Part shown: piece after piece, positions 1 to 64,000 of the stretch | How positions within the stretch are numbered: the first letter of the stretch is position 1 | How the letters are laid out: every line of letters begins with the position of its first letter | Assembly: GCF_000327485.1 (NCBI RefSeq) | Contig: NC_019943.1 | Location: forward strand, 434,001-498,000 | Direction of reading: 5' to 3' | Length of the DNA stretch: 64,000 bases | From: Methanoregula formicica SMSP | GTDB lineage: Archaea > Halobacteriota > Methanomicrobia > Methanomicrobiales > Methanospirillaceae | Translations under genes and position numbers: made by a program | The notes under the pieces: generated by a model | What the model saw: the letters and a program-made list of their open reading frames with translations, nothing else | Databases searched by the model: none | Told to the model about the DNA's origin: nothing

Positions 1-339
1 AAAGATCTCTTTTTATTGGAAACTTGTGTGAATTCATTGGATAATGGGAATATTAATAGTGTATATGCAGATGATCAAGGGGAAGATAAGCCATTCAATG
101 AAATCAAATGTAGACCAGCACGGGATTGGATTATGCAGGAATTAAAAAAATACTATCCTTACGTATATTGTACTCGTACTCAGCCTGCTCATTCGGATTA
201 CCCCATAATCTGGCCTGCAAACAGAGAAGAATTTATAAACACACGTTGTGTTTTTGTAGCATCAAAGCGTGTGCTTTGTCATCCTACCCTTATTCCTGAT
301 ATTCCGCAATCTCAAGGAAGACTTGAACCGATAATATAA
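1..339 (+). CDS. C-terminal fragment of a SAM-dependent methyltransferase-like protein (5' end outside window)
   Basis: The frame is open from base 1 to the stop at 339, so the gene starts upstream of the window and only about 112 C-terminal residues are visible. The fragment opens with KDLFLLETCVN and later has CRPARDW and TQPAHSDYPIIWP. From memory this is the tail seen in class I SAM methyltransferases of surface-polysaccharide loci, where a strand ending in LETCV follows the nucleotide-binding core. The SAM-binding motif itself is not in view, so the family call is inference. It is the only plus-strand gene in the first 15 kb and is AT-rich like the rest of the glycan island. Confidence 0.5.
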   Translation, partial: KDLFLLETCVNSLDNGNINSVYADDQGEDKPFNEIKCRPARDWIMQELKKYYPYVYCTRTQPAHSDYPIIWPANREEFINTRCVFVASKRVLCHPTLIPDIPQSQGRLEPII

Positions 340-1130
340 GTACGTAATTAAGATATGACAAATGGATTATCAGAAATCGCTAAGCAGGAAAGTATATTCC
401 TGACGATTAAACTGTATTTTCTACCATATCATACCAGTACGATTTAATCGAAAATGATGTACATTACTTAACTTATTTCATGTGATTTTTTTTCAATGGA
501 CATATGGATGAGATGTTAACGAAATTTGAGCGTGCAATCTCTTTCGTTCTAATAAATATCAAAAATTTTCCCGCGATCCCGGCAATCCAAGTATTTCCGG
601 AAAAATGAATTCGAAGGTAACTACGATCGGGATCTGTTTCGTATATTAGTAAAATGGTTTTCTACAGAGCGAAGAAATTTGTAATTTTGACAAAAACGCT
701 CATGCATCTACTATCTTTAAAACAGTTTATTAAGCGCACTATCGGAATAAAAATACAATCCCTTATGCGATTCAATTAATGTAATTGTTTAAAAAAGATC
801 TGAAATCATAATGCTGAAAGAAATCACTTTTACAAATCAATTCCTTTCTCTCAAAGATGCATTATTAATATTGGAGAAATCATGAAGATATAACTTTCTT
901 TAAACACAATTGCATGGGACCTCTAGAACTACTCAACTCACAGAAGTAAAAATCAGACCATACAATTATCTGTTATAGTACAACCTTACATCGTTATGCT
1001 ACCTACGACGAAGGAAGTAGAAACGTGTCAGCAAACCGATGTACCAGGTTTGTTGAATCAACCATCGCCACATTTACCACTTACAGAATCGGCCTACGAA
1101 AATGTTGTAATATGACTTGGGAGAGAAAAT
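340..1130. other. AT-rich gene-free stretch upstream of the transposase relic
   Basis: About 790 bases with stops in all frames and no reading frame of 60 codons. It lies between the methyltransferase fragment and the recognisable part of a dead transposase. Its 3' portion probably includes the degraded N-terminal half of that transposase, but I could not recover a convincing alignment there. I see no tRNA, no obvious terminal inverted repeats of an insertion sequence and no long direct repeats. Confidence 0.5.
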
Positions 1131-1151
1131 AATGACTTGGGAGAGAAAATA
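1112..1151. repeat. Perfect 20-bp tandem duplication
   Basis: The 20-base unit beginning atgacttggg occurs twice head to tail at 1112-1131 and 1132-1151 without mismatch. It sits just before the surviving part of the transposase relic and looks like a replication-slippage duplication in unconstrained DNA. Confidence 0.9.
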
Positions 1152-1156
1152 TCCTG

Positions 1157-1660
1157 TACCATTATCGATTCATCAGGATTCATCAGCTTATAAGCCAGCC
1201 ACTACTTTTCATAGAGAATCGGGAACCAAGTATAAATGCTCCTGAAGTCATTTATTTCCGTCAATACGGATCACCAGATTATTATAGGTCTGAAAATCAT
1301 CCATCATCCAGTGCATAACATTCCTCACGTTGAAAAGACTCCTCAAACAATGTCACTAAACTAGGTGTTTTAATCTCTATGTCATGAACAAAGAATACGA
1401 TTCCGAAGAGATTCTGTGAATTAATTCATGAGACCCACAACTCTTGTTCCTTCATTCCAATCAGAAACAAAAAACTGAAACGGACCTTATGATACAATCG
1501 GAGACGGTTCGTTCTGTCGTTCGATGATGACAGAAAACACCAGAGAACCATCATTAAACGATATTCTCAATTAAAAAAAGTTCGATGAAGTCCAGAAAGA
1601 TCGAAATTATCGATTCCAGATCACGGAAATCAAAGTCAATCTATTAAATCACTCTAGATT
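1157..1660 (+). pseudogene. Decayed DDE transposase (IS4/IS5-like) relic
   Basis: Translating by hand across frames recovers a broken transposase. Frame of 1161 gives IIDSSGFISL-stop-ASHYFS-stop-RIGNQ, then LLKSFISVNTDHQIIIGLKI and HHPVHNIPHVEK. The frame of 1381 gives VMNKEYDSEEI, where I expect VMDKGYDSEEI in living relatives. The frame of 1421 gives LIHETHNSCSFIPIRNKK, and near 1590 KDRNYRFQITEIKVNLLNHS. This order (IDSSGF first catalytic Asp, PVHDIPHAEKLL-like stretch, DKGYDSEEIH second Asp, LIPIRNRK, KYRNQVKEIKLK) matches archaeal IS4/IS5-family DDE transposases as I remember them. At least five in-frame stops, several frameshifts and Asp-to-Asn in the second catalytic motif make it non-functional. 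The N-terminal half is unrecognisable. Confidence 0.72.
1167..1186. repeat. Perfect 10-bp tandem duplication inside the transposase relic
   Basis: The decamer gattcatcag is present at 1167-1176 and again at 1177-1186. It overlaps the codons for the first catalytic Asp motif of the dead transposase (IDSSGF) and puts one copy out of frame, so it may be one of the inactivating lesions. Confidence 0.85.
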
Positions 1661-1723
1661 GTTCTCTGCACAATCATTCCTAATTCTTATTGAGGAATAC
1701 TACAGTATCTATAAATCCATCAT

Positions 1724-2743
1724 TCAAATCCCAAGGGAGGAAAAGTCAATCTTTGGATAGTAACTTGCCATTTTTTTAATTCTTTGTTTTTGTTCAATGG
1801 TTAACACCGTTCCTCTACCTACGATCCCAACGTTTTTCATAGTAAATTGGTCCTTTGTTGAAAAAATTGCGGAGTTAATCTCCTCATCGCTTTTCTGTAT
1901 TCCAATCCAGTCAATTATTTTTTTTACTTCGTTATAGGGATTAGATAAGAGGCTTTCATATGATATCAATAAGATCTTTCCTTCTTTTACTAAATCTGAA
2001 GAAAACCATCCTGCATAAAAATTGAAATACCACGGAACAATTAAATCGATAACGAAATCCATCCTTTCATTTTCATTAAGTGATTTCCAATTATTTTCAT
2101 CCATATATGCCATTGGGAAATTCAACATTTTTTCACAATGATCGTAAAAACTGACAACCGTATCGTAAATATTCCTATATTGCAAAATCGGTTTTATTTC
2201 CAATTTGTTTATTATCTTCAGTGTTGCTTCTGAATATCGACAATGTTGATGAGGAGAGAAACAGTAATCCTGCATAACAGCGTGAATCAGATTAACTATA
2301 CTGATCTCATGTTCTCTTCTATCATGAATAAGCATCAATGGACAAACATTCCATTGTAGAAGATTTTGGAGGATTTGAGTCAGCCATGTTGATCCACTTT
2401 TTGGGGCGGCGATATGCCATAAATGAATCTTTAAATTTTTATTTGAAACTTTGTCATATTCTCTTATGCGAGATAAATTAAATCCCTTATTTAAATCAAG
2501 ATAAAATTTATAATATATTTTAGATAATACCGATCCACTTTTAGTGGCAGCAATGTATTTCAAATAAATCTTATAATTATGTTCTAATAATTTATCATTT
2601 TTAATATAATAAAGTAAATCCAGCCATTTATTTAAAAAATGATCAAAATCAAAATCCGCGTTGTTGTAATCAAAATAAATCGTTTTTTGGTTTTTTTCTT
2701 TTAAAATCATTTTTTTGGTATCAGTTTTTATTAAAAGATCCAT
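1724..2743 (-). CDS. PAPS-type sulfotransferase with a duplicated P-loop segment
   Basis: Predicted to transfer sulfate from PAPS to an acceptor, here probably a surface sugar. The 5'-phosphosulfate loop is APKSGSTWL (about residues 113-121). The 3'-phosphate loop is RNIYDTVVSF (R190, S198). A C-terminal GIVGRGTVLT resembles the conserved Gly-rich end of sulfotransferases. I start at the ATG at 2743 because a GAGGGTGAT ribosome-binding site ends 5 bases before it; an upstream GTG at 2752 lies inside that site. Residues about 58-76 (IAATKSGSVLSKI) are a degenerate copy of 105-124 (IAAPKSGSTWLTQI), and the DNA of the two stretches is also similar. Very AT-rich. Sulfotransferases are uncommon in methanogens; the acceptor is unknown. 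Confidence 0.85.
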   Translation of the reverse strand: MDLLIKTDTKKMILKEKNQKTIYFDYNNADFDFDHFLNKWLDLLYYIKNDKLLEHNYKIYLKYIAATKSGSVLSKIYYKFYLDLNKGFNLSRIREYDKVSNKNLKIHLWHIAAPKSGSTWLTQILQNLLQWNVCPLMLIHDRREHEISIVNLIHAVMQDYCFSPHQHCRYSEATLKIINKLEIKPILQYRNIYDTVVSFYDHCEKMLNFPMAYMDENNWKSLNENERMDFVIDLIVPWYFNFYAGWFSSDLVKEGKILLISYESLLSNPYNEVKKIIDWIGIQKSDEEINSAIFSTKDQFTMKNVGIVGRGTVLTIEQKQRIKKMASYYPKIDFSSLGI

Positions 2744-2996
2744 AATTATCACCCTCTGCTATACACAATTGTAACTAATAATCGTAATCAATTATCTAAA
2801 TCGCGGAGATCAATATATAAAAATTATCATCTGTAGAAAACCTTTACGATATGAAATGGTGGGTGACTTAGATTAATTGACGAATTGCTAAGGAATCATA
2901 TTCATTGTCTATAACGTAACAACCGGACTTTTGGTTATCGTGGTATTTTACAAGTAATTTAACAGTATATTAGGAATCTATTTTATTGAAAAACCA

Positions 2997-3986
2997 CTAT
3001 TTTTCAGCCTCCAGTGCTTCTCTGAAAAAACTACCGATATCTTCACGATTAATAATTAGTGCAATCAGTCCTCCGATGATAAACGAACCAAAATTGATAA
3101 TATGCGACAGGATTGCATAGCTCAATGCCGTTACAGGATTTATGTTAAATATTGATAATGTGACAATCGCGAGATAATGATATACTCCAATATTACTTGG
3201 CATCGAAGGTATCACCATTCCGAGATTATTTACCACTAGTGTCATAAATGACAATGGAAGCCAGGTGTCTATCCCAAGGCTCCAGAGAATACAGGAATTC
3301 AATAAAAAGGCAAAAGACCAGATGATCAATGTCCAGAGTGTGATTTGAATAAACCGGAAAGGATTGTTGAACACTTTGAATCCCAAGATAAATGAGTTGC
3401 TACATGGCTCAATATACTGTCTAAATTTCCCAAGGGGGAGTTTGGAAAAAATTTTCAGACAGACATCCTGGAAGGATTTTTTTGATTTATAAATTAAAAT
3501 CAGGCAGATAATGAGTATTAAAACGAGTCCTGCAATCAATTTACCGGAGAAAATAATCCAAGACGGAAGAGGCAAAAATAAACTAATTACAAAAAATAAT
3601 CCCAATAAGAAACATATATCAAATAATTTTTCAATGATAATTGTTGTTAATAACTGGACTATAGAGATGCACGATTTTTTTGACAGGAAATAACTGCGGA
3701 TAATTTCCCCTAAACGGAACGGTAAGATCGCATTTCCCAAGTACCCGATCCAGACTGCTGAAAATGCATCCTTTTTTTGAACACTATCAGAATCGATTAG
3801 TAAAACCCATCTTCGGGATATCGCCCACATCGAGCAAATTAAAAAAAATATTGATAAAACCAGAAAAAATATATTTGCCGTTGCAAGGACGGGGAATATG
3901 TCAACAATTTGAATCTGTCTTAGTATCAGCCAGATGGCAATTATACTAATTATATAGGGAATTAATAACTTTATATATGATCTCAA
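2997..3986 (-). CDS. Flippase-like / LPG-synthase transmembrane-domain protein
   Basis: A 329-residue integral membrane protein with about eight hydrophobic segments. The N-terminal half has AILPFRLGEIIRSYFLSKK, matching the R-x-GE-x-x-R signature of the lysylphosphatidylglycerol synthase transmembrane family (UPF0104/AglD C-terminal type). A second signature, GMVIPSMPSNIGVYHY, fits the conserved P-x-x-x-G-x-x-E/Y stretch. Archaeal members next to glycosyltransferases, such as the membrane half of AglD, are thought to act in lipid-linked sugar transfer or flipping; that role is inferred here. It lies downstream of the GT39-like gene in the glycan island, in the same orientation, with a 78-base gap. 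Confidence 0.75.
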   Translation of the reverse strand: MRSYIKLLIPYIISIIAIWLILRQIQIVDIFPVLATANIFFLVLSIFFLICSMWAISRRWVLLIDSDSVQKKDAFSAVWIGYLGNAILPFRLGEIIRSYFLSKKSCISIVQLLTTIIIEKLFDICFLLGLFFVISLFLPLPSWIIFSGKLIAGLVLILIICLILIYKSKKSFQDVCLKIFSKLPLGKFRQYIEPCSNSFILGFKVFNNPFRFIQITLWTLIIWSFAFLLNSCILWSLGIDTWLPLSFMTLVVNNLGMVIPSMPSNIGVYHYLAIVTLSIFNINPVTALSYAILSHIINFGSFIIGGLIALIINREDIGSFFREALEAEK

Positions 3987-4064
3987 TTATTTCCCCCACG
4001 CCTTATAAATCTCAATGAGCAAACAATCATACAACTATTCAAATTTTGTTGTTAAAAGGATATC

Positions 4065-5852
4065 TTACCCAGCTTTCAAAACGCTTAAATTATAAGCAAT
4101 TTTACCGTAATTAATCCTTTTTTCGGCGGTGATTTTCAGTGAAATTCCATGTTTTGCATACTTAGCGATTATTCTTTGTTGATTAATTGAATTATTTTGA
4201 ATTGAAGAGATAATCACAATTTTTTGATCTGTTTTCAGCTTTGTTATAATATCTCCTGAAATATTTTCAATATTCTGTGTTGGTTGTGCTCCGGTATCAG
4301 AAAGGTAATGTCCATACCAATGTGAATCTACAGCTGAAACGAGGCTGTCTACTATCGGCGGTGTTGGAATTGCCGAGCAATCAGCACAGATCGGGAGATT
4401 GTCGTTGATGTCCGTCCAATATAATGCCTCCCGAGAAGGATCGATATTCATCATGTATTCTGTTGTTTCAGAAAAAACAACATGGAAATCCTTATTAACA
4501 GCGCATTTTTGGTTCCAGTAATAATTATTTGAAAATGGCGCAATTAGCAGACAATTCGCGAGGCTCAGTCCGATCAGCAGAATAATTATTGCCCATGTTT
4601 TTCCTTTTATAAGATAAAAACCAGCAAAACTAGCAAATCCAATAAGAACCGGTAGTAGCCAGCTGATTTTCGGAAAAATATCTGAAAAGGCACCTTGAAT
4701 TGAACTAATGAACGGTCCCGTTAAAAAAACCATGGGAATTGTAAAAATTATTATTGTACATAGTGGTAGAAAATATCCTCCATATGTCTTGATATTTTTT
4801 ATAGTTAAATATAATATACTACCAATGGCTATCAGCATTGGGCCAATTATTCTGAAGGCTGGGTAATCGTGCGTTAAAACTGTTTGTTTCCATACGAATG
4901 TGAAATATGCTAAAATACCAAAAAGGATAAGAAATTGTAGTATTATACTGATAGCGATTATGGTTTTTTGATTTTGTATTTTTTTAATGTTTTTAATATA
5001 ATATATAAGTATCACTAATCCAAGAATTGAAAATAAAATCGGAAATGCAAGGTGATTTGCCGTTAAGATCCAGCTATTGTCTGATGGATACCATACATTT
5101 CCTTTTGATAAGTATATAATATAATTTAATTGAGGTATAAAAAATAAAAACAACCCGCCATAAACGTAGTTAACAATCGAATAAATTGCTGTAATGCCTA
5201 CAGAGCCAATACCAATCCAAATGAATGATATCACAGAGGGATATGTTTTCAAACGTATTTTATGTAGAATAATGTAATGTCCCACCGCAAAAATTACCGG
5301 AAATATGAAAAATGGATCGAGATGGAGAGCACTTACAAACGCTGCACCTGAAACAAATAACCAGCATGTCCTATTTCGATTTGTTGTTGCCAAGGTAATA
5401 GCAAGAAAACCGAGACAATAATAAAATAACAAGGGAGTATTATGGTAAAGCCACCCCCCTGATCCATGAGCAAATGGGTAACAACTGATAAAGACTGAAC
5501 TGATGATGGCAACATTTCTATTGAATAAGTTTCTCATTAAAAAATATACGCAGATCGTTGTCCCGCACAATAATAATAAAAGGATGACATAGTGCCCGGT
5601 GAGAGGACCAAACAAGGAATAACTGATATGCCCCGGAATAATCCATGGCAAACGGCAATCTTTGTAATCATTGATGAATCCGCTTGTATAAAAAATGAAT
5701 TTTCGTAAAAACATCCAAGGATCAAGTGGTCCAACTTCAGTAAATAACCACTTTTGTGGTGCAGTAAGACAAAAGATAAATAATGGAGATATAATAATTA
5801 ACAAGTCTGGGCTAAAATCTTTAATTCCTTTTATTATTTTATCTAACCGCAT
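4065..5852 (-). CDS. Polytopic membrane protein, GT39/PMT-like glycosyltransferase candidate
   Basis: A 595-residue protein with roughly 11-12 hydrophobic segments filling residues 15-440, followed by a soluble C-terminal domain of about 150 residues. The first extracytoplasmic loop contains TEVGPLDPWMFL, placed where dolichyl-phosphate-mannose-dependent (GT39/GT-C) enzymes carry their acidic catalytic motif. The overall layout is that of archaeal GT-C proteins in surface glycan loci. I do not recognise a specific subfamily and cannot name the sugar. Its stop is 78 bases from the next gene and its start is 81 bases from the preceding C-methyltransferase stop, all on the minus strand. An O-antigen ligase or polymerase is an alternative. 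Confidence 0.6.
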   Translation of the reverse strand: MRLDKIIKGIKDFSPDLLIIISPLFIFCLTAPQKWLFTEVGPLDPWMFLRKFIFYTSGFINDYKDCRLPWIIPGHISYSLFGPLTGHYVILLLLLCGTTICVYFLMRNLFNRNVAIISSVFISCYPFAHGSGGWLYHNTPLLFYYCLGFLAITLATTNRNRTCWLFVSGAAFVSALHLDPFFIFPVIFAVGHYIILHKIRLKTYPSVISFIWIGIGSVGITAIYSIVNYVYGGLFLFFIPQLNYIIYLSKGNVWYPSDNSWILTANHLAFPILFSILGLVILIYYIKNIKKIQNQKTIIAISIILQFLILFGILAYFTFVWKQTVLTHDYPAFRIIGPMLIAIGSILYLTIKNIKTYGGYFLPLCTIIIFTIPMVFLTGPFISSIQGAFSDIFPKISWLLPVLIGFASFAGFYLIKGKTWAIIILLIGLSLANCLLIAPFSNNYYWNQKCAVNKDFHVVFSETTEYMMNIDPSREALYWTDINDNLPICADCSAIPTPPIVDSLVSAVDSHWYGHYLSDTGAQPTQNIENISGDIITKLKTDQKIVIISSIQNNSINQQRIIAKYAKHGISLKITAEKRINYGKIAYNLSVLKAG

Positions 5853-5933
5853 TAATTCACGTTAGTGAAGCCAAAATAAAACACTATTGATTTTGTTATT
5901 GAAAAAATTTGAATAAATCAAACATTGTCGAAC

Positions 5934-7181
5934 TCAAATAATTTTCGGTTGTGGTAGCGGAATAATAAATTTCCCCAGATATCCCTTTTCCTTGAGTTTC
6001 GGGATTAACTCATCTGCAATATGCCAAGAGAAGATGACTACGAATTCCGGTTGGTTCTCAAAGATGAATGACTCATCAAGGATTGGTATTAATGTTCCCG
6101 GGATATATTTTCCGATCTTATGGGAACCTTTGATCTCGACAACGGCATCAATTATCCCATCATCAAGCCCAGTATAATTGATGAGAGTACTTGCCCTTGA
6201 TGGAGCGCTAATCCCATAGATTCTTTTACCTGATTTTTTAATGGTTAACAAAAGTTCGTACAGCTGCAATTTTGAAATAATGATATCATTCTTGAACTGC
6301 CTCAATCGATCAACAGTAAATCCCATCTTTTGTTCTGCATCGAGCAATGTCTTGACAGAGGGTTTTACATCATATTCTCCTATGTGAGCAGCATAAACGC
6401 GGATTGAACCGCCGTGCGTAGGTATCCTCTTTGCATGGATAATTTCAAATCCGTGTTTGTTCAGGAGGTACTGGAGACTGTGGAGAGAATAATACCGCAA
6501 ATGTTCGTGGTAAATTGTGTCGTACTGTAATGTCTCGATAAGTGATATCAGGTAATGTGATTCCGAAATGAATATGCCATCTGGTGTTATCATTTTCTTG
6601 ATAAGTTCGGTAATTTCATTGACATCATCGATATGGGCAAAGACGTTTGTAGCTGTTACGATTTTTGCCTTACCGTGTTCTGAAATCACTTTGTTGACAA
6701 CATCAGGAGAAAAATAATCAATGATTGTGGGAATTCCACGGGAGATTGCAATCTTTCCAATCTCTTCCGGTGTTATTCCTAGGACCTTGTGATTGTCCTT
6801 AAAGTTGTTCAAAAGGTTTCCATCGTTTGATCCAATATCGACTATGAGATCGTCCTTGGTTAAAGGAACGATTGTCTTGCATTCATCGTACAATTCGGCA
6901 AAATTATCACGGAGAATTTTTGTCGTGCTGCTGGTATATGGATATTCTTTGGGGAATAATATCTTTGGATTCACAATCAGACCCAACTGTACCAGGTGAC
7001 ATTGCGAGCAACACAGTAATTCTGCCGGATATGAAGGTTGTTCGTGAGGCTGTTGTCCGATCGGGTGAAGTTCGTTAACCGGGGGCAGATATCCCAGAAA
7101 CAAGACTGATTCCAGATGTGGATTTTTACAGATCTGACACTCTTCGACAACTTTACTGGTATATTCATTTTTTTGAACCAT
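5934..7181 (-). CDS. Zinc-ribbon SAM-dependent C-methyltransferase (NDP-sugar type)
   Basis: The three-part layout of sugar C-methyltransferases such as TylC3 is visible. The N-terminal zinc-binding domain has CQICKNP and CCSQCHLVQLG. The central class I SAM fold has IVDIGSNDGNLL. The C-terminal domain (Methyltransf_14 type) has YGISAPSRASTLINY. It probably methylates a deoxysugar nucleotide for the surface glycan. The longest frame opens at 7247, but that would put 22 extra residues inside the upstream epimerase gene. The ATG at 7181, preceded by a GGTGTG site, gives 415 residues and leaves 23 bases after the epimerase stop. The family normally accompanies the DegT aminotransferase and epimerase genes that lie upstream here. 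Confidence 0.85.
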   Translation of the reverse strand: MVQKNEYTSKVVEECQICKNPHLESVLFLGYLPPVNELHPIGQQPHEQPSYPAELLCCSQCHLVQLGLIVNPKILFPKEYPYTSSTTKILRDNFAELYDECKTIVPLTKDDLIVDIGSNDGNLLNNFKDNHKVLGITPEEIGKIAISRGIPTIIDYFSPDVVNKVISEHGKAKIVTATNVFAHIDDVNEITELIKKMITPDGIFISESHYLISLIETLQYDTIYHEHLRYYSLHSLQYLLNKHGFEIIHAKRIPTHGGSIRVYAAHIGEYDVKPSVKTLLDAEQKMGFTVDRLRQFKNDIIISKLQLYELLLTIKKSGKRIYGISAPSRASTLINYTGLDDGIIDAVVEIKGSHKIGKYIPGTLIPILDESFIFENQPEFVVIFSWHIADELIPKLKEKGYLGKFIIPLPQPKII

Positions 7182-7204
7182 TTTTTCACACCATATATAC
7201 TGAA

Positions 7205-8188
7205 TTATGTTTTTGAATCGGCAATTACTGAAGCTGAATCGTACCATTTCAATGTTTGTGATAGTCCTTCTTTGAGTGAATATTTGGGATGGAATCCTAA
7301 TGATCGCATTTTAGAGATATCCGGGCAACGTCTCTGTGTTCCCCCTAAGGCGGCTTGGCCAGGTACAATACAAATATTCTGATTGTAATAATCTGCAACC
7401 ATATTTGCAAGGTTCGCGATGGAAATCTCCTCCTGAGTACCGATATGGTAGATCTCCAGATGTTTTCCTTTGTCAAGTATTAATTCCAGCCCGGAAATAA
7501 AGTCCTCAATGAAAATGAAGGATCGTGTGTCGGATCCGTTTCCCTGAACAGGGAACCTAATAGTTTTTTCAGATGAATTATTCAGTAATTGCTTTATCCG
7601 GACAGCAAACTGGGGAATAACATGTTCCCAACCCATGTCAGGGCCGTACACATTATGGGGGCGGAAGATTATTACCCGGTCAAAAAATTTTCTCCCGAAA
7701 TTGATTGCCATAATCTCACTGATTATTTTCCCAGCTGCATATGAATATCGCGGATTTAGGGGGTCCGGAATGGAGAGTGGGACGGACTCATTTGTGGGGT
7801 ATATCGGGGGTGTCTGATATACTTCGGAGCTAGATGCAAGAACCAGTTCCCTGACATTTTTTTCCTGGCAGGCATCCAGAATGTTGGTTATGCCTTTGAC
7901 CCCGACATCCAAGACAAATTCTGGTTTTGTATAGAAGAATTCCGTACCATTGACGAATGCCAGATGGATAACAGAATCGATATCTTCCATCGCTCTATTC
8001 ACAGTTCTTTTATCCCGGATATCTCCTTCGAAAAAATCTATTTTGTCTGTTATATCGTTCAACCTGTTAAATGATCCCCGAGAATTGTTATCAAATACAC
8101 GAACGTTCAGGCCTTTTTTAATTAGCCGATGAACTAAGGCACTACCAATAAATCCTGTGCCTCCGGTTACAAGATAAAATTTTGGCAT
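7205..8188 (-). CDS. NAD-dependent nucleotide-sugar epimerase/dehydratase (extended SDR)
   Basis: A 327-residue extended short-chain dehydrogenase/reductase. The Rossmann motif TGGTGFIG is at residues 8-15. The catalytic Ser lies in LASSSEVYQ (about 119-121), and the Tyr-Lys pair is in YSYAAGK (Y150, K154). This set defines nucleotide-sugar epimerases and 4,6-dehydratases of the GalE/RmlB group. I cannot decide between 4-epimerase, 4,6-dehydratase or 4-ketoreductase from sequence alone. The stop is one base from the start-side neighbour's codon context: the GT2 gene upstream ends at 8190. It sits in an operon with a sugar aminotransferase and C-methyltransferase, suggesting synthesis of an unusual amino- or C-methyl sugar. 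Confidence 0.85.
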   Translation of the reverse strand: MPKFYLVTGGTGFIGSALVHRLIKKGLNVRVFDNNSRGSFNRLNDITDKIDFFEGDIRDKRTVNRAMEDIDSVIHLAFVNGTEFFYTKPEFVLDVGVKGITNILDACQEKNVRELVLASSSEVYQTPPIYPTNESVPLSIPDPLNPRYSYAAGKIISEIMAINFGRKFFDRVIIFRPHNVYGPDMGWEHVIPQFAVRIKQLLNNSSEKTIRFPVQGNGSDTRSFIFIEDFISGLELILDKGKHLEIYHIGTQEEISIANLANMVADYYNQNICIVPGQAALGGTQRRCPDISKMRSLGFHPKYSLKEGLSQTLKWYDSASVIADSKT

Positions 8189-8189
8189 A

Positions 8190-9038
8190 TCATTTCTCCA
8201 TATTATTCTTAGGGTACGGTCTCCTTATTATTTTGTACACATCATTTGACCGATTCCTGAATCGTAACTTCAAAATGCCCCACATATATAGTCTGAAATA
8301 TTGGATGAACCATTTTTTAAAATTTTGAGTTGACACCCCTCCAATCAAGCGGTCTATTGAAGTTAAAGGGACTTCTCCTAATTTTAAATCAAGCAATTGC
8401 GCTTTTACAGACATTTCAAATGCAAATGCCCATCCAATTGGCGCGAATTCAAATGAAAAAAGCGGAAAAACTGATTTTCTGAACATTTTAATTCCGGTTG
8501 TGGCATCTGAAAGGTCAGATCCTGCAAGAAATGTAAATGTTTTATTTCCTAACCTTGATATAATCCCACTGATCAGATTTCCTCCTAATCGTTTCCCGCC
8601 ATAAGAATACCGGGTACAATTGATAAAATCACATCCTTCGTCAAGCAGAAGTATCATGTCATTTATCGCAAATATTGGTAATATTTCATCTGCTGGATAT
8701 ATCAGAATGTACTTTCCATGAGATTCACGGATACCCGTCCTGACGGCATTCAATACTCCAGCTCCTTGGGTATTTTGAAGCAATGTGATATTGGGATACT
8801 GCTTTATTAAGTTATTAACAACGGGGACACTGTTATCCTCGGGAAAATCATATATGATAATGATCTCCTGAGAACAGGACACAAATAAATTCAGCATTTT
8901 TACTGTAACCGGAATATTTGCCCCCTCATTTCTTACCGGTAATAAAATCGATAATTTCACCGAATTCTCACTGGCCAAATAATGAATATCCTGGCTATTA
9001 AGGGAAGTGGTTTGTGAGACAGTCATATGGTTATCCAA
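8190..9038 (-). CDS. Family 2 glycosyltransferase (dolichol-phosphate mannosyltransferase-like)
   Basis: A 282-residue GT-A fold enzyme opening with LSILLPVRNEGANIPVTV, the classic family 2 nucleotide-binding strand. GKYILIYPADEILP takes the place of the DxD metal site. SDATTGIKMFRKSVF matches the D-x-x-x-G-x-r stretch of the DPM1/polyprenyl-phosphate subgroup. No C-terminal membrane segments are evident. It may charge a lipid carrier or extend the glycan. The start at 9038 overlaps the end of the aminotransferase gene by 8 bases, which implies translational coupling; an in-frame ATG at 9026 is a possible alternative start. Confidence 0.8.
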   Translation of the reverse strand: MDNHMTVSQTTSLNSQDIHYLASENSVKLSILLPVRNEGANIPVTVKMLNLFVSCSQEIIIIYDFPEDNSVPVVNNLIKQYPNITLLQNTQGAGVLNAVRTGIRESHGKYILIYPADEILPIFAINDMILLLDEGCDFINCTRYSYGGKRLGGNLISGIISRLGNKTFTFLAGSDLSDATTGIKMFRKSVFPLFSFEFAPIGWAFAFEMSVKAQLLDLKLGEVPLTSIDRLIGGVSTQNFKKWFIQYFRLYMWGILKLRFRNRSNDVYKIIRRPYPKNNMEK

Positions 9039-10143
9039 AAAAACGCTTTATCTGGTTACATACATATTCGACATCAGTGTCTTCCAAGATAAATGCAGAT
9101 GGAAGCCACATAGCTTTGGACATTAACTGAGTGCTTTGAGAAAACAGTGCATCATTCTGAAAATACGGCTTTTGTGTGTGAATCGGGTACCAGAATTTTC
9201 TGCAGTGAATTCCCATTTTCTGGAGATACGATTCCACCACGTCACGTCTTTCTATGATTGCATCTGTCCATAAGGGAATTTCTCCCCGATTTATCTTAAA
9301 TCCGATAATTGATACATTAGATGAATTTTCAAAATGATCTGAATAAATTGTATAAATCTCTTTTTGTCGTTGTAGTCGATTATGTAAAACAGACAGTTGT
9401 CCCAACCCGATTGCAGCCTGCAGGTTTGTCAACTTGAAATTATAACCAACGGAATAATGAATGTCATCTCCGCCCGTCCCCCTTTTCGGACGACCTTGGT
9501 CTTTTAGTTGACGAAGGATAATGTGGAGATCATCATCATTAGTAACGATCATCCCACCCTGCCCTGTTGAGATCGTTTTATTGGGAGAAAATGAAAAACA
9601 TCCGGCGTTTCCAAAAGTTCCCAGATACTTCCCGTCAATTGAAGACATGAAAGCTTCGGCGGCATCTTCAACGATAAAAAGGTCATATTTTTTCGCAATT
9701 GACATAATTGCGTTGAGATCTGCAGCCCTCCCGCTCACATGAACTGGAATAATTGCGCGTGTTCTTTGGGTTATGGCAGATTCAACAGCCCCAGGTGATA
9801 TGGTAAGTGTATCCGGATCAATGTCAACGAGAACTGGTATGGCTCCGGTCAATTTTACTGCATTGGCAGTTGCAATAAATGTTACATCTGGCACTATGAC
9901 TTCATCGGAAGGTCCAATTCCCAATGCTGCAAGTGCAAGAAATAATGCTGATGTACCACTTGTAACAGCAATTGCATGTTTAACTCCAAGTAATTGCGCA
10001 ATTTCATTTTCAAAACGGGTTGTATAATCCCCCTCATTCAGATAATTACTGTCAAGTACTTCTCTCACTAATTCGTACTCTTTCGGGGTAACTTGGGGTG
10101 ACCACCATGGATAATCTCGATCCTTCCCTCGCCCGTTTTTCAT
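9031..10143 (-). CDS. DegT/DnrJ/EryC1/StrS-family PLP-dependent sugar aminotransferase
   Basis: Converts a keto-sugar nucleotide to an amino sugar using PLP. The Schiff-base lysine is in FSFSPNKTISTGQGG (about K189). The cofactor-binding Asp is in VEDAAEAF (about D160), and the phosphate-binding TSGTSALFLAL is near residue 62. The frame is open from 10197, but the ATG at 10143 follows a strong GGGGTGATAAT site and gives 370 residues, the family norm. The upstream start would overlap the preceding methyltransferase gene. Together with the SDR enzyme downstream it points to an amino-deoxysugar in the exported polymer. Confidence 0.9.
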   Translation of the reverse strand: MKNGRGKDRDYPWWSPQVTPKEYELVREVLDSNYLNEGDYTTRFENEIAQLLGVKHAIAVTSGTSALFLALAALGIGPSDEVIVPDVTFIATANAVKLTGAIPVLVDIDPDTLTISPGAVESAITQRTRAIIPVHVSGRAADLNAIMSIAKKYDLFIVEDAAEAFMSSIDGKYLGTFGNAGCFSFSPNKTISTGQGGMIVTNDDDLHIILRQLKDQGRPKRGTGGDDIHYSVGYNFKLTNLQAAIGLGQLSVLHNRLQRQKEIYTIYSDHFENSSNVSIIGFKINRGEIPLWTDAIIERRDVVESYLQKMGIHCRKFWYPIHTQKPYFQNDALFSQSTQLMSKAMWLPSAFILEDTDVEYVCNQIKRFFG

Positions 10144-10147
10144 ATTA

Positions 10148-10948
10148 TCACCCCATTCGCCGTAGTACAAAACCTTGAATAGGACCGAAGGAGTCACCCT
10201 TATTCACTTGTATTGTAATTTTATTACCATATTTTTCGTGCAACTCACGAGCTGCAACATCTGCGATATCAAATATCCTATCTTTTTTCGCGAGAGATCC
10301 ATAACCCTCAAAATTCGCGAACATATTCAAAAAAACTCTAGTCAATAAATAATATAAATTGAATGTGTGTGTTGTCTCTATCACAAATTTATCTTCGATA
10401 TAATCTATGAATTTGTCATAATGTAAAAAGTAATTGTGCCAGTCATGCAGAGGGATGTTTGGCAAATTAACACCACGCCTTACGGCATTTAATTCCTCAA
10501 ATCCCTCAAATGTATTTTCAACCATAATATATCGTCCACCCGGACGAAGAGTACTCCAGATATTATCTATTATTTGTTTTTGCTCATCCCACGACAAAAA
10601 ATTTATTAAAACGCGCTGAGTAACGACAACATTAAATTTCCCTGAATAGGCAGATAAATCAAGAATATCTCCATCAACAAGTGAGATATTTTTAAGTTTT
10701 TCTGATTTGAATCGCTTTTTTGCTATTGATCTCAATTGGTTTGAATGCTCTAATGCCAAACACGATTTGACTTTTTTTGCATAATGAATTGTGGATTCAC
10801 CGCCCCCACAACCAAGATCTGCCAATTCGTCGTTAGAACTCAGATGCGATAAAACAAAATCTGTCTCAAGTTTTCTTAGATTTTTATCCAATAGTGAGAC
10901 CGTGTTTGGCATCTCCCAATATTCATCAATTTTCGCGCGATCGGTCAT
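10148..10948 (-). CDS. Class I SAM-dependent methyltransferase
   Basis: A 266-residue protein with the SAM-binding motif ADLGCGGGES (about residues 43-52), an acidic residue at the end of the next strand (ALEHSNQ) and a post-I motif in SLVDGDILDL. This is a standard class I methyltransferase fold. The substrate is not evident; a sugar or lipid-linked sugar fits the neighbours. The start is preceded by GGAGGGACACTGAT, and the stop of the dehydrogenase gene lies only one base upstream, so the two genes are translationally linked. Pairing of residue-level specificity is not possible from the sequence. Confidence 0.8.
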   Translation of the reverse strand: MTDRAKIDEYWEMPNTVSLLDKNLRKLETDFVLSHLSSNDELADLGCGGGESTIHYAKKVKSCLALEHSNQLRSIAKKRFKSEKLKNISLVDGDILDLSAYSGKFNVVVTQRVLINFLSWDEQKQIIDNIWSTLRPGGRYIMVENTFEGFEELNAVRRGVNLPNIPLHDWHNYFLHYDKFIDYIEDKFVIETTHTFNLYYLLTRVFLNMFANFEGYGSLAKKDRIFDIADVAARELHEKYGNKITIQVNKGDSFGPIQGFVLRRMG

Positions 10949-10949
10949 A

Positions 10950-12140
10950 TCAGTGTCCCTCCGGAAGGATCCTCCATAAATCCACGACTTCAGCAGATTT
11001 TGGAACTTTCAAAGTTTTATACGCAGTATGAGGTACCCCGACAATAATGATATCGGAAGAACGTACTAACTCTTCCTTGTTTATGAATGTGGGATCTTTT
11101 GCGAATTCGTCGGAATACAGCACTTCCGCCCCATAAAACCGCAAGATTTTCCCGAGCTTGTAAGAAAGCGAATCTCGTGTATCGTCTATATCCGCTTTGA
11201 AAGTCATACCAAGAATGCCTACTTTCTTCTTGCTCAAATCGTATTTTGCGCGTAATTGCTCAACAATGAATCCCGGCAGACCTTCATTTACGGTCATAGC
11301 TGCATGGCCGAGGAGAAAATTATTATTATTAAAAGCAGCAAGCTGCAGGGTATCCTTCAGAAGACAAGGCCCTGCAGCAAATCCCGCAGATGGCAGGCCA
11401 TATGCCCTGCCGTATCCGTCAACGATTGCCCGGCGGACTTTGTTAAAATCAACATCAAATCCTGCTGAGATCATATAGAATTGATTTGCCATGGCAAACT
11501 GAATATATCTCCAGGCATTTGTGAACAATTTTGCCAATTCAGCCTCTTCTATTGAGACCTGAATGATTTTTGGAGAGATTTGTCCAAATAACTGGCTTGC
11601 ATCGTTCAGTGCTTTATCACTAAGCCCGGCAACGAGCTGAGGCAGCTCCCGTAGTTCACGGATAGCATATCCTTGGATGATACGTTCCGGACAATATGCG
11701 ATATGCCAAGGCCCGCTCGCATCTTTTGATAATGTATTGAGTATCTGACCGCAGGTCCTTGGGTAAACAGTACTTCGGATGATAATGGTCTGTTCCGGGG
11801 AAATGTATGGGCGCATCTGGATAAACAGATCGATAAGTGCTTTCAGTTTTGGATTCAGGTATTCATCGACCGGAGTGCCAATTGCAACGATGATATATTG
11901 AGCGGTTTTTATCTGATTGATATCGGACGTCAAGAAAAGAGTTTTATTAATTACCTTTTTTAATATAGGTTCTGCATCATATTCAATGAACGGCATGTTT
12001 CCCTGACGGATACTCTCAATAACTTTCGAATTTACGTCATACAGGACAACCCGTTTACCGATATTGGCAAACGTGATCCCGAGGGGTAAGCCGACATGCC
12101 CCGCTCCACCTATGATGCAGATGTCGTTTGAGAAGTGCAT
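10950..12140 (-). CDS. UDP-glucose/GDP-mannose dehydrogenase family protein (nucleotide-sugar dehydrogenase)
   Basis: Oxidises the C6 hydroxyl of a nucleotide sugar to a carboxylate in two NAD-dependent steps, giving a uronic acid precursor. The Rossmann motif is IIGGAGHVGLPLG near the N-terminus. The active-site cysteine is in AAGPCLLKDT, and KVGILGMTFKADIDDTRDS opens the C-terminal domain. I use the ATG at 12140 because GAGGGAAC lies seven bases before it. The longest frame starts at 12197 but would overlap the upstream ABC gene by 23 bases. The final product (glucuronate, ManNAcA or other) cannot be told from sequence. Confidence 0.87.
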   Translation of the reverse strand: MHFSNDICIIGGAGHVGLPLGITFANIGKRVVLYDVNSKVIESIRQGNMPFIEYDAEPILKKVINKTLFLTSDINQIKTAQYIIVAIGTPVDEYLNPKLKALIDLFIQMRPYISPEQTIIIRSTVYPRTCGQILNTLSKDASGPWHIAYCPERIIQGYAIRELRELPQLVAGLSDKALNDASQLFGQISPKIIQVSIEEAELAKLFTNAWRYIQFAMANQFYMISAGFDVDFNKVRRAIVDGYGRAYGLPSAGFAAGPCLLKDTLQLAAFNNNNFLLGHAAMTVNEGLPGFIVEQLRAKYDLSKKKVGILGMTFKADIDDTRDSLSYKLGKILRFYGAEVLYSDEFAKDPTFINKEELVRSSDIIIVGVPHTAYKTLKVPKSAEVVDLWRILPEGH

Positions 12141-12174
12141 TAATGTTCCCTCAATAGCTTGGAGTTTCATCATA

Positions 12175-12909
12175 TTACCGTTTTTGTAATGAACCACGAT
12201 AATAGTCGATTACTTCTCTTGTCTCCCCCGTCACTACCGGCACCCCATAGTCCAGCAGGAGCGCTCTACTGCAGTGCTTCTTTACAGCCTCAAGGTCATG
12301 GGATACAAAGACGATAGTCACCCCTTCATTCTTGAAAGTATCAAGAATATCCAAGCATTTTTTCTGGAACTCCAAGTCTCCGACAGCAAGTACTTCATCA
12401 AGCAGCAGAATTTCGGGGTGGGTTTGCACCGCTGTTGCAAATGCCAGCCTGACCTGCATGCCCGATGAAAATCTTTTCAGTTTCGCATCCCTGAATCGTT
12501 CAAGGCCGGCAAAAACTAAGATGTCCTCGATCCGGTTCTCAATCTCTCTCCGTGAAAGCCCCATAATTGTACCATACATTTCGATGTTCTCTACTGCGGA
12601 GAAGTCATACTGGAACCCGACCCCGAGTTCGAGGAATGGAGTAATCGTCTTCCGGACCTCAACCTTTCCTGATGAAGGACGAATAATGCGAGAAAGGATC
12701 TTCAGGAGTGTGCTCTTTCCACTCCCGTTCTGGCCGATAACTCCGAACATCTCTCCTTCTTCGACAGAAAAACTGACCTCTTTGAGGGCTGCGAAGGTCT
12801 CGTAGCTGGTTGGACGCATAAGACCGGTCAATGCAGCAAACAGCGTATCCCGTTTCTCATGGGGGATACGGAATTCTTTGGAGAGCCGTTCGACTTTAAT
12901 AACGTCCAT
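12175..12909 (-). CDS. Polysaccharide ABC exporter, ATP-binding subunit (Wzt/TagH-like)
   Basis: A 244-residue ABC ATPase with Walker A GQNGSGKST (about 59-67), signature FSSGMQVRLAFATA and Walker B EILLLDEVLAVGD. The phrase ALKEVSFSVEEGEMFGVIGQNGSGKS and the sequence FLELGVGFQYDFSAVENI are typical of the Wzt/TagH/RfbB exporters of O-antigen or teichoic acid. It lacks the C-terminal carbohydrate-binding domain that recognises glycan caps in E. coli O9a Wzt, so it is the short type. The ATG at 12909 overlaps the permease stop (TGATG) and follows GGAGGAG, which argues against the GTG at 12912. Confidence 0.92.
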   Translation of the reverse strand: MDVIKVERLSKEFRIPHEKRDTLFAALTGLMRPTSYETFAALKEVSFSVEEGEMFGVIGQNGSGKSTLLKILSRIIRPSSGKVEVRKTITPFLELGVGFQYDFSAVENIEMYGTIMGLSRREIENRIEDILVFAGLERFRDAKLKRFSSGMQVRLAFATAVQTHPEILLLDEVLAVGDLEFQKKCLDILDTFKNEGVTIVFVSHDLEAVKKHCSRALLLDYGVPVVTGETREVIDYYRGSLQKR

Positions 12910-13688
12910 CACATCTCCTCCGCGAACCGTGGTTCAAGTCTAAGGAATATTATATAGCCGATAACAAGGATGAGACCGGAAGCAACACCGGCATAGGCAA
13001 GCGATAACGGGAACGGGGCATAGGAATAGAGAATACAGTCACGAGAGGTAATAATGATCTGGCCAATGGGATTTAACCGGAAGATATACTGTATTGACTG
13101 GGGAAAAATACTGAGCGGATAAAGGATGGGTGTAATAAAAAAACCTGCCTGGAGGACAACAGCCCAGATGAACTGGATGTCTCTGTAAAAAACGTTCAAT
13201 GCAGAAATAGCAAGTGCGGTTCCAAGCGTGAGAATGAAGAATATCGCAAGAATCGGTGGCAGGTAAAGAATGTTCCACGATAACGGGATATGGAGGGCAA
13301 TCATGAAAATAATAAAAATCAACGATTCGAAGAGACTCTGGAGCATCGCCGTAATACACGCGGAAATAACAAGGATCTCCCGGGGAAAATAGACTTTCTG
13401 GACAAGGCTTGGTTTCCCCACAATTGCCGTGAGACCCAGATTGGTTGCCTTAACAAAGAAATTCCACATGATGATCCCCAACAGGAGAAAGAGCTGGTAA
13501 TATTCTACCTGAACTTTCATCAGGTTGCTGAAAACGATATACAGGATAACAAACATTACGAGTGGTTCCAACAGAGACCAGAAGTAACCGAGAATGGAAT
13601 TCTTGTACCTCCACTTGAAATCTCCCCATGCAATCATCCAGATAAGATTGCGATGATAATAGAGATCTTTAAAATGGTCAATATCCAT
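12909..13688 (-). CDS. Polysaccharide ABC exporter, permease subunit (Wzm/TagG-like, ABC-2 type)
   Basis: A 259-residue protein with six hydrophobic segments. The N-terminal cytoplasmic sequence DLIWMIAWGDFKWRYKNSIL, written here as WGDFKWRYKNSILGYFWSLL, is the hallmark opening of ABC-2 exporters for O-antigen or teichoic acid. It would form a homodimeric channel with the adjacent ATPase and carry lipid-linked glycan across the membrane. The ATG at 13688 is preceded by GGTGA. It is the first gene of the tightly packed operon that continues to about 5934, and the 112-base upstream gap (13689-13800) should contain its promoter. Confidence 0.9.
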   Translation of the reverse strand: MDIDHFKDLYYHRNLIWMIAWGDFKWRYKNSILGYFWSLLEPLVMFVILYIVFSNLMKVQVEYYQLFLLLGIIMWNFFVKATNLGLTAIVGKPSLVQKVYFPREILVISACITAMLQSLFESLIFIIFMIALHIPLSWNILYLPPILAIFFILTLGTALAISALNVFYRDIQFIWAVVLQAGFFITPILYPLSIFPQSIQYIFRLNPIGQIIITSRDCILYSYAPFPLSLAYAGVASGLILVIGYIIFLRLEPRFAEEM

Positions 13689-13800
13689 TTTTCACCAATA
13701 TACAGTTATTGTCTTATATCTTACTCAACGTTTTGATTTAGATTTAAAAACACTGATAATATTCCTAGAAATGAATTACACAAAAACCAAAAATATTACC

Positions 13801-14841
13801 CTATATTTTTGATTCCAAGAGTGCCTGATCAAAAATACCCCAATTCTCTAGGTTATATCCATTTTTCCCTTTGTTTTTACGAATTTGATCCCGGTATTGC
13901 AATGCGATCTCAACACACTCCCTCCATGTAAGGAATGGAATATGCACCTGATCCAATCGCTGGAAAAGAGCCCTTTGGCCGGCACCTGGTGTGATTCCGG
14001 AGCCGATACTGTGTTCAATGTGATACGCCACCAAAGGCGGAATAAGGGCAGTCTCTCGAAATCCTGAAAAATATGCTACCATGAGGAACAGACTGTCGAT
14101 ATGCAGGGAATACATTTCCAGTTCCGGGTATCCCCGCAATGCCACCCAGTCCTCCTTTGCCATAAGGGTGAAATCCCCGCAGGCATTATAGTGCAGGCAG
14201 GGGGTCTTCAGTTTATATAGGAAATTCCGGCAGTAATATCTCAACAGGGCAGGATTTTTTATCACATCGGAAATAACGCCGCGGATGTTGACCATGCTGG
14301 TCAAATAATACCTTGAATTGATCCGGATTACGTGAGTCCGGCAGTAGGTGAGTTTTTCCTCGATCATTGCACCGGGAGGAATTGCTGAGTCAACATCAAT
14401 TCTGTCAACACGGTAAAAAATTCCCGGCTCCAGCTTTTTTTGTGAGAGAAACCGGATCAGTTCATCAGAGAATATTATATCGATGTTAGTGGCAAGGACG
14501 AACCTGCCTTTTGCCCTGCGGATACCCACATTTTTCCCGATCATCTGGAAAAGGGGGAGAACATCCGCATGCTGGAATTTTTTATGGACTTCTGGTGGGA
14601 CCGTAATAATCCGAATCGAAAGATAATCCGATGGTTTTGGCCATGATAATGCTTGTTCGAGCGGCAGACGATCTACAGGTGGATTCCATTCAACGATGAT
14701 GAGTTCCACCGGGAATTGGTATCTGCTTACCTGCTCGCTGATGCAATCGATGAATATCTGCATACGCTGCAATAGTTTCCCGCCATGGTCATCATTGCGA
14801 GATACTGCCACGATACTCAGGTAAGGGGCATTTGCAGGCAT
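13801..14841 (-). CDS. Glycosyltransferase-like protein (family 2-like, GT-A)
   Basis: A 346-residue protein opening with PYLSIVAVSRNDDHGG, a family 2-like first strand, followed by PVELIIVEWNPP. The region KNVGIRRAKGRFVLATNIDIIF supplies a DxD-like metal site (TNIDI) at about residue 118. The similarity to canonical GT2 enzymes is limited to this half, and the C-terminal half is not recognised. It is the first gene of the minus-strand glycan block. It is divergent from the GT2 gene at 15030 across a 188-base gap and is separated from the ABC exporter by 112 bases. Confidence 0.65.
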   Translation of the reverse strand: MPANAPYLSIVAVSRNDDHGGKLLQRMQIFIDCISEQVSRYQFPVELIIVEWNPPVDRLPLEQALSWPKPSDYLSIRIITVPPEVHKKFQHADVLPLFQMIGKNVGIRRAKGRFVLATNIDIIFSDELIRFLSQKKLEPGIFYRVDRIDVDSAIPPGAMIEEKLTYCRTHVIRINSRYYLTSMVNIRGVISDVIKNPALLRYYCRNFLYKLKTPCLHYNACGDFTLMAKEDWVALRGYPELEMYSLHIDSLFLMVAYFSGFRETALIPPLVAYHIEHSIGSGITPGAGQRALFQRLDQVHIPFLTWRECVEIALQYRDQIRKNKGKNGYNLENWGIFDQALLESKI

Positions 14842-15029
14842 GTTTCCGTAATATTTCTGTTGATCGGGGGATTAACATTGTGTTCGGTGTGGCTAGAATC
14901 AGGGCAGCTTGGATTGACGCATCTGAATGATACTGGCGTCATTTAAGAATACCAGAGCCGGAACAACAGTTAGTCAGAAACCATCCCTTACCTTTAATAT
15001 TCCCGGAAAAAGACCCCATTAGGACAAAC

Positions 15030-16187
15030 ATGGATTCACGGTCTGAAATAAGATACCGGTATGCAGTATCCGTCATCCTCCCCGCCCTCAACGAAGAGCT
15101 CACCATCGGCGAGTGTATCCGCAAGATCCAGACCGTATTCCATGACAATACTATCGATGGCGAGATCATCGTCGCCGATTCCTCAACTGACCGCACCGCA
15201 GAGATCGCACAATCGCTCGGTGCAATTGTCATTCGCCCGGAAAAACCCGGTTATGGCAATGCATACCTTGCCGGATTCGCCCACGCGAAAGGCCGCTACA
15301 TTGTCATCGGTGATGCCGATAATACCTATGATTTCTCCGACATCTCCAAACTTATCGCTCCGCTTGAGGCAGGTGCGGATTTTGTCATCGGCTCGCGGTT
15401 CAAGGGTGTTATCCATAAGGGAGCCATGGCCCCGCTCCACCGCTACATCGGAAACCCGGTTTTGACGTGGATGGTAAATGTCATCTTCGGCACCCGATTC
15501 TCCGACACACACAGCGGATTCCGAGCGATAACACGTAATGCCCTGGACCAGCTCAACCTCCGGACCGGCGGAATGGAATTTGCTTCTGAGATGCTCGTGA
15601 TGGCCGCAAAGGAGCAGCTAACGATCGTGGAAGTGCCCATCGATTACTATCCCCGGCGTACCCCGTCGAAACTCCATAGTTTCGCAGACGGGTGGCGGCA
15701 TATCCGGTTCGTGCTGCTCATGAAGCCCCTTCCTTTCGTAGCAATACCCGGACTTCTTTTTTCCCTGATGGGGATCCTGTTGATGGGATTCTTTTATTCT
15801 CAAGGGGAAGTCGAATCATCCCACCTCCATACCTTTATCCTTGGGGCAATCTTCTTCATGGGTGGTCTTCAGGTTATCCTGACCGGCTTTCTCATGAAGA
15901 CTTACTCAATCATCCATGGTTATGAGAAGAAAGCCGGTATCATCGAAGTCATCATGAATTACCATAACCTGGAAAAGTTCATCCTTGCCGGGATTCTTCT
16001 TTCGCTCGCGGGTATCATTTTCGGAATTAATATTTTTATCCACTGGATAACCATCAACTTCGGTGTTCTTTCCCAGATCTCAACGGCAATTATCTCGCTT
16101 GTCCTGATTACCACCGGCATCCAGGTCTTCCTCTTCGCGGTATTTCAGAGTATGATGCTCTTAAACGAGAACAACGGCCATGCCTGA
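15030..16187 (+). CDS. Membrane-anchored family 2 glycosyltransferase (polyprenyl-phosphate sugar synthase type)
   Basis: A 385-residue protein. The N-terminal GT2 domain has VSVILPALNEELTIGECI and the metal site VIGDADNTYDF, then DTHSGFRAITRNAL, all typical of dolichyl-phosphate glucose/mannose synthases (DPM1/AglJ-like). The C-terminal third has about four hydrophobic segments. It likely loads a sugar on dolichyl phosphate to start or feed N-glycan assembly for AglB, whose gene lies close by. Base composition shifts here to the GC-rich style of the core genome. A TATA-like tttaatat near 14994 fits the promoter. The next gene overlaps its end by 8 bases. Confidence 0.85.
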   Translation: MDSRSEIRYRYAVSVILPALNEELTIGECIRKIQTVFHDNTIDGEIIVADSSTDRTAEIAQSLGAIVIRPEKPGYGNAYLAGFAHAKGRYIVIGDADNTYDFSDISKLIAPLEAGADFVIGSRFKGVIHKGAMAPLHRYIGNPVLTWMVNVIFGTRFSDTHSGFRAITRNALDQLNLRTGGMEFASEMLVMAAKEQLTIVEVPIDYYPRRTPSKLHSFADGWRHIRFVLLMKPLPFVAIPGLLFSLMGILLMGFFYSQGEVESSHLHTFILGAIFFMGGLQVILTGFLMKTYSIIHGYEKKAGIIEVIMNYHNLEKFILAGILLSLAGIIFGINIFIHWITINFGVLSQISTAIISLVLITTGIQVFLFAVFQSMMLLNENNGHA

Positions 16188-17334
16188 ACCGGACCGGATG
16201 AAGATCGCCTTCGTCTACGATGTCATCTACCCGTACGTGAAAGGTGGCGTGGAGAAACGAGTGTGGGAACTTTCGCGAAGACTTGCAGCCCGTGGCCACG
16301 AAGTCCACATCTTTGGGATGAAGTACTGGGATGGGGACGACATCCTGAAAAAAGAGGGGGTCATTATCCATGGCATCTGCGCGGCACAACCACTCTATTC
16401 TCATGGGAGACGGACAAAGCGGGAGGCACTGGACGTCACCGTGCATCTCGCACTTTCCCTTTCCAGCGCGAGAGTGGATATCATCGACTGCCAGCAATTC
16501 CCATTCTTTCCTGCGATCACGGTCAGGCTTGTATCAACTATAAGAAAGATACCGTCAGTGATCACCTGGCATGAAGTCTGGGGGGATTACTGGAGGGAAT
16601 ACCTCGGATCTATAGGGGTTCTGGGAAAGGCAGTCGAACGGTTTGTCGCCTCGCTCAAATCTCCGGTTATCTCGGTCTCTCCGACAACTTCATCCCGGTT
16701 CAGGAAAGAATTCGGCCGGCAGTCGGACGCCCTCTTGCCCAACGGGATCGATATCCGGCACCTGAACGCCATTACTCCGGCACAAGAGTCAACAGACATT
16801 ATCTTTGTTGGGCGGCTTATCCGGGAGAAGAATGCAGATCTCCTTGTACAGGCGATTCATCTCCTTGTCAAAGAGTTCCCGGGTATCAGGTTAACAATCA
16901 TCGGTGATGGCCCGGAACGGAATGCGATTGCAACACAGGTGACGAACTTATCCCTGGAGAAGCACGTGAGGATGTACGGCTTTATCCAGGACCATGACGA
17001 GGTCATCGCAAAGATGAAAGCAGCCAAAGTGTTCGTCCTCCCCTCATCGCGGGAAGGATTCGGGATTGCCGCCCTGGAGGCACTTGGCTGCGGTCTCCCT
17101 GTTGTAACAATCAGGCACCCGGCAAATGCAGTCTGCGATCTGATCTCTGAAGAAAATGGATTTGTCTGTTCTCCTTCTCCGGAAGATCTTGCGCAGGGTA
17201 TCCGCAACGCGCTCTGCAACCATGAACTGATGCAAGACGCCTGTAAGGCCTCAGCCGAGGCCTACGATTGGGACCATATCGTCGCTAAGGCTGAACGGTA
17301 TTACCAGTCAATCGCAAAAAAACGGGCAGCATGA
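16180..17334 (+). CDS. Group 1/family 4 glycosyltransferase
   Basis: A 384-residue GT-B enzyme. The N-terminal domain begins MKIAFVYDVIYPYVKGGVEKR, with GGVEKRVWELSRRLAARGHEV matching the acceptor-side glycine-rich loop of family 4. The C-terminal domain has IIFVGRLIREKNADLLVQAI and the donor-binding E-x7-E motif in SSREGFGIAALEALGCGLP. It transfers a hexose from a nucleotide sugar to the growing lipid-linked glycan. The start at 16180 overlaps the preceding gene by 8 bases; an in-frame ATG at 16198 begins exactly at MKIAF and is a credible alternative. It converges with aglB. Confidence 0.88.
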   Translation: MPEPDRMKIAFVYDVIYPYVKGGVEKRVWELSRRLAARGHEVHIFGMKYWDGDDILKKEGVIIHGICAAQPLYSHGRRTKREALDVTVHLALSLSSARVDIIDCQQFPFFPAITVRLVSTIRKIPSVITWHEVWGDYWREYLGSIGVLGKAVERFVASLKSPVISVSPTTSSRFRKEFGRQSDALLPNGIDIRHLNAITPAQESTDIIFVGRLIREKNADLLVQAIHLLVKEFPGIRLTIIGDGPERNAIATQVTNLSLEKHVRMYGFIQDHDEVIAKMKAAKVFVLPSSREGFGIAALEALGCGLPVVTIRHPANAVCDLISEENGFVCSPSPEDLAQGIRNALCNHELMQDACKASAEAYDWDHIVAKAERYYQSIAKKRAA

Positions 17335-17348
17335 CCGTTTTCCAGGTA

Positions 17349-19979
17349 TCATGAGACAGCACTGCCATTCTGCACATCAGCCTCTGTCACGGAAACCTGA
17401 CGGGAAGTACCAACAATGTGATACGGCCCTGTTGCTTTCACCCCGGTTGTGCTCCCCTCGGTTGCATACGGGACAACGAACTCCCCGTTGGAACTCTCCT
17501 GGCGGTACACGAACGCCCGCCCGGTATTGGTTACGAGGTTAAGTTCGATCACGCCCTCGCCGGAGATATGGGCCCCCTTCACATACTCGAAGACTTTCAC
17601 CAGCCGGATATCGGGAAGAGTACTACCTTGTCTGCTTCCGAGCTGGACAGAAATATTCGTGGGGGATTCATGCACCAGCCGGTAGTGTGTCAGTGCCGGA
17701 ACCGGTTTCACCGGCTCGTACGGTGCAGAGGAATAGAAATTCGCATAGGAATCTCCCACTTTCAGGACAGATCCTTCCGAAGAGATCTTCAAACTGCTGT
17801 CCGAAACGCTCATCTTCTGCATACCGCTGATCACCCGTGCGATCCCCCCGGCTCCGGCAGTACTTCCTGAGTCCGGAACCGTCCGTATCGTATACGTTGT
17901 GTATTGGGCACTTTCAGGAATGACAAGAGACCCATCGAATACCTGGAGCCTGACGATCATGGTCTGGAAATATGCGTCACCCAGAAGGTGAGTCTTGGTC
18001 AGGACACCGGATGAATCGGGAACAAATGCCCAGTAGATATAGGGAGTAACTGTGTCGGAACCCGTGATCCAGGGGATGAGAGAGGGGAATGTGTCGGTAG
18101 CTGTGCCGAGATCCGTTATTACATAGCGGCCCTTGAAATCCGTGAGGATAGCATTTGCCTGTTCCTCACTTCCGGACAGGTAGAATGCAGCAACGCCATG
18201 TTTCCCGGCAAGGTTGTCCTGGAATGGATTTGTTATAGGAAGGCGCTGGGAAAAGTACGTTATCCGGTGTCCCTGCTCCCACGGTGCAAGAATACCATAC
18301 GTGCTTTCAGGATACGTGAAGGTCTGTTGATCATAGGCTTCAAAATAATCGACACCGGTCGGGGGAGTTGAGGAACCCAGCCAGACAAAGGTCTCTGCCC
18401 AGTCTTTGGGGATCCCGTTTGCGTGAGTCCGCGCGCCATATGCGTAATCCTGTACCGCTGACTGAACACAAGCCGTTGCAGTAATAATCGCGATCATGAC
18501 AAGAACCAAGCCCTTGATCATGACGGTCCTATCGGCGGTGGCGGATTCGCGCGGGCCTTCCCGCACCTTTCGCTCTTTCCTGGCGCTCACTTGCCGGGCA
18601 ACCCCGGTCGTTTCCCCGTTTTTGAAGAGACGGGTGATGATCCATGTGCCCGCGCCATCCCACGATATTTGAACCAGTGCTGAAGAACAGACTGCCGCCG
18701 TGAGGGCAGCGGGAACCGTCAGGTACAACTGGAACCGCTGGTGGGGGATGGTCAGAAGAAGCATGACGACAAGCCATGCCAGAAGGAAGACCTGTTCGGA
18801 TTTCTGCTTCTTCAGAACGGAGAATGCAAGGATACCAAGTCCCCCTGCCACGAGAATGAGCGAGAGGCCGAATGAATCATAAGCAGCGGCAAGCGACCAT
18901 GCCTGTGTTTCCCGTACCGCGAGGGTGTATGCCGGGGAGCCGAAAAGGAGGGTGAATGCCTGGTCTCTGATTGACTGGAACATCGGAATGAAACCGACGA
19001 CAGCAAGCCCCCCCATGATAATCCCGGCAAGAGAAAGGTAATAGTAACGGGAGTTCTTTTGGAAGATTTTCGCCAGCCCAAAGAGCAGAAGTGTCTCCGC
19101 GATAAGCCCGACCATCACGTATACGTGGGTGATGGAATACGTGGTCAGGGAGAGGCCACTCCAGGGCAGAAATCCAAAGAGCGTTTCAAGAATTGCACCA
19201 GTACAGAACACGATGCCGTTAACAAGGAGAAGGTAATCCGCGTGCACGTGTCCTGAAAAATCAAGAATGCCCTGAGTGAAGGTGGTAATTGCGACAATAA
19301 TCAGGCAGAGGATGACTGTTGGGGAGGTAAGGTAACCCAGGAAATAAAGAATTCCGGCCAGGCAGGATAGAGATGCAGGCACAAAAAGAGTTCTTGAGGG
19401 CTTCAGGTCAACAGCTGTCTTTCTGGCGGATGAGAGAGCAGAGAGATATGCAAGAAAAAAGAGCGCAACAAAGAACACTTCAGCACTGTTGTGGTCTGCC
19501 CATCCATACGACGACTGGACAAAATACGCATAACAGATGACCGAGACCAGTCCCGCAGCAACGATACCGGCCATGCGGTTCCATATCATTTTTCCCAGCA
19601 GGTAGGTTACGGGAACAAGAAGTGCAGCCAGGATCGGTGAAATCCATCCGACAATGTTCACAATATCCGTGCGGGAAGATGCACCGAAAAGGATTGAGAG
19701 TGCAGCCCCAAGGAACGGGTAGAGTGGCCCCCAGTCAATGGTTTTTCCTGTTGGAAAAGCGGTCATTGGATCGAACCAGTTGTACTGGAGGAAATGTGCT
19801 ACCATAACGTCGATCTGTCGCATGGTATACCACACATCGGCACCGCTGTTCAGCAGGAATCCATCAGGGGGGATGAATACTGCAGGGATCATCCTGAGAA
19901 CGAATGCCACTCCCATGAAGAGGACAAGACACCCTCCAATTAGGTATCGCCGGTTTGTCTCGCTGGAAAAAAAAGTCAT
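17349..19979 (-). CDS. aglB: Oligosaccharyltransferase AglB/STT3 with an atypical WWDYG region
   Basis: Transfers lipid-linked oligosaccharide to Asn of secreted proteins at the outer face of the membrane. The 876-residue protein has about 13 hydrophobic segments (to about residue 510) and then a globular C-terminal domain. Visible STT3 motifs are the first loop GADVWYTMRQ with DWGPLYPFLG, and WADHNSAEVFF, the D-x-x-x-x-E motif of the SVSEN region. YGILAPWEQGHRITYFSQR stands exactly where STT3 proteins have WWDYGHWI. Here it reads PWEQGHRI, so the first Trp, Asp and Tyr are changed. The following ITNPFQDN is normal. The flanking glycosyltransferases support a role in N-glycosylation. Confidence 0.88.
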   Translation of the reverse strand: MTFFSSETNRRYLIGGCLVLFMGVAFVLRMIPAVFIPPDGFLLNSGADVWYTMRQIDVMVAHFLQYNWFDPMTAFPTGKTIDWGPLYPFLGAALSILFGASSRTDIVNIVGWISPILAALLVPVTYLLGKMIWNRMAGIVAAGLVSVICYAYFVQSSYGWADHNSAEVFFVALFFLAYLSALSSARKTAVDLKPSRTLFVPASLSCLAGILYFLGYLTSPTVILCLIIVAITTFTQGILDFSGHVHADYLLLVNGIVFCTGAILETLFGFLPWSGLSLTTYSITHVYVMVGLIAETLLLFGLAKIFQKNSRYYYLSLAGIIMGGLAVVGFIPMFQSIRDQAFTLLFGSPAYTLAVRETQAWSLAAAYDSFGLSLILVAGGLGILAFSVLKKQKSEQVFLLAWLVVMLLLTIPHQRFQLYLTVPAALTAAVCSSALVQISWDGAGTWIITRLFKNGETTGVARQVSARKERKVREGPRESATADRTVMIKGLVLVMIAIITATACVQSAVQDYAYGARTHANGIPKDWAETFVWLGSSTPPTGVDYFEAYDQQTFTYPESTYGILAPWEQGHRITYFSQRLPITNPFQDNLAGKHGVAAFYLSGSEEQANAILTDFKGRYVITDLGTATDTFPSLIPWITGSDTVTPYIYWAFVPDSSGVLTKTHLLGDAYFQTMIVRLQVFDGSLVIPESAQYTTYTIRTVPDSGSTAGAGGIARVISGMQKMSVSDSSLKISSEGSVLKVGDSYANFYSSAPYEPVKPVPALTHYRLVHESPTNISVQLGSRQGSTLPDIRLVKVFEYVKGAHISGEGVIELNLVTNTGRAFVYRQESSNGEFVVPYATEGSTTGVKATGPYHIVGTSRQVSVTEADVQNGSAVS

Positions 19980-20224
19980 AACTCCTGAATTCTCCCGTTA
20001 TTCAGAAATATCCCGGTGATGATAGATGAATATTCCGAAATCCGGAACGGACAACAAGGGCTTTGGAGAACTACCGGCCCGCCACTACCATTTTCCAATT
20101 ATTACATCAGTGTCCGCTCTCACAGAGGGGCGCCTTCGTATACCGCAGAGACCGTAATTGCGATCTGAGAACTCATTCCGGAAAGAAAAAATCGGATGTC
20201 CCCGGCTCCAGCGAACCGCCCGGG

Positions 20225-21034
20225 TCACCGCACAAACAGCAGGCTCCGCACCTCGTTTGCAGTCATGCCCGGCTTCAGGCTGGTGCCATAGAGGAGCCTG
20301 ATTGCTTCTTTATCGATAAGGGAAAGCGCTGTGTTGGTATTGCTGCCACTGTAGAAGAGACTGTCCGGGTACAGGTCGGTAGTGCCAACAAGGCCCAGTT
20401 CGTAGAAGAGGCTCCGGAGGATGACATGGCTGCGTTCGTCTCCCTTGAGATCATTGTTGATGTAGATGGTGCCGAGGGTGACCTTGGCAACGGGCCTGCC
20501 GTCCTGCACGAACTCCTTGTTGGTCAGGCTCTCCGATGAGTTCAGGGGGATTGCGCTCATGCCATCCTCGGTAACGAACTTGATGACGATATCTCCTGTT
20601 GCGCTCCCCTGCTTGACCTGCGTGGAGATCTGGTTGGTGCGGGAGAGACTGTTGAACTCCAAAAGAGCGGTCTGGACAGCCATGGCATCGGCATCACGGT
20701 TCCCTACCATCGAGATCACGATCCGGCCGTTGTTCTGCGTCTCGCTCCACCGTTCAAGGTAGGGATTCCTGGCATCGAATGCAAGGTCAAGGAAGTGCAG
20801 TTTCGCTGCATCGGCAGAAGGAGTGATCGTTTCTGCCACAACGGCAGTTCCCGTAGGTACCACGGTGACCGGCACGGTTGTCGGGGGGGCTGACGTGGGA
20901 ATAACCCGGGGCAGGGAGACCGTTGTAGTGATGCCCTGCCCGATGTCCGTTGCCGACATGCCAAAAAAAAGCCAGACAATGCCGATGGCGATAATGATAA
21001 CTCCGGATATGATAAACCCCCAGCCGGCTTTCAT
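20225..21034 (-). CDS. Membrane-anchored DUF2927-like protein
   Basis: A 269-residue protein. An N-terminal hydrophobic segment (about 8-30) is followed by a Thr/Pro/Val-rich linker (about 40-70) and then an extracytoplasmic domain. The C-terminal half, with LFYELGLVGTTDLYPDSLF, SLIDKEAIRLLYGTSLKPGM, resembles DUF2927, a family with a metalloprotease-like layout. The usual first metal-binding residues of that motif are not clear here (RSLFYE instead of a full HExxH), so catalysis is doubtful. It probably sits outside the membrane. It is on the same strand as the genes upstream but separated by 204 bases. Confidence 0.55.
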   Translation of the reverse strand: MKAGWGFIISGVIIIAIGIVWLFFGMSATDIGQGITTTVSLPRVIPTSAPPTTVPVTVVPTGTAVVAETITPSADAAKLHFLDLAFDARNPYLERWSETQNNGRIVISMVGNRDADAMAVQTALLEFNSLSRTNQISTQVKQGSATGDIVIKFVTEDGMSAIPLNSSESLTNKEFVQDGRPVAKVTLGTIYINNDLKGDERSHVILRSLFYELGLVGTTDLYPDSLFYSGSNTNTALSLIDKEAIRLLYGTSLKPGMTANEVRSLLFVR

Positions 21035-21238
21035 GGATCAAGGTGCACCCCCGTGGATGTTAAGCCTGTCCATCAGGGAACCGGAAACGTATCCGGGACA
21101 CATGAGTGGGACAGGAAAGCTCGCGTGCGGCGTCTGATGGATGGTGCCCGGGAGCGCTGCATGGTTCCAGCATTCCCGGCCGCCGAGATCCGGTTCAGTA
21201 CACCTGATATGTGTGGCGTGGAACAGTTCAGGGATTGC

Positions 21239-21661
21239 TCAGGAAGTACCATCCCGGAGCCGGTACCCGACCCAGTCTCCCTTGTCCGGGACCGGCGCGG
21301 GATTCTCGATATGTGCAAAGACAAATTCGAAGGCGTCGTTGTCTACGACACTCCTCCCGCTCTTCTCACAGTAGTGCACGAAGGCCTTGTACATGATATC
21401 GAACGGGACGCGTGCCTCGGGGTCCGCGATGAGGGCATCTTCGTGGAACTTCCAGATCCCCTCGAACTCGATGTCCTCGTCCACAAGTGGCCGTGCAAGG
21501 ATCTCGTCTACCGCCTCCACGGCCTCCTGCTGCTTTGACATCTTCTGGAGGTCACGGTAATAATCGGCAACGAGCGTGAGCCCCTGGCGGAGGTCGTTCA
21601 AGTCCTGCTCCAGGCCCTTGATCTTCTGTTCGGTACCAGTTATCTTATCAGATGGATCCAT
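21239..21661 (-). CDS. Small acidic coiled-coil protein of unknown function
   Basis: I do not recognise this 140-residue protein. Residues 5-55 (heptad-like LEQDLNDLRQGLTLVADYYRDLQ) should form a coiled coil. The rest is acidic and aromatic, with IWKFHEDALIADP and IMYKAFVHYCEKSG. The second stretch resembles the helix-turn-helix core seen after primases and poxvirus D5-type helicases (Y-x-A-F-x-x-Y-C), which is only a hint. No signal peptide or membrane segment is present. It is downstream of hypF in the same direction with a 79-base gap. Confidence 0.6.
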   Translation of the reverse strand: MDPSDKITGTEQKIKGLEQDLNDLRQGLTLVADYYRDLQKMSKQQEAVEAVDEILARPLVDEDIEFEGIWKFHEDALIADPEARVPFDIMYKAFVHYCEKSGRSVVDNDAFEFVFAHIENPAPVPDKGDWVGYRLRDGTS

Positions 21662-21740
21662 TGCTCGTGGGGGAATCTTTCTTTTGAGGCATTATAATGC
21701 CTCCGATTGCAGGAAAAGGACTCATTTATGGACTTTGTGG

Positions 21741-23981
21741 TCAACGGCCGGAGATCCGGCACCCGGCATACACGACCTGCCCGTACGAGACACAGCCGTC
21801 CCCAAGCGGGTAATCCCGGTTGATTATGCAGGCGAGGTTTGCGGCTGCAATCTCCTTTTCGATTGTCGTGCGGATTGCATGGTTATAGGCAACGCCGCCG
21901 CTGAGGGCCACCCTCTTCATCCCCTCGCGTTCCGCGGCACGGACGGCCATCCCAGCGATCCCCCGGGCAAGGTTGTACTGGAACGAGGCGGCGATGTCCC
22001 GGATTGCCCTCTGGTCTCCGCGTGATGCGTCCATCCGTGCAAGCGCGGTCTCAACCAGTGCCCGGCTGGAGAGCATCTCGCAACCGTCCTGTGTGGCAAA
22101 CAAGAGATCCCATGCTTCAGCCCTGCCACCGGCAGCCGCCGATTCGAGTTTCATGGCCGGCTCACCGTCATAGGTCTTCTCCCGGCAGATCCCAAGCAGG
22201 GCCGCTGCAGCGTCGAGCACGCGTCCGGTACTCGTGGTCTGCGTCACATTGAAACCTGATGCAACCTGTTTTTCGAGAACGCCCAGTTCGATGCCCGACC
22301 ATCCCCGGGATGCAAGGAGGGCCTCGATCCGTTTGTCCGGCAGGATCCCGTAGAGCATCCGCTCCGGGAACTTTGTTGCAAGGTCGCCACCCGGCATGGG
22401 AACCGGTTCGAGGTGGGCGACCCGCACAAGGTCCGGCACCTGCCCGGCAAAGATCTCGCTGCCCCAGACCGTCCCGTCATCCCCGTATCCAACGCCATCG
22501 ATGGCGATACCGATGCAGGGCTCCGTGGTGGTTGCCGCGATATGGGCCCGGTGGTGCTGGACGGGGACCAGTTCCAGGCCGTGCTCGGAGGCGATCTCGC
22601 GTGCGAACCGGGTGGAAAGAAACTGCGGGTGGAGGTCATGGGCGATCACGTCGAACTTCGCCCCGAGGATTCGCTGGAGGTTTTTGACCGTCTCCTCAAG
22701 GTATTCGAGCGTTGCCGGGTTCCGAACATTTCCCACGTGTGGAGATGTGACGGCAAATCCTCCCTTGTAGATCGTTGCATTCGCGTTCAGCTCGGGGCCG
22801 ACGCCAAGGATGCAGTACTTCCCAAGATCGATGGCAGTCCGTTTCGGTGCAATCCCGCGGGAGAGCCGGATGATGTACCCGTCCCGCACCACCGAATCGT
22901 CACACCGGTTCACGATCTGCCGGTTATGGGTTAAGAAGAAATCAGCATCCCGGCAGAGTTTTGCCATCGCAGTGTCGATCTCCGTGATCATCGGGTAGCC
23001 AGGCATATTTGCGCTCGTCATGATCAGGAGCGGGTGTTTCAGCTGGGAGAAGAGGAGGTGGTGGAGACCGGTGTAGGGGAGCATGCAGCCGATGGTATGC
23101 AGGTTGCTGATCCCGGCATGGGCGTCCGGATCGCGCTTCTCCAGCACCGCTATGGGGTGGACCGGATTTTCCATGAGGGCCCGGTTTTCCGGTGATACGA
23201 TGGCGAGCCGGTCGAGATAATCCGGCCGGACCATGACGGCGAACGGCTGCTCGATCCGCCCGAGCCGGTGCTTGAGCGTTCCTGCTGATTCCTCCACGCA
23301 GGCAAGATGGAAGCCGCCGATCCCCCGGATCGCGAGGATGAATCCCGCGTCAAGGAGGCCGGCTGCCTCCTTTACCGGGTCTGAACATGCGACCTTGTGG
23401 CCGAGCGTGTCGGAAAGTGTGAGTTCCGGCCCGCAGGAGGCGCATGCGATCGTCTGCGCATGGTGGCGCCGGGAGTGTGGGTCATGATATTCCACTCCGC
23501 AGGCAGGGCACATAGGGAACTCCGCCATCGAGGTCCGCTCGCGGTCATAGGGGATCTCCTTAATGATGCTGTACCGGGGCCCGCAGTTCACGCAGGAGGT
23601 GGCCCAGTAGTTATGGTACCGTCCCCCGCTCTGGAAAATATCCGAAATGCATTCATCGCAGATCGCGATATCGGGAGGGATCATGCCGGAGAAGGAACCC
23701 GAACCGCTCTTCAGGATCACGAACCCGTCGGCGATCGGCGCATTGGTCCCTGTACATTCAACGGAGTCGATCCGGGAGAGCGGGGGGCCCCTTGAAACAG
23801 CAGAAAGGAATTCGTCGAACCTCTCCGGCTCGCCGCGGGCAACAATCTCCACCTCGCTTCCGAGGTTCTTGACCGTGCCGGCAATCCCCAGCCTAAGCGC
23901 CTGTGCATACACGAACGGGCGGAATCCGACACCCTGCACAATTCCCCTGACCGTGATCCTGCCCGATTTCTGCATGGTCAT
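21741..23981 (-). CDS. hypF: Carbamoyltransferase HypF, [NiFe] hydrogenase maturation
   Basis: HypF uses carbamoyl phosphate and ATP to load the thiol of HypE, the source of the CN ligands of [NiFe] hydrogenases, which hydrogenotrophic methanogens need. All four domains are visible. The acylphosphatase domain has VQGVGFRPFVY and KNLGSEVEI (residues about 10-90). Two zinc fingers follow, CDECISDIF...CVNCGPRYS and CPACGVEY...CASCGPEL. A YrdC-like domain is at about 200-390. A Kae1/TobZ-like C-terminal half has HDLHPQFLST, VQHHRAHIAA and ALSGGVAYNH. The frame runs to 24170, but the acylphosphatase domain starts at the ATG at 23981, giving 746 residues, the usual length. The longer version would overlap the divergent regulator gene. 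Confidence 0.95.
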   Translation of the reverse strand: MTMQKSGRITVRGIVQGVGFRPFVYAQALRLGIAGTVKNLGSEVEIVARGEPERFDEFLSAVSRGPPLSRIDSVECTGTNAPIADGFVILKSGSGSFSGMIPPDIAICDECISDIFQSGGRYHNYWATSCVNCGPRYSIIKEIPYDRERTSMAEFPMCPACGVEYHDPHSRRHHAQTIACASCGPELTLSDTLGHKVACSDPVKEAAGLLDAGFILAIRGIGGFHLACVEESAGTLKHRLGRIEQPFAVMVRPDYLDRLAIVSPENRALMENPVHPIAVLEKRDPDAHAGISNLHTIGCMLPYTGLHHLLFSQLKHPLLIMTSANMPGYPMITEIDTAMAKLCRDADFFLTHNRQIVNRCDDSVVRDGYIIRLSRGIAPKRTAIDLGKYCILGVGPELNANATIYKGGFAVTSPHVGNVRNPATLEYLEETVKNLQRILGAKFDVIAHDLHPQFLSTRFAREIASEHGLELVPVQHHRAHIAATTTEPCIGIAIDGVGYGDDGTVWGSEIFAGQVPDLVRVAHLEPVPMPGGDLATKFPERMLYGILPDKRIEALLASRGWSGIELGVLEKQVASGFNVTQTTSTGRVLDAAAALLGICREKTYDGEPAMKLESAAAGGRAEAWDLLFATQDGCEMLSSRALVETALARMDASRGDQRAIRDIAASFQYNLARGIAGMAVRAAEREGMKRVALSGGVAYNHAIRTTIEKEIAAANLACIINRDYPLGDGCVSYGQVVYAGCRISGR

Positions 23982-23984
23982 GCC

Positions 23985-24021
23985 GCAAAAATTTATTGAT
24001 GCTCGGGGGGATATATGTATA
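23985..24021. promoter_or_regulatory. Very short divergent promoter region between hypF and an HTH regulator gene
   Basis: Only 33 bases separate the hypF start (23981, minus) from the HTH gene start (24015, plus). A TATA-like atacatatat on the minus strand covers 24012-24021 and so lies over the first codons of the regulator gene. An aaatttatt on the plus strand near 23988-23996 could serve the regulator. The two promoters must overlap, and the regulator transcript would be leaderless or start within the gene. Confidence 0.5.
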
Positions 24022-24545
24022 GGGTTTTCACCGTGCCGGGACATATTCGCATCGTCAACGATCCAGTGGAGCTGGTCCCTCTGCTGATGACCTTCAATGA
24101 CCCCAACTTCAAGAAGGTGTATGAACTCCTGAACAAGTCGTGGATGACCGAGAATGAGATCCGGGCGCAAATCGACGAGGAATGTGTCCCGCTCTGCCTC
24201 CAGATCTTAAAAAAAGGCAACCTTGTTGAGGAACAGTGGCGGATGCCGAAGCCCGGCAAAAAGCCGGAAAAAGAGTTCCGTGCAACCTACAATAAGTTCC
24301 GGGCCAACTTCCAGTGCAACCTCTCCGATCTCTCCGATATCCTCTACATTGCACTCTCAAACGACGAGAACCTGAGGAATGTCGTGGAGAACATCGAGGG
24401 AGAACTGAACAAGGGCAACAGTTCCATCAACGACCTTTCACGGAAATACAGTATCAGCCCGGTCTTCATCAAGGGCCTTGCCAAACGGATCACGCACATG
24501 GACGTGAAGGGACAGGGGCTGGTGCTGCTTGACACCGGGCGTTAA
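24015..24545 (+). CDS. Winged-helix (ArsR-like) transcriptional regulator
   Basis: A 176-residue protein. Residues about 20-75 (LLMTFNDPNFKKVYELLNKSWMTENEIR...LCLQILKKGNLVEEQW) match an ArsR-like winged helix in which a short helix pair is followed by a leucine-rich recognition helix and a wing. A second helical region (about 125-165, INDLSRKYSISPVFIKGLAK) could be another HTH or a dimerisation part. The inducer is unknown. The ATG at 24015 follows GGGGGGATAT. Only 33 bases separate it from divergent hypF, suggesting it may control hydrogenase maturation; this is inference. It overlaps the next gene by 17 bases. Confidence 0.72.
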   Translation: MYRVFTVPGHIRIVNDPVELVPLLMTFNDPNFKKVYELLNKSWMTENEIRAQIDEECVPLCLQILKKGNLVEEQWRMPKPGKKPEKEFRATYNKFRANFQCNLSDLSDILYIALSNDENLRNVVENIEGELNKGNSSINDLSRKYSISPVFIKGLAKRITHMDVKGQGLVLLDTGR

Positions 24546-25338
24546 GGACCCCCTCTATTCTATCCTCCGGAGCAAGCGCGAGGTCTCGCGCCTCCAGATC
24601 CTTGTCGAGATCGCCGAGCACCAGCCGGCAGTCCGGCAGCAGGAGATTGCCGGGAAGCTGGGTGTGACCCCGCAGGCGATCTCCGAGTACATCCGCGAGC
24701 TCGTGGACGAGGGCATGGTATCGGCAAGCGGCAGGGGCAACTACGAGGTCACGAAGTCGGGCATCGAGTGGGTGCTTGCCAATGCCGAGTCGCTTGAGTC
24801 CTATGCCCGGCACATCCGGCGCGACATCATCCAGCAGGTCTCGGTCTGGACCGCGATTGCGGCCGAGAACGTAAAGGCCGGCGACGAAGTCGGCGTGTAC
24901 ATGAAGGACGGCTTTCTCTATGCCGCAAAGAAGCCCTCGGCAGCAACCGGCTCGGCGATCGCGGATGCAAAGAAGGATGAGGATGTCGGGATCGCACGGC
25001 TGAACGGGATCATCGACCACCACGAAGGCGTTGTCCATGTCTGCAAGGTTCCCCGGATCCAGCATGGGGGCTCGCGAAAGGTGAAGCGGGACAAGCTCCT
25101 TGACGTGATCGGAAAAGCCGGGTTTGTCGGGGCGGTAGGCCTCGAAGCCTTCATCGCCCTGAAAGCGGCAGGCAGGAAGCCGGACATGTTCTTTGGCGCA
25201 CGGGAGGGCGTGATCGAGGCCGCGTTCCACGGGATCGACTGCACCATTGTGGTCGTGGACGAGGAGTTCACGGATTTCTTAAAGCGGCTGGAAGGCGTGG
25301 GGCTCTCGTACGTGATCCACGACCTGATCGTCCCGTGA
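24529..25338 (+). CDS. HTH transcriptional regulator with C-terminal ligand-type domain (methanogen-conserved)
   Basis: A 269-residue protein. Residues about 15-70 form a MarR/winged-helix domain (VRQQEIAGKLGVTPQAISEYIRELVDEG). The C-terminal part has FVGAVGLEAFIALKAAGRKPDMFFG and TIVVVDEEFTDFLKRL, an alternating strand-helix region that looks like a small-molecule binding domain. I recall such HTH proteins as common and single-purpose in methanogens, but no function is known to me. The start is a TTG inside the preceding gene, giving a 17-base overlap; no ATG or GTG is available before the HTH. The helicase gene begins 7 bases after its stop. Confidence 0.7.
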   Translation: MTPGVKDPLYSILRSKREVSRLQILVEIAEHQPAVRQQEIAGKLGVTPQAISEYIRELVDEGMVSASGRGNYEVTKSGIEWVLANAESLESYARHIRRDIIQQVSVWTAIAAENVKAGDEVGVYMKDGFLYAAKKPSAATGSAIADAKKDEDVGIARLNGIIDHHEGVVHVCKVPRIQHGGSRKVKRDKLLDVIGKAGFVGAVGLEAFIALKAAGRKPDMFFGAREGVIEAAFHGIDCTIVVVDEEFTDFLKRLEGVGLSYVIHDLIVP

Positions 25339-25345
25339 ACCCGCC

Positions 25346-27442
25346 ATGAAGATCATTGTCCAGCCCCAGAAAGGCGACAGTTACAAGCTGCTCTTTTACG
25401 ACGGCAGAAACGTGAGGGGCGCCGGGTACGTCGACCTGCAGGACACCCCCCGCGGCCCCCGGCCCACAAAGTACCGCGTGAAGTGGGGAACGAAAAAGGA
25501 GTACCGGCATACACCCTCAAAGGACCTTGTCGCGAATATGCGCGAGGCGGAAATCCTGCTCGTGAAGCGGGACCACCGGTTCGAACTCTTCCTTTCTGAC
25601 TTCCAGATGAAGTCCGGCATGGTCGATGCCTGCCGGATGTGCCTTCTCGAAGAGAAGTTCACGCAGCTCGATGCCAACAACACCATCCTGTTCGGGAAGA
25701 ACGAGAAGATCTGCATGGACTGCGGCAGGCGCGAACTCCGGCGCGAGGTTGCCCACCTGGGCCGGCTTGGCCGCGACGGGATCAAGCACCTCGAGAGCCT
25801 GCTCATCCAGTTCCGGAACCTGGACCGGGTGCTTGCAACGCTTAACCCCGAGAAGATGACAATGGGAGCGGCGCTCTTCGACAAGCTCGAAGCCCACCCG
25901 GTGATGACCACGGCGCCGCTCAACGAGCTCCCCCTTCCCCGGCAGTTCGTGGACGCATGCGGAGTGAAACAGCTGATGCCGGCCCAGCAGCTTGCCGTCG
26001 AGGCCGGGCTGCTCTATGGAAAGGACCTGCTGGTTGTGGCAGCGACTGCGAGCGGGAAGACGTTCATCGGCGAAATGGCCGGGCTGAAGAACTATCTCGA
26101 AGGCCGGGGCAGAACACTCTTTTTAGTCCCGCTCGTGGCCCTCGCGAACCAGAAGTACGAGCGGTTCACGGAGCGGTACGCGAAGTTTGCGAAGAGCGGG
26201 CTTCTTACCGGTGTGAGCCGGCTGAACCTGCCTGAGACGCGGAAAGTCGGGGACCGGAACCCGCAGGCCCCGATCATCGTCGGGACCTACGAGGGCGTGG
26301 ACAACATGATTCGGCGCGGGGAGAAGATGAAGAACATCGCAACCGTCGTGATCGATGAGGTGCAGATGCTTGAGGACCCCGACCGGGGCCATCGTCTCGA
26401 CGGCATGATCGCCCGGCTGAAGTACCTCTGCCCGCAGGCCCAGTACCTCTACCTCTCGGCAACCATCGGGTCCCCCAAGATCCTGGCAAAGAAGCTGAAC
26501 TGCAAGCTGGTCCAGTACGCGGAACGGCCGGTGGGGCTCGAACGCTACCTCCTCTTTGTTGAGCGCAAGCAGAAGATCCCGACCATCAAGCAGATGACAA
26601 CCGAGGAGTACAAGCGGACGTCCTCGAAGGGCTACCGGGGCCAGACCATCATCTTCACGAATGCGCGGGCCCGGTGCCACACCATCGCTGATGCCCTCGG
26701 GATGCGGGCAGCCGCGTACCATGCCGGCCTGAGCACGCAGGAGCGCCGCGACGTGGAGACCCGGTTCCTGCAGGGCAAACTGATGGCCGTTGTAACGACG
26801 GCGGCGCTCGGTGCCGGTGTCGATTTCCCGGCATCGCAGGTGATCTTCGACGCCCTTGCCATGGGCCGCGACTGGCTCTCCGTGCAGGAATTCAACCAGA
26901 TGGCCGGGCGGGCGGGGCGGCCGGATTTCCATGATCTTGGCCGGGTCGTGATCCTGGCTGAGCCCGGCGGCAGTTACTCCCGCGAGAACCCGTTCACGGA
27001 AGAGGAGGTCGCGATCCGGCTTCTCAAAGGAGAGATGGAAGAGGTTGCTCCCGAGCATGACTTCGAGCAGAGCTCCGAGGAGTACGTGGCGAACGCGGTT
27101 GCCTGCGGGGGCGAGGAGGCCGGCCTCAACCGGATCAACAGCATGATGGTCGGAAGCATGGAACCTGTCCTGCCGGACCTTGTCGCCAACCGGCTTGTCG
27201 AGAAGCATGGTACAAAGCTCGTGATAATGCCGCTTGCCCGGGTCATGGCCGAGCATTTCATCGGCATGGAGCGGCTGCTTGAGATCGTCCGGCTGACAAA
27301 GACCATGGAGGACCCGGTGGAGATCATCGCGGAACTGGAGAGCGGCGGGCTGGAGAAGGAAGTAAAGCCTAATCCCGGCAAGGTGAAGGAGCCAAAACCC
27401 GGGAAGCAGCAGAAGAGGCAGCACGGGCGAAGGCATCGGTAA
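25346..27442 (+). CDS. ASH-Ski2-like superfamily 2 RNA helicase with N-terminal zinc finger
   Basis: A 698-residue protein. An N-terminal domain is followed by a Cys4 zinc finger (C96/C99 in CRMC, C123/C126 in CMDC). The helicase core has ATASGKT at about 233-239 (motif I), DEVQ at 337-340 (II), SAT at 371-373 (III), TTAALGAGVDFPA (V) and QMAGRAGR at 518-525 (VI). The C-terminal tail is basic. The zinc finger before a Ski2-type core matches the archaea-specific ASH-Ski2 group, which in Thermococcales associates with the exonuclease aRNase J. An aRNase J gene is also in this window at 60969. A DNA-repair Hel308-type role is less likely because Hel308 lacks this finger. Confidence 0.85.
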   Translation: MKIIVQPQKGDSYKLLFYDGRNVRGAGYVDLQDTPRGPRPTKYRVKWGTKKEYRHTPSKDLVANMREAEILLVKRDHRFELFLSDFQMKSGMVDACRMCLLEEKFTQLDANNTILFGKNEKICMDCGRRELRREVAHLGRLGRDGIKHLESLLIQFRNLDRVLATLNPEKMTMGAALFDKLEAHPVMTTAPLNELPLPRQFVDACGVKQLMPAQQLAVEAGLLYGKDLLVVAATASGKTFIGEMAGLKNYLEGRGRTLFLVPLVALANQKYERFTERYAKFAKSGLLTGVSRLNLPETRKVGDRNPQAPIIVGTYEGVDNMIRRGEKMKNIATVVIDEVQMLEDPDRGHRLDGMIARLKYLCPQAQYLYLSATIGSPKILAKKLNCKLVQYAERPVGLERYLLFVERKQKIPTIKQMTTEEYKRTSSKGYRGQTIIFTNARARCHTIADALGMRAAAYHAGLSTQERRDVETRFLQGKLMAVVTTAALGAGVDFPASQVIFDALAMGRDWLSVQEFNQMAGRAGRPDFHDLGRVVILAEPGGSYSRENPFTEEEVAIRLLKGEMEEVAPEHDFEQSSEEYVANAVACGGEEAGLNRINSMMVGSMEPVLPDLVANRLVEKHGTKLVIMPLARVMAEHFIGMERLLEIVRLTKTMEDPVEIIAELESGGLEKEVKPNPGKVKEPKPGKQQKRQHGRRHR

Positions 27443-27523
27443 CGAAGACCGGAATTCCGGAACGGAAGCGCCCGTTCCGGCGATCAATCAGCATTATATG
27501 GTTGGCCTGCCCAATGGTTTTCC

Positions 27524-27730
27524 ATGACAACCCCCAAGGAGGAAGAGCCTGCGATCCAGGAGGACATTAAATACCTCACCCGCACCCTGACTCCGGACAA
27601 CCTTGATGCGAACGTCATGTTTGCAAAGGAACGGGGCATCCGGTCCTGCACCCCGCCGTTCGATGCGCAGAAGAGCGGTCCTGGTGTCCGCGAGCGGCTG
27701 AAAAGGGTCCAGCCGCCACAGGAAGACTAA
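27524..27730 (+). CDS. Small highly charged protein of unknown function
   Basis: A 68-residue protein, hydrophilic throughout, with no cysteine pair, signal peptide or membrane segment; its single Cys is in RSCTPPFD. ORF quality is supported by a TATA-like attatatgg at 27491-27499 about 25 bases before the ATG, and by codon use like its neighbours. The middle stretch YLTRTLTPDNLDANVMFAKERG has the look of a conserved core between variable ends. It lies in an 300-base gap between the helicase and a convergent methyltransferase-like gene. I do not recognise a family. Confidence 0.6.
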   Translation: MTTPKEEEPAIQEDIKYLTRTLTPDNLDANVMFAKERGIRSCTPPFDAQKSGPGVRERLKRVQPPQED

Positions 27731-27738
27731 AACAAGTC

Positions 27739-28575
27739 TTATGCTTTTTTCGAACGGCACACCCAGATATCGTAGATCGGGTCGGCCGGGTTCTCGCTGA
27801 TCTCAACCGTCCTTCCCATGCCTTCGCCCCAGTCCCGGATTAACCGTGCCTCGGGCTCTGTTCCCACCGTGATGAGCGTCTCTTCCGTTACCGCGAAGAG
27901 TTCGGAGACGATCTGCTGCCACATCTCCTGCGAGAATGAGTTGATCTCGCCCATCATGATCCCGATTCCCCTGGGTACGGGCGCGGTGTACTGCGATACC
28001 TTCATGGCATCGATCCACATCGTCTCATCCGGCAGGAGCCGCCCGGTCGAGAGGCCGAGCGAGAGGAGCGCCGGGTCGTTGTCGAACGAGAGGGGCATGT
28101 AGCCAAGGTCACGGAGCACGAGTGAGCCGACACCGGATCCGCAACAGGCATCGATGCAGGTTGTGCCGTTCCCCCGCCCCCAGGTCTTTTCGACCAGATC
28201 TTTGAGGATGCCCCGCCGGTTGGGGTTGAGGTCCTCGATTGTCGGGGATACTTCTGCCCGGAGGGCAAGGCTGTAGTATTCCCTGACAGCCGCCGCCCAG
28301 GCGGCCCGGTCCTCCTGGTAGATTCCCCCGTTTACGTTCTCGAACTTCTCGATCAGGAGGGCTGTCGGGTTCCGGAAGAGGAACGACCCGGTGACCCAGC
28401 AGTTGCCGTTCTTAAACGCAAGGGCGAGGGGCTCCTCCTGTTCATCAAGCAGGAGCCGGCCCTCGTCACCCCCCGCAAGGGTCAGGGTATCATTATACCG
28501 TGGATCGGGAAGGACCGAGAACTGCGGCTCGACAAACACGACCTCGTCAACTCCCAGGATCTCCGCTGCCATCAT
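27739..28575 (-). CDS. Class I methyltransferase-like protein, methanogen-specific
   Basis: A 278-residue protein. The C-terminal half has TTCIDACCGSGVGSLVLRDLG, a clear SAM-binding loop (D-x-C-C-G-S-G), followed by an acidic strand end (LSFDNDPALLSLG) and a possible catalytic strand (GIMMGEINSF). The N-terminal 100 residues (FVEPQFSVLPDPRYNDTL) are unfamiliar. Specificity is unknown; the C-C-G-S-G variant resembles RNA methyltransferases, but that is weak. GGGGTGAC lies six bases before the ATG at 28575. It is only 3 bases from the stop of the preceding beta-helix gene, so the two are probably co-transcribed. Confidence 0.65.
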   Translation of the reverse strand: MMAAEILGVDEVVFVEPQFSVLPDPRYNDTLTLAGGDEGRLLLDEQEEPLALAFKNGNCWVTGSFLFRNPTALLIEKFENVNGGIYQEDRAAWAAAVREYYSLALRAEVSPTIEDLNPNRRGILKDLVEKTWGRGNGTTCIDACCGSGVGSLVLRDLGYMPLSFDNDPALLSLGLSTGRLLPDETMWIDAMKVSQYTAPVPRGIGIMMGEINSFSQEMWQQIVSELFAVTEETLITVGTEPEARLIRDWGEGMGRTVEISENPADPIYDIWVCRSKKA

Positions 28576-28578
28576 TCT

Positions 28579-29427
28579 TTAGTCACCCCGCTCGATCCGC
28601 ATCCCGTGCGGTGCTTCGATGGTCCCGTCAATCTTCGCGTCCTCGTGAAGCACCAGCGACTTCGCCCTGACATCGCCAAGGATGTGGGCCCCCCGCTTCA
28701 CGAACACGGTCGAGCCGCTCTCCACGTTTCCGTGGACGGTGACGCCGCTGACCACCGTGATCCGGTTCTTTGCCCGGAGGCTGCCGAAGATGACCGTATC
28801 CTGCTGGACATCGATGGAGCCCGCCCGGATGTTGCCGTGGAGCCGGCACCCTTTCCCGATCTTCATGGTCGAGGGAACAGAGAAGACCTTCATGTTCAGC
28901 TTTGACCGGGCGGGGATCATGAGCGGAACCTCCCGTGTCTCTTCCTCGTCATCCGAGAAGAGGTCATCGAGGATCCGGTCGAGTTCCTTCTCGTTCTCGA
29001 TATGGAGGAGGGTCATCAAGTAAATGATGATGAACATGTAGACCGGCATCGGGTTCCGTATTGCGATGTCGCCTTTTGCTGAGAATCCGTCCACGATCTC
29101 GACCTTCTCGCCGATGTCGAGCGCCCCGTTCACCTCCAGCTTCCCGAAGATCTTCACGCCCTCGCCGATATAGGCGTCCCGTTTTGCGATAACATCGTTT
29201 CCGATCTCGCACCAGTTCCCGATCCGCGTGTCCCGGGCCGCCCAGACGTACTCGCGGATTTTCGAGGATTCGCCCACGAAGACATCGTTGCCCCGGAGCC
29301 CGTAGTCGATCTGGCAGGACTCCCCGACCACGATGTCGCGCGCGGTCTTGAGGCTGTGCTCCTGCAGCTCCGTCCCGTCGGGAAGGAGGCAGTGACGGTG
29401 CCAGTCTTGTGCGGATCGTTCTTTCAT
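28579..29427 (-). CDS. Bactofilin-like left-handed beta-helix protein with an acidic insert
   Basis: A 282-residue protein built from short repeating strands with I/V-x-G-D/E patterns: VVGESCQIDYGLRGNDVFVGE at the start and RLHGNIRAGSIDVQQDTVIFG, GVTVHGNVESGSTVFVKRGAHILGDV towards the end. This is the pattern of polymer-forming cytoskeletal proteins (bactofilins) and hexapeptide beta-helices. Two helix blocks (about 28-120 and 185-280) flank a hydrophobic stretch (MPVYMFIIIYLMTLLHI, about 124-140) and a very acidic segment (LDDLFSDDEEETREV). The hydrophobic stretch may anchor it to the membrane. It is 18 bases upstream of apgM's stop on the same strand. Function is inferred from fold only. 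Confidence 0.7.
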   Translation of the reverse strand: MKERSAQDWHRHCLLPDGTELQEHSLKTARDIVVGESCQIDYGLRGNDVFVGESSKIREYVWAARDTRIGNWCEIGNDVIAKRDAYIGEGVKIFGKLEVNGALDIGEKVEIVDGFSAKGDIAIRNPMPVYMFIIIYLMTLLHIENEKELDRILDDLFSDDEEETREVPLMIPARSKLNMKVFSVPSTMKIGKGCRLHGNIRAGSIDVQQDTVIFGSLRAKNRITVVSGVTVHGNVESGSTVFVKRGAHILGDVRAKSLVLHEDAKIDGTIEAPHGMRIERGD

Positions 29428-29445
29428 GGGTCTCCGGGAGGGGGA

Positions 29446-30681
29446 TTATGCCCCGAACTTGTGCGATTTGTTGACGAGGTCAAGGGCTATCGGCAAAAGG
29501 TCGACTCCCCGGATCCGGCCAAGGCCGCCCTTTGCGCAGGAGAATTCATCGTACCGGACAATATCGTCCATCCGTACGCCCTCGCCCCGGATCAAAACAG
29601 GGACCGGGTCGGCGGAGTGGTCCTTGATGCAGACCGGTGTCGAGTGGTCTCCCGTGATAATGATGATGGTGTCCTGCAGGCCCAGCAGGGGTTCGAGCAG
29701 CGGGTCGATCTTTTCAATGAAGGCCTTCTTCTGGTCGGCAAGGCCGTCATGGCCGGACTCATCGGCGCCCTTGATGTTCATTAAGACGAAGTCCTTTGTC
29801 TCAAGCTCCCTGATCGCCGCTGCAACCTTCCCGCTGATGTTGCTGTTCTGCGAGCCGGTTATCCCGGGAACCTCAACGTGAGGGAGGCCGACCGCTTTCC
29901 CGATCCCGGTGATGAGGCTTGCCGCCGAGATGACCGATCCCGACAGTTCGTATTTTTTCTGGAAGGGCTCGAAGTCCCCCATCTCCCCGGCTCCCCGCAT
30001 CAGGACGATGTTAGCGGGGGCGAGGTCCTGTTCTACCCGCGCCTGGTTGATGGGGTGGTCAAAAAGGATCTTCGTGGACTGTTTCACGAACTCGTTGCAG
30101 ACCGCTGCCGTCTTGTCCTCTTTCTCTCCCGTACGGAGTACCTTTACGGTGAGCGGGGCAACCCCCTCTTTCTTCGGGTCGTTGGAGGAGACGCAGTGGC
30201 TTAATCCCTCGCCCTCAAGAGCCAGGGCTGCCCGGTGCCCCGCCCCGGACCGGAAAATGAACTCAACGCCGAACTTCGAGAGATCGACGCCTTCCTGGAT
30301 GGCTTTACTCAGCGCTTCCGTGTCGTGGATACGCCCCGCACGGCGGTCAATGACCTTCCCTTCGGGAGAAAGGGTCGCGTAATTGCACCGGAACCCGATC
30401 ATGCCGGCCTTCATGTCGATGCCGGTGCCAACGCATTCGAGTGGTCCCCGGCCAGTGTAATACTTGTACGGATCATAGCCGAGGAGGGCAAGGTGGGCGG
30501 TGTCGGAGCCCGGGCGGATGCCGGGAGCGATCGTGTCCATGACCCCGCAGATCCCTTCGGCAGCGAGCTTGTCGAGAACGGGTTTCCTTGCCGCGGAGAG
30601 TGGTGTTCCGCCCCGGAGCGCCGGGCAGGGACGGTCAGAGATGCCGTCAAGGACGATGAAGAGAATTTTCTTTGCGGTCAT
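29446..30681 (-). CDS. apgM: 2,3-bisphosphoglycerate-independent phosphoglycerate mutase, archaeal type
   Basis: Interconverts 2- and 3-phosphoglycerate in glycolysis/gluconeogenesis; enolase, the next enzyme, is also in this window. The alkaline-phosphatase-superfamily metal sites are visible: FIVLDGISDRP at the N-terminus, the nucleophile region GSDTAHLALLGYDP, and TGDHSTPVCIKDHSADPVPV near the C-terminus. The length of 411 residues fits the archaeal (ApgM) branch, which is shorter than the bacterial iPGM. The frame is open from 30756, but the ATG at 30681 begins MTAKKILFIVLDG, the proper start. A TATTACCCC promoter element is on the minus strand at 30705-30713. Confidence 0.95.
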   Translation of the reverse strand: MTAKKILFIVLDGISDRPCPALRGGTPLSAARKPVLDKLAAEGICGVMDTIAPGIRPGSDTAHLALLGYDPYKYYTGRGPLECVGTGIDMKAGMIGFRCNYATLSPEGKVIDRRAGRIHDTEALSKAIQEGVDLSKFGVEFIFRSGAGHRAALALEGEGLSHCVSSNDPKKEGVAPLTVKVLRTGEKEDKTAAVCNEFVKQSTKILFDHPINQARVEQDLAPANIVLMRGAGEMGDFEPFQKKYELSGSVISAASLITGIGKAVGLPHVEVPGITGSQNSNISGKVAAAIRELETKDFVLMNIKGADESGHDGLADQKKAFIEKIDPLLEPLLGLQDTIIIITGDHSTPVCIKDHSADPVPVLIRGEGVRMDDIVRYDEFSCAKGGLGRIRGVDLLPIALDLVNKSHKFGA

Positions 30682-30704
30682 TCTTGTGCAATGGTTGGGC
30701 GGGA

Positions 30705-30713
30705 GGGGTAATA
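30705..30713 (-). promoter_or_regulatory. TATTACCCC promoter element of apgM
   Basis: Reads TATTACCCC on the minus strand, followed by TCCCGCCC, and lies 23 bases upstream of the apgM ATG. A TATA box at this position would place transcription start very close to the start codon. The same nonamer lies before rps15, the membrane protein gene at 46888 and tRNA-Ser. Confidence 0.55.
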
Positions 30714-30854
30714 TGGTTTCTTCCCTCTGGAAGAATATCCTGACGCCATCCGCCAAAAATTTTCAATCGTCCCCGGGACCCTGCTTGTTTTTTCAGCGGC
30801 TCCCGGTTGATCGGCCGGCTCCCTCACTACAGACACGCAGAAAAATTGTATGTT

Positions 30855-30932
30855 GTTCAATAGTTTTGTAAGTTCAATACCCTGCGATCGCCTCGTTACC
30901 TGACACCATGTTATTGCGATTGAACATGTTCA
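30855..30932. repeat. GTTCAATA direct repeats and a 12-bp palindrome
   Basis: GTTCAATA occurs at 30855-30862 and 30872-30879 (period 17). ATTGAACATGTTCA at 30919-30932 includes the perfect palindrome TGAACATGTTCA. The half-site resembles the GTTCAAT arms of the TetR operator at 50414. They lie between the MFS stop and apgM. Confidence 0.6.
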
Positions 30933-31002
30933 GGCAGGGTGTGGCCCGTATCCCCGGTCACACCGGTATACGGTACAGCATGTCTGGAACGGATCAGGCC
31001 GA

Positions 31003-32418
31003 TCATTCCGCGTCCGGCACGATGGCCGAGAGGATGACCGCGATGACCGCAAGGACGAGCCCGGCTCCTACGGCAACCTGGAACCCGTACACGAGTGTTG
31101 CGCAACTGATACTGGCAAAGTCCACAACGGCTCCGGCTTCCCTTGTGGCGAGCGTGAAGATCGCAGCATAGGATGCCGTCCCGAGCATGCCGGCGAAATA
31201 GACGATGGTCATCACGATGGAGGACGCGGTACTCTCCTCGCCCCTGGGTGCCTTCTCGATGATCCTGGTTGACGCAGGCGCGGAACCGATCCCGAATGCA
31301 AGCCCCATCAGGATGAAGCCGAAAAGGAGCGGCACGATGCCGTATTCGGGGGAGACGACCGTGAAATACGCGCTGTACACGGCAACAATGGCACAGGCGA
31401 TGATGGCGAACGGCCGGCGGCGGCCGGTCTTGTCCGACCATCTCCCGAACGGGACACTGGTGATGGCGATGACGGCCGGGGGGACCAGCAGGAGGAGACC
31501 GCAGGTCATGAGGTCGAACTGCATGCCGCTTGTGAGATAGAACGGCAGCAGGTACAGGATGCCCGTGAAGACGATGTTGATCAGCAGGAACGCCACAAGG
31601 ACCGCCGAGAACTGCCAGGATGTAAAGATCCGGATGTTCAGGAACGGGTCCTTTGTTGTCAGCTGCCGGGCAACGAACAGGGCCGTGCAGACCAGGGAGA
31701 GGATCACGTAGGTGAGGATCCCCGAATCCGCTGCACTCCGGGCAGGCAGTTCCTCAAGGGTGAAGACCCAGAAGACCATGCTGGCAAAGAGCAGGATGGC
31801 GCCCAAGTAATCGAACGATGCCGCGCCACGTCCCCGGTCCTCTTCATCGGCCGGAATCACCCGTGACGCAAAGAGGACGCCCACGATCCCGATAGGGATG
31901 TTGATTAAGAAGATCCAGTGCCACGAGAGGTACTGGGTGATCACCCCGCCGATTGCCGGTCCGACAGCAAACCCGATCGAAGCGGCTGCGGCGATAACCC
32001 CGAATGCAGTCCCGAGCATATCCTTTGGGAGGTAGCGGATGCAGAGCAGCGGGGCCACAGCAGCGATCATCGCAGCTCCTGTACCCTGCAGGGCCCGTGC
32101 GCCAAGCAGGACCTCAAGCGACGGGGCAACCCCGCAGACTGCCGAACCGATCGTGAAGACCGCAAACCCGGCAAGGAAGAGAAATTTCGCACGTCCCTGG
32201 TCTGCGATCTTCCCGAAGACCAGGAGGAGCCCTGCCATCATCAGCAGGTAGGTGATGATAACCCATGCAATCGTCCCGGTGTCTGTACTGAAGTATGAGG
32301 CCATGGATGGCAGAGCCACGTTGACGATTGCACCATCGACCCCGTCCATGACTACGCCCAGAGCCATCGCTCCGAGCAGCAGTTTCTGGCGGAACGGATC
32401 GGTGATGACGGAAGACAT
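31003..32418 (-). CDS. MFS multidrug efflux transporter, DHA2 (EmrB/QacA) type
   Basis: A 471-residue protein with about 14 hydrophobic segments, the DHA2 count. Family motifs are ALGVVMDGVDGAIVNVALPSM (motif D1, TM1), GKIADQGRAKFLFLAGFAVF (motif A-like between TM2 and TM3) and GRALQGTGAAMIAAVAPLL (motif B), then GPAIGGVITQYLSWHWIFLINIP (motif C). It should export drugs or other amphiphiles by proton antiport. The frame is open from 32481, but the ATG at 32418 starts the short N-terminus MSSVITDPFRQK, and a TATA-like tatttatc lies about 30 bases before it. Convergent-free minus-strand gene between apgM and rps3ae. Confidence 0.88.
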   Translation of the reverse strand: MSSVITDPFRQKLLLGAMALGVVMDGVDGAIVNVALPSMASYFSTDTGTIAWVIITYLLMMAGLLLVFGKIADQGRAKFLFLAGFAVFTIGSAVCGVAPSLEVLLGARALQGTGAAMIAAVAPLLCIRYLPKDMLGTAFGVIAAAASIGFAVGPAIGGVITQYLSWHWIFLINIPIGIVGVLFASRVIPADEEDRGRGAASFDYLGAILLFASMVFWVFTLEELPARSAADSGILTYVILSLVCTALFVARQLTTKDPFLNIRIFTSWQFSAVLVAFLLINIVFTGILYLLPFYLTSGMQFDLMTCGLLLLVPPAVIAITSVPFGRWSDKTGRRRPFAIIACAIVAVYSAYFTVVSPEYGIVPLLFGFILMGLAFGIGSAPASTRIIEKAPRGEESTASSIVMTIVYFAGMLGTASYAAIFTLATREAGAVVDFASISCATLVYGFQVAVGAGLVLAVIAVILSAIVPDAE

Positions 32419-32445
32419 GAAGCAGGAAGTTCGTTTGAAAGATGA

Positions 32446-32462
32446 TAAATATCTAGTATTTA
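32446..32462. promoter_or_regulatory. Palindrome over the probable TATA box of the MFS efflux gene
   Basis: TAAATATCTAGTATTTA has perfect 6-base arms (TAAATA/TATTTA) around a 5-base centre. It is centred about 36 bases upstream of the MFS ATG at 32418 and overlaps its likely TATA box, so a repressor bound here would block transcription. Confidence 0.45.
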
Positions 32463-32562
32463 CACCCGCCCGGGCCGGCATTTGTCAGGAATGAGACACC
32501 GTTCTTCGACCCAGCGAGCCCTTAACGTATCCGACCTTGTATTCCAGAAAAAGAGAATAATA

Positions 32563-33168
32563 TTATGAGGTGTCGACCGGCGCTGCGACCGGTTCGACCT
32601 TGGACTTGATTACCTCAACCCGGCGGGTTGGGTAGATGGTCTTGACGGCCTTGAAGAGGTCGCGGGAGATCTCACCCGAGACGATGCCGTTCAAGAGGGT
32701 GGTCAGGTCCCATGCGCCTGCCTGTGCGGCAATACCCTTCATGATCTCACCGCGGATCGCGTGCTCCTGCGAGAGGTTGGCACGGGCGAACGTGTACGTG
32801 CAGACCGTGAGGCGGACCTTCTTGCCTTCCTTTGTGGTGATCGGCACGATGGTGTCGATGCGGGAGCTCCGGCGCTTGACGAGCGAGCGGAGGTAGTCCC
32901 GGGTCACTTCGTGGCCCACGAACTCGGTGTATGCCGAGTCGCCGGTCACGGTGTTGATCTTGAAGCTCATCTTCATGTGCTGCTTGGCGTAGTCGTTTGT
33001 GATCTCGCCGAGCGTTGCGTGCATGATGCGGCCGACAACGCTGTCAGCATCGTTAGCAATGGTGTCGCCGATGTACGCCTTGCCGAGGTTGTCGGGGGTG
33101 TGCACCTTGAACCAGCTCTTGGCCTTCCAGCCTTCAACTCTTCTTCCTACCTGTTTCTTCTTTGCCAT
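32563..33168 (-). CDS. rps3ae: 30S ribosomal protein S3Ae (eS1)
   Basis: A 201-residue eS1 family protein of the archaeal/eukaryotic small subunit. It opens MAKKKQVGRRVEGWKAKSWF, and includes VHTPDNLGKAYIGDTIAND and KMSFKINTVTGDSAYTEFVGHE, the well-conserved eS1 core. It sits near the mRNA exit region on the platform. GGTGAT precedes the ATG and only 4 bases separate it from pcc1, so it is the last gene of the rps15-recJ-pcc1 operon. The acidic/valine tail AAPVDTS is ordinary. Confidence 0.96.
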   Translation of the reverse strand: MAKKKQVGRRVEGWKAKSWFKVHTPDNLGKAYIGDTIANDADSVVGRIMHATLGEITNDYAKQHMKMSFKINTVTGDSAYTEFVGHEVTRDYLRSLVKRRSSRIDTIVPITTKEGKKVRLTVCTYTFARANLSQEHAIRGEIMKGIAAQAGAWDLTTLLNGIVSGEISRDLFKAVKTIYPTRRVEVIKSKVEPVAAPVDTS

Positions 33169-33172
33169 AATA

Positions 33173-33406
33173 TCACCTGTCGGTTTTCGCGGTGAGAGAA
33201 CATGCGTCCTCCGCCACTGCCAGGTTCATCAGATAATCGTCCACCGATGCAATGACCGAACGGAGTTGTCTGCCCGTGATCGTGGTCACGACCCGGCCCC
33301 CCTCCGCCCGTGTCTCCATGCTGCGTAAGTTGTCGGGCGTGAGCGCCGCAGCAACGCAGGCTGCATTGTCGTGCAGGGTCGTTATTGTCCCTTCGGCGTG
33401 CATCAT
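33173..33406 (-). CDS. pcc1: KEOPS complex subunit Pcc1
   Basis: A 77-residue protein. The pattern CVAAALTPDNLRSMETRAEGGRVVTTITG and LRSVIASVDDYLMNLAVAEDAC matches the Pcc1 fold: S-x-x-PDN, two strands and the C-terminal dimerisation helix. Pcc1 is the dimerisation subunit of the KEOPS complex that makes t6A on tRNAs reading ANN codons. It is short (about the usual 80). The start ATG overlaps the stop of the RecJ-like gene (ATGA at 33403-33406). The gene order rps15, recJ-like, pcc1, rps3ae is familiar from archaea. Confidence 0.85.
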   Translation of the reverse strand: MMHAEGTITTLHDNAACVAAALTPDNLRSMETRAEGGRVVTTITGRQLRSVIASVDDYLMNLAVAEDACSLTAKTDR

Positions 33407-34644
33407 GCTGCAACCGCCTCCTGCCAGCCGTGTGCGAACTCCGCGATCTTCTCGCAGGGGATGGTTGCCCCTGCCCGGAGCGTGTGCCCGCCGCCGTTCC
33501 CGCCACAGGCTTCCGCAATGGCCCGGACCTTCGGCCCGAGTTCAACGGTGCATCCCTTCGGGTTGCGTGCGGAGATCCGGCACAGGCTGCCGCCCGGGGT
33601 CTTTGCAAAGACAAGCACCGGGCAGGTAGCCGGGATGTCGCGGCAGAGGATGTCGGCAACGTCGCTTGCAACGCTCGTGTCCTTCACCTCGTATACCCCC
33701 ATGATCCCCTCGTACGGGCTCGCCGATTTCACGGCATCGATGATGCGGACGCGGTGCTGCCGGGCAATCTCCCATGCACGGTCGATGTCGTGCGAGGAGC
33801 GCAGGCAGAGCGATGCGCCGATGTCACCATTGCCGGTCTTGCCGCAGGCATCGATGACCGCGGTGAGGGCATGGGCATCCTCGATCACCTCGCGCTGGAG
33901 GTGGTACGTGTCGCCCCAGATACTCTCGAGACCGGCAAGGGTTGCCTTCGGCGCCGCTTCGAGCACCACGCGGGAGACCAGAGTGTCGAGCCGGAGCGGC
34001 TCGTCCGCCTTGGTCTGGTCGCGTGACTCATCGATCATGTCGGCGATCAGCTGCTCGGAGCCGCTGATCCCGTCAAGGTACGGGTGCGTTGCAGTATACC
34101 AGCGCTCGACCATGTCCCGGCCCGGGAGCAGTAAGCCCCGGTCCGGCACAATGATCCCGTTCGAGATCGCTTCGTTGAAGATCGCAAGGTTCCTGCCCCG
34201 GATCTCCTGCCCGTCCCCGATGATCCCGGGGATAACGAGGCCAGCAAGGTCGCGGTTGTCGCCCATCTGCTGGGCAACAATGTATGCGGTCCCTGCTGCA
34301 GAGAGCTCCCGGTCGCCGTCAATGCCGGCAAGGCGTGGGTTGGCCTGGAACTCTCCGGTAAAGAGCGGGAGGTGGTGGTCCACCACCATCGTCGCTTTCG
34401 GGAGGTCTGCTATGCCTGCGCCGATATCGCAGAGGAGGTATGCACTTTCAGCGGGGATGTCCGCTGCTGTTACGTCCTGTCGCACCCGGAGCCGGAACCG
34501 TATGCCTGCACGGAGCATCGCGTGGCAGAGGATGGAAGCGGCTGCAATGCCGTCCGCATCGTGGTGCGCGAGCACCTCGACGAACTCCTGCCTGCGGATC
34601 TGTGCTGCAACGGTGGCAGCCTGGGACTCAAGCGACACGGACAT
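33403..34644 (-). CDS. Archaeal RecJ-like DHH/DHHA1 phosphoesterase
   Basis: A 413-residue DHH-family phosphoesterase. The DHH domain has VLAHHDADGIAAASIL (motif I), YLLCDIGAGIADL (motif II) and MVVDHHLPLF (motif III, DHH). The C-terminal DHHA1 domain ends with GGNGGGHTLRAGATIP. Archaeal members next to rps15 (GAN in Thermococcus) are RecJ-like single-strand exonucleases that bind the GINS complex. Whether this one acts on DNA or RNA cannot be told here. It starts 20 bases after rps15 and overlaps pcc1 by 4 bases. Confidence 0.9.
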   Translation of the reverse strand: MSVSLESQAATVAAQIRRQEFVEVLAHHDADGIAAASILCHAMLRAGIRFRLRVRQDVTAADIPAESAYLLCDIGAGIADLPKATMVVDHHLPLFTGEFQANPRLAGIDGDRELSAAGTAYIVAQQMGDNRDLAGLVIPGIIGDGQEIRGRNLAIFNEAISNGIIVPDRGLLLPGRDMVERWYTATHPYLDGISGSEQLIADMIDESRDQTKADEPLRLDTLVSRVVLEAAPKATLAGLESIWGDTYHLQREVIEDAHALTAVIDACGKTGNGDIGASLCLRSSHDIDRAWEIARQHRVRIIDAVKSASPYEGIMGVYEVKDTSVASDVADILCRDIPATCPVLVFAKTPGGSLCRISARNPKGCTVELGPKVRAIAEACGGNGGGHTLRAGATIPCEKIAEFAHGWQEAVAA

Positions 34645-34664
34645 GTGGACGAACTCCTGATGGA

Positions 34665-35123
34665 TTACCTGGAGAGGAGGATCTCGGCGTTCTCCGGCTT
34701 GTAGACCCAGCCGGCGGGCAGCTTCTTGCTCGACGTGTAGTACTTCACGAGACGGCGGATCTTGGACTCGACCAGCTGGAGCTGGCGCTTGTTGTGCAGG
34801 TCACGCTTGTTCTCGCCAAGGTGTTTCCTCATGCCAAGGGCCTTGCCCATCAGGTCGCGGAGGTCCTCGGGGATCTCGGTTGCGACCTTGTTCTCGCGGA
34901 GAATGGTCCCGATCCGCTTGCCGGTTGCCAGCTTGACGTCGGGTACGCCGTACCGGTCCCTCAGGACCAGACCGATCTTTGCGCTCGATGCGCCTTCCTT
35001 CCGGAGGTCCAGGATGATCTTGGTGATCGCCGCGGGGTCAGTGTTCGACCAGGCGGGCGCCTGTTTCCGGTAGGGGCGGACAGAGCATGACTTGCCCCTT
35101 CTGCGGGCGTGCATTCGTGCCAT
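34665..35123 (-). CDS. rps15: 30S ribosomal protein S15 (uS15)
   Basis: A 152-residue archaeal-type uS15, with the N-terminal [20 protein letters not shown] extension before the core helices ([40 protein letters not shown]). It opens a four-gene operon with the RecJ-like nuclease, pcc1 and rps3ae. The 5' region is long: the nearest promoter element, a TATTACCCC on the minus strand at 35289-35297, is about 166 bases upstream of the ATG, leaving room for a structured leader. Confidence 0.97.
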
Positions 35124-35288
35124 GGTGTAGCCTCCTTGAATAGACGAACGTAAGTCCAGAAAAGTGCAGTGCAGGTACTGCTACTGACTCTCTGTAATCC
35201 CAAAGCCATGTTCAGGCAGTGCGGTGGTCGCACGTCGGACTTACATCTGTCAGCACATTAAACAGTGCTGGCTTACTATTGGCGGGGA

Positions 35289-35297
35289 GGGGTAATA
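35289..35297 (-). promoter_or_regulatory. TATTACCCC promoter element upstream of rps15
   Basis: Minus-strand reading CCTTTTATTACCCCTCCCCGCC, of which TTTTATTA is the TATA-like part and the C-tract follows immediately. It lies about 166 bases before the rps15 ATG. If used, it would leave a leader of roughly 140 bases. Confidence 0.5.
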
Positions 35298-35322
35298 AAA
35301 GGCACCGTAGTGTCAGCCCCCA

Positions 35323-37419
35323 TCACAAAGGAGCGTCCTGCCCGGTGCGTCGCCACTTGCCCGGTGGCACGACAATATCGAACCGTGCCCCCTTACCAAA
35401 AGTTCCGGTCTCGGTGATGGTGATGCCCGTGATCCGGAGGATCTCCCGGCAGAGGAAGAGCCCGAGGCCGGTGTGGTTGCCATAGCCCTGGTCAAAGATC
35501 CGCTCCTTCTCCTCCGGGCGGATGCCGACGCCATCGTCCTCGTACCGGATCACGAGGCTGCCTTCCCGTTCCTCTGCAGAGAACCGGACCCGGGACAGGC
35601 CCGGCCTGCCATACCGGATCGCGTTGTCGATGAGGTTGAAGAAGACCTTCTCAAGGAGCGAGTCGGCATAGATCTCGATGTCGGAAAATCCGATCTCCAC
35701 GGCGATCCCTCCGGTCAGGAGGGTGCGGTTTGCCCCGGAGATTGTTGCGTTTACATTGTGCCAGACCGGGACACCTGCGCCCACGTCCTCGAAGTCCCGC
35801 GTGAAATTGATCTCCCGGTCGATCAGGGCAGCGATCCGCTGCTCCTTTTCAATGAAGTCGCGTGCCGTATCGTTTCCGGTGTAATCGCGCGAGAGCTCGA
35901 GGTAGGTTGCAAGCGCAGTGAGCTGGTTTAAGATGTCATGGCGGGTGATGGTCGAGATCAGGGTGAGTTTATGGTGGGCGTTTGCCAGGGCATCCTCGGC
36001 CTGCTTCCGCTTGGTGAGATCCCGGGAGATGCCCATGACGCCGGTGATCGTCCCGTGCGTGTCCCGGATCGGGACAAGGAGCGTATCATGCCAGATCTCG
36101 CCGGTCGGGAGCGGAAGGCTGCCCTCGATCTTGATGGCTTCCCCGGTAGAGATGACCCGGTCCAGTGACTGGCGCTGGCTCTCCCCGACCGGCCCGGGGA
36201 AGAGCCCGGACCGCGGCCTGCCAGTGATCTCGCTCTTTTCCCTGCCGAATGCCTTCGCTGCAAAGGCGTTGACATACGTGACGGTGTCGTCCCTGTCGAT
36301 GATGAAGATGATGTCCTGTGCGGATTCGGCCAGCATCCGGTACCGCTCCTCGCTCTCTGCCAACTTCTCCCGGGACGCGGCGAGTTCGGTAAAGACAGGG
36401 TCGATCGACACGGCAAGCCGGGTGAGCTCGTCGTCCTCCCGGGATACGGTCGTATCCTCTCCGTCTGCGTCAACTCCCCGTTCTTTCACCGACCGGATGA
36501 TGGTATTGATCCGCGAGAGGATGATCCGGTCGACAAAGACAAGGATGAAGAGGGTGAGGAAGATACCGGCAACCGCGATGCTGACAAGGAATGTCGTAAT
36601 CCCGGACATTCCCGTCTGGTAGATACTGCGCGGGCTTGTTACGGCAAGGTAATAGTCAGCCGGGGGCTCCTGGTCGGCGAGCGGGAGGTACGCGGTCACG
36701 AAGTCATTGCCGGATGTCTCGACAGCGACCCGTTTTCCAGCTTCGAATTGTGCCTTTACGCCGGAAAAGGTGGCGTTGTCCGCGATCTCCGTTGCGGAAA
36801 CGATCGAGATGGTGTCCCCCGTGCGGTCCGAGAGTTCTGAGAGATAATCCCCATTGATGCGGCGTGCAAGATGAAGGCTTCCTGCGGCCGGCCCGTGGGC
36901 ATCGTCCATGAGGATGGGGTGGGATGCAAAGATGACCGGCCCCGTGGAAGCCTCCAAAATCCCGTAACTCCCGTTCTGCGAGCGGAGGGTACTCATCGCC
37001 ATGTTGAACCGTTCCATGTCGTTGACGTAGGTGCCGGAAGCGGGCTCGATCATGAGGGCGGTGTCATTGTACTGCATCGAGAAGATGAGGCCGCCGGTCC
37101 GGTTGAAGATCAGCACCCTGTCCTGGGGAAAGCGGGAGAAGAAGTCCGCACCCATGTTCTCGCGGAGCCAGTCCGGGTTTTCCCCCTCAACGAACTGGTA
37201 CGTCGACGACCAGACAGAGTAGTCACGGGTTGTTGAGAAACCCGACTTCAGATCGGTCTCGATGGCGCTCCGTGCCGTTGCAACGGCATCCTCCATCTCG
37301 ATAGTCTCCAGTTTTTTGTAGCTTGCCTCCATGGAAACGGCGGAAAAGAGGGCAACCAGGGAAAATGCAAAAATGAGAGCGATCCCGATCCCGAGCAGCA
37401 GTTTCGTCCTGAGGTCCAT
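35323..37419 (-). CDS. Membrane sensor histidine kinase with CHASE4 and PAS domains
   Basis: A 698-residue protein. TM1 (about 7-29) is followed by an extracytoplasmic CHASE4-like domain (about 55-265; DYSVWSSTYQFVEGENPDWL and DRVLIFNRTGGLIFSM are characteristic). TM2 (about 275-300) leads to a linker, a PAS domain (about 355-470, YRMLAESAQDIIFIIDRDDTVTYVN) and the kinase. The phospho-acceptor region reads ISTITRHDILNQLTALATYLEL, the methanogen HisKA-like form, and the ATPase has LIDNAIRYG (N box), DDGVGIRPEEKERIF (G1) and GLGLFLC (G2). No response regulator is adjacent. The ligand is unknown. The ATG at 37419 has no nearby alternative. Confidence 0.9.
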   Translation of the reverse strand: MDLRTKLLLGIGIALIFAFSLVALFSAVSMEASYKKLETIEMEDAVATARSAIETDLKSGFSTTRDYSVWSSTYQFVEGENPDWLRENMGADFFSRFPQDRVLIFNRTGGLIFSMQYNDTALMIEPASGTYVNDMERFNMAMSTLRSQNGSYGILEASTGPVIFASHPILMDDAHGPAAGSLHLARRINGDYLSELSDRTGDTISIVSATEIADNATFSGVKAQFEAGKRVAVETSGNDFVTAYLPLADQEPPADYYLAVTSPRSIYQTGMSGITTFLVSIAVAGIFLTLFILVFVDRIILSRINTIIRSVKERGVDADGEDTTVSREDDELTRLAVSIDPVFTELAASREKLAESEERYRMLAESAQDIIFIIDRDDTVTYVNAFAAKAFGREKSEITGRPRSGLFPGPVGESQRQSLDRVISTGEAIKIEGSLPLPTGEIWHDTLLVPIRDTHGTITGVMGISRDLTKRKQAEDALANAHHKLTLISTITRHDILNQLTALATYLELSRDYTGNDTARDFIEKEQRIAALIDREINFTRDFEDVGAGVPVWHNVNATISGANRTLLTGGIAVEIGFSDIEIYADSLLEKVFFNLIDNAIRYGRPGLSRVRFSAEEREGSLVIRYEDDGVGIRPEEKERIFDQGYGNHTGLGLFLCREILRITGITITETGTFGKGARFDIVVPPGKWRRTGQDAPL

Positions 37420-37634
37420 CCGGGTATGCTCTCCCCTGCTATCGTTTCCCGGAGCAATCCGGGCTGACTATTGACAACTATAGATAATCGTGGCGGAATA
37501 AATCCCTGACGGTTGTCGGCCTTCCCCCGACATTCAGGGCAATGACGTACTCCGGTACGGACTCCGCAACAGGCGATTGCCCGCCCATCTTCCTCCACCT
37601 TTTTACCTTCTGCAGGCAAAACGGATTATTAACG

Positions 37635-38369
37635 ATGGACAAGATCCCGATTGAGTCCCCTGACGAGGAATCCGCGATACGCTTTCGCGACTGCTTCTCG
37701 GTGCGGTACATCCAGTCGGCAGCAGTGCTCTGCCGGCTCGGGTACGGGATCGAGCAGGAAAAGAAAGGGCAGGATGCCCTCACGGAGGAACAGGTGCTCC
37801 GTCACGAGGCGTTCGTGCTGAACGCTATCCTCTCTGCCGTAGCATTCCTAGAGTCCACCATCAACGAGCTGCACGCGGATGCCGTGGACGGTGCCTACTT
37901 CTATTCTGACGAGCAGCACGAGGCGGTCCTCAAAACAATCGCGGACGGGTGGAAGAACGAGAAGAACTTCGACCGTGCCCCCCTCATCACCCGCTACCAG
38001 AAGATCCTCGCGATTGCCGGGACTGCTCCGTTCGATGAAGATGATGCGGCATTTTCGAATGTCCGGCAGTTGATCGAGATTCGCAACCACCTCATGCACT
38101 ACAAGCGGGAGTGGATCGTTATCGGCGAGGAAAAGCACCCGGGAAAAGCGGAGACCACAAGCGAACGGTTCGGGAGGATCCTGGCTAAAAAATTCGCCAT
38201 AAACCCGTTCGTTGCCAGAAACCGGCCGTTCTTCCCCGACAAGTGCCTGGGCCACGGGTGTGCGGAATGGGCCATTGTCAACAGCGTCATCTTCACCGAT
38301 GCGTTCTTCCGGAAACTGGGCCTTCCGGCTTCCTACGAGGGGATCCGCGACGAACTTTCAACGCGATAA
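37635..38369 (+). CDS. HEPN-like protein of unknown function
   Basis: I use the ATG at 37635 (MDKIPIES); the frame is open from 37542 but those residues look non-coding. The 244-residue protein is alpha-helical. Residues about 65-80 (AFVLNAILSAVAFLESTINEL) and 137-165 (NVRQLIEIRNHLMHYKREW) resemble a HEPN four-helix domain, with the Rx4H motif RNHLMH. Canonical HEPN RNases carry this motif. No MNT nucleotidyltransferase, antitoxin or CRISPR neighbour is seen. The C-terminus (KCLGHGCAEWAIVNSVIFTD) is another helix-rich part. The call is structural inference; a non-catalytic HEPN-like sensor is equally possible. Confidence 0.55.
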   Translation: MDKIPIESPDEESAIRFRDCFSVRYIQSAAVLCRLGYGIEQEKKGQDALTEEQVLRHEAFVLNAILSAVAFLESTINELHADAVDGAYFYSDEQHEAVLKTIADGWKNEKNFDRAPLITRYQKILAIAGTAPFDEDDAAFSNVRQLIEIRNHLMHYKREWIVIGEEKHPGKAETTSERFGRILAKKFAINPFVARNRPFFPDKCLGHGCAEWAIVNSVIFTDAFFRKLGLPASYEGIRDELSTR

Positions 38370-38389
38370 AAAAGGATATTCCGGCGGGA

Positions 38390-38785
38390 TCAGCGCCGTC
38401 TCTTCTTCCTGTCCGGCTTCTCGTCAGCCATTGACATCAGGTCGATGATGTAGGACCCCTCTTTGCCCACGCTGACAACCCGCTCGTCGGTTTTTGCCAT
38501 CTTCTCGAGGTTGAGCTCATAGGATCCGGGGGCAACGATCCGGATGGTCTCGACCCGGTCGTACATCTCCACCGGCTTCTTCTGCTGAGGCTCGATGACC
38601 TCCAGCACCTCTTCGTGGCTCTCCTCGGCGATCTCCTCGATCGTCTTCTCTTCGAGCACGTCCTTGTGAAGCTCCTCCTCCTTCACATAGAGGAACTTCT
38701 TGCCGCCGCAGCTCTCGCACCCTTTCAGGATCTCGGTAGACCCGTCCTTGTACTCCCGCCCGCATTTCGTGCACTTATGCGGCAT
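38390..38785 (-). CDS. Zn-ribbon protein linked to an Era-like GTPase
   Basis: A 131-residue protein. The N-terminal zinc ribbon is HKCTKCGREYKDG ... GCESCGGKKFLYV (two CxxC pairs at about residues 5-8 and 23-26). The middle is acidic and helical (EELHKDVLEEKTIEEIAEE). The C-terminal half has ETIRIVAPGSYELNLEKM and GKEGSYIIDLMSM, which matches archaeal COG3364-type proteins. The tail is basic. Its start is 7 bases from the stop of the GTPase gene; the pair is conserved in euryarchaea as I recall. Function unknown, possibly ribosome or RNA related. Confidence 0.72.
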   Translation of the reverse strand: MPHKCTKCGREYKDGSTEILKGCESCGGKKFLYVKEEELHKDVLEEKTIEEIAEESHEEVLEVIEPQQKKPVEMYDRVETIRIVAPGSYELNLEKMAKTDERVVSVGKEGSYIIDLMSMADEKPDRKKRRR

Positions 38786-38792
38786 TGCGTAA

Positions 38793-39446
38793 TCACCCGA
38801 AATACTCGATCATGGTCTCGTACAGATCTTCGACATTCTTCCCTTCGAGGCCCGAGATGGCGACCACCGGGTGCTGGGGGAAGGCGCTCCGGATCCGGGC
38901 CGGTGCCGCGTCCGTGAGGTCGATCTTGTTCGCCACGATGATGACCGGCAGGTTGCGGGCCTCGATGATCCCGATCATCATGATGTTGACCTGCATGAAC
39001 GGGTCGGTGGTGGAATCGAGCATATAGATGACCCCGTCGATATCCTCGCGGAGCCAGTGCATTGCCTCGGCAACACCTTCCGTCGCCTCGCGGGCGCGGA
39101 TGATCGCCTCGTCTTTCTCCATCCCGAACTCGAGGAACTCGTGGTAATCGATCTTGGTCGTGACACCCGGGGTATCGACGATGTCCATCGTCACCGTGTT
39201 GCCGTTTGCGCCGGAGATGATGATGTCTTCCTTTCTCCGCGCCCGCCGCGTCTCGTGCGGGATCTCGCTGACCGGGCCTATTGCATCTCCGGTCCAGTCG
39301 CGGGCAATGCGGTTTGCAAGCGTAGTCTTCCCGGCATTCGGGGGTCCGTAGATGCCGATGCGGGTCCGCTTCTTCTTGAAAAACCGGTTCAACATACCGG
39401 AGAATTTTTTCCTGACTGTCCCAAAGGTCTGAGAAAATATCTTCAC
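38793..39446 (-). CDS. Era-like small GTPase (TRAFAC family)
   Basis: A 217-residue GTPase. Visible motifs are G1 GPPNAGKTT (about 35-43), G3 DTPGV, G4 ANKIDL and G5-like ISGLEG. The N-terminal 30 residues are basic and could bind membrane or RNA. The Era/Obg-like spacing (ARRKEDIIISGANGNTVTMDIVDTPG) fits the archaeal Era-like group. No KH domain follows, so it is not bacterial Era. With the adjacent zinc-ribbon gene it may act in ribosome assembly; inference only. The ATG at 39446 begins MKIFSQTFGTVRKKFSG. A TAATAACCCTCCC element, a looser version of the promoter motif, lies on the minus strand near 39528-39541. Confidence 0.82.
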   Translation of the reverse strand: MKIFSQTFGTVRKKFSGMLNRFFKKKRTRIGIYGPPNAGKTTLANRIARDWTGDAIGPVSEIPHETRRARRKEDIIISGANGNTVTMDIVDTPGVTTKIDYHEFLEFGMEKDEAIIRAREATEGVAEAMHWLREDIDGVIYMLDSTTDPFMQVNIMMIGIIEARNLPVIIVANKIDLTDAAPARIRSAFPQHPVVAISGLEGKNVEDLYETMIEYFG

Positions 39447-39627
39447 TATCCACCTCGAAGGGAGAGCGATGTGACCGGGAACGACCGGTACACAGGGTTC
39501 ACCATAGTGTCTCTACTACTGTTTGGATGGGAGGGTTATTAGGTTTCTCGTCCCGGAGGCAGGTTTTCCGACGGCAGGGCCCGCCCGGTATTACTGCCCC
39601 GCATCGGGATCTGCAACGGCCAAATTG

Positions 39628-39635
39628 TATTTATA
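39628..39635 (+). promoter_or_regulatory. TATA box of the CBS-domain operon
   Basis: TATTTATA at 39628-39635, flanked by aaattg before and caagg after, lies 62 bases before the first CBS gene ATG at 39698. Transcription should start near 39660. The gene has a perfect ribosome-binding site, GGAGGTGA, at 39687-39694. Confidence 0.6.
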
Positions 39636-39697
39636 CAAGGGGAAGGGAGTATGCTAATTGTAATCATCAGCTAGCAAGCACTTCAAGGAGGTGACTC

Positions 39698-40264
39698 ATG
39701 AAAAAGACAAACAACACAATCCGGGTGGAGACCCATGTCCCCGTCAGGGAAGTGATGCGGAAGAACCCGATCATGATCGGTATCGAGGCAACCGCGGCAA
39801 AGGCCGCGAGGGCCATGTGCACCGAGGAGGTCGGGAGCGTCATCATCCTCAAAAACACAATGCCCATTGGCATCGTGACCGAGGAAGACCTTGCCTGCAA
39901 GGTGGTGGCAAAGGATCTGAAACCCAGCTCTGTACATGTATCTGATATCATGAGCACGCCACTCATTACGGTGAGTGCGGAGAAGACGGTAGTAGACGCT
40001 GCCACGATGATGGTGAAGCGAAAGGTGAGGAGGCTTCCCGTTGTCGACAAGGACAAGAAGGTCATCGGGATCGTGACTGTCCGGGACCTCCTTACCGTAT
40101 CCAACGAGCTCAACGAGCTCCTCAACGACATTATCGAGATCAACCGTGAGGAGATCGTAGAGCAGGGGATCTGTGCCCACTGCAGCCAGATGTCTGATGA
40201 TCTGAAGCGGGTGGACAACGTGATGCTCTGCCCCGCCTGCCGGGAGGAGGAAAATATCAGATGA
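39698..40264 (+). CDS. CBS-domain pair with C-terminal zinc ribbon
   Basis: A 188-residue protein with two CBS motifs (about 8-65, VREVMRKNPIMIG...GIVTEEDLA; and about 78-140, VSDIMSTPLITVS...GIVTVRDLL). Its C-terminal zinc ribbon is CAHCSQM...CPACREEE. CBS pairs bind adenine nucleotides (AMP, ATP, SAM), and the zinc ribbon may contact protein or nucleic acid. It is the first of five adjacent CBS genes, with a consensus ribosome-binding site GGAGGTGA. Its stop overlaps the next start by 4 bases (ATGA). No enzyme domain is attached. Confidence 0.88.
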   Translation: MKKTNNTIRVETHVPVREVMRKNPIMIGIEATAAKAARAMCTEEVGSVIILKNTMPIGIVTEEDLACKVVAKDLKPSSVHVSDIMSTPLITVSAEKTVVDAATMMVKRKVRRLPVVDKDKKVIGIVTVRDLLTVSNELNELLNDIIEINREEIVEQGICAHCSQMSDDLKRVDNVMLCPACREEENIR

Positions 40265-41010
40265 AAACAGCACAGGATTTCATCGTCGAGATCCCTGTGC
40301 TGAAACCAACCGACCGGATAACAAAGGCACGGCAGATCCTGCGCGATGACCGGTTCCGTGAAGTCTATGTTGTGGATGCAAAGAAAGGCCTCCTCGGCTA
40401 TATCGACATCACGGATGGCCTGCGGGTGACCGCAACCAAATCGGACATTACCGTCGAGGGGTTTGTGAGGGATGCCCCCGCTGCAAACCCTGCCGACACG
40501 GTTGAAAAGGTGGCAGGGATGATGAGACAGTTCCATACGGACAGCGCCGCAGTTGTCACCGGCACAAGGCAGGTGACCGGAGGCGTCCTCCTCGCGGACA
40601 TCTTCCCGGTCATCATTTCGAAAAACGAACTCCGTGGCACGGTTTCGAAGTACATGACGAAGAAGGTGATCTCAGCACAACCGTCTGACAGTATCCAGAA
40701 GGTCTACACACTGATCATGGAGAGCGGGTTTGCGGCCTTTCCCGTAGTGGAGAAGAAGAATCCTGTCGGGGTAATCTCCCGGCGCGACCTGATCAGCCAT
40801 ACCCGTGCACGCCCGGCGCTGGCACAGCACAGCAGCGCGACGGTTGGCGACCTGATGACGCGGGACGTGGTCTCGATCTCTCCGGAGGAGCCGATCAGCA
40901 CCGCGGCGGAACTGCTCGTCATGCACGATGTCAGTCTCCTGCCTGTTGTCGACAGGGACCAGCTTGCCGGGGTCGTCAACCGCCACGATGTCCTCGCTGC
41001 CCTTGCATAA
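40261..41010 (+). CDS. Four-CBS-domain protein
   Basis: A 249-residue protein formed of four CBS motifs in two tandem pairs. By eye they start near residues 4 (QDFIVEIPVLKPTD), 63 (VEGFVRDAPAANP), 126 (VSKYMTKKVISAQ) and 192 (VGDLMTRDVVSISPEEP). The end is HDVLAALA. The second motif is the most divergent and lacks the usual GIVT turn (TGGVLLADIFPVI). It overlaps the preceding gene by 4 bases and is 87 bases from the next. Such CBS-only proteins bind adenosine ligands and regulate partners, but the partner is not known. Confidence 0.86.
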   Translation: MKTAQDFIVEIPVLKPTDRITKARQILRDDRFREVYVVDAKKGLLGYIDITDGLRVTATKSDITVEGFVRDAPAANPADTVEKVAGMMRQFHTDSAAVVTGTRQVTGGVLLADIFPVIISKNELRGTVSKYMTKKVISAQPSDSIQKVYTLIMESGFAAFPVVEKKNPVGVISRRDLISHTRARPALAQHSSATVGDLMTRDVVSISPEEPISTAAELLVMHDVSLLPVVDRDQLAGVVNRHDVLAALA

Positions 41011-41097
41011 CGGGGAGGGGACGTGGCCGGAACACGCCAGGAAAACGGGATGGTTTTTCCCGGAACGGAAGAATAATCGCAATATCGGAGGAGAAGG

Positions 41098-42039
41098 ATG
41101 CACCAGAACGGCCGGGCCACAAAACAGGGCGACCGGCTCCTGAAGATGCAGGGAAAGCTCGACCGCGGGCCGGTGGAGTTCAAGTCCCGTATCGTGGAAC
41201 AGGAAGGAGAGATCATGGCGATTGCGACCCGCGATGTCATCTCGCTGCCGCAGACGCAGAGCATCATGGCGGCGGTGGAGCAGATGACGACATGCGGGTT
41301 CCGTCGGCTTCCCGTGACCGATGCCGGCACGAAGCGGCTGCTTGGGATCGTCACATCAGGAGACATCATCAACTTCCTGGGCGGGGGAGACAAGTATCAG
41401 CTGGTCCAGGTACGGCACAACGGCAACCTGATTGCCGCGGTGAACGAGGCCATCCGGACGATCATGACCCCGCAGCCCGAGACACTGAAAAGCGATGCCC
41501 GGATACGCGATGCGGTCGATGTGATAACCACAAGGAAGATCGGGGGACTGCCGATCGTGGACAAAGATGGGATCCTCCTTGGAATCGCCACAGAGCGCGA
41601 TGTCCTGTCGGTGCTTGCCTCTGGGAGGAGCCCGCTGCATGTCGAGGACGTGATGAGTTCGGCCCTCCGTGTTACCGCCCCTGACTGCCCGATCGCAACG
41701 GTCACCCGCGACATGATAAAGCACCGCTTCCGGCGCCTGCCGGTGGTGAGCGACGATGTCCTGTACGGGATCGTCACGGCAACCGACATCATGCGCTACC
41801 TCGGGAGCAGGGATGTGTTCTCGAAGATGGTGACCGGCAATGTCACCGAAGTGACAGGGCTCCCCGTCAGGAACCTGATTGCCGGGGAACTCTTCACGAC
41901 AAGCCCGGAGAAGACCATCAATGAGGTGGCCCAGGAGATGCTCAAGAAGAACATCGGAGCGCTTCCGGTCATCGAGGACTCCCGTCTTGTCGGGCTCGTC
42001 ACCGAGTTCGACCTGGTACGGGCGTTTTCCGGGGGGTGA
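41098..42039 (+). CDS. Four-CBS-domain protein with an N-terminal extension
   Basis: A 313-residue protein. A basic N-terminal 40 residues (HQNGRATKQGDRLLKMQGKLDRGPVEF) are followed by four CBS motifs: one with RDVISLPQTQSIMAAVEQM, then IRTIMTPQPETL, VEDVMSSALRVTAPD and VRNLIAGELFTTSPEKT. The gene has a good AGGAGAAGG site before its ATG at 41098, after an 87-base gap, so it may have its own promoter or be translated as part of the same operon. It overlaps the following gene by 4 bases (GTGA). The N-terminal extension could carry a binding function not present in the others. Confidence 0.86.
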   Translation: MHQNGRATKQGDRLLKMQGKLDRGPVEFKSRIVEQEGEIMAIATRDVISLPQTQSIMAAVEQMTTCGFRRLPVTDAGTKRLLGIVTSGDIINFLGGGDKYQLVQVRHNGNLIAAVNEAIRTIMTPQPETLKSDARIRDAVDVITTRKIGGLPIVDKDGILLGIATERDVLSVLASGRSPLHVEDVMSSALRVTAPDCPIATVTRDMIKHRFRRLPVVSDDVLYGIVTATDIMRYLGSRDVFSKMVTGNVTEVTGLPVRNLIAGELFTTSPEKTINEVAQEMLKKNIGALPVIEDSRLVGLVTEFDLVRAFSGG

Positions 42040-42884
42040 AGAGGGTGCTGGCACGCGACGTAATGACAACGACCGTGTTCGTTGTTGAGCCCAACGCAAC
42101 GATCGCCCATGCCCGGAACCTGATGGTCCGGCACCGGATCTCCCGCCTCCCGGTCATGGAGGATACGGCCCTTGCCGGCATCATCACCAAGAAGGACATC
42201 GCGTACCGCCTCCGGCAGGGCGAACCTGCCTGGCGCCGCCGTCCTCTCGACCGGATACCGGTGGGGGCGCTCATGACCGAACAGCCGCGCGTTGTCGCAC
42301 CTGACACCGGCGTGCGGGAGATCGCGCGGATGTTCTCACAGGAGAACATCAGCAGCGTCCCCGTTGTGGATGAAGGTGCGGTCGCGGGGATCGTAACCAA
42401 GACCGATCTGATGAAATCCGCCCTTGTCCGGGCACTCGACTGCCCGGCTAAGGACGTGATGGAGGATGTGGCAACGGTCAGCCGCTACCACTCGCTCGAC
42501 CACGTGGTCGGCGTGATGAGCGAACGACACGACAAGGTCCTGGTGCTTGACGATGACGGCACCCTTGCGGGCATCATCACCGAGACCAACCTTGCCTTCT
42601 ATGACGATGAACCGAAGATCTCGGGTGTGGTTGGAAAAGACGTAACAATACGGAGACGCGAGACAGCGGCCGGGAAAGCCGGGCAGACCCTGATGGTCAT
42701 CCCCCCGGTGGCAGCGGAGGACCTGATGACGAGCCCTGTCATCACGGTTGACGCGGACACCGCTCTTCCGGACGCGATTGCACTGATGGAAAAACACCAT
42801 GTCAACAGCCTTGTTGTCATGGACAAGAGTACCATTGCTGGGATACTGAAACGCGACGATATCATAAAGGAAGTGGCGAAATGA
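42036..42884 (+). CDS. Four-CBS-domain protein
   Basis: A 282-residue protein starting with GTG inside the stop of the previous gene (GTGA). Four CBS motifs start at ARDVMTTTVFVVEP (about 6), VGALMTEQPRVVAPD (about 76), AKDVMEDVATVSR (about 140) and AEDLMTSPVITVDAD (about 228). Between the last two, about 40 residues (IRRRETAAGKAGQT) separate the pairs and are rich in basic residues. The usual Asp of the ligand-binding (G-I-V-T/S-x-x-D) motif is kept in most repeats. It overlaps the next gene by 4 bases (ATGA). Confidence 0.86.
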   Translation: MKRVLARDVMTTTVFVVEPNATIAHARNLMVRHRISRLPVMEDTALAGIITKKDIAYRLRQGEPAWRRRPLDRIPVGALMTEQPRVVAPDTGVREIARMFSQENISSVPVVDEGAVAGIVTKTDLMKSALVRALDCPAKDVMEDVATVSRYHSLDHVVGVMSERHDKVLVLDDDGTLAGIITETNLAFYDDEPKISGVVGKDVTIRRRETAAGKAGQTLMVIPPVAAEDLMTSPVITVDADTALPDAIALMEKHHVNSLVVMDKSTIAGILKRDDIIKEVAK

Positions 42885-43657
42885 CAAAAGAAGTTTTTAT
42901 CAAAGACGTAATGGCAAAGCCCACGACCATAGCAAAATCAGCCAAGATAACCGAAGCGCTCGACAAGATGCTGAATGCCGGCCTCGACCCCCTGATTGCG
43001 GTCAACAACAATACGGTTGTCGGCACAGTCTCGCGCCAGGCGATAGCAGAGAAGCTCGGGAGCAAACAGAACTCCGGTATTGCCCCGACCGCTATCCACG
43101 TGGCGAGCGTTGTCGAGGAGGAGTTCACGAGCGTCTATCCCGATGAGAGTATCAACGTCCTGATCCCCCTTCTGCAGCAGTACAAACTGGTGGTTGTTTA
43201 CGATACCGACCACAAGCTGATCGGGCAGGTCTCGGCAGGAGACCTCCTGAAGAAGTACCAGCCCGCAGACGATCTTGACGGTGCCATCGAGAAAGCAGTG
43301 ACCATTGAGGCGGACGAGCGCGTTGTCCACCTCCGGCGCCGGATGATGGATGACAACATCACCCGGTTCGTGGTAACGGAGCACGAGAAATATACCGGTA
43401 TCGTGACCGAAACGGACGTTGCCATCGCGATGCGGGAGTTCCGCAAGCAGGTGGACGGGAACCACCAGGACCACCGGATCCGGAACCTGCTCGTCAAGGA
43501 TATCATGAGCACCCCCCTCATCTCGGTCGAGAAGACGGCGAAGGTTGCCGACGTGGTGGCAACGATGCTGAAGAAGAACATCAGTTCCATACCGGTGATG
43601 GAGAAAGGCAAGCTGGCTGGCGTTGTCACGCGACGCTCGCTCGTGAACGCCCTCTAA
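42881..43657 (+). CDS. Four-CBS-domain protein, last of the CBS operon
   Basis: A 258-residue protein with four CBS motifs starting at IKDVMAKPTTIAK (about 7), VASVVEEEFTSVYPDE (about 72), IEKAVTIEADERV (about 135) and VKDIMSTPLISVEKT (about 205). The first two are atypical: DPLIAVNNNTVVGTVSRQAI and KLVVVYDTDHKLIGQVSAGD lack the canonical terminal Asp spacing. It overlaps gene four by 4 bases. After its stop the plus strand has a T-rich run (about 43671-43681) that could terminate the operon. Confidence 0.86.
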   Translation: MTKEVFIKDVMAKPTTIAKSAKITEALDKMLNAGLDPLIAVNNNTVVGTVSRQAIAEKLGSKQNSGIAPTAIHVASVVEEEFTSVYPDESINVLIPLLQQYKLVVVYDTDHKLIGQVSAGDLLKKYQPADDLDGAIEKAVTIEADERVVHLRRRMMDDNITRFVVTEHEKYTGIVTETDVAIAMREFRKQVDGNHQDHRIRNLLVKDIMSTPLISVEKTAKVADVVATMLKKNISSIPVMEKGKLAGVVTRRSLVNAL

Positions 43658-43720
43658 AAACCGAATCTCCCTCCTCTTTTTTAAAAGGCATTATGAGGAA
43701 CATGTACGTATAATTCCCCT

Positions 43721-44917
43721 ATGACACATGACGAGACGGAAAGATCGGAACAGCGGGTCCGGGCATACCGTCTTGTCCTCCTCTTCGGCATCGTTGCTGC
43801 CCTCGGGGACGTGGTGTACGAAGGGGGCCGGAGCGTTGCCGGGCCGTTCCTGCTCGTTCTGGGTGCATCGGCCTTCATGGTCTCGTTCATTGCCGGGTTC
43901 GGCGAGTTTGTCGGGTATGCGATCCGGATTGCGACCGGCTATCTCGCAGACAAGACACGGCAGTACTGGATCTTTGTCCTTACCGGTTACCTGCTGATCG
44001 GCGCAATCCCGCTCCTTGTCCTTGCCGGCAGCTGGGAGATCGCGGCCTGCCTCCTGATCGCTGAACGGATCGGGAAGGCAGTCCGCTCCCCGGCAAAGGA
44101 CGCCATCCTCTCCCATGCAACAATATCCGTCGGGAGAGGCTGGGGATTCGGCCTCCACGAGGCCCTCGACCAGATCGGCGCCGTTGCCGGGCCGCTCCTC
44201 TTTGTTGCGGCGCTGGCTGCCAATGGGAATTACCGCGGCGGCTTTGCCCTGCTTGCGATTCCGTTTGTTCTCCTCATCATCGCGCTCGCCGCTGCCTGGA
44301 AGAGTATGCCCGACCCGCTGGCGTTCGAGGCAGGAGTCCGGGCGCCACGGATGCAGGATACAAAAGCGGGAGAAACCCGACGGCTCCGGCTCTATGCCGT
44401 TTTCACGGCCCTGACCATGGCCGGGTTCGTTGTCTTCCCGCTCCTCGCATTCCACTACAAGGCTCTCGGCATCATCCCTGATGCGGAGATCCCGCTCTTC
44501 TATGCCATTGCCATGGGTGTCGATGCGGTAGCCGCCCTGGCGATCGGTAAGGCATATGACCGGTACGGTATCGGTGTCCTCACTCTTGTCCCGGTCACCG
44601 GTATCCTGATAGCCCTCGTTGCTTTCTCCCCCTCATACCCTGTGGCTCTTGCAGGGGCGGTCCTGTGGGGCATTTCGATGGGGATGCAGGAGACCGTCCT
44701 CCGCGCTGCCGTTGCAGACCTCACTGCCATGGGTGAGCGCGGTTTTGCCTACGGTATCTTCAACACCATCTACGGCGGTGCATGGTTCGCCGGGAGCATG
44801 GCGATCGGCGCCCTGTACACGCTGGGTCCCGTATATGCAGCGGGATTCATGGTCCTGCTACAGGCCGCAGCCCTGCCGGTCCTGCTGAGACTCGTTATAG
44901 ACAAGGGACGGCCGTGA
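43721..44917 (+). CDS. Major facilitator superfamily transporter
   Basis: A 398-residue protein with about 12 hydrophobic segments. The first loop has GYLADKTRQYWIF, a G-x-x-x-D-R/K-x-x-R motif A-like sequence. LIAERIGKAVRSPAKDAIL and GWGFGLHEALDQIGAVAGPL give the AERIGK-RSPAKDA signature of a sugar-phosphate/drug-like MFS branch common in Methanomicrobiales and other archaea; the substrate is unknown. A TTTTAAAA TATA-like site at about 43679-43686 lies 35 bases before the ATG, giving a near-leaderless transcript. It follows the CBS operon in the same direction, but with its own promoter. Confidence 0.82.
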   Translation: MTHDETERSEQRVRAYRLVLLFGIVAALGDVVYEGGRSVAGPFLLVLGASAFMVSFIAGFGEFVGYAIRIATGYLADKTRQYWIFVLTGYLLIGAIPLLVLAGSWEIAACLLIAERIGKAVRSPAKDAILSHATISVGRGWGFGLHEALDQIGAVAGPLLFVAALAANGNYRGGFALLAIPFVLLIIALAAAWKSMPDPLAFEAGVRAPRMQDTKAGETRRLRLYAVFTALTMAGFVVFPLLAFHYKALGIIPDAEIPLFYAIAMGVDAVAALAIGKAYDRYGIGVLTLVPVTGILIALVAFSPSYPVALAGAVLWGISMGMQETVLRAAVADLTAMGERGFAYGIFNTIYGGAWFAGSMAIGALYTLGPVYAAGFMVLLQAAALPVLLRLVIDKGRP

Positions 44918-45028
44918 TCAACTAAAACGAGGGAACCGCGCTGGTACCCGGTATGCGGCGCCCCTGCCAGGATCCGTCACCTGTATTTACTATTCCCGCC
45001 AATAGCGAGGAAGAAGGATGATCTGCTG

Positions 45029-45874
45029 ATGGGCGACGTAACGTTCCGCACGATGACAAAAGAAGAGGTTGGCACGGCGGTCGAATGGGCCGCACGCGAG
45101 GGCTGGAACCCGGGCCTTCATGATGCGGAGTGTTTCTGGCCCGTGGATCCGGATGGGTTCTTCTGTGCTGAAACCGATGGGAAGATCGTGGGCACGGTCT
45201 CGGTCCTGAATTACGATGACCGGTTCTCCTTTGCCGGCCTCTTCATTGTCGATCCGGCCTGGCGGGCGCACGGGATCGGGATGCAGCTCTACCGGCACGC
45301 GATGCGCCATGCCGGCTCACGGGTTGTCGGGGGCGACGGGGTAGTCGCCATGGTTGACAAGTACCAGAAGGACGGGGGCCTCTTCCTGCACTATAACAAT
45401 GCCCGGTACGAAGGGATCGGCGGGGGATCAATGCCGCCCGGGCTTGTGCCGGTCCGTGACGTTGATTTCCCGGAGCTTGCAGAGTACGATGCAGCCCATT
45501 TCCCGGCACGCCGCGAGCGGTTTCTCGAGCACTGGATCAGCCAGCCCGGCCATTCCGGGCTTGCGCGGCTGAACGGGGACGGGGAAGTTATCGGGTATGG
45601 TGTGCGGAGGCCCTGCCAGACCGGATACAAGATCGGGCCGCTCTTTGCACGCGACCGGGCAACTGCGGAGATGATTCTGGACGGGCTCCGGGCCGGTATT
45701 CCCGATGAACCGTTCTTCCTTGATATTCCGGTACCAAACGAAGCTGCTGTCGGACTGGTGAAGGACCGGGGCATGAATGCGGTCTTCTTCACGGCCCGGC
45801 TCTATTCCACAAAGGACTCCGTCCCGCTCCCTCTGAATGAGATCTTTGGCGTGACAACGTTCGAGCTGGGATAA
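45029..45874 (+). CDS. GNAT-family N-acetyltransferase (double-domain)
   Basis: A 281-residue protein. Residues about 1-130 form a GNAT fold, with the acetyl-CoA loop in LFIVDPAWRAHGIGMQLYRHAM (R-x-x-G-I/Q-G-x-Q/L). The C-terminal half (GYGVRRPCQTGYKIGPLFARDRATAEMIL) matches the second GNAT-like domain of the YitH/acetyltransf_18 type. Its substrate is unknown; such proteins commonly act on amines or aminoglycosides. GGATGAT lies six bases before the ATG at 45029. It ends convergently to the membrane protein gene at 46298. Confidence 0.8.
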   Translation: MGDVTFRTMTKEEVGTAVEWAAREGWNPGLHDAECFWPVDPDGFFCAETDGKIVGTVSVLNYDDRFSFAGLFIVDPAWRAHGIGMQLYRHAMRHAGSRVVGGDGVVAMVDKYQKDGGLFLHYNNARYEGIGGGSMPPGLVPVRDVDFPELAEYDAAHFPARRERFLEHWISQPGHSGLARLNGDGEVIGYGVRRPCQTGYKIGPLFARDRATAEMILDGLRAGIPDEPFFLDIPVPNEAAVGLVKDRGMNAVFFTARLYSTKDSVPLPLNEIFGVTTFELG

Positions 45875-46080
45875 GGCCGGCTCTGTTTTTTCCCGGAACC
45901 ATTTTTTCAGCGCGATCGTCCGGCCGGTTCGATCATGTCCCTTGCCCGACTCCCCTTCGGTTCCCATGGAAGAAAAACCGTGAAAATTACGTCGTGTTCT
46001 CTACGGGAAATTGTGGTATTTTTGGCAACTGCGAAAAGGGGGGTCGGGCAGGGGCAGATCATTCTGTACCGGAAAATATT

Positions 46081-46104
46081 GCGTGAAAAAATATTTTCTC
46101 ATGC
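46081..46104. repeat. 24-bp near-perfect AT-rich palindrome
   Basis: From GCGTGAAAAAAT to ATTTTCTCATGC, 10 of the 12 base pairs match when the sequence is folded on itself. The mismatches are at pairs 3 and 7. Just upstream is another gaaaatatt (46071-46079). It lies in the middle of the convergent gap between 45875 and 46297. Confidence 0.7.
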
Positions 46105-46248
46105 AGGATTCTCTGTAAGTAGTAAACCCCGGTCCTGCTGAACGGATGACAGTTTTTCTGAAGGAAGTTCCGTGTCTTGATGTCATAATGAGGGCAGGTT
46201 TTTCCGCACCAGGTAACGTGAGATTCCGGGAAAAATTTTGTAAAGGCT

Positions 46249-46282
46249 GGTCGGGAAAAAGAAAAATGTCCCCAGCCCGACC
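46249..46282 (-). terminator. Putative terminator hairpin of the 46298 membrane protein gene
   Basis: On the minus strand just after the stop at 46298, GGTCGGG (46282-46276) pairs with CCCGACC (46255-46249) across a 20-base loop. The loop contains the minus-strand T-rich run catttttctttttcc, and archaeal termination favours such T-runs. The arm sequences are perfect over 7 bases. Confidence 0.45.
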
Positions 46283-46297
46283 CCCTTGGCCAGCGAT

Positions 46298-46888
46298 TTA
46301 CGGTACCGCAGCTGTTGCCCGGCAGGCCTGCACGCGGTCGTGAAGGAGCAGGAAAAGGACCTGGACGACAACAGCGTCCGTCAGCGCAACCTGTCCGACC
46401 TTCACCAGGAAGTCCCCGAGCCAGGCGGGGTCGGTCACGTGCAGGGACGGGTTGAAGGTGCTGACAAGCACCACGTAAGCCAGGGAGCTGGCAAGCGTTG
46501 CGATGAAGGTGGCGACGAACGGTGCGGTTGTGCGGAACCGCACCGCGAGATATGCAAACACGAAGAAGCAGGCCAGGACCCCCACCAGCTCGCTCACTAC
46601 GTTGGCAAGCCCGAGCACGTACCCGCTCTTCATGACAAGCTGCCCGCTTTCGATTGCAATGGCGTGATTCGGGTTGGCAAGGATGGTCAGGACGCCGGCA
46701 GCGATCCCGATGCACAGTGCCTCCCTCCATGAGAACGGGAGCAGTACGATAAGGAGGCAGTATGCCGCGATCACGAACTCGGCGCCGACCGGGATCGCGT
46801 ACATCTTTGCAACAACAGCCCAGGCATAGTTCACGATCGCCCCGAGGATCAGGACTGCCGCAATGATCAGGATCTTCTTATGGCTCAT
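46298..46888 (-). CDS. Small integral membrane protein (S-component-like), unknown function
   Basis: A 196-residue protein with five to six hydrophobic segments (about 5-25, 35-58, 58-75, 88-118, 123-145, 160-183). The overall size and repeated hydrophobic stretches with small polar loops look like the S component of an ECF vitamin or ion transporter, with GYVLGLANVVSELVGVLACFF in the middle. I cannot see substrate residues and there is no ECF ATPase nearby. A TATTACCCC promoter element lies on the minus strand 34 bases upstream. The stop is followed by a hairpin with a T-run. Confidence 0.6.
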   Translation of the reverse strand: MSHKKILIIAAVLILGAIVNYAWAVVAKMYAIPVGAEFVIAAYCLLIVLLPFSWREALCIGIAAGVLTILANPNHAIAIESGQLVMKSGYVLGLANVVSELVGVLACFFVFAYLAVRFRTTAPFVATFIATLASSLAYVVLVSTFNPSLHVTDPAWLGDFLVKVGQVALTDAVVVQVLFLLLHDRVQACRATAAVP

Positions 46889-46922
46889 GCAGGTTGGTCT
46901 CCGGGAAACTCTATCCGGGTGC

Positions 46923-46931
46923 GGGGTAATA
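46923..46931 (-). promoter_or_regulatory. TATTACCCC promoter element of the 46298 gene
   Basis: Minus-strand GATTATTACCCCGCACCC lies 34 bases before the ATG at 46888. The TATTACCCC nonamer is identical to those before apgM, rps15 and tRNA-Ser. Confidence 0.55.
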
Positions 46932-47109
46932 ATCCCACCGGTTTTACTTCACGCCTCTCTCCTGCCCGATTCAGGCAACAGACACGGATGCATCAGGCCG
47001 GAGAAGGGCAATCCAATCAGGATATCCATCGATCCAAATTCGGGTCCGGGCAACGTGCAGTTCTGCAGAAAACGGAGGGGGAAATCCATCCCGGTACGTC
47101 CAGCACGCG

Positions 47110-47820
47110 TTACGTGGATCCTCTCTCCTGACCTCCCCGCTCCGTCCGCTCCGTATCCGGCAGCCCGTCCCGGATGAAAATGATCCGGTCGAAATATTCC
47201 CGGTGCCAGGGCTCGTGCGAGACCATGACCACAGTCTGGCCGAGATCCTTGTTTACCGCGCGGAAGAGCTCGAGCACGGTCCGGGAATTTTCCGTGTCAA
47301 GGTTTGCGCAGGGTTCGTCCGCAAAGAGGATGGCCGGCCTGTTCACGAGAGCCCGCGCAATCGAGACCCGCTGCTGCTCGCCCCCGGAGAGCTCGTGCAC
47401 CAGGTGATCGAGCCGCCGGGAAAGCCCCACCTTTTCCAGCACTTCCGTTGCCGCGGCATAGCATGCGCTCAGAGGCCGTCCCTTCATGATCGCGGGGATC
47501 GCCACGTTCTCTTTCACGGTCAGCTCCGAGACGAGCGCATAATCCTGAAAGACATAGCCCAGGTGCATCAGCCGGAAGTGCGTCCGCTCTTCGTCCGTGA
47601 GGCGAGAAACATCCGTCCCGTCAAGAACGATCCTGCCTGAAGTGGGCGTGTCGAGCAGGCCCAGCTGGTGCAGGAATGTGGACTTCCCGCTCCCCGAGGG
47701 GCCCATGATGCCCACGAACTCGCCCCGTGCGATCGTGGCAGAGACTCCTTTGAGCGCTGCCACCTCCACGGACCCCATCCGGTAGATCTTTTTCAGGTCA
47801 GTCACTTCGATCATGGTCAT
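47110..47820 (-). CDS. MacB/LolD-type ABC transporter ATPase
   Basis: A 236-residue ABC ATPase. It begins with MIEVTDLKKIYRMGSVEVAALKGVSA, typical of the LolD/MacB family. Walker A is GPSGSGKST, the signature is ELSGGEQQRVSIARAL, Walker B is AILFADEPCANLD, and the H-loop is VMVSHE. The frame is open from 48039 but overlaps the permease far too much; the ATG at 47820 overlaps its stop by 4 bases (ATGA). It powers the FtsX-type permease next door, probably to move a protein, lipid or peptide across the membrane. Confidence 0.93.
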   Translation of the reverse strand: MTMIEVTDLKKIYRMGSVEVAALKGVSATIARGEFVGIMGPSGSGKSTFLHQLGLLDTPTSGRIVLDGTDVSRLTDEERTHFRLMHLGYVFQDYALVSELTVKENVAIPAIMKGRPLSACYAAATEVLEKVGLSRRLDHLVHELSGGEQQRVSIARALVNRPAILFADEPCANLDTENSRTVLELFRAVNKDLGQTVVMVSHEPWHREYFDRIIFIRDGLPDTERTERGGQERGST

Positions 47821-49034
47821 CCCCTCATGGCATCGAGGATCTCTTCGTTCGTCACTTGCCGTGCCGGGATGAGCCCGGAGAAGACGGCGACAATGCAGAG
47901 CAAAAGGATGCTTATTGCAACGGAACCGTACTCGATCTCCGGCGTGAGATAGCCCATGGGGAACCGGATCCTGTAAACGGTCAGCAGGTAGCTGATCCCG
48001 TTGAACATCAGGATCCCGAGAACGATCCCGCAGGCGCACTGGAAGAGGACCTGGATGAGGTAACTCAGGACGATGATCTGCTTCCGGATGCCGATGGCCT
48101 TGAGGATCGCGATCTGCTTCTTCCGGTTGATGATGTTGATGTAGGTGACGATGAAGACGACAACGCTCGCCACGATGAGGGCAACGACCGTCATGATGTT
48201 CTTCACCAGGTTGAGGCTCGTGATCGCGTCGCCGAGAATGCCCTTTCCCATCTCGCTCCAGGTCTTGACCCTCTCTGAAACGCCGTAGCTCATGATGGTG
48301 TACTTGAGCGAGGCGGCATCGCCCGCGGAAGTCCCCCGCACCAGGATCTCCGTTGCCGTGTCTCCGGTATGCATCACCGAGTCCATCTCCTCCCGCGTGA
48401 TGAAGGCCGAGGAATCGATCAGGGCGCCGAGCGACTCGTAGATCCCCTTGACCCGGTAGGTCTTCGTAATCCCGTTGCTGTAGGCAACCTTCACGCGGTC
48501 GCCGACCTTCACACCCCCGAGCGACGGCAGTTTGTCCTGCGACTCGTCCTCGTTCCCGGCCAGGAGTGTCCCGATAAGGATCTCGTCGGTATCTCCTTTC
48601 GAGAGATAATCCCCGTCCGTGATGACGAGGTGGAACTTCGTGACCTCCTGTTCGTCCGCGGGATTGAACGCGGTCAGTTGTTTTGACTGGAACTTTCCGT
48701 TCTTTTCATTCGTGATCGTCACGGCCGTAGCGCTGTGGGCGCTGACACCGGTCACCCCCGGAATCTGCTTCAGTTGTTTCACAAGACCCGCGGCACCTGC
48801 GATAACTGTCTGCTTGTCGCGGGGCTCGATGGTCACCTGGCCGTACTGGTAATCGATCATCTGGTCGTTGTACAGGGTCACGACCCCGCTGATGATCATC
48901 CCTAAAAAATTCATCAGCACGACCACCAGCGCGATGATGAGGATGGTGAGGAGGAGCGTGCTCCGGTTGCCGCGCCGGATCGCCCGGGTGGCGAGGTAGA
49001 GCGAGACCCCCCACCCGCTCCCGTTACCTGTCAT
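47817..49034 (-). CDS. MacB/FtsX-type ABC transporter permease
   Basis: A 405-residue permease. The N-terminal TM (LLLTILIIALVVVLMNFLGMI, about 25-45) is followed by a large extracytoplasmic domain (about 50-280) and three C-terminal TM segments (about 285-400). Between the last three TMs is INRKKQIAILKAIGIRKQIIV, the FtsX/MacB coupling motif. The MacB-type mechanotransmission arrangement is clear. I choose the ATG at 49034 because the longer frame (49157) would overlap the secreted partner gene by more than 100 bases; the chosen start overlaps it by 11. It is coupled to the ATPase by ATGA. Confidence 0.9.
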   Translation of the reverse strand: MTGNGSGWGVSLYLATRAIRRGNRSTLLLTILIIALVVVLMNFLGMIISGVVTLYNDQMIDYQYGQVTIEPRDKQTVIAGAAGLVKQLKQIPGVTGVSAHSATAVTITNEKNGKFQSKQLTAFNPADEQEVTKFHLVITDGDYLSKGDTDEILIGTLLAGNEDESQDKLPSLGGVKVGDRVKVAYSNGITKTYRVKGIYESLGALIDSSAFITREEMDSVMHTGDTATEILVRGTSAGDAASLKYTIMSYGVSERVKTWSEMGKGILGDAITSLNLVKNIMTVVALIVASVVVFIVTYINIINRKKQIAILKAIGIRKQIIVLSYLIQVLFQCACGIVLGILMFNGISYLLTVYRIRFPMGYLTPEIEYGSVAISILLLCIVAVFSGLIPARQVTNEEILDAMRG

Positions 49035-50346
49035 TCTTCTTCCCCGGCCGGATGCGGAGATACCAGTAAGCGCCTCCGGCAAGGATGCAGAGCGCGAGGA
49101 CTGCGCTCGCAAAGGGCACCAGGCCGGAGGAAGGTGTTGTCGTGACGACCGCATCATCCGTTATCGTGTGGGTGCCGAAATCGTCGGAATAGCTGATGGT
49201 CAGGTTGACCGGTACGGACCCGTCCTTTGTTGCCTGCAGGTAGAATATGGCCGGAGCATCGCTGTTCTTGTCCACCGATCCGATGAACGCGGTCTTTGTG
49301 CCGGTAAATGGGCTGTCGAGGGTTGCATGGACCGATGTGGCCTGGTCGGTCCCGGTGTTCTCCACGCGGAGGATCATCGTGAAGGGAGAGCCCGGCACCG
49401 GGCGGACCGGGTCCGTTGAGAAGGACTTGAGGGCCATCTCCGCCTTCCCCTTGACGGGGATGCCAAGCGTCTCGGCCTGCCGCTCCGTGCTCCCGTCCGG
49501 GGTCCGGTAGGTGATGGAGAGCGTCACGGGATCGATCCCGATCGGCGTGTTCTTGTCGGTTGCGAAACGGAGCGTCAGGTTCGCTTCCTCGCCAGGGTCG
49601 AGATGCTCGAAATAATGCCTGCCGGGAGAGGTGAGGACAAGGGATTTCGTGGTGGAGTTGACGACCATCGTGATGTCGCTTGCCCGGAGCAGGCCGGTGT
49701 TCGTGATCGTGATTCCCGCGGTGCAGTCATCGCCCGGGGCAACGCGGTCCGGCAGCGATTGCGAAACGGAGAGGGCCGGTTTCTTCTGGGACGAGATATC
49801 CGTGTTGACGTTCACGGTCAGGGGATACCGGGTGCTCCGGCCGTTTCTGACATCGATCCAGGCCTCCGGGAAATAGATTCCGCTCTTTGACGGCGCCCGG
49901 ATAACGAACGTGACCGGGACAGACTGCCCGGGTCCCAGTTCGCCGATCCGGTCGAAGTCTTTTGTCAGGACCTCGATCCCGTTGCCCTCCAGGTGAACGT
50001 TCTCAAGGTAGATGTTGATGTCCGTGCTCTTCGTGTTGGCAAACGTGCCGCCGGAGGCGATCCCGGTGTTCTCTTTTACGGAAGCGCTCTGGGCAGTGTT
50101 CTTGATCACCAGGGTGGCTGTTCCCTGGTCCCCGGGCATGAGTACTGACGGAATCACGGTATAATCCGCCACAATGGCCGTGGGATTGGTCGTGCTCCCT
50201 TCTGCATCCACCGCTGCTGCGGGCAGGGCAGCAAGCATGAGAAGGATCCCGGCAATCACAATGAGAATTGCCCTTTTGTGGCTTTCGGATCTGTGGACGC
50301 TCTCCCGGTGCTGCCTGGTTCCTGCTGTTGTTCTTGTCTCTTCCAT
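49024..50346 (-). CDS. Secreted CARDB/COG1361-type protein with C-terminal membrane anchor
   Basis: A 440-residue extracytoplasmic protein. A signal/TM segment (ILIVIAGILLMLAALPAAAV, about 28-48) is followed by repeated Ig-like domains (VLMPGDQGTATLVIKNTA, VAPGDDCTAGITITNTGLL, PVPGSPFTMILRVENTGT), the COG1361/CARDB pattern of N-terminal NEW3-like modules. The C-terminal TM (LVPFASAVLALCILAGGAYWYLRI) is followed by a basic tail. It is the first gene of the exporter operon. The start is uncertain: GTG at 50379, or ATG at 50346 with GGAGGAG 12 bases before it; I prefer the latter. It likely acts as the periplasm-like partner of the exporter. Confidence 0.78.
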   Translation of the reverse strand: MEETRTTAGTRQHRESVHRSESHKRAILIVIAGILLMLAALPAAAVDAEGSTTNPTAIVADYTVIPSVLMPGDQGTATLVIKNTAQSASVKENTGIASGGTFANTKSTDINIYLENVHLEGNGIEVLTKDFDRIGELGPGQSVPVTFVIRAPSKSGIYFPEAWIDVRNGRSTRYPLTVNVNTDISSQKKPALSVSQSLPDRVAPGDDCTAGITITNTGLLRASDITMVVNSTTKSLVLTSPGRHYFEHLDPGEEANLTLRFATDKNTPIGIDPVTLSITYRTPDGSTERQAETLGIPVKGKAEMALKSFSTDPVRPVPGSPFTMILRVENTGTDQATSVHATLDSPFTGTKTAFIGSVDKNSDAPAIFYLQATKDGSVPVNLTISYSDDFGTHTITDDAVVTTTPSSGLVPFASAVLALCILAGGAYWYLRIRPGKKNDR

Positions 50347-50413
50347 GATGGCCGCCATCTCCTCCGGAATTTCCGGCACTGAACAGGCGTCATCTCCAAA
50401 AAAGTGTACAAAC

Positions 50414-50449
50414 GTTCAATTTAATAAACATTTGTTTAGTTTATTGAAC
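50414..50449. promoter_or_regulatory. 36-bp imperfect palindrome, probable TetR operator
   Basis: Arms of 16 bases, GTTCAATTTAATAAAC (50414-50429) and GTTTAGTTTATTGAAC (50434-50449), match as an inverted repeat at 13 of 16 positions around a 4-base spacer. It lies between the divergent exporter operon (start about 50346) and the TetR gene (50512), close to both promoters. This is the usual arrangement of an autoregulating TetR repressor. Confidence 0.7.
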
Positions 50450-50511
50450 AATTATTTATTTTAAAAACCGCAACGTGAATATACACACCTTTCCCATGAG
50501 GATACAGGATA

Positions 50512-51120
50512 ATGCCACGGATCAATGCAGAATACCGCGACGAAGCGAAGAGAAAGATCATCGCGGCCGCGCTCGATATCGCCGCTACTGAAGGGTGGGA
50601 ACGGATCACGCTTGATGCGATTGCCCAGAAGGTCGGGGTCACGAAAGGAGCTTTTTACTCGTATTACTCCAACAGCACAGACCTGATGCAGGAGGTCTTC
50701 CTCGCGGTGATCCGGACGATCCGGGACCAGCTGCTCGACAGCCTTTCGGGCGATCCGGATATTCATTCAGCCCTTGACTCTGCCTCCGATTTCCTCTTCC
50801 TCCAGGCAAAACCCATGATGCCGGTGTTTATCCAGGCCATCGCCTCCAGCATTACACGCGATACGGCGTTCCGGAAAAATGTCAATCAACTCATCGATGA
50901 AAACAGCGTCCTCATCGTTGCTGCAATGAGCCGGTACCAGAAGACCGGGCAGATCCCTGATGATGTGGACATCTCCTCAGCGGTCCGGGCAATCTATGGG
51001 ATGAGCATGGGCCTTGTTATGATGACCCACGTACTGGGCAGGGATGCACGGGAGGGGAAACAGGCATGGGTGGAAGCGGCAGAGAGGGTCCTGAAGATCA
51101 ACACGGAAGAAAACCGATAA
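50512..51120 (+). CDS. TetR/AcrR-family transcriptional regulator
   Basis: A 202-residue protein. The N-terminal HTH has IIAAALDIAATEGWERITLDAIAQKVGVTKGAFYSYYSNSTDLM, the classic TetR DNA-binding domain (residues about 10-55). The rest is an all-helical ligand domain, including SIAVRAIYGMSMGLVMMTHV-like helices near the C-terminus. It is divergent from the exporter operon and the palindrome at 50414-50449 is its likely operator. It would repress the exporter and itself until a small molecule binds; inference from the layout. The ATG at 50512 is the only reasonable start. Confidence 0.88.
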   Translation: MPRINAEYRDEAKRKIIAAALDIAATEGWERITLDAIAQKVGVTKGAFYSYYSNSTDLMQEVFLAVIRTIRDQLLDSLSGDPDIHSALDSASDFLFLQAKPMMPVFIQAIASSITRDTAFRKNVNQLIDENSVLIVAAMSRYQKTGQIPDDVDISSAVRAIYGMSMGLVMMTHVLGRDAREGKQAWVEAAERVLKINTEENR

Positions 51121-51240
51121 CTGCTATCTATGTGGTATTTCCCACGTTCACCTGGAAATCATGAATTGTCCGGGGAATTCTTCAGGTTGGCTTCACACTT
51201 CACTCCTTGCGTTGCCAGGGATTTACCTTACACAAACACT

Positions 51241-51249
51241 TATTACCCC
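51241..51249 (+). promoter_or_regulatory. TATTACCCC promoter element upstream of tRNA-Ser
   Basis: TATTACCCC followed by ACCCATGCC on the plus strand, 84 bases before the tRNA-Ser gene. It heads the ribosomal/RNA polymerase block. A second TATA-like run, atataataaa, at 51260-51269 and the TATACGT at 51290 are possible alternative boxes. Confidence 0.5.
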
Positions 51250-51282
51250 ACCCATGCCATATAATAAAGCACCATTCATGGA

Positions 51283-51303
51283 GCAGCGTTATACGTACGC
51301 TGC
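51283..51303. repeat. Hairpin GCAGCGT-TATACGT-ACGCTGC
   Basis: Perfect 7-base arms GCAGCGT (51283-51289) and ACGCTGC (51297-51303) enclose TATACGT, which could itself be a TATA box for tRNA-Ser 30 bases downstream. As RNA it would be a stable stem-loop in the leader if transcription starts further upstream. Confidence 0.55.
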
Positions 51304-51332
51304 GAGTGTCTGCAAAGATGCGAGATTCCTCT

Positions 51333-51417
51333 GTTGAGGTAGCCAAGCCTGGTATGGCGCAGGTTTGCTAAACCTGTGTCCCGAAAGGACTCGAGGGTTC
51401 AAATCCCTCCCTCAGCG
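51333..51417 (+). tRNA. tRNA-Ser (anticodon GCT)
   Basis: Acceptor strands GTTGAGG (51333-51339) and CCTCAGC (51410-51416) pair with one G-U. The anticodon stem-loop CAGGT-TTGCTAA-ACCTG gives anticodon GCT at 51367-51369. The T-arm is GAGGG-TTCAAAT-CCCTC, and there is a long variable arm (GTGTCCCGAAAGGACTCG), as expected for a class II serine tRNA. The discriminator is G and CCA is not encoded. Length 85. It leads the rps13 operon and could be co-transcribed with it. Confidence 0.93.
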
Positions 51418-51451
51418 CTTAAAGAGATAATCTCACGATCGAGGGGATTGG

Positions 51452-51913
51452 ATGGCTCAGGAAGAAGAGATAAAGTATTTCGTAAGGGTTGGCACCACGG
51501 ATCTCGATGGTACCAAGTCCGTGAGGGTTGCCCTCACCGGCATCAAGGGTGTCGGCAGGCATACCGCCACGGTCATCACCCGCATGGCAAAGGTCGACGA
51601 GTACGCACAACTCGGCCGCATGGACGAGGCGTCCGTTAACCGCCTCCGCACGGCTGTCGAACAGTACAACAGCAAGATCCCGACCTGGATGGCGAACCGC
51701 CCCAAGGACATCTACACCGGCGAGCAGAAGCACCTCTTCGGTGCTGACGTTAACCTCACTAAAGACGAGGATGTCAACCTGATGAGGAAGATCCGCTGCT
51801 ACCGTGGCATCCGCCACGAGACCGGCCAGAAGGTCCGCGGCCAGCGCACCAAGTCCACCGGCAGGACCGGGTCGACCGTTGGTGTCAAGCGCAAGTCCGT
51901 CGGAGGCTCATAA
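51452..51913 (+). CDS. rps13: 30S ribosomal protein S13 (uS13)
   Basis: A 153-residue archaeal uS13: [20 protein letters not shown] at the N-terminus, the helix-hairpin-helix [19 protein letters not shown], and [25 protein letters not shown], the conserved C-terminal RNA-binding stretch. It binds the head of the 30S subunit. It opens the canonical archaeal block rps13-rps4-rps11-rpoD and starts 34 bases after the tRNA-Ser gene. The ATG at 51452 is preceded by GGGGATTGG, a modest ribosome-binding site. Confidence 0.97.
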
Positions 51914-51915
51914 TC

Positions 51916-52515
51916 ATGGGATACCCAGGCAAGAACCACAAGTCTTACCAGACCCCCAAGCGCCCGTGGGAGAAAGCCCGCATCGAGGCCGAGACCCGTC
52001 TCGTCATCGAATACGGTCTCCGCAACAAGCGCGAGGTCTGGAAGGCACAGGCCTACCTGCGCAAGTACCGGACCGGTGCCCGGCACCTGCTTGCGCTCAG
52101 CTCGGGCGCTGCCGATGCTGCGCTTTACGAGACCAAAAAGAACGAGCTGATCTCCTCCCTCCAGAGGAATGGGATTCTCGGGCCCGACGCAGACATCGAC
52201 GCGATCCTCTCGCTCAAGGTTCAGGCCCCGCTCGAACGCCGACTGCAGACCATCGTGTACCGCAAAGGCCTCGCCCGGTCGGTCAAACAGGCACGGCAGC
52301 TGATCACCCACGGGCACATCGCGATTGACGGCCGCCGGGTCAACATCCCCGGTTACCTTGTCAAGCGCACCGAGGAGTCCCAGATCGCCTACTTCGGCAA
52401 GTCCCCGTTCGTGTCCGACTCCCATGCGGAGAAGACCCGGATCATGAAGCCCGCGACTGCACCCAAGGCAATGCCCCAGCCCGAAGGTCACTTCCGTGGC
52501 CGGGGGAGGAGGTAA
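51916..52515 (+). CDS. rps4: 30S ribosomal protein S4 (uS4)
   Basis: A 199-residue uS4. [20 protein letters not shown] is the archaeal N-terminus. The S4 RNA-binding domain has [42 protein letters not shown], cut here to keep it short: [18 protein letters not shown]. It initiates 30S body assembly by binding 16S rRNA. It starts 2 bases after the rps13 stop. The C-terminal extension is rich in Pro and Gly. Confidence 0.97.
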
Positions 52516-52518
52516 TCC

Positions 52519-52917
52519 ATGGCAGCAAACGAGAAGGAAAAGTGGGGCATCGCCCACATCTTTGCGTCCTTCAACAACACGATCATCACCATCACCGACC
52601 TGTCCGGCGCAGAGACCGTGACCAAGTCGAGCGGTGGCATGGTCGTAAAGCAGGACAGGAACGAGAGCTCGCCCTACGCCGCCATGCAGATGGCCAGCAA
52701 CGTTGCGCAGACCGCCCGCGAGAAGGGCATTGTCGGCGTCCACGTCAAGGTCCGCGCACCCGGCCAGGGCAAGCAGCGCAGCCCCGGCCCCGGTGCACAG
52801 GCAGCCATCCGTGCCCTTGCCCGGGCCGGCATGCGCATCGGCCGTATTGAAGATGTCACCCCAATCCCCCACGACTCCTGCCGCCCGAAGGGCGGACGGC
52901 GTGGAAGGAGAGTGTGA
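52519..52917 (+). CDS. rps11: 30S ribosomal protein S11 (uS11)
   Basis: A 132-residue uS11: [22 protein letters not shown] at the start and [28 protein letters not shown] near the end, then the basic tail [12 protein letters not shown]. It lies on the 30S platform near the mRNA exit channel. Three bases separate it from rps4, and its stop TGA overlaps the rpoD start ATG. Confidence 0.97.
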
Positions 52918-53747
52918 TGGAGATCGAATTCGCCAGTCTGGACGACTCCCTCGCACGATTCACGCTCTCGGGAGCGAGCCCCGCCTTTGCCAACGCCTTC
53001 CGGCGGGCAATGATCGGTGAAGTGCCAACCCTCGCCATCGAGGATGTGCGCATCTACGACAACACGAGCGCACTCTTCGACGAGATGCTGGCACACCGTC
53101 TTGGGCTCATTCCCTTAAAGACCGACCTCTCGGTCTACTCGACCCAGGACACATGCTCGTGCGGAGGGGCAGGCTGCCCCGGCTGCACGGCCACCTACAC
53201 CCTCAGCGTCGAGGGCCCCCGGATGGTCACCTCCAGTGACCTCATCCCGCAGGATCCCGGCGCGGCGCCGGTGTATGACAACATCCCGATCGTGAAACTC
53301 ACGAAAGGGCAGAAACTCGTCATAGAGGCACGTGCCATCCTCAACACGGGGAGGGCGCACGCAAAGTGGCAGTCGACGCTCGTATGCGGGTACAAGAATC
53401 ACCCCGTCATCACGGTCAGCGACGTCTGCGACGCCTGCGGCATGTGCGTCGAGGAGTGCCCCCGCGACATCCTCGTTGCAAAGGGAAAGAAGGTCCAGGT
53501 TGCAGAAGGAAAGCTCCCCGAATGCTCCATGTGCAGGCTTTGCGAACGGGCATGCCTTGCAAGCGGTATCGGGGAAGAACCGGCAATAAAAATATCCGCC
53601 GAGCCCGACCGTTTTATCTTCGTGGTTGAGAGCGACGGGTCCCTGCCGGCAAAAGAGATCATGAACCGTGCCCTGTCGTTTATCAGGGAGCAGGCAGACG
53701 AGCTGGAACAACAGCTTGGCGAATTATCAGGGGATGAAAAGAAATGA
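52917..53747 (+). CDS. rpoD: RNA polymerase subunit D with Fe-S cluster domain
   Basis: A 276-residue subunit, homologous to Rpb3 and bacterial alpha. The dimerisation/assembly core has FANAFRRAMIGEVPTLAIEDV and HRLGLIPL. A ferredoxin-like insert has two cysteine clusters, CDACGMCVEECPRD and CSMCRLCERAC. This is a two-cluster arrangement, as in a subset of archaeal D subunits in which the Fe-S domain affects D-L heterodimer assembly. The start is the ATG at 52917 (GGAGAGTGATG); the GTG at 52914 is too close to the ribosome-binding site. Additional CSCGGAGCPGC upstream is a small Cys-rich loop. Confidence 0.96.
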   Translation: MEIEFASLDDSLARFTLSGASPAFANAFRRAMIGEVPTLAIEDVRIYDNTSALFDEMLAHRLGLIPLKTDLSVYSTQDTCSCGGAGCPGCTATYTLSVEGPRMVTSSDLIPQDPGAAPVYDNIPIVKLTKGQKLVIEARAILNTGRAHAKWQSTLVCGYKNHPVITVSDVCDACGMCVEECPRDILVAKGKKVQVAEGKLPECSMCRLCERACLASGIGEEPAIKISAEPDRFIFVVESDGSLPAKEIMNRALSFIREQADELEQQLGELSGDEKK

Positions 53748-54109
53748 CAAGAATCATCGAGAAGACGAACCCCCGTCTTACCACCCTCATCTCGCTCCTG
53801 AAAAACAAGTCCCGCGAGAACGAGGCGAAGATCTGGCGCGAGATTGCAAACAGGCTCGAGACCCCGAACCGGAATTATGCCGAGGTCAACCTGTCCAAGA
53901 TCAACCGGTACGCCCAGAACGGCGAGACGATCATCGTCCCGGGCAAGGTGCTCGGGAGCGGCATGCTGGAGCAGTCCGTCAGGGTCGCAGCGCTGAACTT
54001 TTCGGCGTCGGCCACGAGCAAGATCAAGGACGCGAAAGGGCAGTGTATGACCATCGAACAGCTCATCAGGGACAACCCGAAGGGCAGCGGTGTCCGGATC
54101 CTGAGGTGA
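53744..54109 (+). CDS. rpl18e: 50S ribosomal protein L18e (eL18)
   Basis: A 121-residue eL18: [27 protein letters not shown] and [26 protein letters not shown]. The last part [15 protein letters not shown] is the family's typical end. It overlaps rpoD by 4 bases (ATGA). Confidence 0.96.
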
Positions 54110-54116
54110 AGAAGAC

Positions 54117-54545
54117 ATGGTAACCGTAATCAATGGAGACGGCCTGCTTCTCGGGCGCCTGGCAAGTATCGTCGCACAGCGTAGCCTCGCGGGTGAAGAG
54201 ATCGCCATCGTCAATGTCGAGAACGTCGTGATCTCCGGCAGCAGGGCACGGGTGCTCGGGAACTACAAGCACAAGCGCGAACGCGGCGCATCCGGCTCCC
54301 ACTGGGGACCGTTTGTCCCGCGCCGGCCCGACCACCTCATGAAGAGGACCATCCGCGGCATGCTCCCCTACAAGCGCCCCCGTGGCGTCGATGCAATGAA
54401 GTCCATCAGGTGCTATGTCGGGGTCCCCGTTGACCTTGTCGGCAAAGAGATGGAAGTGCCAGAAGAGGCGCACATGAACCGTCTGAACAACCCGAACCAC
54501 GTCACGCTCGGTGCAGTCAGCACGTTCCTCGGAGCAAAGTTCTAA
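54117..54545 (+). CDS. rpl13: 50S ribosomal protein L13 (uL13)
   Basis: A 142-residue uL13 starting [24 protein letters not shown], with [27 protein letters not shown] and [19 protein letters not shown], the best-conserved stretch of the family. It takes part in early 50S assembly. Seven bases separate it from rpl18e. The archaeal form lacks the bacterial N-terminal extension. Confidence 0.97.
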
Positions 54546-54555
54546 GGTGGCCATC

Positions 54556-54957
54556 ATGGTAAAGATCATCAACACAAGTGGAAAACGCAAGACGGCAATC
54601 GCCCGTGCGACCTTAAAGGCCGGCAAGGGCGTCATCCGGGTCAACTCGGTCCCTCTCGAAGCATACGGGTCCATCACCACCCGGATGAAGATCTCCGAGC
54701 CGCTCCTCCTCGTTCCCAATGCAGTCAACGGCATCGATGTCACCATCGATGTTGCCGGCGGCGGTGTCATGGGCCAGGCAGAAGCGGTCAGGACAGCACT
54801 CGCCCGGGGCATCATCAAGTGGCACAACGACCCCGCGATGAAGGACATCTACCTGGAATATGACAGGACACTCCTTGTCAACGATTCCCGGCAGAAGGAA
54901 GCCAAGAAGCCGCACGGCTCCGGTGCCCGCGCAAAGTTCCAAAAGTCTTATCGCTGA
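54556..54957 (+). CDS. rps9: 30S ribosomal protein S9 (uS9)
   Basis: A 133-residue uS9. The ATG at 54556 gives [23 protein letters not shown], and the frame 54511 start would overlap rpl13 by 35 bases. The C-terminus [13 protein letters not shown] has the invariant C-terminal Lys/Arg tail reaching the P-site tRNA. The archaeal rpl13-rps9 order is conserved. Confidence 0.97.
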
Positions 54958-54987
54958 ACCAGAAGATATGATGAGAGGTCAGATATC

Positions 54988-55176
54988 TTGATACCCGTAC
55001 GATGTTTCACCTGTGGAAAACCGATCTCCACAGCATGGGAAGAGTTCCGGGTCAGGAAAGAGAAAGGTGAGGATCCTAAGAAGATCCTCGACGATCTCAA
55101 TATTTCGCGGTACTGCTGCCGCCGGATGCTCCTGACGCACAAAGAGATCATCGATGAGCTCAACCCGTACCAGTAA
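54988..55176 (+). CDS. rpoN: RNA polymerase subunit N
   Basis: A 62-residue homologue of Rpb10. It starts from TTG at 54988 ([20 protein letters not shown]), and has the CX2C zinc-binding pattern: CFTCG at the start and a double Cys in RYCCRRMLL. It bridges subunits D and A during assembly. GAGAGGTCA upstream can act as ribosome-binding site. A TTG start is unusual here, but the family's conserved [10 protein letters not shown] start leaves no room for another. Confidence 0.93.
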
Positions 55177-55200
55177 GCAGGAAGATGACAGTATGAACGC

Positions 55201-55275
55201 GGGGTCGTAGGGTAGCCTGGACCATCCTATTGCGTTCGGGACGCAGTGACCTGAGTTCGAATCTCAGCGACCCCA
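55201..55275 (+). tRNA. tRNA-Pro (anticodon CGG)
   Basis: Acceptor arms GGGGTCG (55201-55207) and CGACCCC (55268-55274) pair perfectly and A is the discriminator. The anticodon loop TTCGGGA carries CGG at 55237-55239, flanked by TTGCG/CGCAG. The T-arm is CTGAG-TTCGAAT-CTCAG. No CCA is encoded. Length 75. It is in line with the rpoN-rpoK genes and probably processed from their transcript. Confidence 0.93.
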
Positions 55276-55320
55276 TTTCAACCATTCAGGAAGACCACAA
55301 CATCTGATTTGAGGACACGA

Positions 55321-55494
55321 ATGCAGACGCAGAACTATACCCGGTATGAACGGGCAAGGATCATTGGAGCAAGGGCTCTGCAGATATCAATGGGTGCTCC
55401 GTTACTTATCACCACGACACGGATCGATCCGCTGGAGATCGCCATCGAGGAATTCACCAACAACACCATCCCCATTACCGTAAAGAGGAAATAG
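55321..55494 (+). CDS. rpoK: RNA polymerase subunit K
   Basis: A 57-residue subunit, homologous to Rpb6/omega. It has [25 protein letters not shown] and [10 protein letters not shown], the typical core. I use the ATG at 55321, with GAGG six bases before it, not the upstream frame start at 55309. It binds the large subunit and stabilises the enzyme. It is 45 bases after tRNA-Pro and 11 bases before enolase. Confidence 0.93.
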
Positions 55495-55505
55495 GAGAGC
55501 GGGCC

Positions 55506-56693
55506 ATGACCATCATTGAGGTAATCGAGCTGCGGACGATCCTTGACAGCCGGGGCAACCCGACGGTCGAGGCGGACGTGTACACGGGGAGCGGCCACGG
55601 CAGGTCGGCTGCCCCGAGCGGCGCCAGCACCGGCTCGCTCGAGGCAAAGGTGAAGCCTCCCGCGGAAGCGGTGGACAACGCCCTCCAGAACGTCATCCCG
55701 GCGCTCATCGGTATGGACGCCTGCGACCAGGAGAGTTTCGATGAGCAGCTCCGGGACATTGACGGCACTGCCGACTTCTCGGAGATCGGGGCGAACATTG
55801 CTGTGGCGCTCTCGCTTGCGAATGCGAAGGCGGCATCAGCCTCGCTCGGCCTGCCGCTCTTCCGGTACCTGGGCGGGGCATTTGCAAAGGAGATGCCGCT
55901 CCCGCTCGGGAACGTCATTGGCGGCGGGGCGCATGCGGCCAATGCAACCGAGATCCAGGAGTTCCTCATCGTCCCCGGGGACGCGGCTGACGCAGAAGAG
56001 GCTGTCTTTGCAAATGCTGCCGTCCACCGCACGGTGAAGGCTCTCTTAAAGAAGAAAGGAATTGCCGCTGGCAAGGGTGATGAGGGTGCATGGGCACCGC
56101 AGATCGACGATGCCCTCGCATTTGAGCTCATTGCCGAAGCGGCCGGAATAGTCGCCGACGAGATGAAAGTCTCGGTTGATATGGGTATCGACGTTGCGGC
56201 GAGCCAGATGTGGGACGGGAAAGCATACAAGTACCGCAAGACCACGCGCTCGACCGAGGACCAGATAGCCTATATCGCAGAACTCGTGGACAAGTACAAC
56301 CTTGTCTACGTGGAAGATCCCCTCCACGAGGACGACTTCGACGCGTTCGCGGAACTCACCAGCCAGGTCGGCAACCGCTGCCTGGTCTGCGGGGACGATA
56401 TCTTCGTCACGCAGGTCGAACGCATCCAGCAGGGCATCGAGTGCGATGCCGCAAACTGCGTCCTCATCAAGCCCAACCAGGTGGGCACCCTCACCGACAC
56501 GTTCGATGCGGTGCAGCTGGCCCACCAGAATGGCCTGGACACGGTGATGAGCCACCGGTCCGGCGAGACCACCGATACCACCATCGCCCACCTTGCAACG
56601 GCATTCTCCTGCGTGTTCTTAAAATGCGGGATTGTCGGCGGGGAGCGCATTGCAAAATTAAACGAACTGATACGCATCGAGGAACAGCTATGA
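55506..56693 (+). CDS. eno: Enolase (phosphopyruvate hydratase)
   Basis: Interconverts 2-phosphoglycerate and phosphoenolpyruvate. A 395-residue protein: [19 protein letters not shown] at the N-terminus, [42 protein letters not shown], the catalytic [15 protein letters not shown] and [16 protein letters not shown]. This is shorter than most enolases (about 420-430). A GGAG site lies 8 bases before the ATG. The stop overlaps the rps2 start (ATGA). Confidence 0.95.
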
Positions 56694-57301
56694 CCCAAGC
56701 AACAGAAATGGAAATTGAACTGAAAGAACCGCTCATCCCCGTCGAGGAGTACCTCGCAGCCGGCGTCCACATCGGCACCCAGCAGAAGAGCGAGGATATG
56801 AAGAAGTTCATCTACCGCGTCCGCGGCGATGGCCTCTACATCCTCGACATCCGCGAGACCGACACCCGGATCAAGACTGCCGCGAAGTTCTTAAACCAGT
56901 ACGAGGCCCCGAACATCCTTGTCGTCACCTCACGGCAGTACGGCCAGTACCCGGCCAAGAAGTTCGCCGACACCATCGGCGCCATGTCGGCAACCGGCCG
57001 TTTCATCCCGGGCCTCCTGACAAACCCCGTCCTTGAGGGCTACATCGAGCCGCAGGTCATCGTCATCACCGACCCGATCGGCGACGCGCAGGTCATCAAC
57101 GAGGCAGTCCAGTGCGGTATCCCCGTTGTTGCGCTCTGTGATACCAACAACATGACCAAGTTCGTGGATCTCGTCATCCCCACCAACAACAAGGGTCGCA
57201 AGGCACTCTCGATGATCTACTTCCTCTTAACCCGCGAGATGCTCCGGCTCCGCGGTATCTCAACGGCGCTCACCTCAGAGGACTTCGAGACAGACTTTTA
57301 A
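56690..57301 (+). CDS. rps2: 30S ribosomal protein S2 (uS2)
   Basis: A 203-residue uS2. The start ATG at 56690 overlaps the enolase stop by 4 bases. [23 protein letters not shown] and [30 protein letters not shown] are the typical core. The gene order eno-rps2 in an RNA polymerase/ribosomal block is common in euryarchaea. The longer frame in the same phase (from 56210) lies inside enolase and is not used. Confidence 0.97.
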
Positions 57302-57371
57302 AATCTCCGGTCTTTCCTTTTTTCTCACAACCGATATCTGGATATAACAGGAGAACCAGAGGGTTGATGCG

Positions 57372-58163
57372 ATGAAGATGCGTGCATGCGCAGTGGCTGG
57401 CATGTTCTATCCGCGCGAGCCCTCCCATCTCGAACAACTGCTGGAGAAGTTCTTCTCGGCAGTTCCTGACGTGGCAGGAAGGCCGCTTGGCATTGTCTCA
57501 CCCCACGCCGGGTACATCTATTCGGGCCAGGTGGCGGCAACCGCCTTTGGCGCCATTCCTCCCGACTTCTCCGGCACCTTTGTCATCATCGGGCCGTCGC
57601 ACCGCGGGTACATCACCTGCGTCTCCGAGGTCCCGTGGGAGACCCCGCTCGGTGTCGTGGACACGGATACGGAGTTCGTCCGGGCTCTCGATATGGAGAC
57701 TGACGAACTCTCCCACCGGGACGAGCACTCGATTGAGGTTCAGGTGCCGTTCATCAAGTACCGCTTCCCCCGGGCGCGGATCGCTCCGGTGATGATGGGG
57801 CAGCAGGACTACCCGGGAGCGGTACGGCTCGGGGAGAAGATCTTTGCTGCGATCCGGAGGACAAAACGGGATGTCCGGATCGTTGCCTCGAGCGACTTCT
57901 CGCACTACGTGCCCGAGAAGAAGGCAAAGGAGGAGGACCTCTTTGCAATCGATGCCCTCAGGAGTCTTGACACAAGGGAATTCTACCGGCGGATCGCGGA
58001 GAAGCGGATCACAGCCTGTGGCTACGGCCCGATCACCGCCATGGTGACGGCCTGCACCGGCCTTGGTGCAAAAGCTGCGGAGCTGATCCGGTACGCGACA
58101 AGCGGTGAGACAACAGGTGACTATCGCGAAGTCGTCGGCTATGCCAGTATTGCGGTGATCTAG
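57372..58163 (+). CDS. MEMO family protein
   Basis: A 263-residue protein of the MEMO family: CAVAGMFYPREPSHLEQLL, GIVSPHAGYIYSGQVAATAF, FVIIGPSHRGYI, and DEHSIEVQVPFI and VASSDFSHYVPEK. This is the AmmeMemoRadiSam protein B-like or MEMO1 fold. Function is unresolved; metal-dependent dioxygenase-like residues (H in SPHAGYI, D and H in DEHSIE and SDFSHY) are retained. It is conserved between rps2 and mvk in methanogens. The ATG at 57372 follows GAGGGTTGATGCG. Confidence 0.92.
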   Translation: MKMRACAVAGMFYPREPSHLEQLLEKFFSAVPDVAGRPLGIVSPHAGYIYSGQVAATAFGAIPPDFSGTFVIIGPSHRGYITCVSEVPWETPLGVVDTDTEFVRALDMETDELSHRDEHSIEVQVPFIKYRFPRARIAPVMMGQQDYPGAVRLGEKIFAAIRRTKRDVRIVASSDFSHYVPEKKAKEEDLFAIDALRSLDTREFYRRIAEKRITACGYGPITAMVTACTGLGAKAAELIRYATSGETTGDYREVVGYASIAVI

Positions 58164-58164
58164 G

Positions 58165-59034
58165 TTGGCAACATGGAGTGCGCCGGGCAAGGTGTTCCTG
58201 TTCGGCGAGCATGCGGTGGTATACGGCAAGATGGGGATAGCCATGGCCATTCGGCCCCGGGTCTTTGTCACCGTTCGCGACACAAAGAGGCCTTCGCGGG
58301 CAAAGTCCCCCTATATTGACAGCTGCTTTGAAGCAATGGGTGTTATCGGGAGCGTGTACATCAACTCGCAGATCCCGAGCTCCTCGGGCCTTGGGTCATC
58401 TGCCGCTGTCACGGTTGCAACGCTTGCGGCTATTAACGATGAGTTCAACCTGAACAAAACCCGTGAGGATATCGCCGCCATGGCGTTCGAGATCGAGAAA
58501 ACCGTGCAGAAGGGGAGGGCAAGCCCCACGGACACCACGGTCTCGACGTACGGCGGGATCGTCCTCATCACGGGCGGTTCACGGCGGCGGCTTCCCCCCC
58601 AGAACATGCATCTCGTGGTCGGCGACTCGCTTGTCTCCCACAGCACCTCGCGGATGGTCGAGCAGGTGGCCGATCTCAAAAAAAGGCACCCGGAGATCGT
58701 TGATCCGGTTCTCGATGCGATCCAGGGCGTCAGCATGAGTGCCATCCACCAGCTGAGTAATCCCCGCGAGCTCGGAAGATACATGAATATGAACAACTCG
58801 CTCCTCGAGGTCCTCGGCGTTGGGCACCCGCAGCTGGCAAAGATGATCCTTGCCTCCCGCCAGGCCGGGGCGTTCGGTGCGAAGATCACGGGGGCCGGCG
58901 GGGGCGGGAGCATGGTGGCCCTCTGCCCCAAGCAGCTCAAGCACCGCGTGGCAAAGGCAATCGAGTCCTGCGATGGCCGGGCTATCGTGACTGCTATCGA
59001 TACGGAAGGCGTGCGAAAGGAGAAAAATGTCTGA
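58165..59034 (+). CDS. mvk: Mevalonate kinase
   Basis: Phosphorylates mevalonate in the archaeal pathway to isoprenoid lipids. The 289-residue GHMP kinase has the N-terminal SAPGKVFLFGEHAVVYGK, motif 2 IPSSSGLGSSAAVTVA and motif 3 KITGAGGGGSMVAL. It starts at TTG 58165, one base after the MEMO stop, as the N-terminal MATWSAPGKV needs; no ATG is available. It overlaps the ipk gene by 8 bases. It is the first of four isoprenoid genes here. Confidence 0.95.
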   Translation: MATWSAPGKVFLFGEHAVVYGKMGIAMAIRPRVFVTVRDTKRPSRAKSPYIDSCFEAMGVIGSVYINSQIPSSSGLGSSAAVTVATLAAINDEFNLNKTREDIAAMAFEIEKTVQKGRASPTDTTVSTYGGIVLITGGSRRRLPPQNMHLVVGDSLVSHSTSRMVEQVADLKKRHPEIVDPVLDAIQGVSMSAIHQLSNPRELGRYMNMNNSLLEVLGVGHPQLAKMILASRQAGAFGAKITGAGGGGSMVALCPKQLKHRVAKAIESCDGRAIVTAIDTEGVRKEKNV

Positions 59035-59782
59035 AAGGGTACTTTTAAAACTCGGCGGGAGCATACTTACTGATAAGAGCGCCGACTGCGCAATCAACCG
59101 TGAGAGCCTTGCCACCATTGCCGCGGCAGTTGCGGCGGTAAGGACGGAAGGGACTGTCATCATCCATGGTGCCGGTTCCTGCGGACACCCGGAAGCCAAG
59201 CGGTACCACCTCGATAAGGGGGCCGCGCCCGGGGAGACCGAAGGTATCTATGTCACGCACCGTGCGGTCAGCGGGCTGAATGCTGAAGTCGTATCTGCCC
59301 TCCGCGAGAAGGGCGTTGCGGCGATCGGCGTCCACCCGCTCCACGTGGGTGTGGCAGACAAGGGAAGGCTCGTTGCGTTCGAATGCCGTCATCTCGAAAC
59401 AATGCTGGCGCTGGGGATGGTCCCCGTGATCCACGGCGATGTGGTGATGGACCTCTCCCGGGGTGCCTGTATCGTATCGGGCGACCAGCTCGTGCGGTAC
59501 CTTGCGGCTGCTCTTTCGATCAGCCGCGTCGGGCTCGCCACCGATGTACCGGGAGTGCTGGATGGAGGGCGCGTTGTGCCGGAGATCACCCGGCGCACCG
59601 TTGTAAATCTCCATATCGGCGACTCGATGCATACCGATGTCACCGGTGGAATGAGAGGGAAAATAGAAGAGCTGCTCGGCCTCGCGGACGCGGGGACGTG
59701 CTCGGACATATTCCATGTCTCGCGGGTGGCGGACTTCCTTGCAGGGTCCGACCATGGCGGGACGAGCGTAAGAGGAGAGTAA
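59027..59782 (+). CDS. ipk: Isopentenyl phosphate kinase
   Basis: Phosphorylates isopentenyl phosphate to IPP in the archaeal-type modified mevalonate pathway. The 251-residue amino acid kinase-fold protein has LLKLGGSILTDKS at the N-terminus, the IPK hallmark HGAGSCGHPEAKRY (His just after the nucleotide-binding loop), HGDVVMDLSRGACIVSGDQLV, and VTGGMRGKIEELL. The gene overlaps mvk by 8 bases. Phosphomevalonate dehydratase and decarboxylase are not in the window. Confidence 0.94.
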   Translation: MSERVLLKLGGSILTDKSADCAINRESLATIAAAVAAVRTEGTVIIHGAGSCGHPEAKRYHLDKGAAPGETEGIYVTHRAVSGLNAEVVSALREKGVAAIGVHPLHVGVADKGRLVAFECRHLETMLALGMVPVIHGDVVMDLSRGACIVSGDQLVRYLAAALSISRVGLATDVPGVLDGGRVVPEITRRTVVNLHIGDSMHTDVTGGMRGKIEELLGLADAGTCSDIFHVSRVADFLAGSDHGGTSVRGE

Positions 59783-59785
59783 GGA

Positions 59786-60877
59786 ATGAAAGATGCGGTG
59801 AAGCTGACGTCCTCGCGGAAACTCGACCACCTGCGGATCTGCGCAGAAGAGGATGTCGAATGCGGGGATGCCGGGTTTAACGATATCCGGTTCGTGCACA
59901 ATGCCCTGCCGGAGTGCGACATGGAAGCAATCGACCTGTCTGCCCGGTTTCTCGGCCACACCTTTTCCTCCCCTCTCTTCATATCGGCGATGACCGGCGG
60001 TCATCCCGGTACAAAGGACGTGAATGCCCGGCTCGCCCGGGCGGCAGAGAAGTTCGGGCTTGGCATGGGCGTAGGCTCCCAGCGTGCAGCCCTGGAAAAG
60101 CCGGATCTTAAAGACACGTTTTCCCTTGTCCGCGACGAAGCGCCGCATGCGTTCCTTGTCGCGAACCTCGGGGCAGTCCAGCTTCGCGACCACGGGATCG
60201 CGTGGGCGGAGAAGGCCGTTGAGATGATCGACGCGGATGCGCTTGCCATCCACCTTAACTTCCTGCAGGAAGCAATCCAGCCGGAAGGCGACCACAACGC
60301 CGTGGGCTGTTTTGCGGCCATCGGGGAACTCTGCCGTGACTTCAAGACCCCGGTCATCATCAAGGAGACCGGGTGCGGGATCTCGGCAGCCACCGCACGG
60401 AAGTGCTGGGGCGTCGGTGTAAAGGCCATCGATATCGGCGGCTGGGGCGGGACGTCCTGGGCCGCTGTCGAAGCAGTCCGGGCCGGCAAAGGCAGGAGCG
60501 CACGGGACAAGGCGCTCCTCACCCTCGGGCAGGGCTTTGCCGGCTGGGGGATCCCGACCGTGGTAAGCCTTGCCGAAGTGCTGGCTACCGGGGGGCCGGT
60601 CATCGCATCCGGCGGCGTGCGGAGCGGGCTCGATGTTGCAAAGGGTCTTGCATTCGGTGCAGACCTCTGCGGCATGGCGCTCCCCCTGCTGAAACCGGCC
60701 ATGGAGAGCGATGCAGCGCTGGCGCATGCCATTGAAGCTGTCCACCGGGAACTGACCGTTGCGATGTTCCTGACAGGCTCGGCACGGGTCACGGATCTCC
60801 GGAAAGCACCGGTCCATCTCACGGGCCGCACGCGCCAGATGATCGACAAGGACAACCCGGCACGGATCAAGCGGTAA
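59786..60877 (+). CDS. fni: Isopentenyl-diphosphate delta-isomerase, type 2 (FMN-dependent)
   Basis: Isomerises IPP and DMAPP. The 363-residue FMN TIM-barrel protein has RKLDHLRICAEEDVECG near the N-terminus, FISAMTGGHPGTKDVNARLARAA, MGVGSQRAALE, VIIKETGCGISAATARK, DIGGWGGTSWAAVEAVR, and IASGGVRSGLDVAKGL. Type 2 is the usual archaeal enzyme. It follows ipk by 3 bases. Confidence 0.95.
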   Translation: MKDAVKLTSSRKLDHLRICAEEDVECGDAGFNDIRFVHNALPECDMEAIDLSARFLGHTFSSPLFISAMTGGHPGTKDVNARLARAAEKFGLGMGVGSQRAALEKPDLKDTFSLVRDEAPHAFLVANLGAVQLRDHGIAWAEKAVEMIDADALAIHLNFLQEAIQPEGDHNAVGCFAAIGELCRDFKTPVIIKETGCGISAATARKCWGVGVKAIDIGGWGGTSWAAVEAVRAGKGRSARDKALLTLGQGFAGWGIPTVVSLAEVLATGGPVIASGGVRSGLDVAKGLAFGADLCGMALPLLKPAMESDAALAHAIEAVHRELTVAMFLTGSARVTDLRKAPVHLTGRTRQMIDKDNPARIKR

Positions 60878-60968
60878 CGCAAGACCAATAGAAGAAGAAA
60901 CCAGAACGCCGGCAACGGGGATTTTTAAGGAAAGAAGACCCGCAGGCGAAACACCAGGAGATACAAGA

Positions 60969-62306
60969 ATGGATATAGAAATCATCGCAGTGGGCGGATA
61001 CGACGAGGTCGGGCGGAACATGACCGCTGTCCGCTGCGGAAAGGAAATTGTCATCTTTGATATGGGGCTCCGCCTCGACCAGGTGATGATCCACGAGGAT
61101 GCGGAACTCGAAAACATGCACTCGCTGGATCTCATCAAGATCAAGGCGATTCCCGATGACACCATGATGAACTCGATCGAGGGAACCGTGAAGGCGATTG
61201 TCTGCTCACACGGCCACCTCGACCACATCGGGGCAATCCCGAAGCTTGCCCACCGGTATAATGCCCCGATCATCGCAACGCCGTACACAACGGAACTGAT
61301 CCGGCAGCAGATATCGGGAGAGCAGAAGTTCGGCGTGAACAATAAGCTCTTTGCGCTCAAGTCGGGGCAGCGGTACACGCTCTCCCAGAACCTGGTGCTC
61401 GAGTTTGTCCGGAACCAGCACTCCATCATCGACACGGTGACACCGGTGCTCCACACCCCGCACGGCGCAATCGTATACGCGCTGGACTTCAAGCTGGACC
61501 GGACCCCGGTCATCGGAGAACCGCCGGATTTCGCCCGCTTCCGCCAGATCGGGAAGGAAGGGGTGCTTGCCCTGATCGTTGAGTGTACGAACATTGGTCG
61601 GAAAGGACGCTGCCCGAGCGAGCGAATCGCCCGCGACCTGGTCCGGGACACCATCACCAGTTACGAGGACGACAAGAACGCACTCGTTGTCTCTACCTTC
61701 TCATCGCACATCTCGCGTGTCAAGACGATCGCGGAGTGCGCCCACGAGATTGGCAGGAAACCGGTCCTCCTCGGCCGTTCGATGGAGAAGTATGCCGTCA
61801 CGGCCGAGCAGATGAAGCTCGTCTCGTTCCCGGAGACCACGAGCGTCTTTGGTAACCGGCGGACCGTTGACCGCACCCTGCGCCGGATGATGAAGGCCGG
61901 GAAGGACAAGTTCCTGCCCATCGTCACCGGCCACCAGGGCGAACCGGGTTCCATCCTCACCCGTATGGCTACCGGTGACACTCCTTACCAGCTCGGGAAA
62001 GGGGACAAGGTTATCTTCTCGGCAAATGTTATCCCGAACCCGATGAACCATGGCCAGCGGTATATGGTCGAGGCCCGGCTGAAGATGCTCGGCGTGCGGA
62101 TCTTCGAGGATCTCCATGTCAGCGGTCACGGGTACCGGGAGGACCACTTCGAGTTTCTCCAGCTCCTGCAGCCGCAGCATGTTATCCCGGCGCACGGGAG
62201 CCTGACGATGACGGCAGACTATACCCAGTTTGCCGGTGAGCTCGGGTACACGGCCCATTCGACCGTCCATCTCCTGAGAAACGGCCAGAGGGTCAAGATC
62301 AATTAA
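60969..62306 (+). CDS. rnj: aRNase J (beta-CASP metallo-beta-lactamase ribonuclease)
   Basis: A 445-residue protein with VAVGGYDEVGRNMTAVRCG at the N-terminus, CSHGHLDHIGAIPKLAHR (HxHxDH metal motif), VYALDFKLDRTPVI, LIVECTNIGRKG, ALVVSTFSSHISRVKTIAEC (beta-CASP motif) and HVIPAHGSLTM. Archaeal RNase J is a 5'-3' exoribonuclease. It sits between the IPP isomerase and prenyl synthase genes, a conserved spot, 91 bases after fni. The region 60878-60968 contains a TATA-like tttttaagg, so it can have its own promoter. An ASH-Ski2-like helicase, its known physical partner in Thermococcales, is encoded 34 kb away. Confidence 0.93.
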   Translation: MDIEIIAVGGYDEVGRNMTAVRCGKEIVIFDMGLRLDQVMIHEDAELENMHSLDLIKIKAIPDDTMMNSIEGTVKAIVCSHGHLDHIGAIPKLAHRYNAPIIATPYTTELIRQQISGEQKFGVNNKLFALKSGQRYTLSQNLVLEFVRNQHSIIDTVTPVLHTPHGAIVYALDFKLDRTPVIGEPPDFARFRQIGKEGVLALIVECTNIGRKGRCPSERIARDLVRDTITSYEDDKNALVVSTFSSHISRVKTIAECAHEIGRKPVLLGRSMEKYAVTAEQMKLVSFPETTSVFGNRRTVDRTLRRMMKAGKDKFLPIVTGHQGEPGSILTRMATGDTPYQLGKGDKVIFSANVIPNPMNHGQRYMVEARLKMLGVRIFEDLHVSGHGYREDHFEFLQLLQPQHVIPAHGSLTMTADYTQFAGELGYTAHSTVHLLRNGQRVKIN

Positions 62307-62318
62307 CGGTGAATAACA

Positions 62319-63284
62319 ATGTCAGAACTTTCACTGTATCTGAAATCGGTCGCAAAGCAGATCGATCACATGATCGACCGTTACTATGTCGACAAGGCCG
62401 GCGAACTGAACAAGGCATCTGCCCACCTCCTTGCAGCCGGGGGCAAGCGTCTCCGCCCTGCTGTTGTCATGCTTGCGGCTGACGCGGTGAAGCCTGGCAG
62501 CTCGGACGACATTATGCAGGCAGCGCTGGCCCTCGAGGTGACCCATACCTTCACGCTTATCCATGACGACATCATGGACGATGACAGCCTGAGGCGCGGT
62601 GTCCAGACCGTGCACACGAAGTGGGATATGCCGACGGGGATCCTTGCCGGCGATGTCCTCTATTCCCGGGCATTTGAGCACATCTCGCTTGTCACCGCAA
62701 AGGACGATGCCAAGGTGAAGGCTATCAACATGCTCGCCCGGGCCTGTGCCGATATCTGCGAGGGGCAGCACATGGATATGTCCTTTGGGCACCGGGACGA
62801 TGTCATGGAAGGCGAGTACCTGGAGATGGTCAAAAAGAAGACCGGCGTCCTGTATGCAGCGGCGGCCGGTATCGGTGCCGTCCTTGCCGGCGGAAACGGC
62901 GTGCAGGTGAAAGCCTTGTACAACTTCGGGCTCAACACCGGTATCGCCTTCCAGATCCAGGACGATCTCATTGACCTGTTAACCCCCTCCGAGAAGAGTG
63001 GGAAGGACCAGGCGTCCGACCTCCGCGAGGGCAAGCAGACGCTTATCATGATCAAGGCACGCGAGAAGGGCCTTGACCTGCAGAAGTACCGGCGCGAGCT
63101 CTTGAAATCTGATATCGACGAGGCCATCCGGGAACTGACCGAATCGGGGGTAATCCCCGAGGTGAAACAGATGGCCGCCGATCTCGTGAAGGACAGCAAT
63201 CGGCACCTCGGACTTCTTCCCGAGTCAAAGGAGCGCCAGCTCTTGATGGACATTGGCGAGTTCTTCATCACCCGGAGTTATTAG
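62319..63284 (+). CDS. idsA: Geranylgeranyl/farnesyl diphosphate synthase
   Basis: Chain-elongating prenyl transferase for the archaeol side chains. A 321-residue protein with HLLAAGGKRLRPAVVML, the first aspartate-rich motif DDIMDD preceded by HTFTLIHDDIMDD (Phe at five residues before the first Asp, as in the archaeal short/C20 enzymes), and the second aspartate-rich motif FQIQDDLIDLL. The active-site K-R at GGKRLR is present. It follows the RNase J gene by 12 bases and precedes gltX by 1 base. Confidence 0.93.
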   Translation: MSELSLYLKSVAKQIDHMIDRYYVDKAGELNKASAHLLAAGGKRLRPAVVMLAADAVKPGSSDDIMQAALALEVTHTFTLIHDDIMDDDSLRRGVQTVHTKWDMPTGILAGDVLYSRAFEHISLVTAKDDAKVKAINMLARACADICEGQHMDMSFGHRDDVMEGEYLEMVKKKTGVLYAAAAGIGAVLAGGNGVQVKALYNFGLNTGIAFQIQDDLIDLLTPSEKSGKDQASDLREGKQTLIMIKAREKGLDLQKYRRELLKSDIDEAIRELTESGVIPEVKQMAADLVKDSNRHLGLLPESKERQLLMDIGEFFITRSY

Positions 63285-63285
63285 G

Positions 63286-64000
63286 ATGGCAGGGGACGAT
63301 CCCAAAGAAGCCCTCTTTTTGTGTGCACTGCAGAACGCGGTGAAGCACGGCGGCGTGCCACAGGCCGGTGCGGTCATCGGCATGGTGATGGGCGCCCACC
63401 CGGAGCTCCGCTCACGGGCAAAAGAAGTCTCGGCACTGGCAAAAGAGGCGATTGCCGAGGTGGCAAAACTCTCACCGGAGGAGAGGCTTGCCACGCTCCA
63501 GACCCGTGCACCGGAGATGATCGCCGCCATGTCCGAGAAGCACGAGAAGAAGAAGGTGCTCCCGGAACTCGAAGGTGCGGAGAAGGGCGTTGTGATGCGG
63601 TTTGCCCCGAACCCCTCCGGCCCGCTCCATATCGGTCATGCCCGGGCTGCGGCGCTCAACGATGCCTACGTGAAGCAGTATGGCGGCCGCTACATCCTGC
63701 GGATCGAGGACACCGACCCGAAACGCGTGGACCCGGAAGCATACCAGACCGTGCAGGAAGATATCAGATGGCTGGGCCTTGGCATCACCGAAGTCGTCAC
63801 CCAGAGCGACCGGCTGTCGATCTACTACGATCTCTGCAAACAGCTGATCGAGAAAGGCGGGGCGTATGTCTGTACCTGCGACAATGAGCAGTTCAAAGAA
63901 CTCAAGCAGAACAAGACAGCCTGTCCCTGCCGCGGGAACTCTGCTCTGAAGAACCTTGAGCTCTGGCAGAAGATGCTCGACCATACCTTCAGAGAGGGCG
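63286..64000 (+). CDS. gltX: Glutamate--tRNA ligase (3' end outside window)
   Basis: Open from the ATG at 63286 to the window end, so only the first 238 residues are seen. A helical archaeal N-terminal extension (about 1-95, ALFLCALQNAVKHGGVPQAG) precedes the catalytic Rossmann domain, with MRFAPNPSGPLHIGHARAAAL (PLHIGH is the HIGH signature) and LRIEDTDPKRVDPEAY. The KMSKS motif is beyond the window. It is the archaeal/non-discriminating type that also charges tRNA-Gln with Glu. A short TTAGGATGG context overlaps the previous stop, indicating coupling. Confidence 0.96.
   Translation, partial: MAGDDPKEALFLCALQNAVKHGGVPQAGAVIGMVMGAHPELRSRAKEVSALAKEAIAEVAKLSPEERLATLQTRAPEMIAAMSEKHEKKKVLPELEGAEKGVVMRFAPNPSGPLHIGHARAAALNDAYVKQYGGRYILRIEDTDPKRVDPEAYQTVQEDIRWLGLGITEVVTQSDRLSIYYDLCKQLIEKGGAYVCTCDNEQFKELKQNKTACPCRGNSALKNLELWQKMLDHTFREG

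Follow-up and report, generated by a model that had tools for sequence, protein, structure and literature searches.

What do five adjacent genes made almost entirely of CBS domains do in the methanogen Methanoregula formicica SMSP? The genes lie within the window, i.e. the whole 64,000-nucleotide stretch of DNA that was analyzed, which is part of a closed contig of 2.82 Mb. A first-pass annotation, made from the sequence letters, had suggested that their products form a multi-subunit adenylate sensor. We arrive at another answer, and give it a probability of about 0.88: the array is a five-gene ribosome-hibernation stress operon, in which genes 2-5 encode Sri-like proteins and gene 1 encodes a likely partner or regulator of these proteins. 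This reading is based on homology, the one-to-one assignment of genes to protein families, the conserved gene order, complementarity with the hibernation factor HibA and the presence of orthologues in 70S ribosome structures.

Layout of the array and its CBS domains

All five of the open reading frames that had been annotated as starting at 39698, 40261, 41098, 42036 and 42881 are present, on a single strand and spanning 39698-43657 (Table 1). The junction spacings from gene 1 to gene 5 are -4, +87, -4 and -4, i.e. three of the four junctions are four-base overlaps, as the first-pass annotation had noted, each with the sequence ATGA. PF00571 (CBS) was the sole Pfam family found in each of the five proteins, with E-values (4e-51 to 8e-26) that are far beyond chance. 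The NCBIfam matches of the five genes were disregarded, as every one of them fell far under its cut-off. Separate CBS stretches numbered 2, 3, 4, 4 and 4 for genes 1-5 in the Pfam scan. The first CBS unit of gene 2 is weak by sequence (23.7 bits in a whole-genome CBS search) and clear in the AlphaFold model of the protein, which has four alpha/beta CBS repeats (pLDDT 87); because of this weak hit and the four repeats in the model, the earlier by-eye count of 18 CBS units (2+4+4+4+4) is correct.

Table 1. Positions in the window of the array genes, their promoter elements and neighboring features.
Feature	Position	Strand	Properties
OapC zinc-ribbon protein, divergent neighbor	38390..38785	-	Pfam OapC 4e-44; same neighborhood in 38 loci
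Era-like GTPase, divergent neighbor	38793..39446	-	Pfam MMR_HSR1; directly divergent in 33 loci
Palindrome TTGTATTTATACAA, candidate operator	39625..39638	none	Overlaps the TATA box, within a highly conserved promoter block
TATA box TTTATACA	39630-39637		Ahead of the gene 1 ATG (39698); from sequence
Ribosome-binding site AAGGAGGTGA of gene 1	39685..39694	+	Strong; from sequence
Gene 1 (Z)	39698..40264	+	188 aa; two CBS domains (Pfam 8e-26), long helix, C-terminal four-cysteine ribbon (putative zinc ribbon); constant first gene
Gene 2, CM-5 family, putatively SriA-like	40261..41010	+	249 aa; four CBS; 9znf chain 4, E 2e-32 (single sequence), 6e-97 (profile); fold match 9znf_4; Dri N-terminal half
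Gene 3, putative CM-4 family, putatively SriB-like	41098..42039	+	313 aa; four CBS; N-terminal DRGPVxFKSRI tail; 9znf chain 5, E 1e-77; MJ1225, E 3e-56
Gene 4, CM-1 family, SriC-like	42036..42884	+	282 aa; four CBS; WRRRP and basic CBS3-CBS4 loop; 9zni chain 6, E 3e-47, 1e-117 (profile); Dri C-terminal half, 9e-41
Gene 5, putative CM-2 family, SriD-like	42881..43657	+	258 aa; four CBS; 9zni/9zng chain 7, E 5e-41
tRNA-Ser(GCT), uS13, uS4, RpoD	51333..53747	+	In many relatives adjoins the array; here lies 7.7 kb downstream

The TATA box and ribosome-binding site that had been picked out in front of the array were both recovered, and both are conserved among Methanoregula relatives, with GGAGGTGA of the ribosome-binding site being invariant in 12 Methanoregula-type loci. 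The palindrome that overlaps this TATA box is a possible operator. Of the 80 named loci, 17 contain TTGTATnnATACAA, and a search for a second exact copy of it across the 2.82 Mb genome found none besides the single copy at the array promoter; the palindrome was therefore rejected as a regulon site, there being no other exact copy genome-wide. An Rfam scan of positions 36000-46000 gave no match.

Genes 2-5 and ribosome-bound CBS proteins

The best PDB chain was a different one for each of genes 2-5, and in each case the match was full-length and one to one. According to their titles, the entries concerned are M. acetivorans 70S ribosomes with SriA and SriB (9ZNF), with SriD (9ZNG) and with SriC and SriD (9ZNI), released on 2026-01-28; we used them at the level of entry titles and chain sequences, and no paper on the 9ZN entries or on SriA-D turned up in a text search. 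The uL2 and uL4 sequences of all three entries are those of 9NRI, 9NTA, 9O17 and 9OU7, which are M. acetivorans ribosome entries (PMC12605026). The entry titles and chain matches together make gene 5 SriD-like and gene 4 SriC-like; genes 2 and 3 would be SriA- and SriB-like, an assignment that rests on chain order. The A+B and C+D pairs on the ribosome mirror the gene order of the array. The first-pass annotation had left the target of the proteins open, and for four of the five families that target is the 70S ribosome, albeit in structures from another species.

Six families of CBS modules, named CM-1 to CM-6, are distinguished in the available portion of PMC13324472 (April 2026). It also describes a gene cluster of the order CM-5/4/1/2, states that dormant ribosomes of M. 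acetivorans contain CM-1 and CM-4, and traces the protein Dri to a CM-1/CM-5 fusion. In our profile searches, gene 2 homologues matched the N-terminal part and gene 4 homologues the C-terminal part of Dri, which identifies gene 2 as CM-5 and gene 4 as CM-1 and agrees with the fusion origin given in that portion of the paper; gene 3 would then be CM-4 and gene 5 CM-2, from their position in the gene order. Dri of Pyrobaculum calidifontis (9E6Q, 9E7F) is one fused 655-aa protein of two modules, whereas the array consists of separate genes and additionally contains CM-4, CM-2 and gene 1. At one locus in our collection (L049, 5082-6815) CM-5 and CM-4 are fused into a protein of 577 aa, which recalls the Dri fusion with a different partner. 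The putative hibernation cluster of PMC13324472 resembles the array in that, as far as the available text goes, the four-CBS families are clustered and HibA is absent. Four of the five array genes are members of a system whose description dates from 2026.

From these matches, each of genes 2-5 is predicted to encode a four-CBS disk homologous to ribosome-bound SriA, SriB, SriC or SriD. On starvation two sets of disks, A+B and C+D, would bind to empty ribosomes and fill the sites for tRNA and mRNA, leaving the ribosome silenced and protected until growth resumes; adenylates would perhaps tune the disks. We infer the same function for the Methanoregula proteins, and with it the exact sites occupied, the stress trigger and any modulation by AMP/ATP. 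The hetero-oligomeric ring proposed earlier gives way to a simpler arrangement in which one four-CBS chain folds as a disk, as in the model of gene 2 and in HibA, the module of which is disk-shaped and built from two Bateman modules according to the available part of PMC13324472.

The ligand motifs of the CBS units bear on a second reading of the array, i.e. that it is a general adenylate-sensing complex, similar to AMPK-gamma, that controls some enzyme of metabolism or some transporter. Every CBS unit of gene 3 (four) and of gene 1 (two) has an intact G-h-x-T/S-x-x-D motif, and gene 3 is close to MJ1225, whose PDB title is that of a putative archaeal homologue of gamma-AMPK. Against this, genes 2, 4 and 5 retain only part of the adenylate motifs, all four orthologous families occur on the ribosome, and none of the kinases, enzymes or transporters that AMPK-gamma-like regulation typically involves was a constant neighbor among the loci compared; we regard a complex of this kind as improbable. 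Each family also has highly conserved segments that lie away from the CBS ligand motif, namely WRRRP of gene 4 (no other window in that family is as conserved), QDxRIxNLLV of gene 5, DRGPVxFKSRI of gene 3 and SNVTVxGF of gene 2, and these would be compatible with binding to a conserved partner, for instance rRNA.

Adenylate sensing by the proteins of the hibernation array is nonetheless possible. An intact adenylate-type motif is present in about 11 of the 18 units (by eye, from alignments and sequences), which speaks against degraded copies, and the related HibA module binds AMP. The idea of an adenylate sensor survives to this extent, as a possible role; in the available part of PMC13324472 neither ATP nor AMP clearly altered the ribosome binding of HibA.

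Conservation of the array and its relation to HibA

Of the 247 genomes that represent the phylum, 106 have full-length CM-5; a CM-5 match of any kind at 1e-12 is present in 131 of the 247 genomes and in 50 of 96 genera. A search for the five-gene order, which the first-pass annotation had proposed, found exactly Z-5-4-1-2 (Z being gene 1) in 108 of the loci examined across the phylum; variants of the order lacked CM-5, CM-1, or both CM-1 and CM-2. The occurrence of a Z-5-4 unit without 1-2 agrees with the pairing of A+B versus C+D in the structures, with the qualification that some of the contigs concerned are short.

The CBS fold common to the five proteins could also be explained by a recent, lineage-specific duplication that left a functionless array of decaying copies. 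The paralogues within the array are only 23-31% identical, which makes the array old rather than a recent expansion, whereas orthologues from different families and genera are mostly 30-76% identical (for gene 3 the nearest named relative, a Methanoregula, reaches 94%). The reading frames are full and open and each family has its own invariant loops. Given the paralogue identities and the phylum-wide conservation of gene order, a recent duplication was ruled out, its probability being negligible. Both refuting conditions that the first-pass annotation had set, restriction to a single genome with recent duplication and degradation of the copies, fail. The array is real and, judged by its conservation, functional.

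The genomic neighborhood supports the hibernation reading, as in the Methanomicrobiales the array precedes genes related to translation (those for deoxyhypusine synthase, tRNA-Ser, uS13, uS4 and uS11) along with RpoD. In many relatives it is divergent from genes for the Era-like GTPase, OapB and OapC. In the window, genes for an MFS transporter, a GNAT protein, an ABC transporter and a TetR regulator (43721-51120) separate the array from the tRNA-Ser/uS13 operon. In other families a gene for a Pab1020-type RNA ligase follows the array (L048, 2272-3447, and 21 other loci).

HibA consists of an archaeal HPF/RaiA domain and a four-CBS module that binds AMP and occupies the tRNA sites. Its CBS module is like genes 2-5; the array, in contrast, has no HPF/RaiA domain, as Pfam detected none in the five proteins, and neither this domain nor a HibA domain was found in the host genome. 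In the same genome set as was used for CM-5, the HibA C-terminal domain (E below 1e-12) is present in 88 of the 247 genomes. PF02482 was rejected as a detector of HibA, being too weak (16 of 247 genomes, with most missed). Full-length CM-5 and HibA occur together in 4 genomes where about 38 would be expected (Fisher p = 2e-22, a value that is inflated by shared ancestry and overstates independence because the exclusion of HibA clusters by lineage). The array therefore largely excludes the alternative factor HibA, and the two have a nearly exclusive phyletic pattern. The only four genomes that have both (G009, G019, G029 and G039; loci L067, L066 and L075) all belong to family f14.

Gene 1, a CBS pair with a putative zinc ribbon

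The statement that the array contains only CBS domains holds for Pfam families and fails for gene 1, which ends in a four-cysteine, putatively zinc-binding ribbon; the gene looks CBS-only because Pfam assigns no family to this segment. The ribbon occupies residues of about 155-187 (CxxC-x15-CxxC, with C159, C162, C178 and C181), and none of its four cysteines varies among 60 homologues. In the AlphaFold model (overall pLDDT 82) a 22-residue helix joins the CBS pair to a separate small element, in which pLDDT is mostly 64-79. A comparison by sequence of the ribbon with PDB chains, including those of the Sri structures, gave no match. A distant structural relative is the CBS-rubredoxin-like protein Ta0289 (1PVM, 2QH1), which likewise has two CBS domains and a metal-binding ribbon; its identity to gene 1 in structural alignment is 21-23%, with a large whole-chain rmsd.

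Collection around CM-5 gave 61 loci, and in 59 of them gene 1 comes immediately 5' of the CM genes. In one exception (L055, genome G207) it adjoins CM-1 elsewhere in the genome; no gene 1 was found for the other (L053). A second set, of 80 named loci collected around CM-4, includes 75 that are informative, i.e. not broken by a contig end, and every one of these has gene 1 immediately 5' of its CM genes. It usually overlaps the first CM gene (median spacing -4). In a set of 20 loci, chosen from genomes without CM-5 or with CM-5 elsewhere, gene 1 adjoins CM-4 or CM-1 in 13 cases; in the other 7 there is no CM gene near it. At three loci of family f9 (L189, L197 and L198), in genomes that also have HibA, the pair of gene 1 and CM-4 is kept. 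At another locus (L061, 4206-5471) gene 1 is duplicated head to tail, giving one protein of 421 aa with two zinc ribbons.

This linkage, which outlasts the other members, and the absence of a PDB match to the ribbon make gene 1 the most persistent and least understood member of the array. Judged from linkage only, its most likely role is that of a partner or regulator dedicated to the set, and its zinc ribbon would bind RNA or protein. A more specific proposal, which we make tentatively and at clearly less than even odds, is that gene 1 is a fifth component of the Sri system, in which an adenylate-binding CBS pair and a zinc ribbon would load, release or sequester SriA-D, or anchor them on a ribosomal subunit, and so would link energy state to hibernation.

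The role of gene 1 may instead be unrelated to hibernation, since the protein is absent, by sequence, from the Sri structures and some homologues without CM genes lie beside radA. It would then be an unrelated neighbor, e.g. a CBS-zinc protein linked to redox or DNA repair that is carried along by the operon structure. The gene 1 profile matches 236 of the 247 genomes, a wider range than that of the array, and the relationship to Ta0289 also fits such a role. At seven loci (L190, L191, L192, L195, L196, L199 and L200), in families without CM genes, the homologue adjoins a convergent gene of about 315-328 aa, which is radA at L190 and L192. The near-constant position ahead of the first CM gene and the retention of gene 1 with CM-4 or CM-1 after loss of other members both argue the other way, and we consider an unrelated neighbor rather doubtful.

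Gene 1 looks to be the new part of the array, as it seems to fall outside the structures and the phylogeny published so far; the cluster in the available portion of PMC13324472 comprises four-CBS modules, and that portion makes no mention of a two-CBS zinc protein of this type. The analysis turns an unexplained array of CBS genes into a testable ribosome-hibernation operon in methanogens. If gene 1 acts as the energy switch, this would explain how the CBS hibernation factors of archaea are switched between their active and inactive states, a point left open in the HibA paper.

Follow-up and report, generated by a model that had tools for sequence, protein, structure and literature searches.

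Archaeal ORBs are described in the cited work as lying beside or near cdc6 genes, and for the Methanomicrobia the published consensus is TCCA[GC]T[GT]GAAA[CT][AG]A[AT]GGGGT (PMC4164010, Table 1). The AAA+ domain of Orc1/Cdc6 reportedly recognises the G-string (PMC3936714). ORB-rich regions outside the origin proper have been described as a model for Cdc6 titration (PMC3936714, PMC4010727), and datA of E. coli is a proposed initiator sink away from the origin (cited in PMC3936714). The dormant origins of Haloferax mediterranei, as reported, carry inverted ORBs, are silent in normal growth and adjoin a cdc6 gene of their own (PMC4595724). Among dispersed repeats, Correia, ERIC and related families are described as short and intergenic with inverted ends, and Correia elements can carry an IHF site (PMC10969869).

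Here, we describe an intergenic element of an archaeal host genome (G000; 2.82 Mb in a single contig), one copy of which occupies a gap in the window, that is, the whole 64-kb stretch of DNA analysed. Its ORB-like boxes, extended G-strings and inverted array recall Haloarcula hispanica oriC1 and the oriC2-cdc6E downstream region, as these have been described. Unlike the Haloarcula ORB clusters, the present sites are dispersed, do not lie beside cdc6 and have a third repeat arm in common, and a sister type has arms without ORBs. They resemble the dormant origins of Haloferax mediterranei in being origin-like sites with inverted ORBs, but do not share the adjoining cdc6 gene reported there. The resemblance to datA lies in the proposed role only, is drawn without comparison of sequences, and concerns several dispersed copies here. 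Correia and ERIC repeats, together with the BIME and RIB elements of enterobacteria, which are short intergenic repeats with inverted ends, differ from these sites, which have three arms in fixed orientation, ORB boxes rather than an IHF site, and few copies per genome. It is quite possible, if somewhat short of probable, that what occupies the gap is not an RNA but an old copy, now fixed, of a dispersed DNA element that derives from mobile DNA and has words for binding a protein of the Orc1/Cdc6 type. The titles and abstract openings of the open-access literature yielded no description of such an element.

The gap lies between convergent genes and holds no convincing gene, as an earlier note on this DNA had stated; the ORFs within it are 61-68 aa long or are out-of-frame or antisense extensions of the neighbours. 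The same note had drawn attention to four occurrences of CCCGAC, arranged as two inverted pairs. All four are present, as CCCGAC at 45945 and 46276 and as the complement GTCGGG at 46043 and 46250 (the positions given earlier were off by at most two bases), and 0.35 would be expected in these 423 bases at the window's own rate. The first pair proved to be 19 nt long (45939-45957 and 46036-46054) and complementary at 17 of 19 positions, a degree of pairing reached by none of 300 dinucleotide shuffles of the gap. The second pair survives by half: the stretch at 46270-46285 is a third copy of the arm, complementary to the second at 15 of 16 positions, whereas GTCGGG at 46250 is not conserved and looks incidental, because G168 has GTTTGGG there. 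A 24-bp near-palindrome noted at 46081-46104 is likewise present, at 20/24, a score reached by 5 of 300 shuffles, but the matching stretch of the G168 orthologue scores at most 10/24, and we therefore do not count it as a working part. The features of the gap are as follows.

45901..46288 (approximate), + strand: whole element; left end placed by homology with full-length copies in G081, right end by where synteny with G168 stops
45939..45957, + strand: arm 1, CCCTTGCCCGACTCCCCTT, with two C-to-T changes relative to the family word
45951..45970, - strand: ORB-like box 1, TCCATGGGAACCGAAGGGGA, overlapping arm 1, score 15.1
45990..45995, + strand: central CGTCGT, kept in three of the four species aligned at the window locus
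46000..46019, + strand: ORB-like box 2, TCTACGGGAAATTGTGGTAT, degenerate in the window copy, score below 10
46036..46054, - strand: arm 2, AAGGGGGGTCGGGCAGGGG, the exact family word
46081..46104, no strand: near-palindrome, 20/24
46270..46285, + strand: arm 3, CCCCAGCCCGACCCCC, a third occurrence of the arm word, 236 bp beyond arm 2

Synteny with G168 stops just past arm 3 (window 46288-46298). Box 1 is the sole ORB match scoring at least 12 in the 64-kb window, and the G-run of arm 1 falls at its ORB G-string position. In other copies box 2 reads, for example at 682 kb, TCCACAGGAAATTATGGTGT, and the central hexamer of G081 at the window locus is CGTCCT. The distance between arms 2 and 3 at this locus is 236 bp in G000, 235 bp in G168, and 167 bp in both G013 and G081.

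A search for the same gap elsewhere, which the earlier note had suggested, revealed it to be one copy of a dispersed intergenic element. The gap core matches five other places in G000 at 70-76% identity, besides short matches. The skeleton of the family is three copies of GCCCGACCCCC with a common 5-nt tip, in which arm 1 (+) and arm 2 (-) stand ~95 bp apart and arm 3 (+) follows 110-254 bp further on. A word search found seven loci of the CCCCT type in G000, and a relaxed inverted-pair pattern found an eighth, of the other tip type, at 2092 kb. By our own ORF calls, leaving aside the site at 984 kb, the flanking genes in G000 converge at the window and at 682 and 2554 kb, diverge at 535 kb and run in tandem at 88 and 273 kb, and this variation fits a DNA site that is independent of the direction of transcription. 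Among 40 genomes searched, G000 included, arm words with at most one mismatch number 8 to 17 in five of the 24 same-genus genomes and 0 to 2 in the remaining 35; the reversed control word is absent from the five arm-rich genomes. Across 199 genomes of the order, the relaxed pattern was positive in 12: ten of 28 same-genus genomes have 1 to 12 pairs, and two other genera have one pair each. A scan of genome contigs gave one distant Methanoregula locus, with a relative of one window protein at 43% identity and without an arm word at up to one mismatch. Among the genomes searched, the element is confined almost only to one archaeal genus, probably Methanoregula: that relative and an S15-Methanomicrobia leader in the window assign the host to the Methanomicrobia and probably to this genus.

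Altogether, 63 arm pairs were found in 62 of the 67 loci examined, a count that includes two overlapping readings of the degenerate locus L125 (61 pairs after these were dropped for the analysis of tips); in copies from the relaxed pattern, nine inner bases of arms 1 and 2 were required to be exact. The cores of arms 1 and 2 have a preferred distance near 95 bp, the spacing being 94-97 bp in 39/63 (range 70-111). Arm 3 accompanies 48 of the 63 pairs (42 once recent copies and one degenerate locus are set aside), always in one orientation (48 to 0), where ~0.3 would be expected from a background of six matches in 579,232 base-strands, or 0.005 per element. There are two main tip types, A (CCCCT, that of the window) and B (ACACC), with G193 mixed. 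The tips of arms 1 and 2 are identical in 45/61, and that of arm 3 follows the type of the pair, being ACAC in 13 of 14 type-B elements and in none of 32 others. The distances to arm 3 at 42 sites show weak helical phasing, with R 0.31 and P 0.026 at 10.5 bp, R 0.45 and P 0.0008 at 11 bp, and none at 10.0 or 10.25 bp, in a post hoc comparison of five periods.

Most copies of the window's type carry ORB-like boxes at fixed places. Scored with a matrix built from the published Methanomicrobia expression (PMC4164010), 26 of the 63 elements (7,215 bases) contain 32 boxes of at least 15, compared with none in 363,674 flanking bases. Boxes are concentrated at position 12 (-; 29 boxes) and at 61-64 (+; 34 boxes). 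Matches to the consensus characterise the non-B elements and not type B: a score of at least 10 occurs in 39 of 46 non-B elements but is absent from the other seven and from all 17 of type B, and at least 57 of 60 shuffles are beaten by 42/46 and 1/17, respectively. Because they are missing from type B and from 7/46 others, the boxes cannot alone explain the arms. An invertible cassette is rejected because of the single orientation of the boxes relative to arm 3 in 31/31 elements that have arm 3 and two boxes. The best G000 copy, at 535 kb, scores 26.4, compared with 26.8 for the best box of the host oriC. This probable oriC comprises three ORBs at or just upstream of the cdc6-1 ORF start, at 170.2-170.6 kb (L087, G000 170247-170640). 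A fourth strong ORB of L087 lies at G000 174169, 3.5 kb away.

The cdc6 genes of G000 are at 169 kb and 2479 kb. No arm site of G000 comes within ~75 kb of either, so the sites do not adjoin an orc1/cdc6 gene, and neither the oriC region (14 kb) nor the cdc6-2 region (12 kb) has an arm word at up to one mismatch. The GC-skew profile of the 64-kb window has no change around 46 kb; the site is not at a skew extreme, which argues against a long-used origin, and an active origin at the window site is rejected on this ground. If oriC is placed at 170.45 kb, the seven sites of the CCCCT type lie closer to it than expected by chance, at a mean of 375 kb (P 0.015), as do all eight sites together (P 0.03), which lends weak support to off-origin Orc1/Cdc6 sites. 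Our best reading of the sequences is that Orc1/Cdc6 or a similar protein would bind the element away from oriC, possibly as an initiator sink. Proteins of the Orc1/Cdc6 family would attach to the boxes and also to the arms, which would act as extended G-strings, so that each element would take up several molecules; such off-origin clusters might either keep initiator from oriC or mark secondary origins that are silent. We think a sink or regulatory role likelier than an active origin. The TTCC-N3-GGAA dyads, which a different protein could recognise, count against Orc1/Cdc6. If the reading is true, a dispersed ORB-bearing family, spread in part by mobile DNA and kept at fixed loci, would allow initiator titration or dormant origins to be tested in methanogens and would reveal how sites resembling origins come about and change place. 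The geometry of the three arms provides a simple search pattern for further elements.

Type A is represented in G081 by five copies of at least 85% identity, four of which align over ~430 bp and have unrelated flanks. Type B, found in G187, G175, G018, G021 and G110, is ~335-340 bp long, with ~13-bp terminal repeats (TGCTCTGTAGAAA) and, judged by eye, exact 8-bp target duplications in 7 of 24 aligned copies; in some genomes it sits inside an IS5-type MITE. In two ~1 kb elements of G175, IS5-family transposase ORFs lie between type-B ends or overlap them, and one of the two elements has an exact 8-bp duplication. Type B therefore has the IS-shared TIRs and target duplication of an IS5-derived MITE; the ends and duplications of type A and of the window copy are not fixable from the alignment. 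Eight armless MITEs with the same IS5-type ends (228-480 bp; L185-L191, L195) occur in G000, G081 and G168. These MITEs and the pair of full-length IS elements all lack an arm word at up to two mismatches, and the arms are therefore not the ends of that IS. The family thus resembles IS5-derived MITEs in the TIRs and 8-bp duplications of type B and in having full-length IS5 relatives with the same ends; it differs from them in the unsettled termini of type A, in the existence of armless MITEs of the same IS, and in arms that outlive the rest of the copy. The window also contains matches to the IS5-type terminal repeat, with one or two mismatches, at 656-671 (-) and 2827-2842 (+), inside a low-GC region. 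Positions 1-14000 have a GC content of 33-42%, against 57-61% beyond ~20 kb, and are likely a foreign island or integrated element.

Individual loci were followed by scanning them whole on both strands. At the window locus, three arms are present in G000, G168, G081 and G013. The GNAT gene occurs in 18 of the 39 genomes searched, these four included; the other 14 have no three-arm site there, and the GNAT locus is partial in G193 and G006. On the far side, G168 and G001 share a ParE-family ORF, and between these same two neighbours the locus is occupied in one species and empty in the other: GNAT and the ParE-family ORF are 498 bp apart with the element in G168, and 60 bp apart without arms in G001. 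In G081, DNA matching the ParE-family ORF region lies ~390 bp from GNAT. The window itself has a membrane-protein gene where G168 and G001 have the ParE-family toxin ORF.

Two further loci were surveyed by their genes, with a match in 37 of 39 genomes and 30 loci read for each. The PHP/HxlB locus has three arms in 7/30 loci read and at a contig end of G013, making eight species; one arm is degenerate in G168 and in G193. Among G000, G168, G014, G187 and G175 its interiors cannot be aligned; between G020 and G013 they can (76%). Tip types differ at this locus even among G000, G168 and G014, which are close relatives. At the hisD locus, the site occurs in G000 only, of 30 loci read. In G175 there are two isolated arm words, each with a single mismatch; G014 and G207, whose sequence is cut off on the side where the site would lie, were left unscored. 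G168 has a HisD of 97% identity and no arms at this locus, and single sites are therefore dispensable. Across 19 orthologous pairs, arms 1 and 2 are 88-100% identical (with one exception at 81% and one at 69%) and interiors 31-88%; these pairs were mostly found via the arms, which biases the figure for arms, a bias from which the gene-anchored surveys are free. Sites thus come and go, but the arms tend to be retained wherever a site persists. The earlier note had named, besides the absence of a transcript, a lack of arm conservation in close relatives as refuting its proposal; the arms are conserved. We speculate, as a possible but doubtful extension, that these are initiator sites spread by a transposon at the level of the genus: mobile DNA would take ORBs, with arms as their extended G-strings, to new places in the chromosome, and the host would then keep the three arms as sinks or silent origins while the interior turns over.

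The same observations bear on another account, that of a selfish MITE only, spread by an IS5-type transposase, with arms that are relics or transposase-binding repeats and old copies that are decaying. The terminal repeats, 8-bp duplications and IS5-family transposase relatives of type B would all follow from it, as would the five type-A copies of G081 (four aligned, with unrelated flanks), the empty site in G001 and the site missing from hisD in G168. We nevertheless consider it unlikely, because the arms persist at PHP/HxlB in eight species with interiors that mostly cannot be aligned, because two full-length IS elements and eight armless MITEs manage without an arm word, and because the enrichment of ORBs exceeds the needs of transposition. 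Another architectural or regulatory protein might instead bind the arms as a BIME/RIB-like or parS-like site, with ORB-like boxes belonging to one lineage only. The arms are indeed the only feature common to types A and B, their tips change together in all three, and the weak phasing of arm 3 would suit such a protein. This seems quite improbable to us: there is no candidate protein, the phasing is post hoc, and the number and position of sites vary between species.

Much the least probable is an RNA reading, as the gene of a structured RNA or as a cis-acting switch, where arm 2 would pair with arm 1 or arm 3. The earlier note had offered a small RNA gene or a DNA structural site, and of these the latter is supported, as a dispersed three-word DNA element with ORB-like boxes, whereas the RNA is not. 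The arms are complementary, and the tips of types A and B keep that complementarity; the gap folds strongly (z -5.3 on the + strand, -4.2 on the - strand), but owes this to the arms. The folding of the window interior does not exceed that of shuffled sequences (z -0.5 for either strand), and six interior folds from five loci range from -0.1 to -1.9. Box 1 can pair with box 2 in the window copy and two orthologues, and at one box-centre position three of the four species at the window locus allow three different pairs (C-G, A-U, U-A). The folding and covariation check suggested earlier nevertheless found no significant covariation: across 37 elements, among them the window copy and L124, the centres of the two interior boxes pair no more than shuffled ones (P = 0.23). 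Further, pairing is broken in 19 of 23 differing tip columns. A conserved fold with compensatory changes is not seen. The varied orientation of neighbouring genes also speaks against an RNA, and an RNA has no need of a near-constant spacing between arms 1 and 2. The gap has no match to an Rfam family at the gathering threshold. Part of the second pair had been suggested to terminate the membrane protein gene; arm 3 is unlikely to do so, since it is kept in G168 and G081, where a different gene follows. Elsewhere in the window, an S15-Methanomicrobia ribosomal protein leader lies at 35194-35269 on the - strand (74.9 bits).
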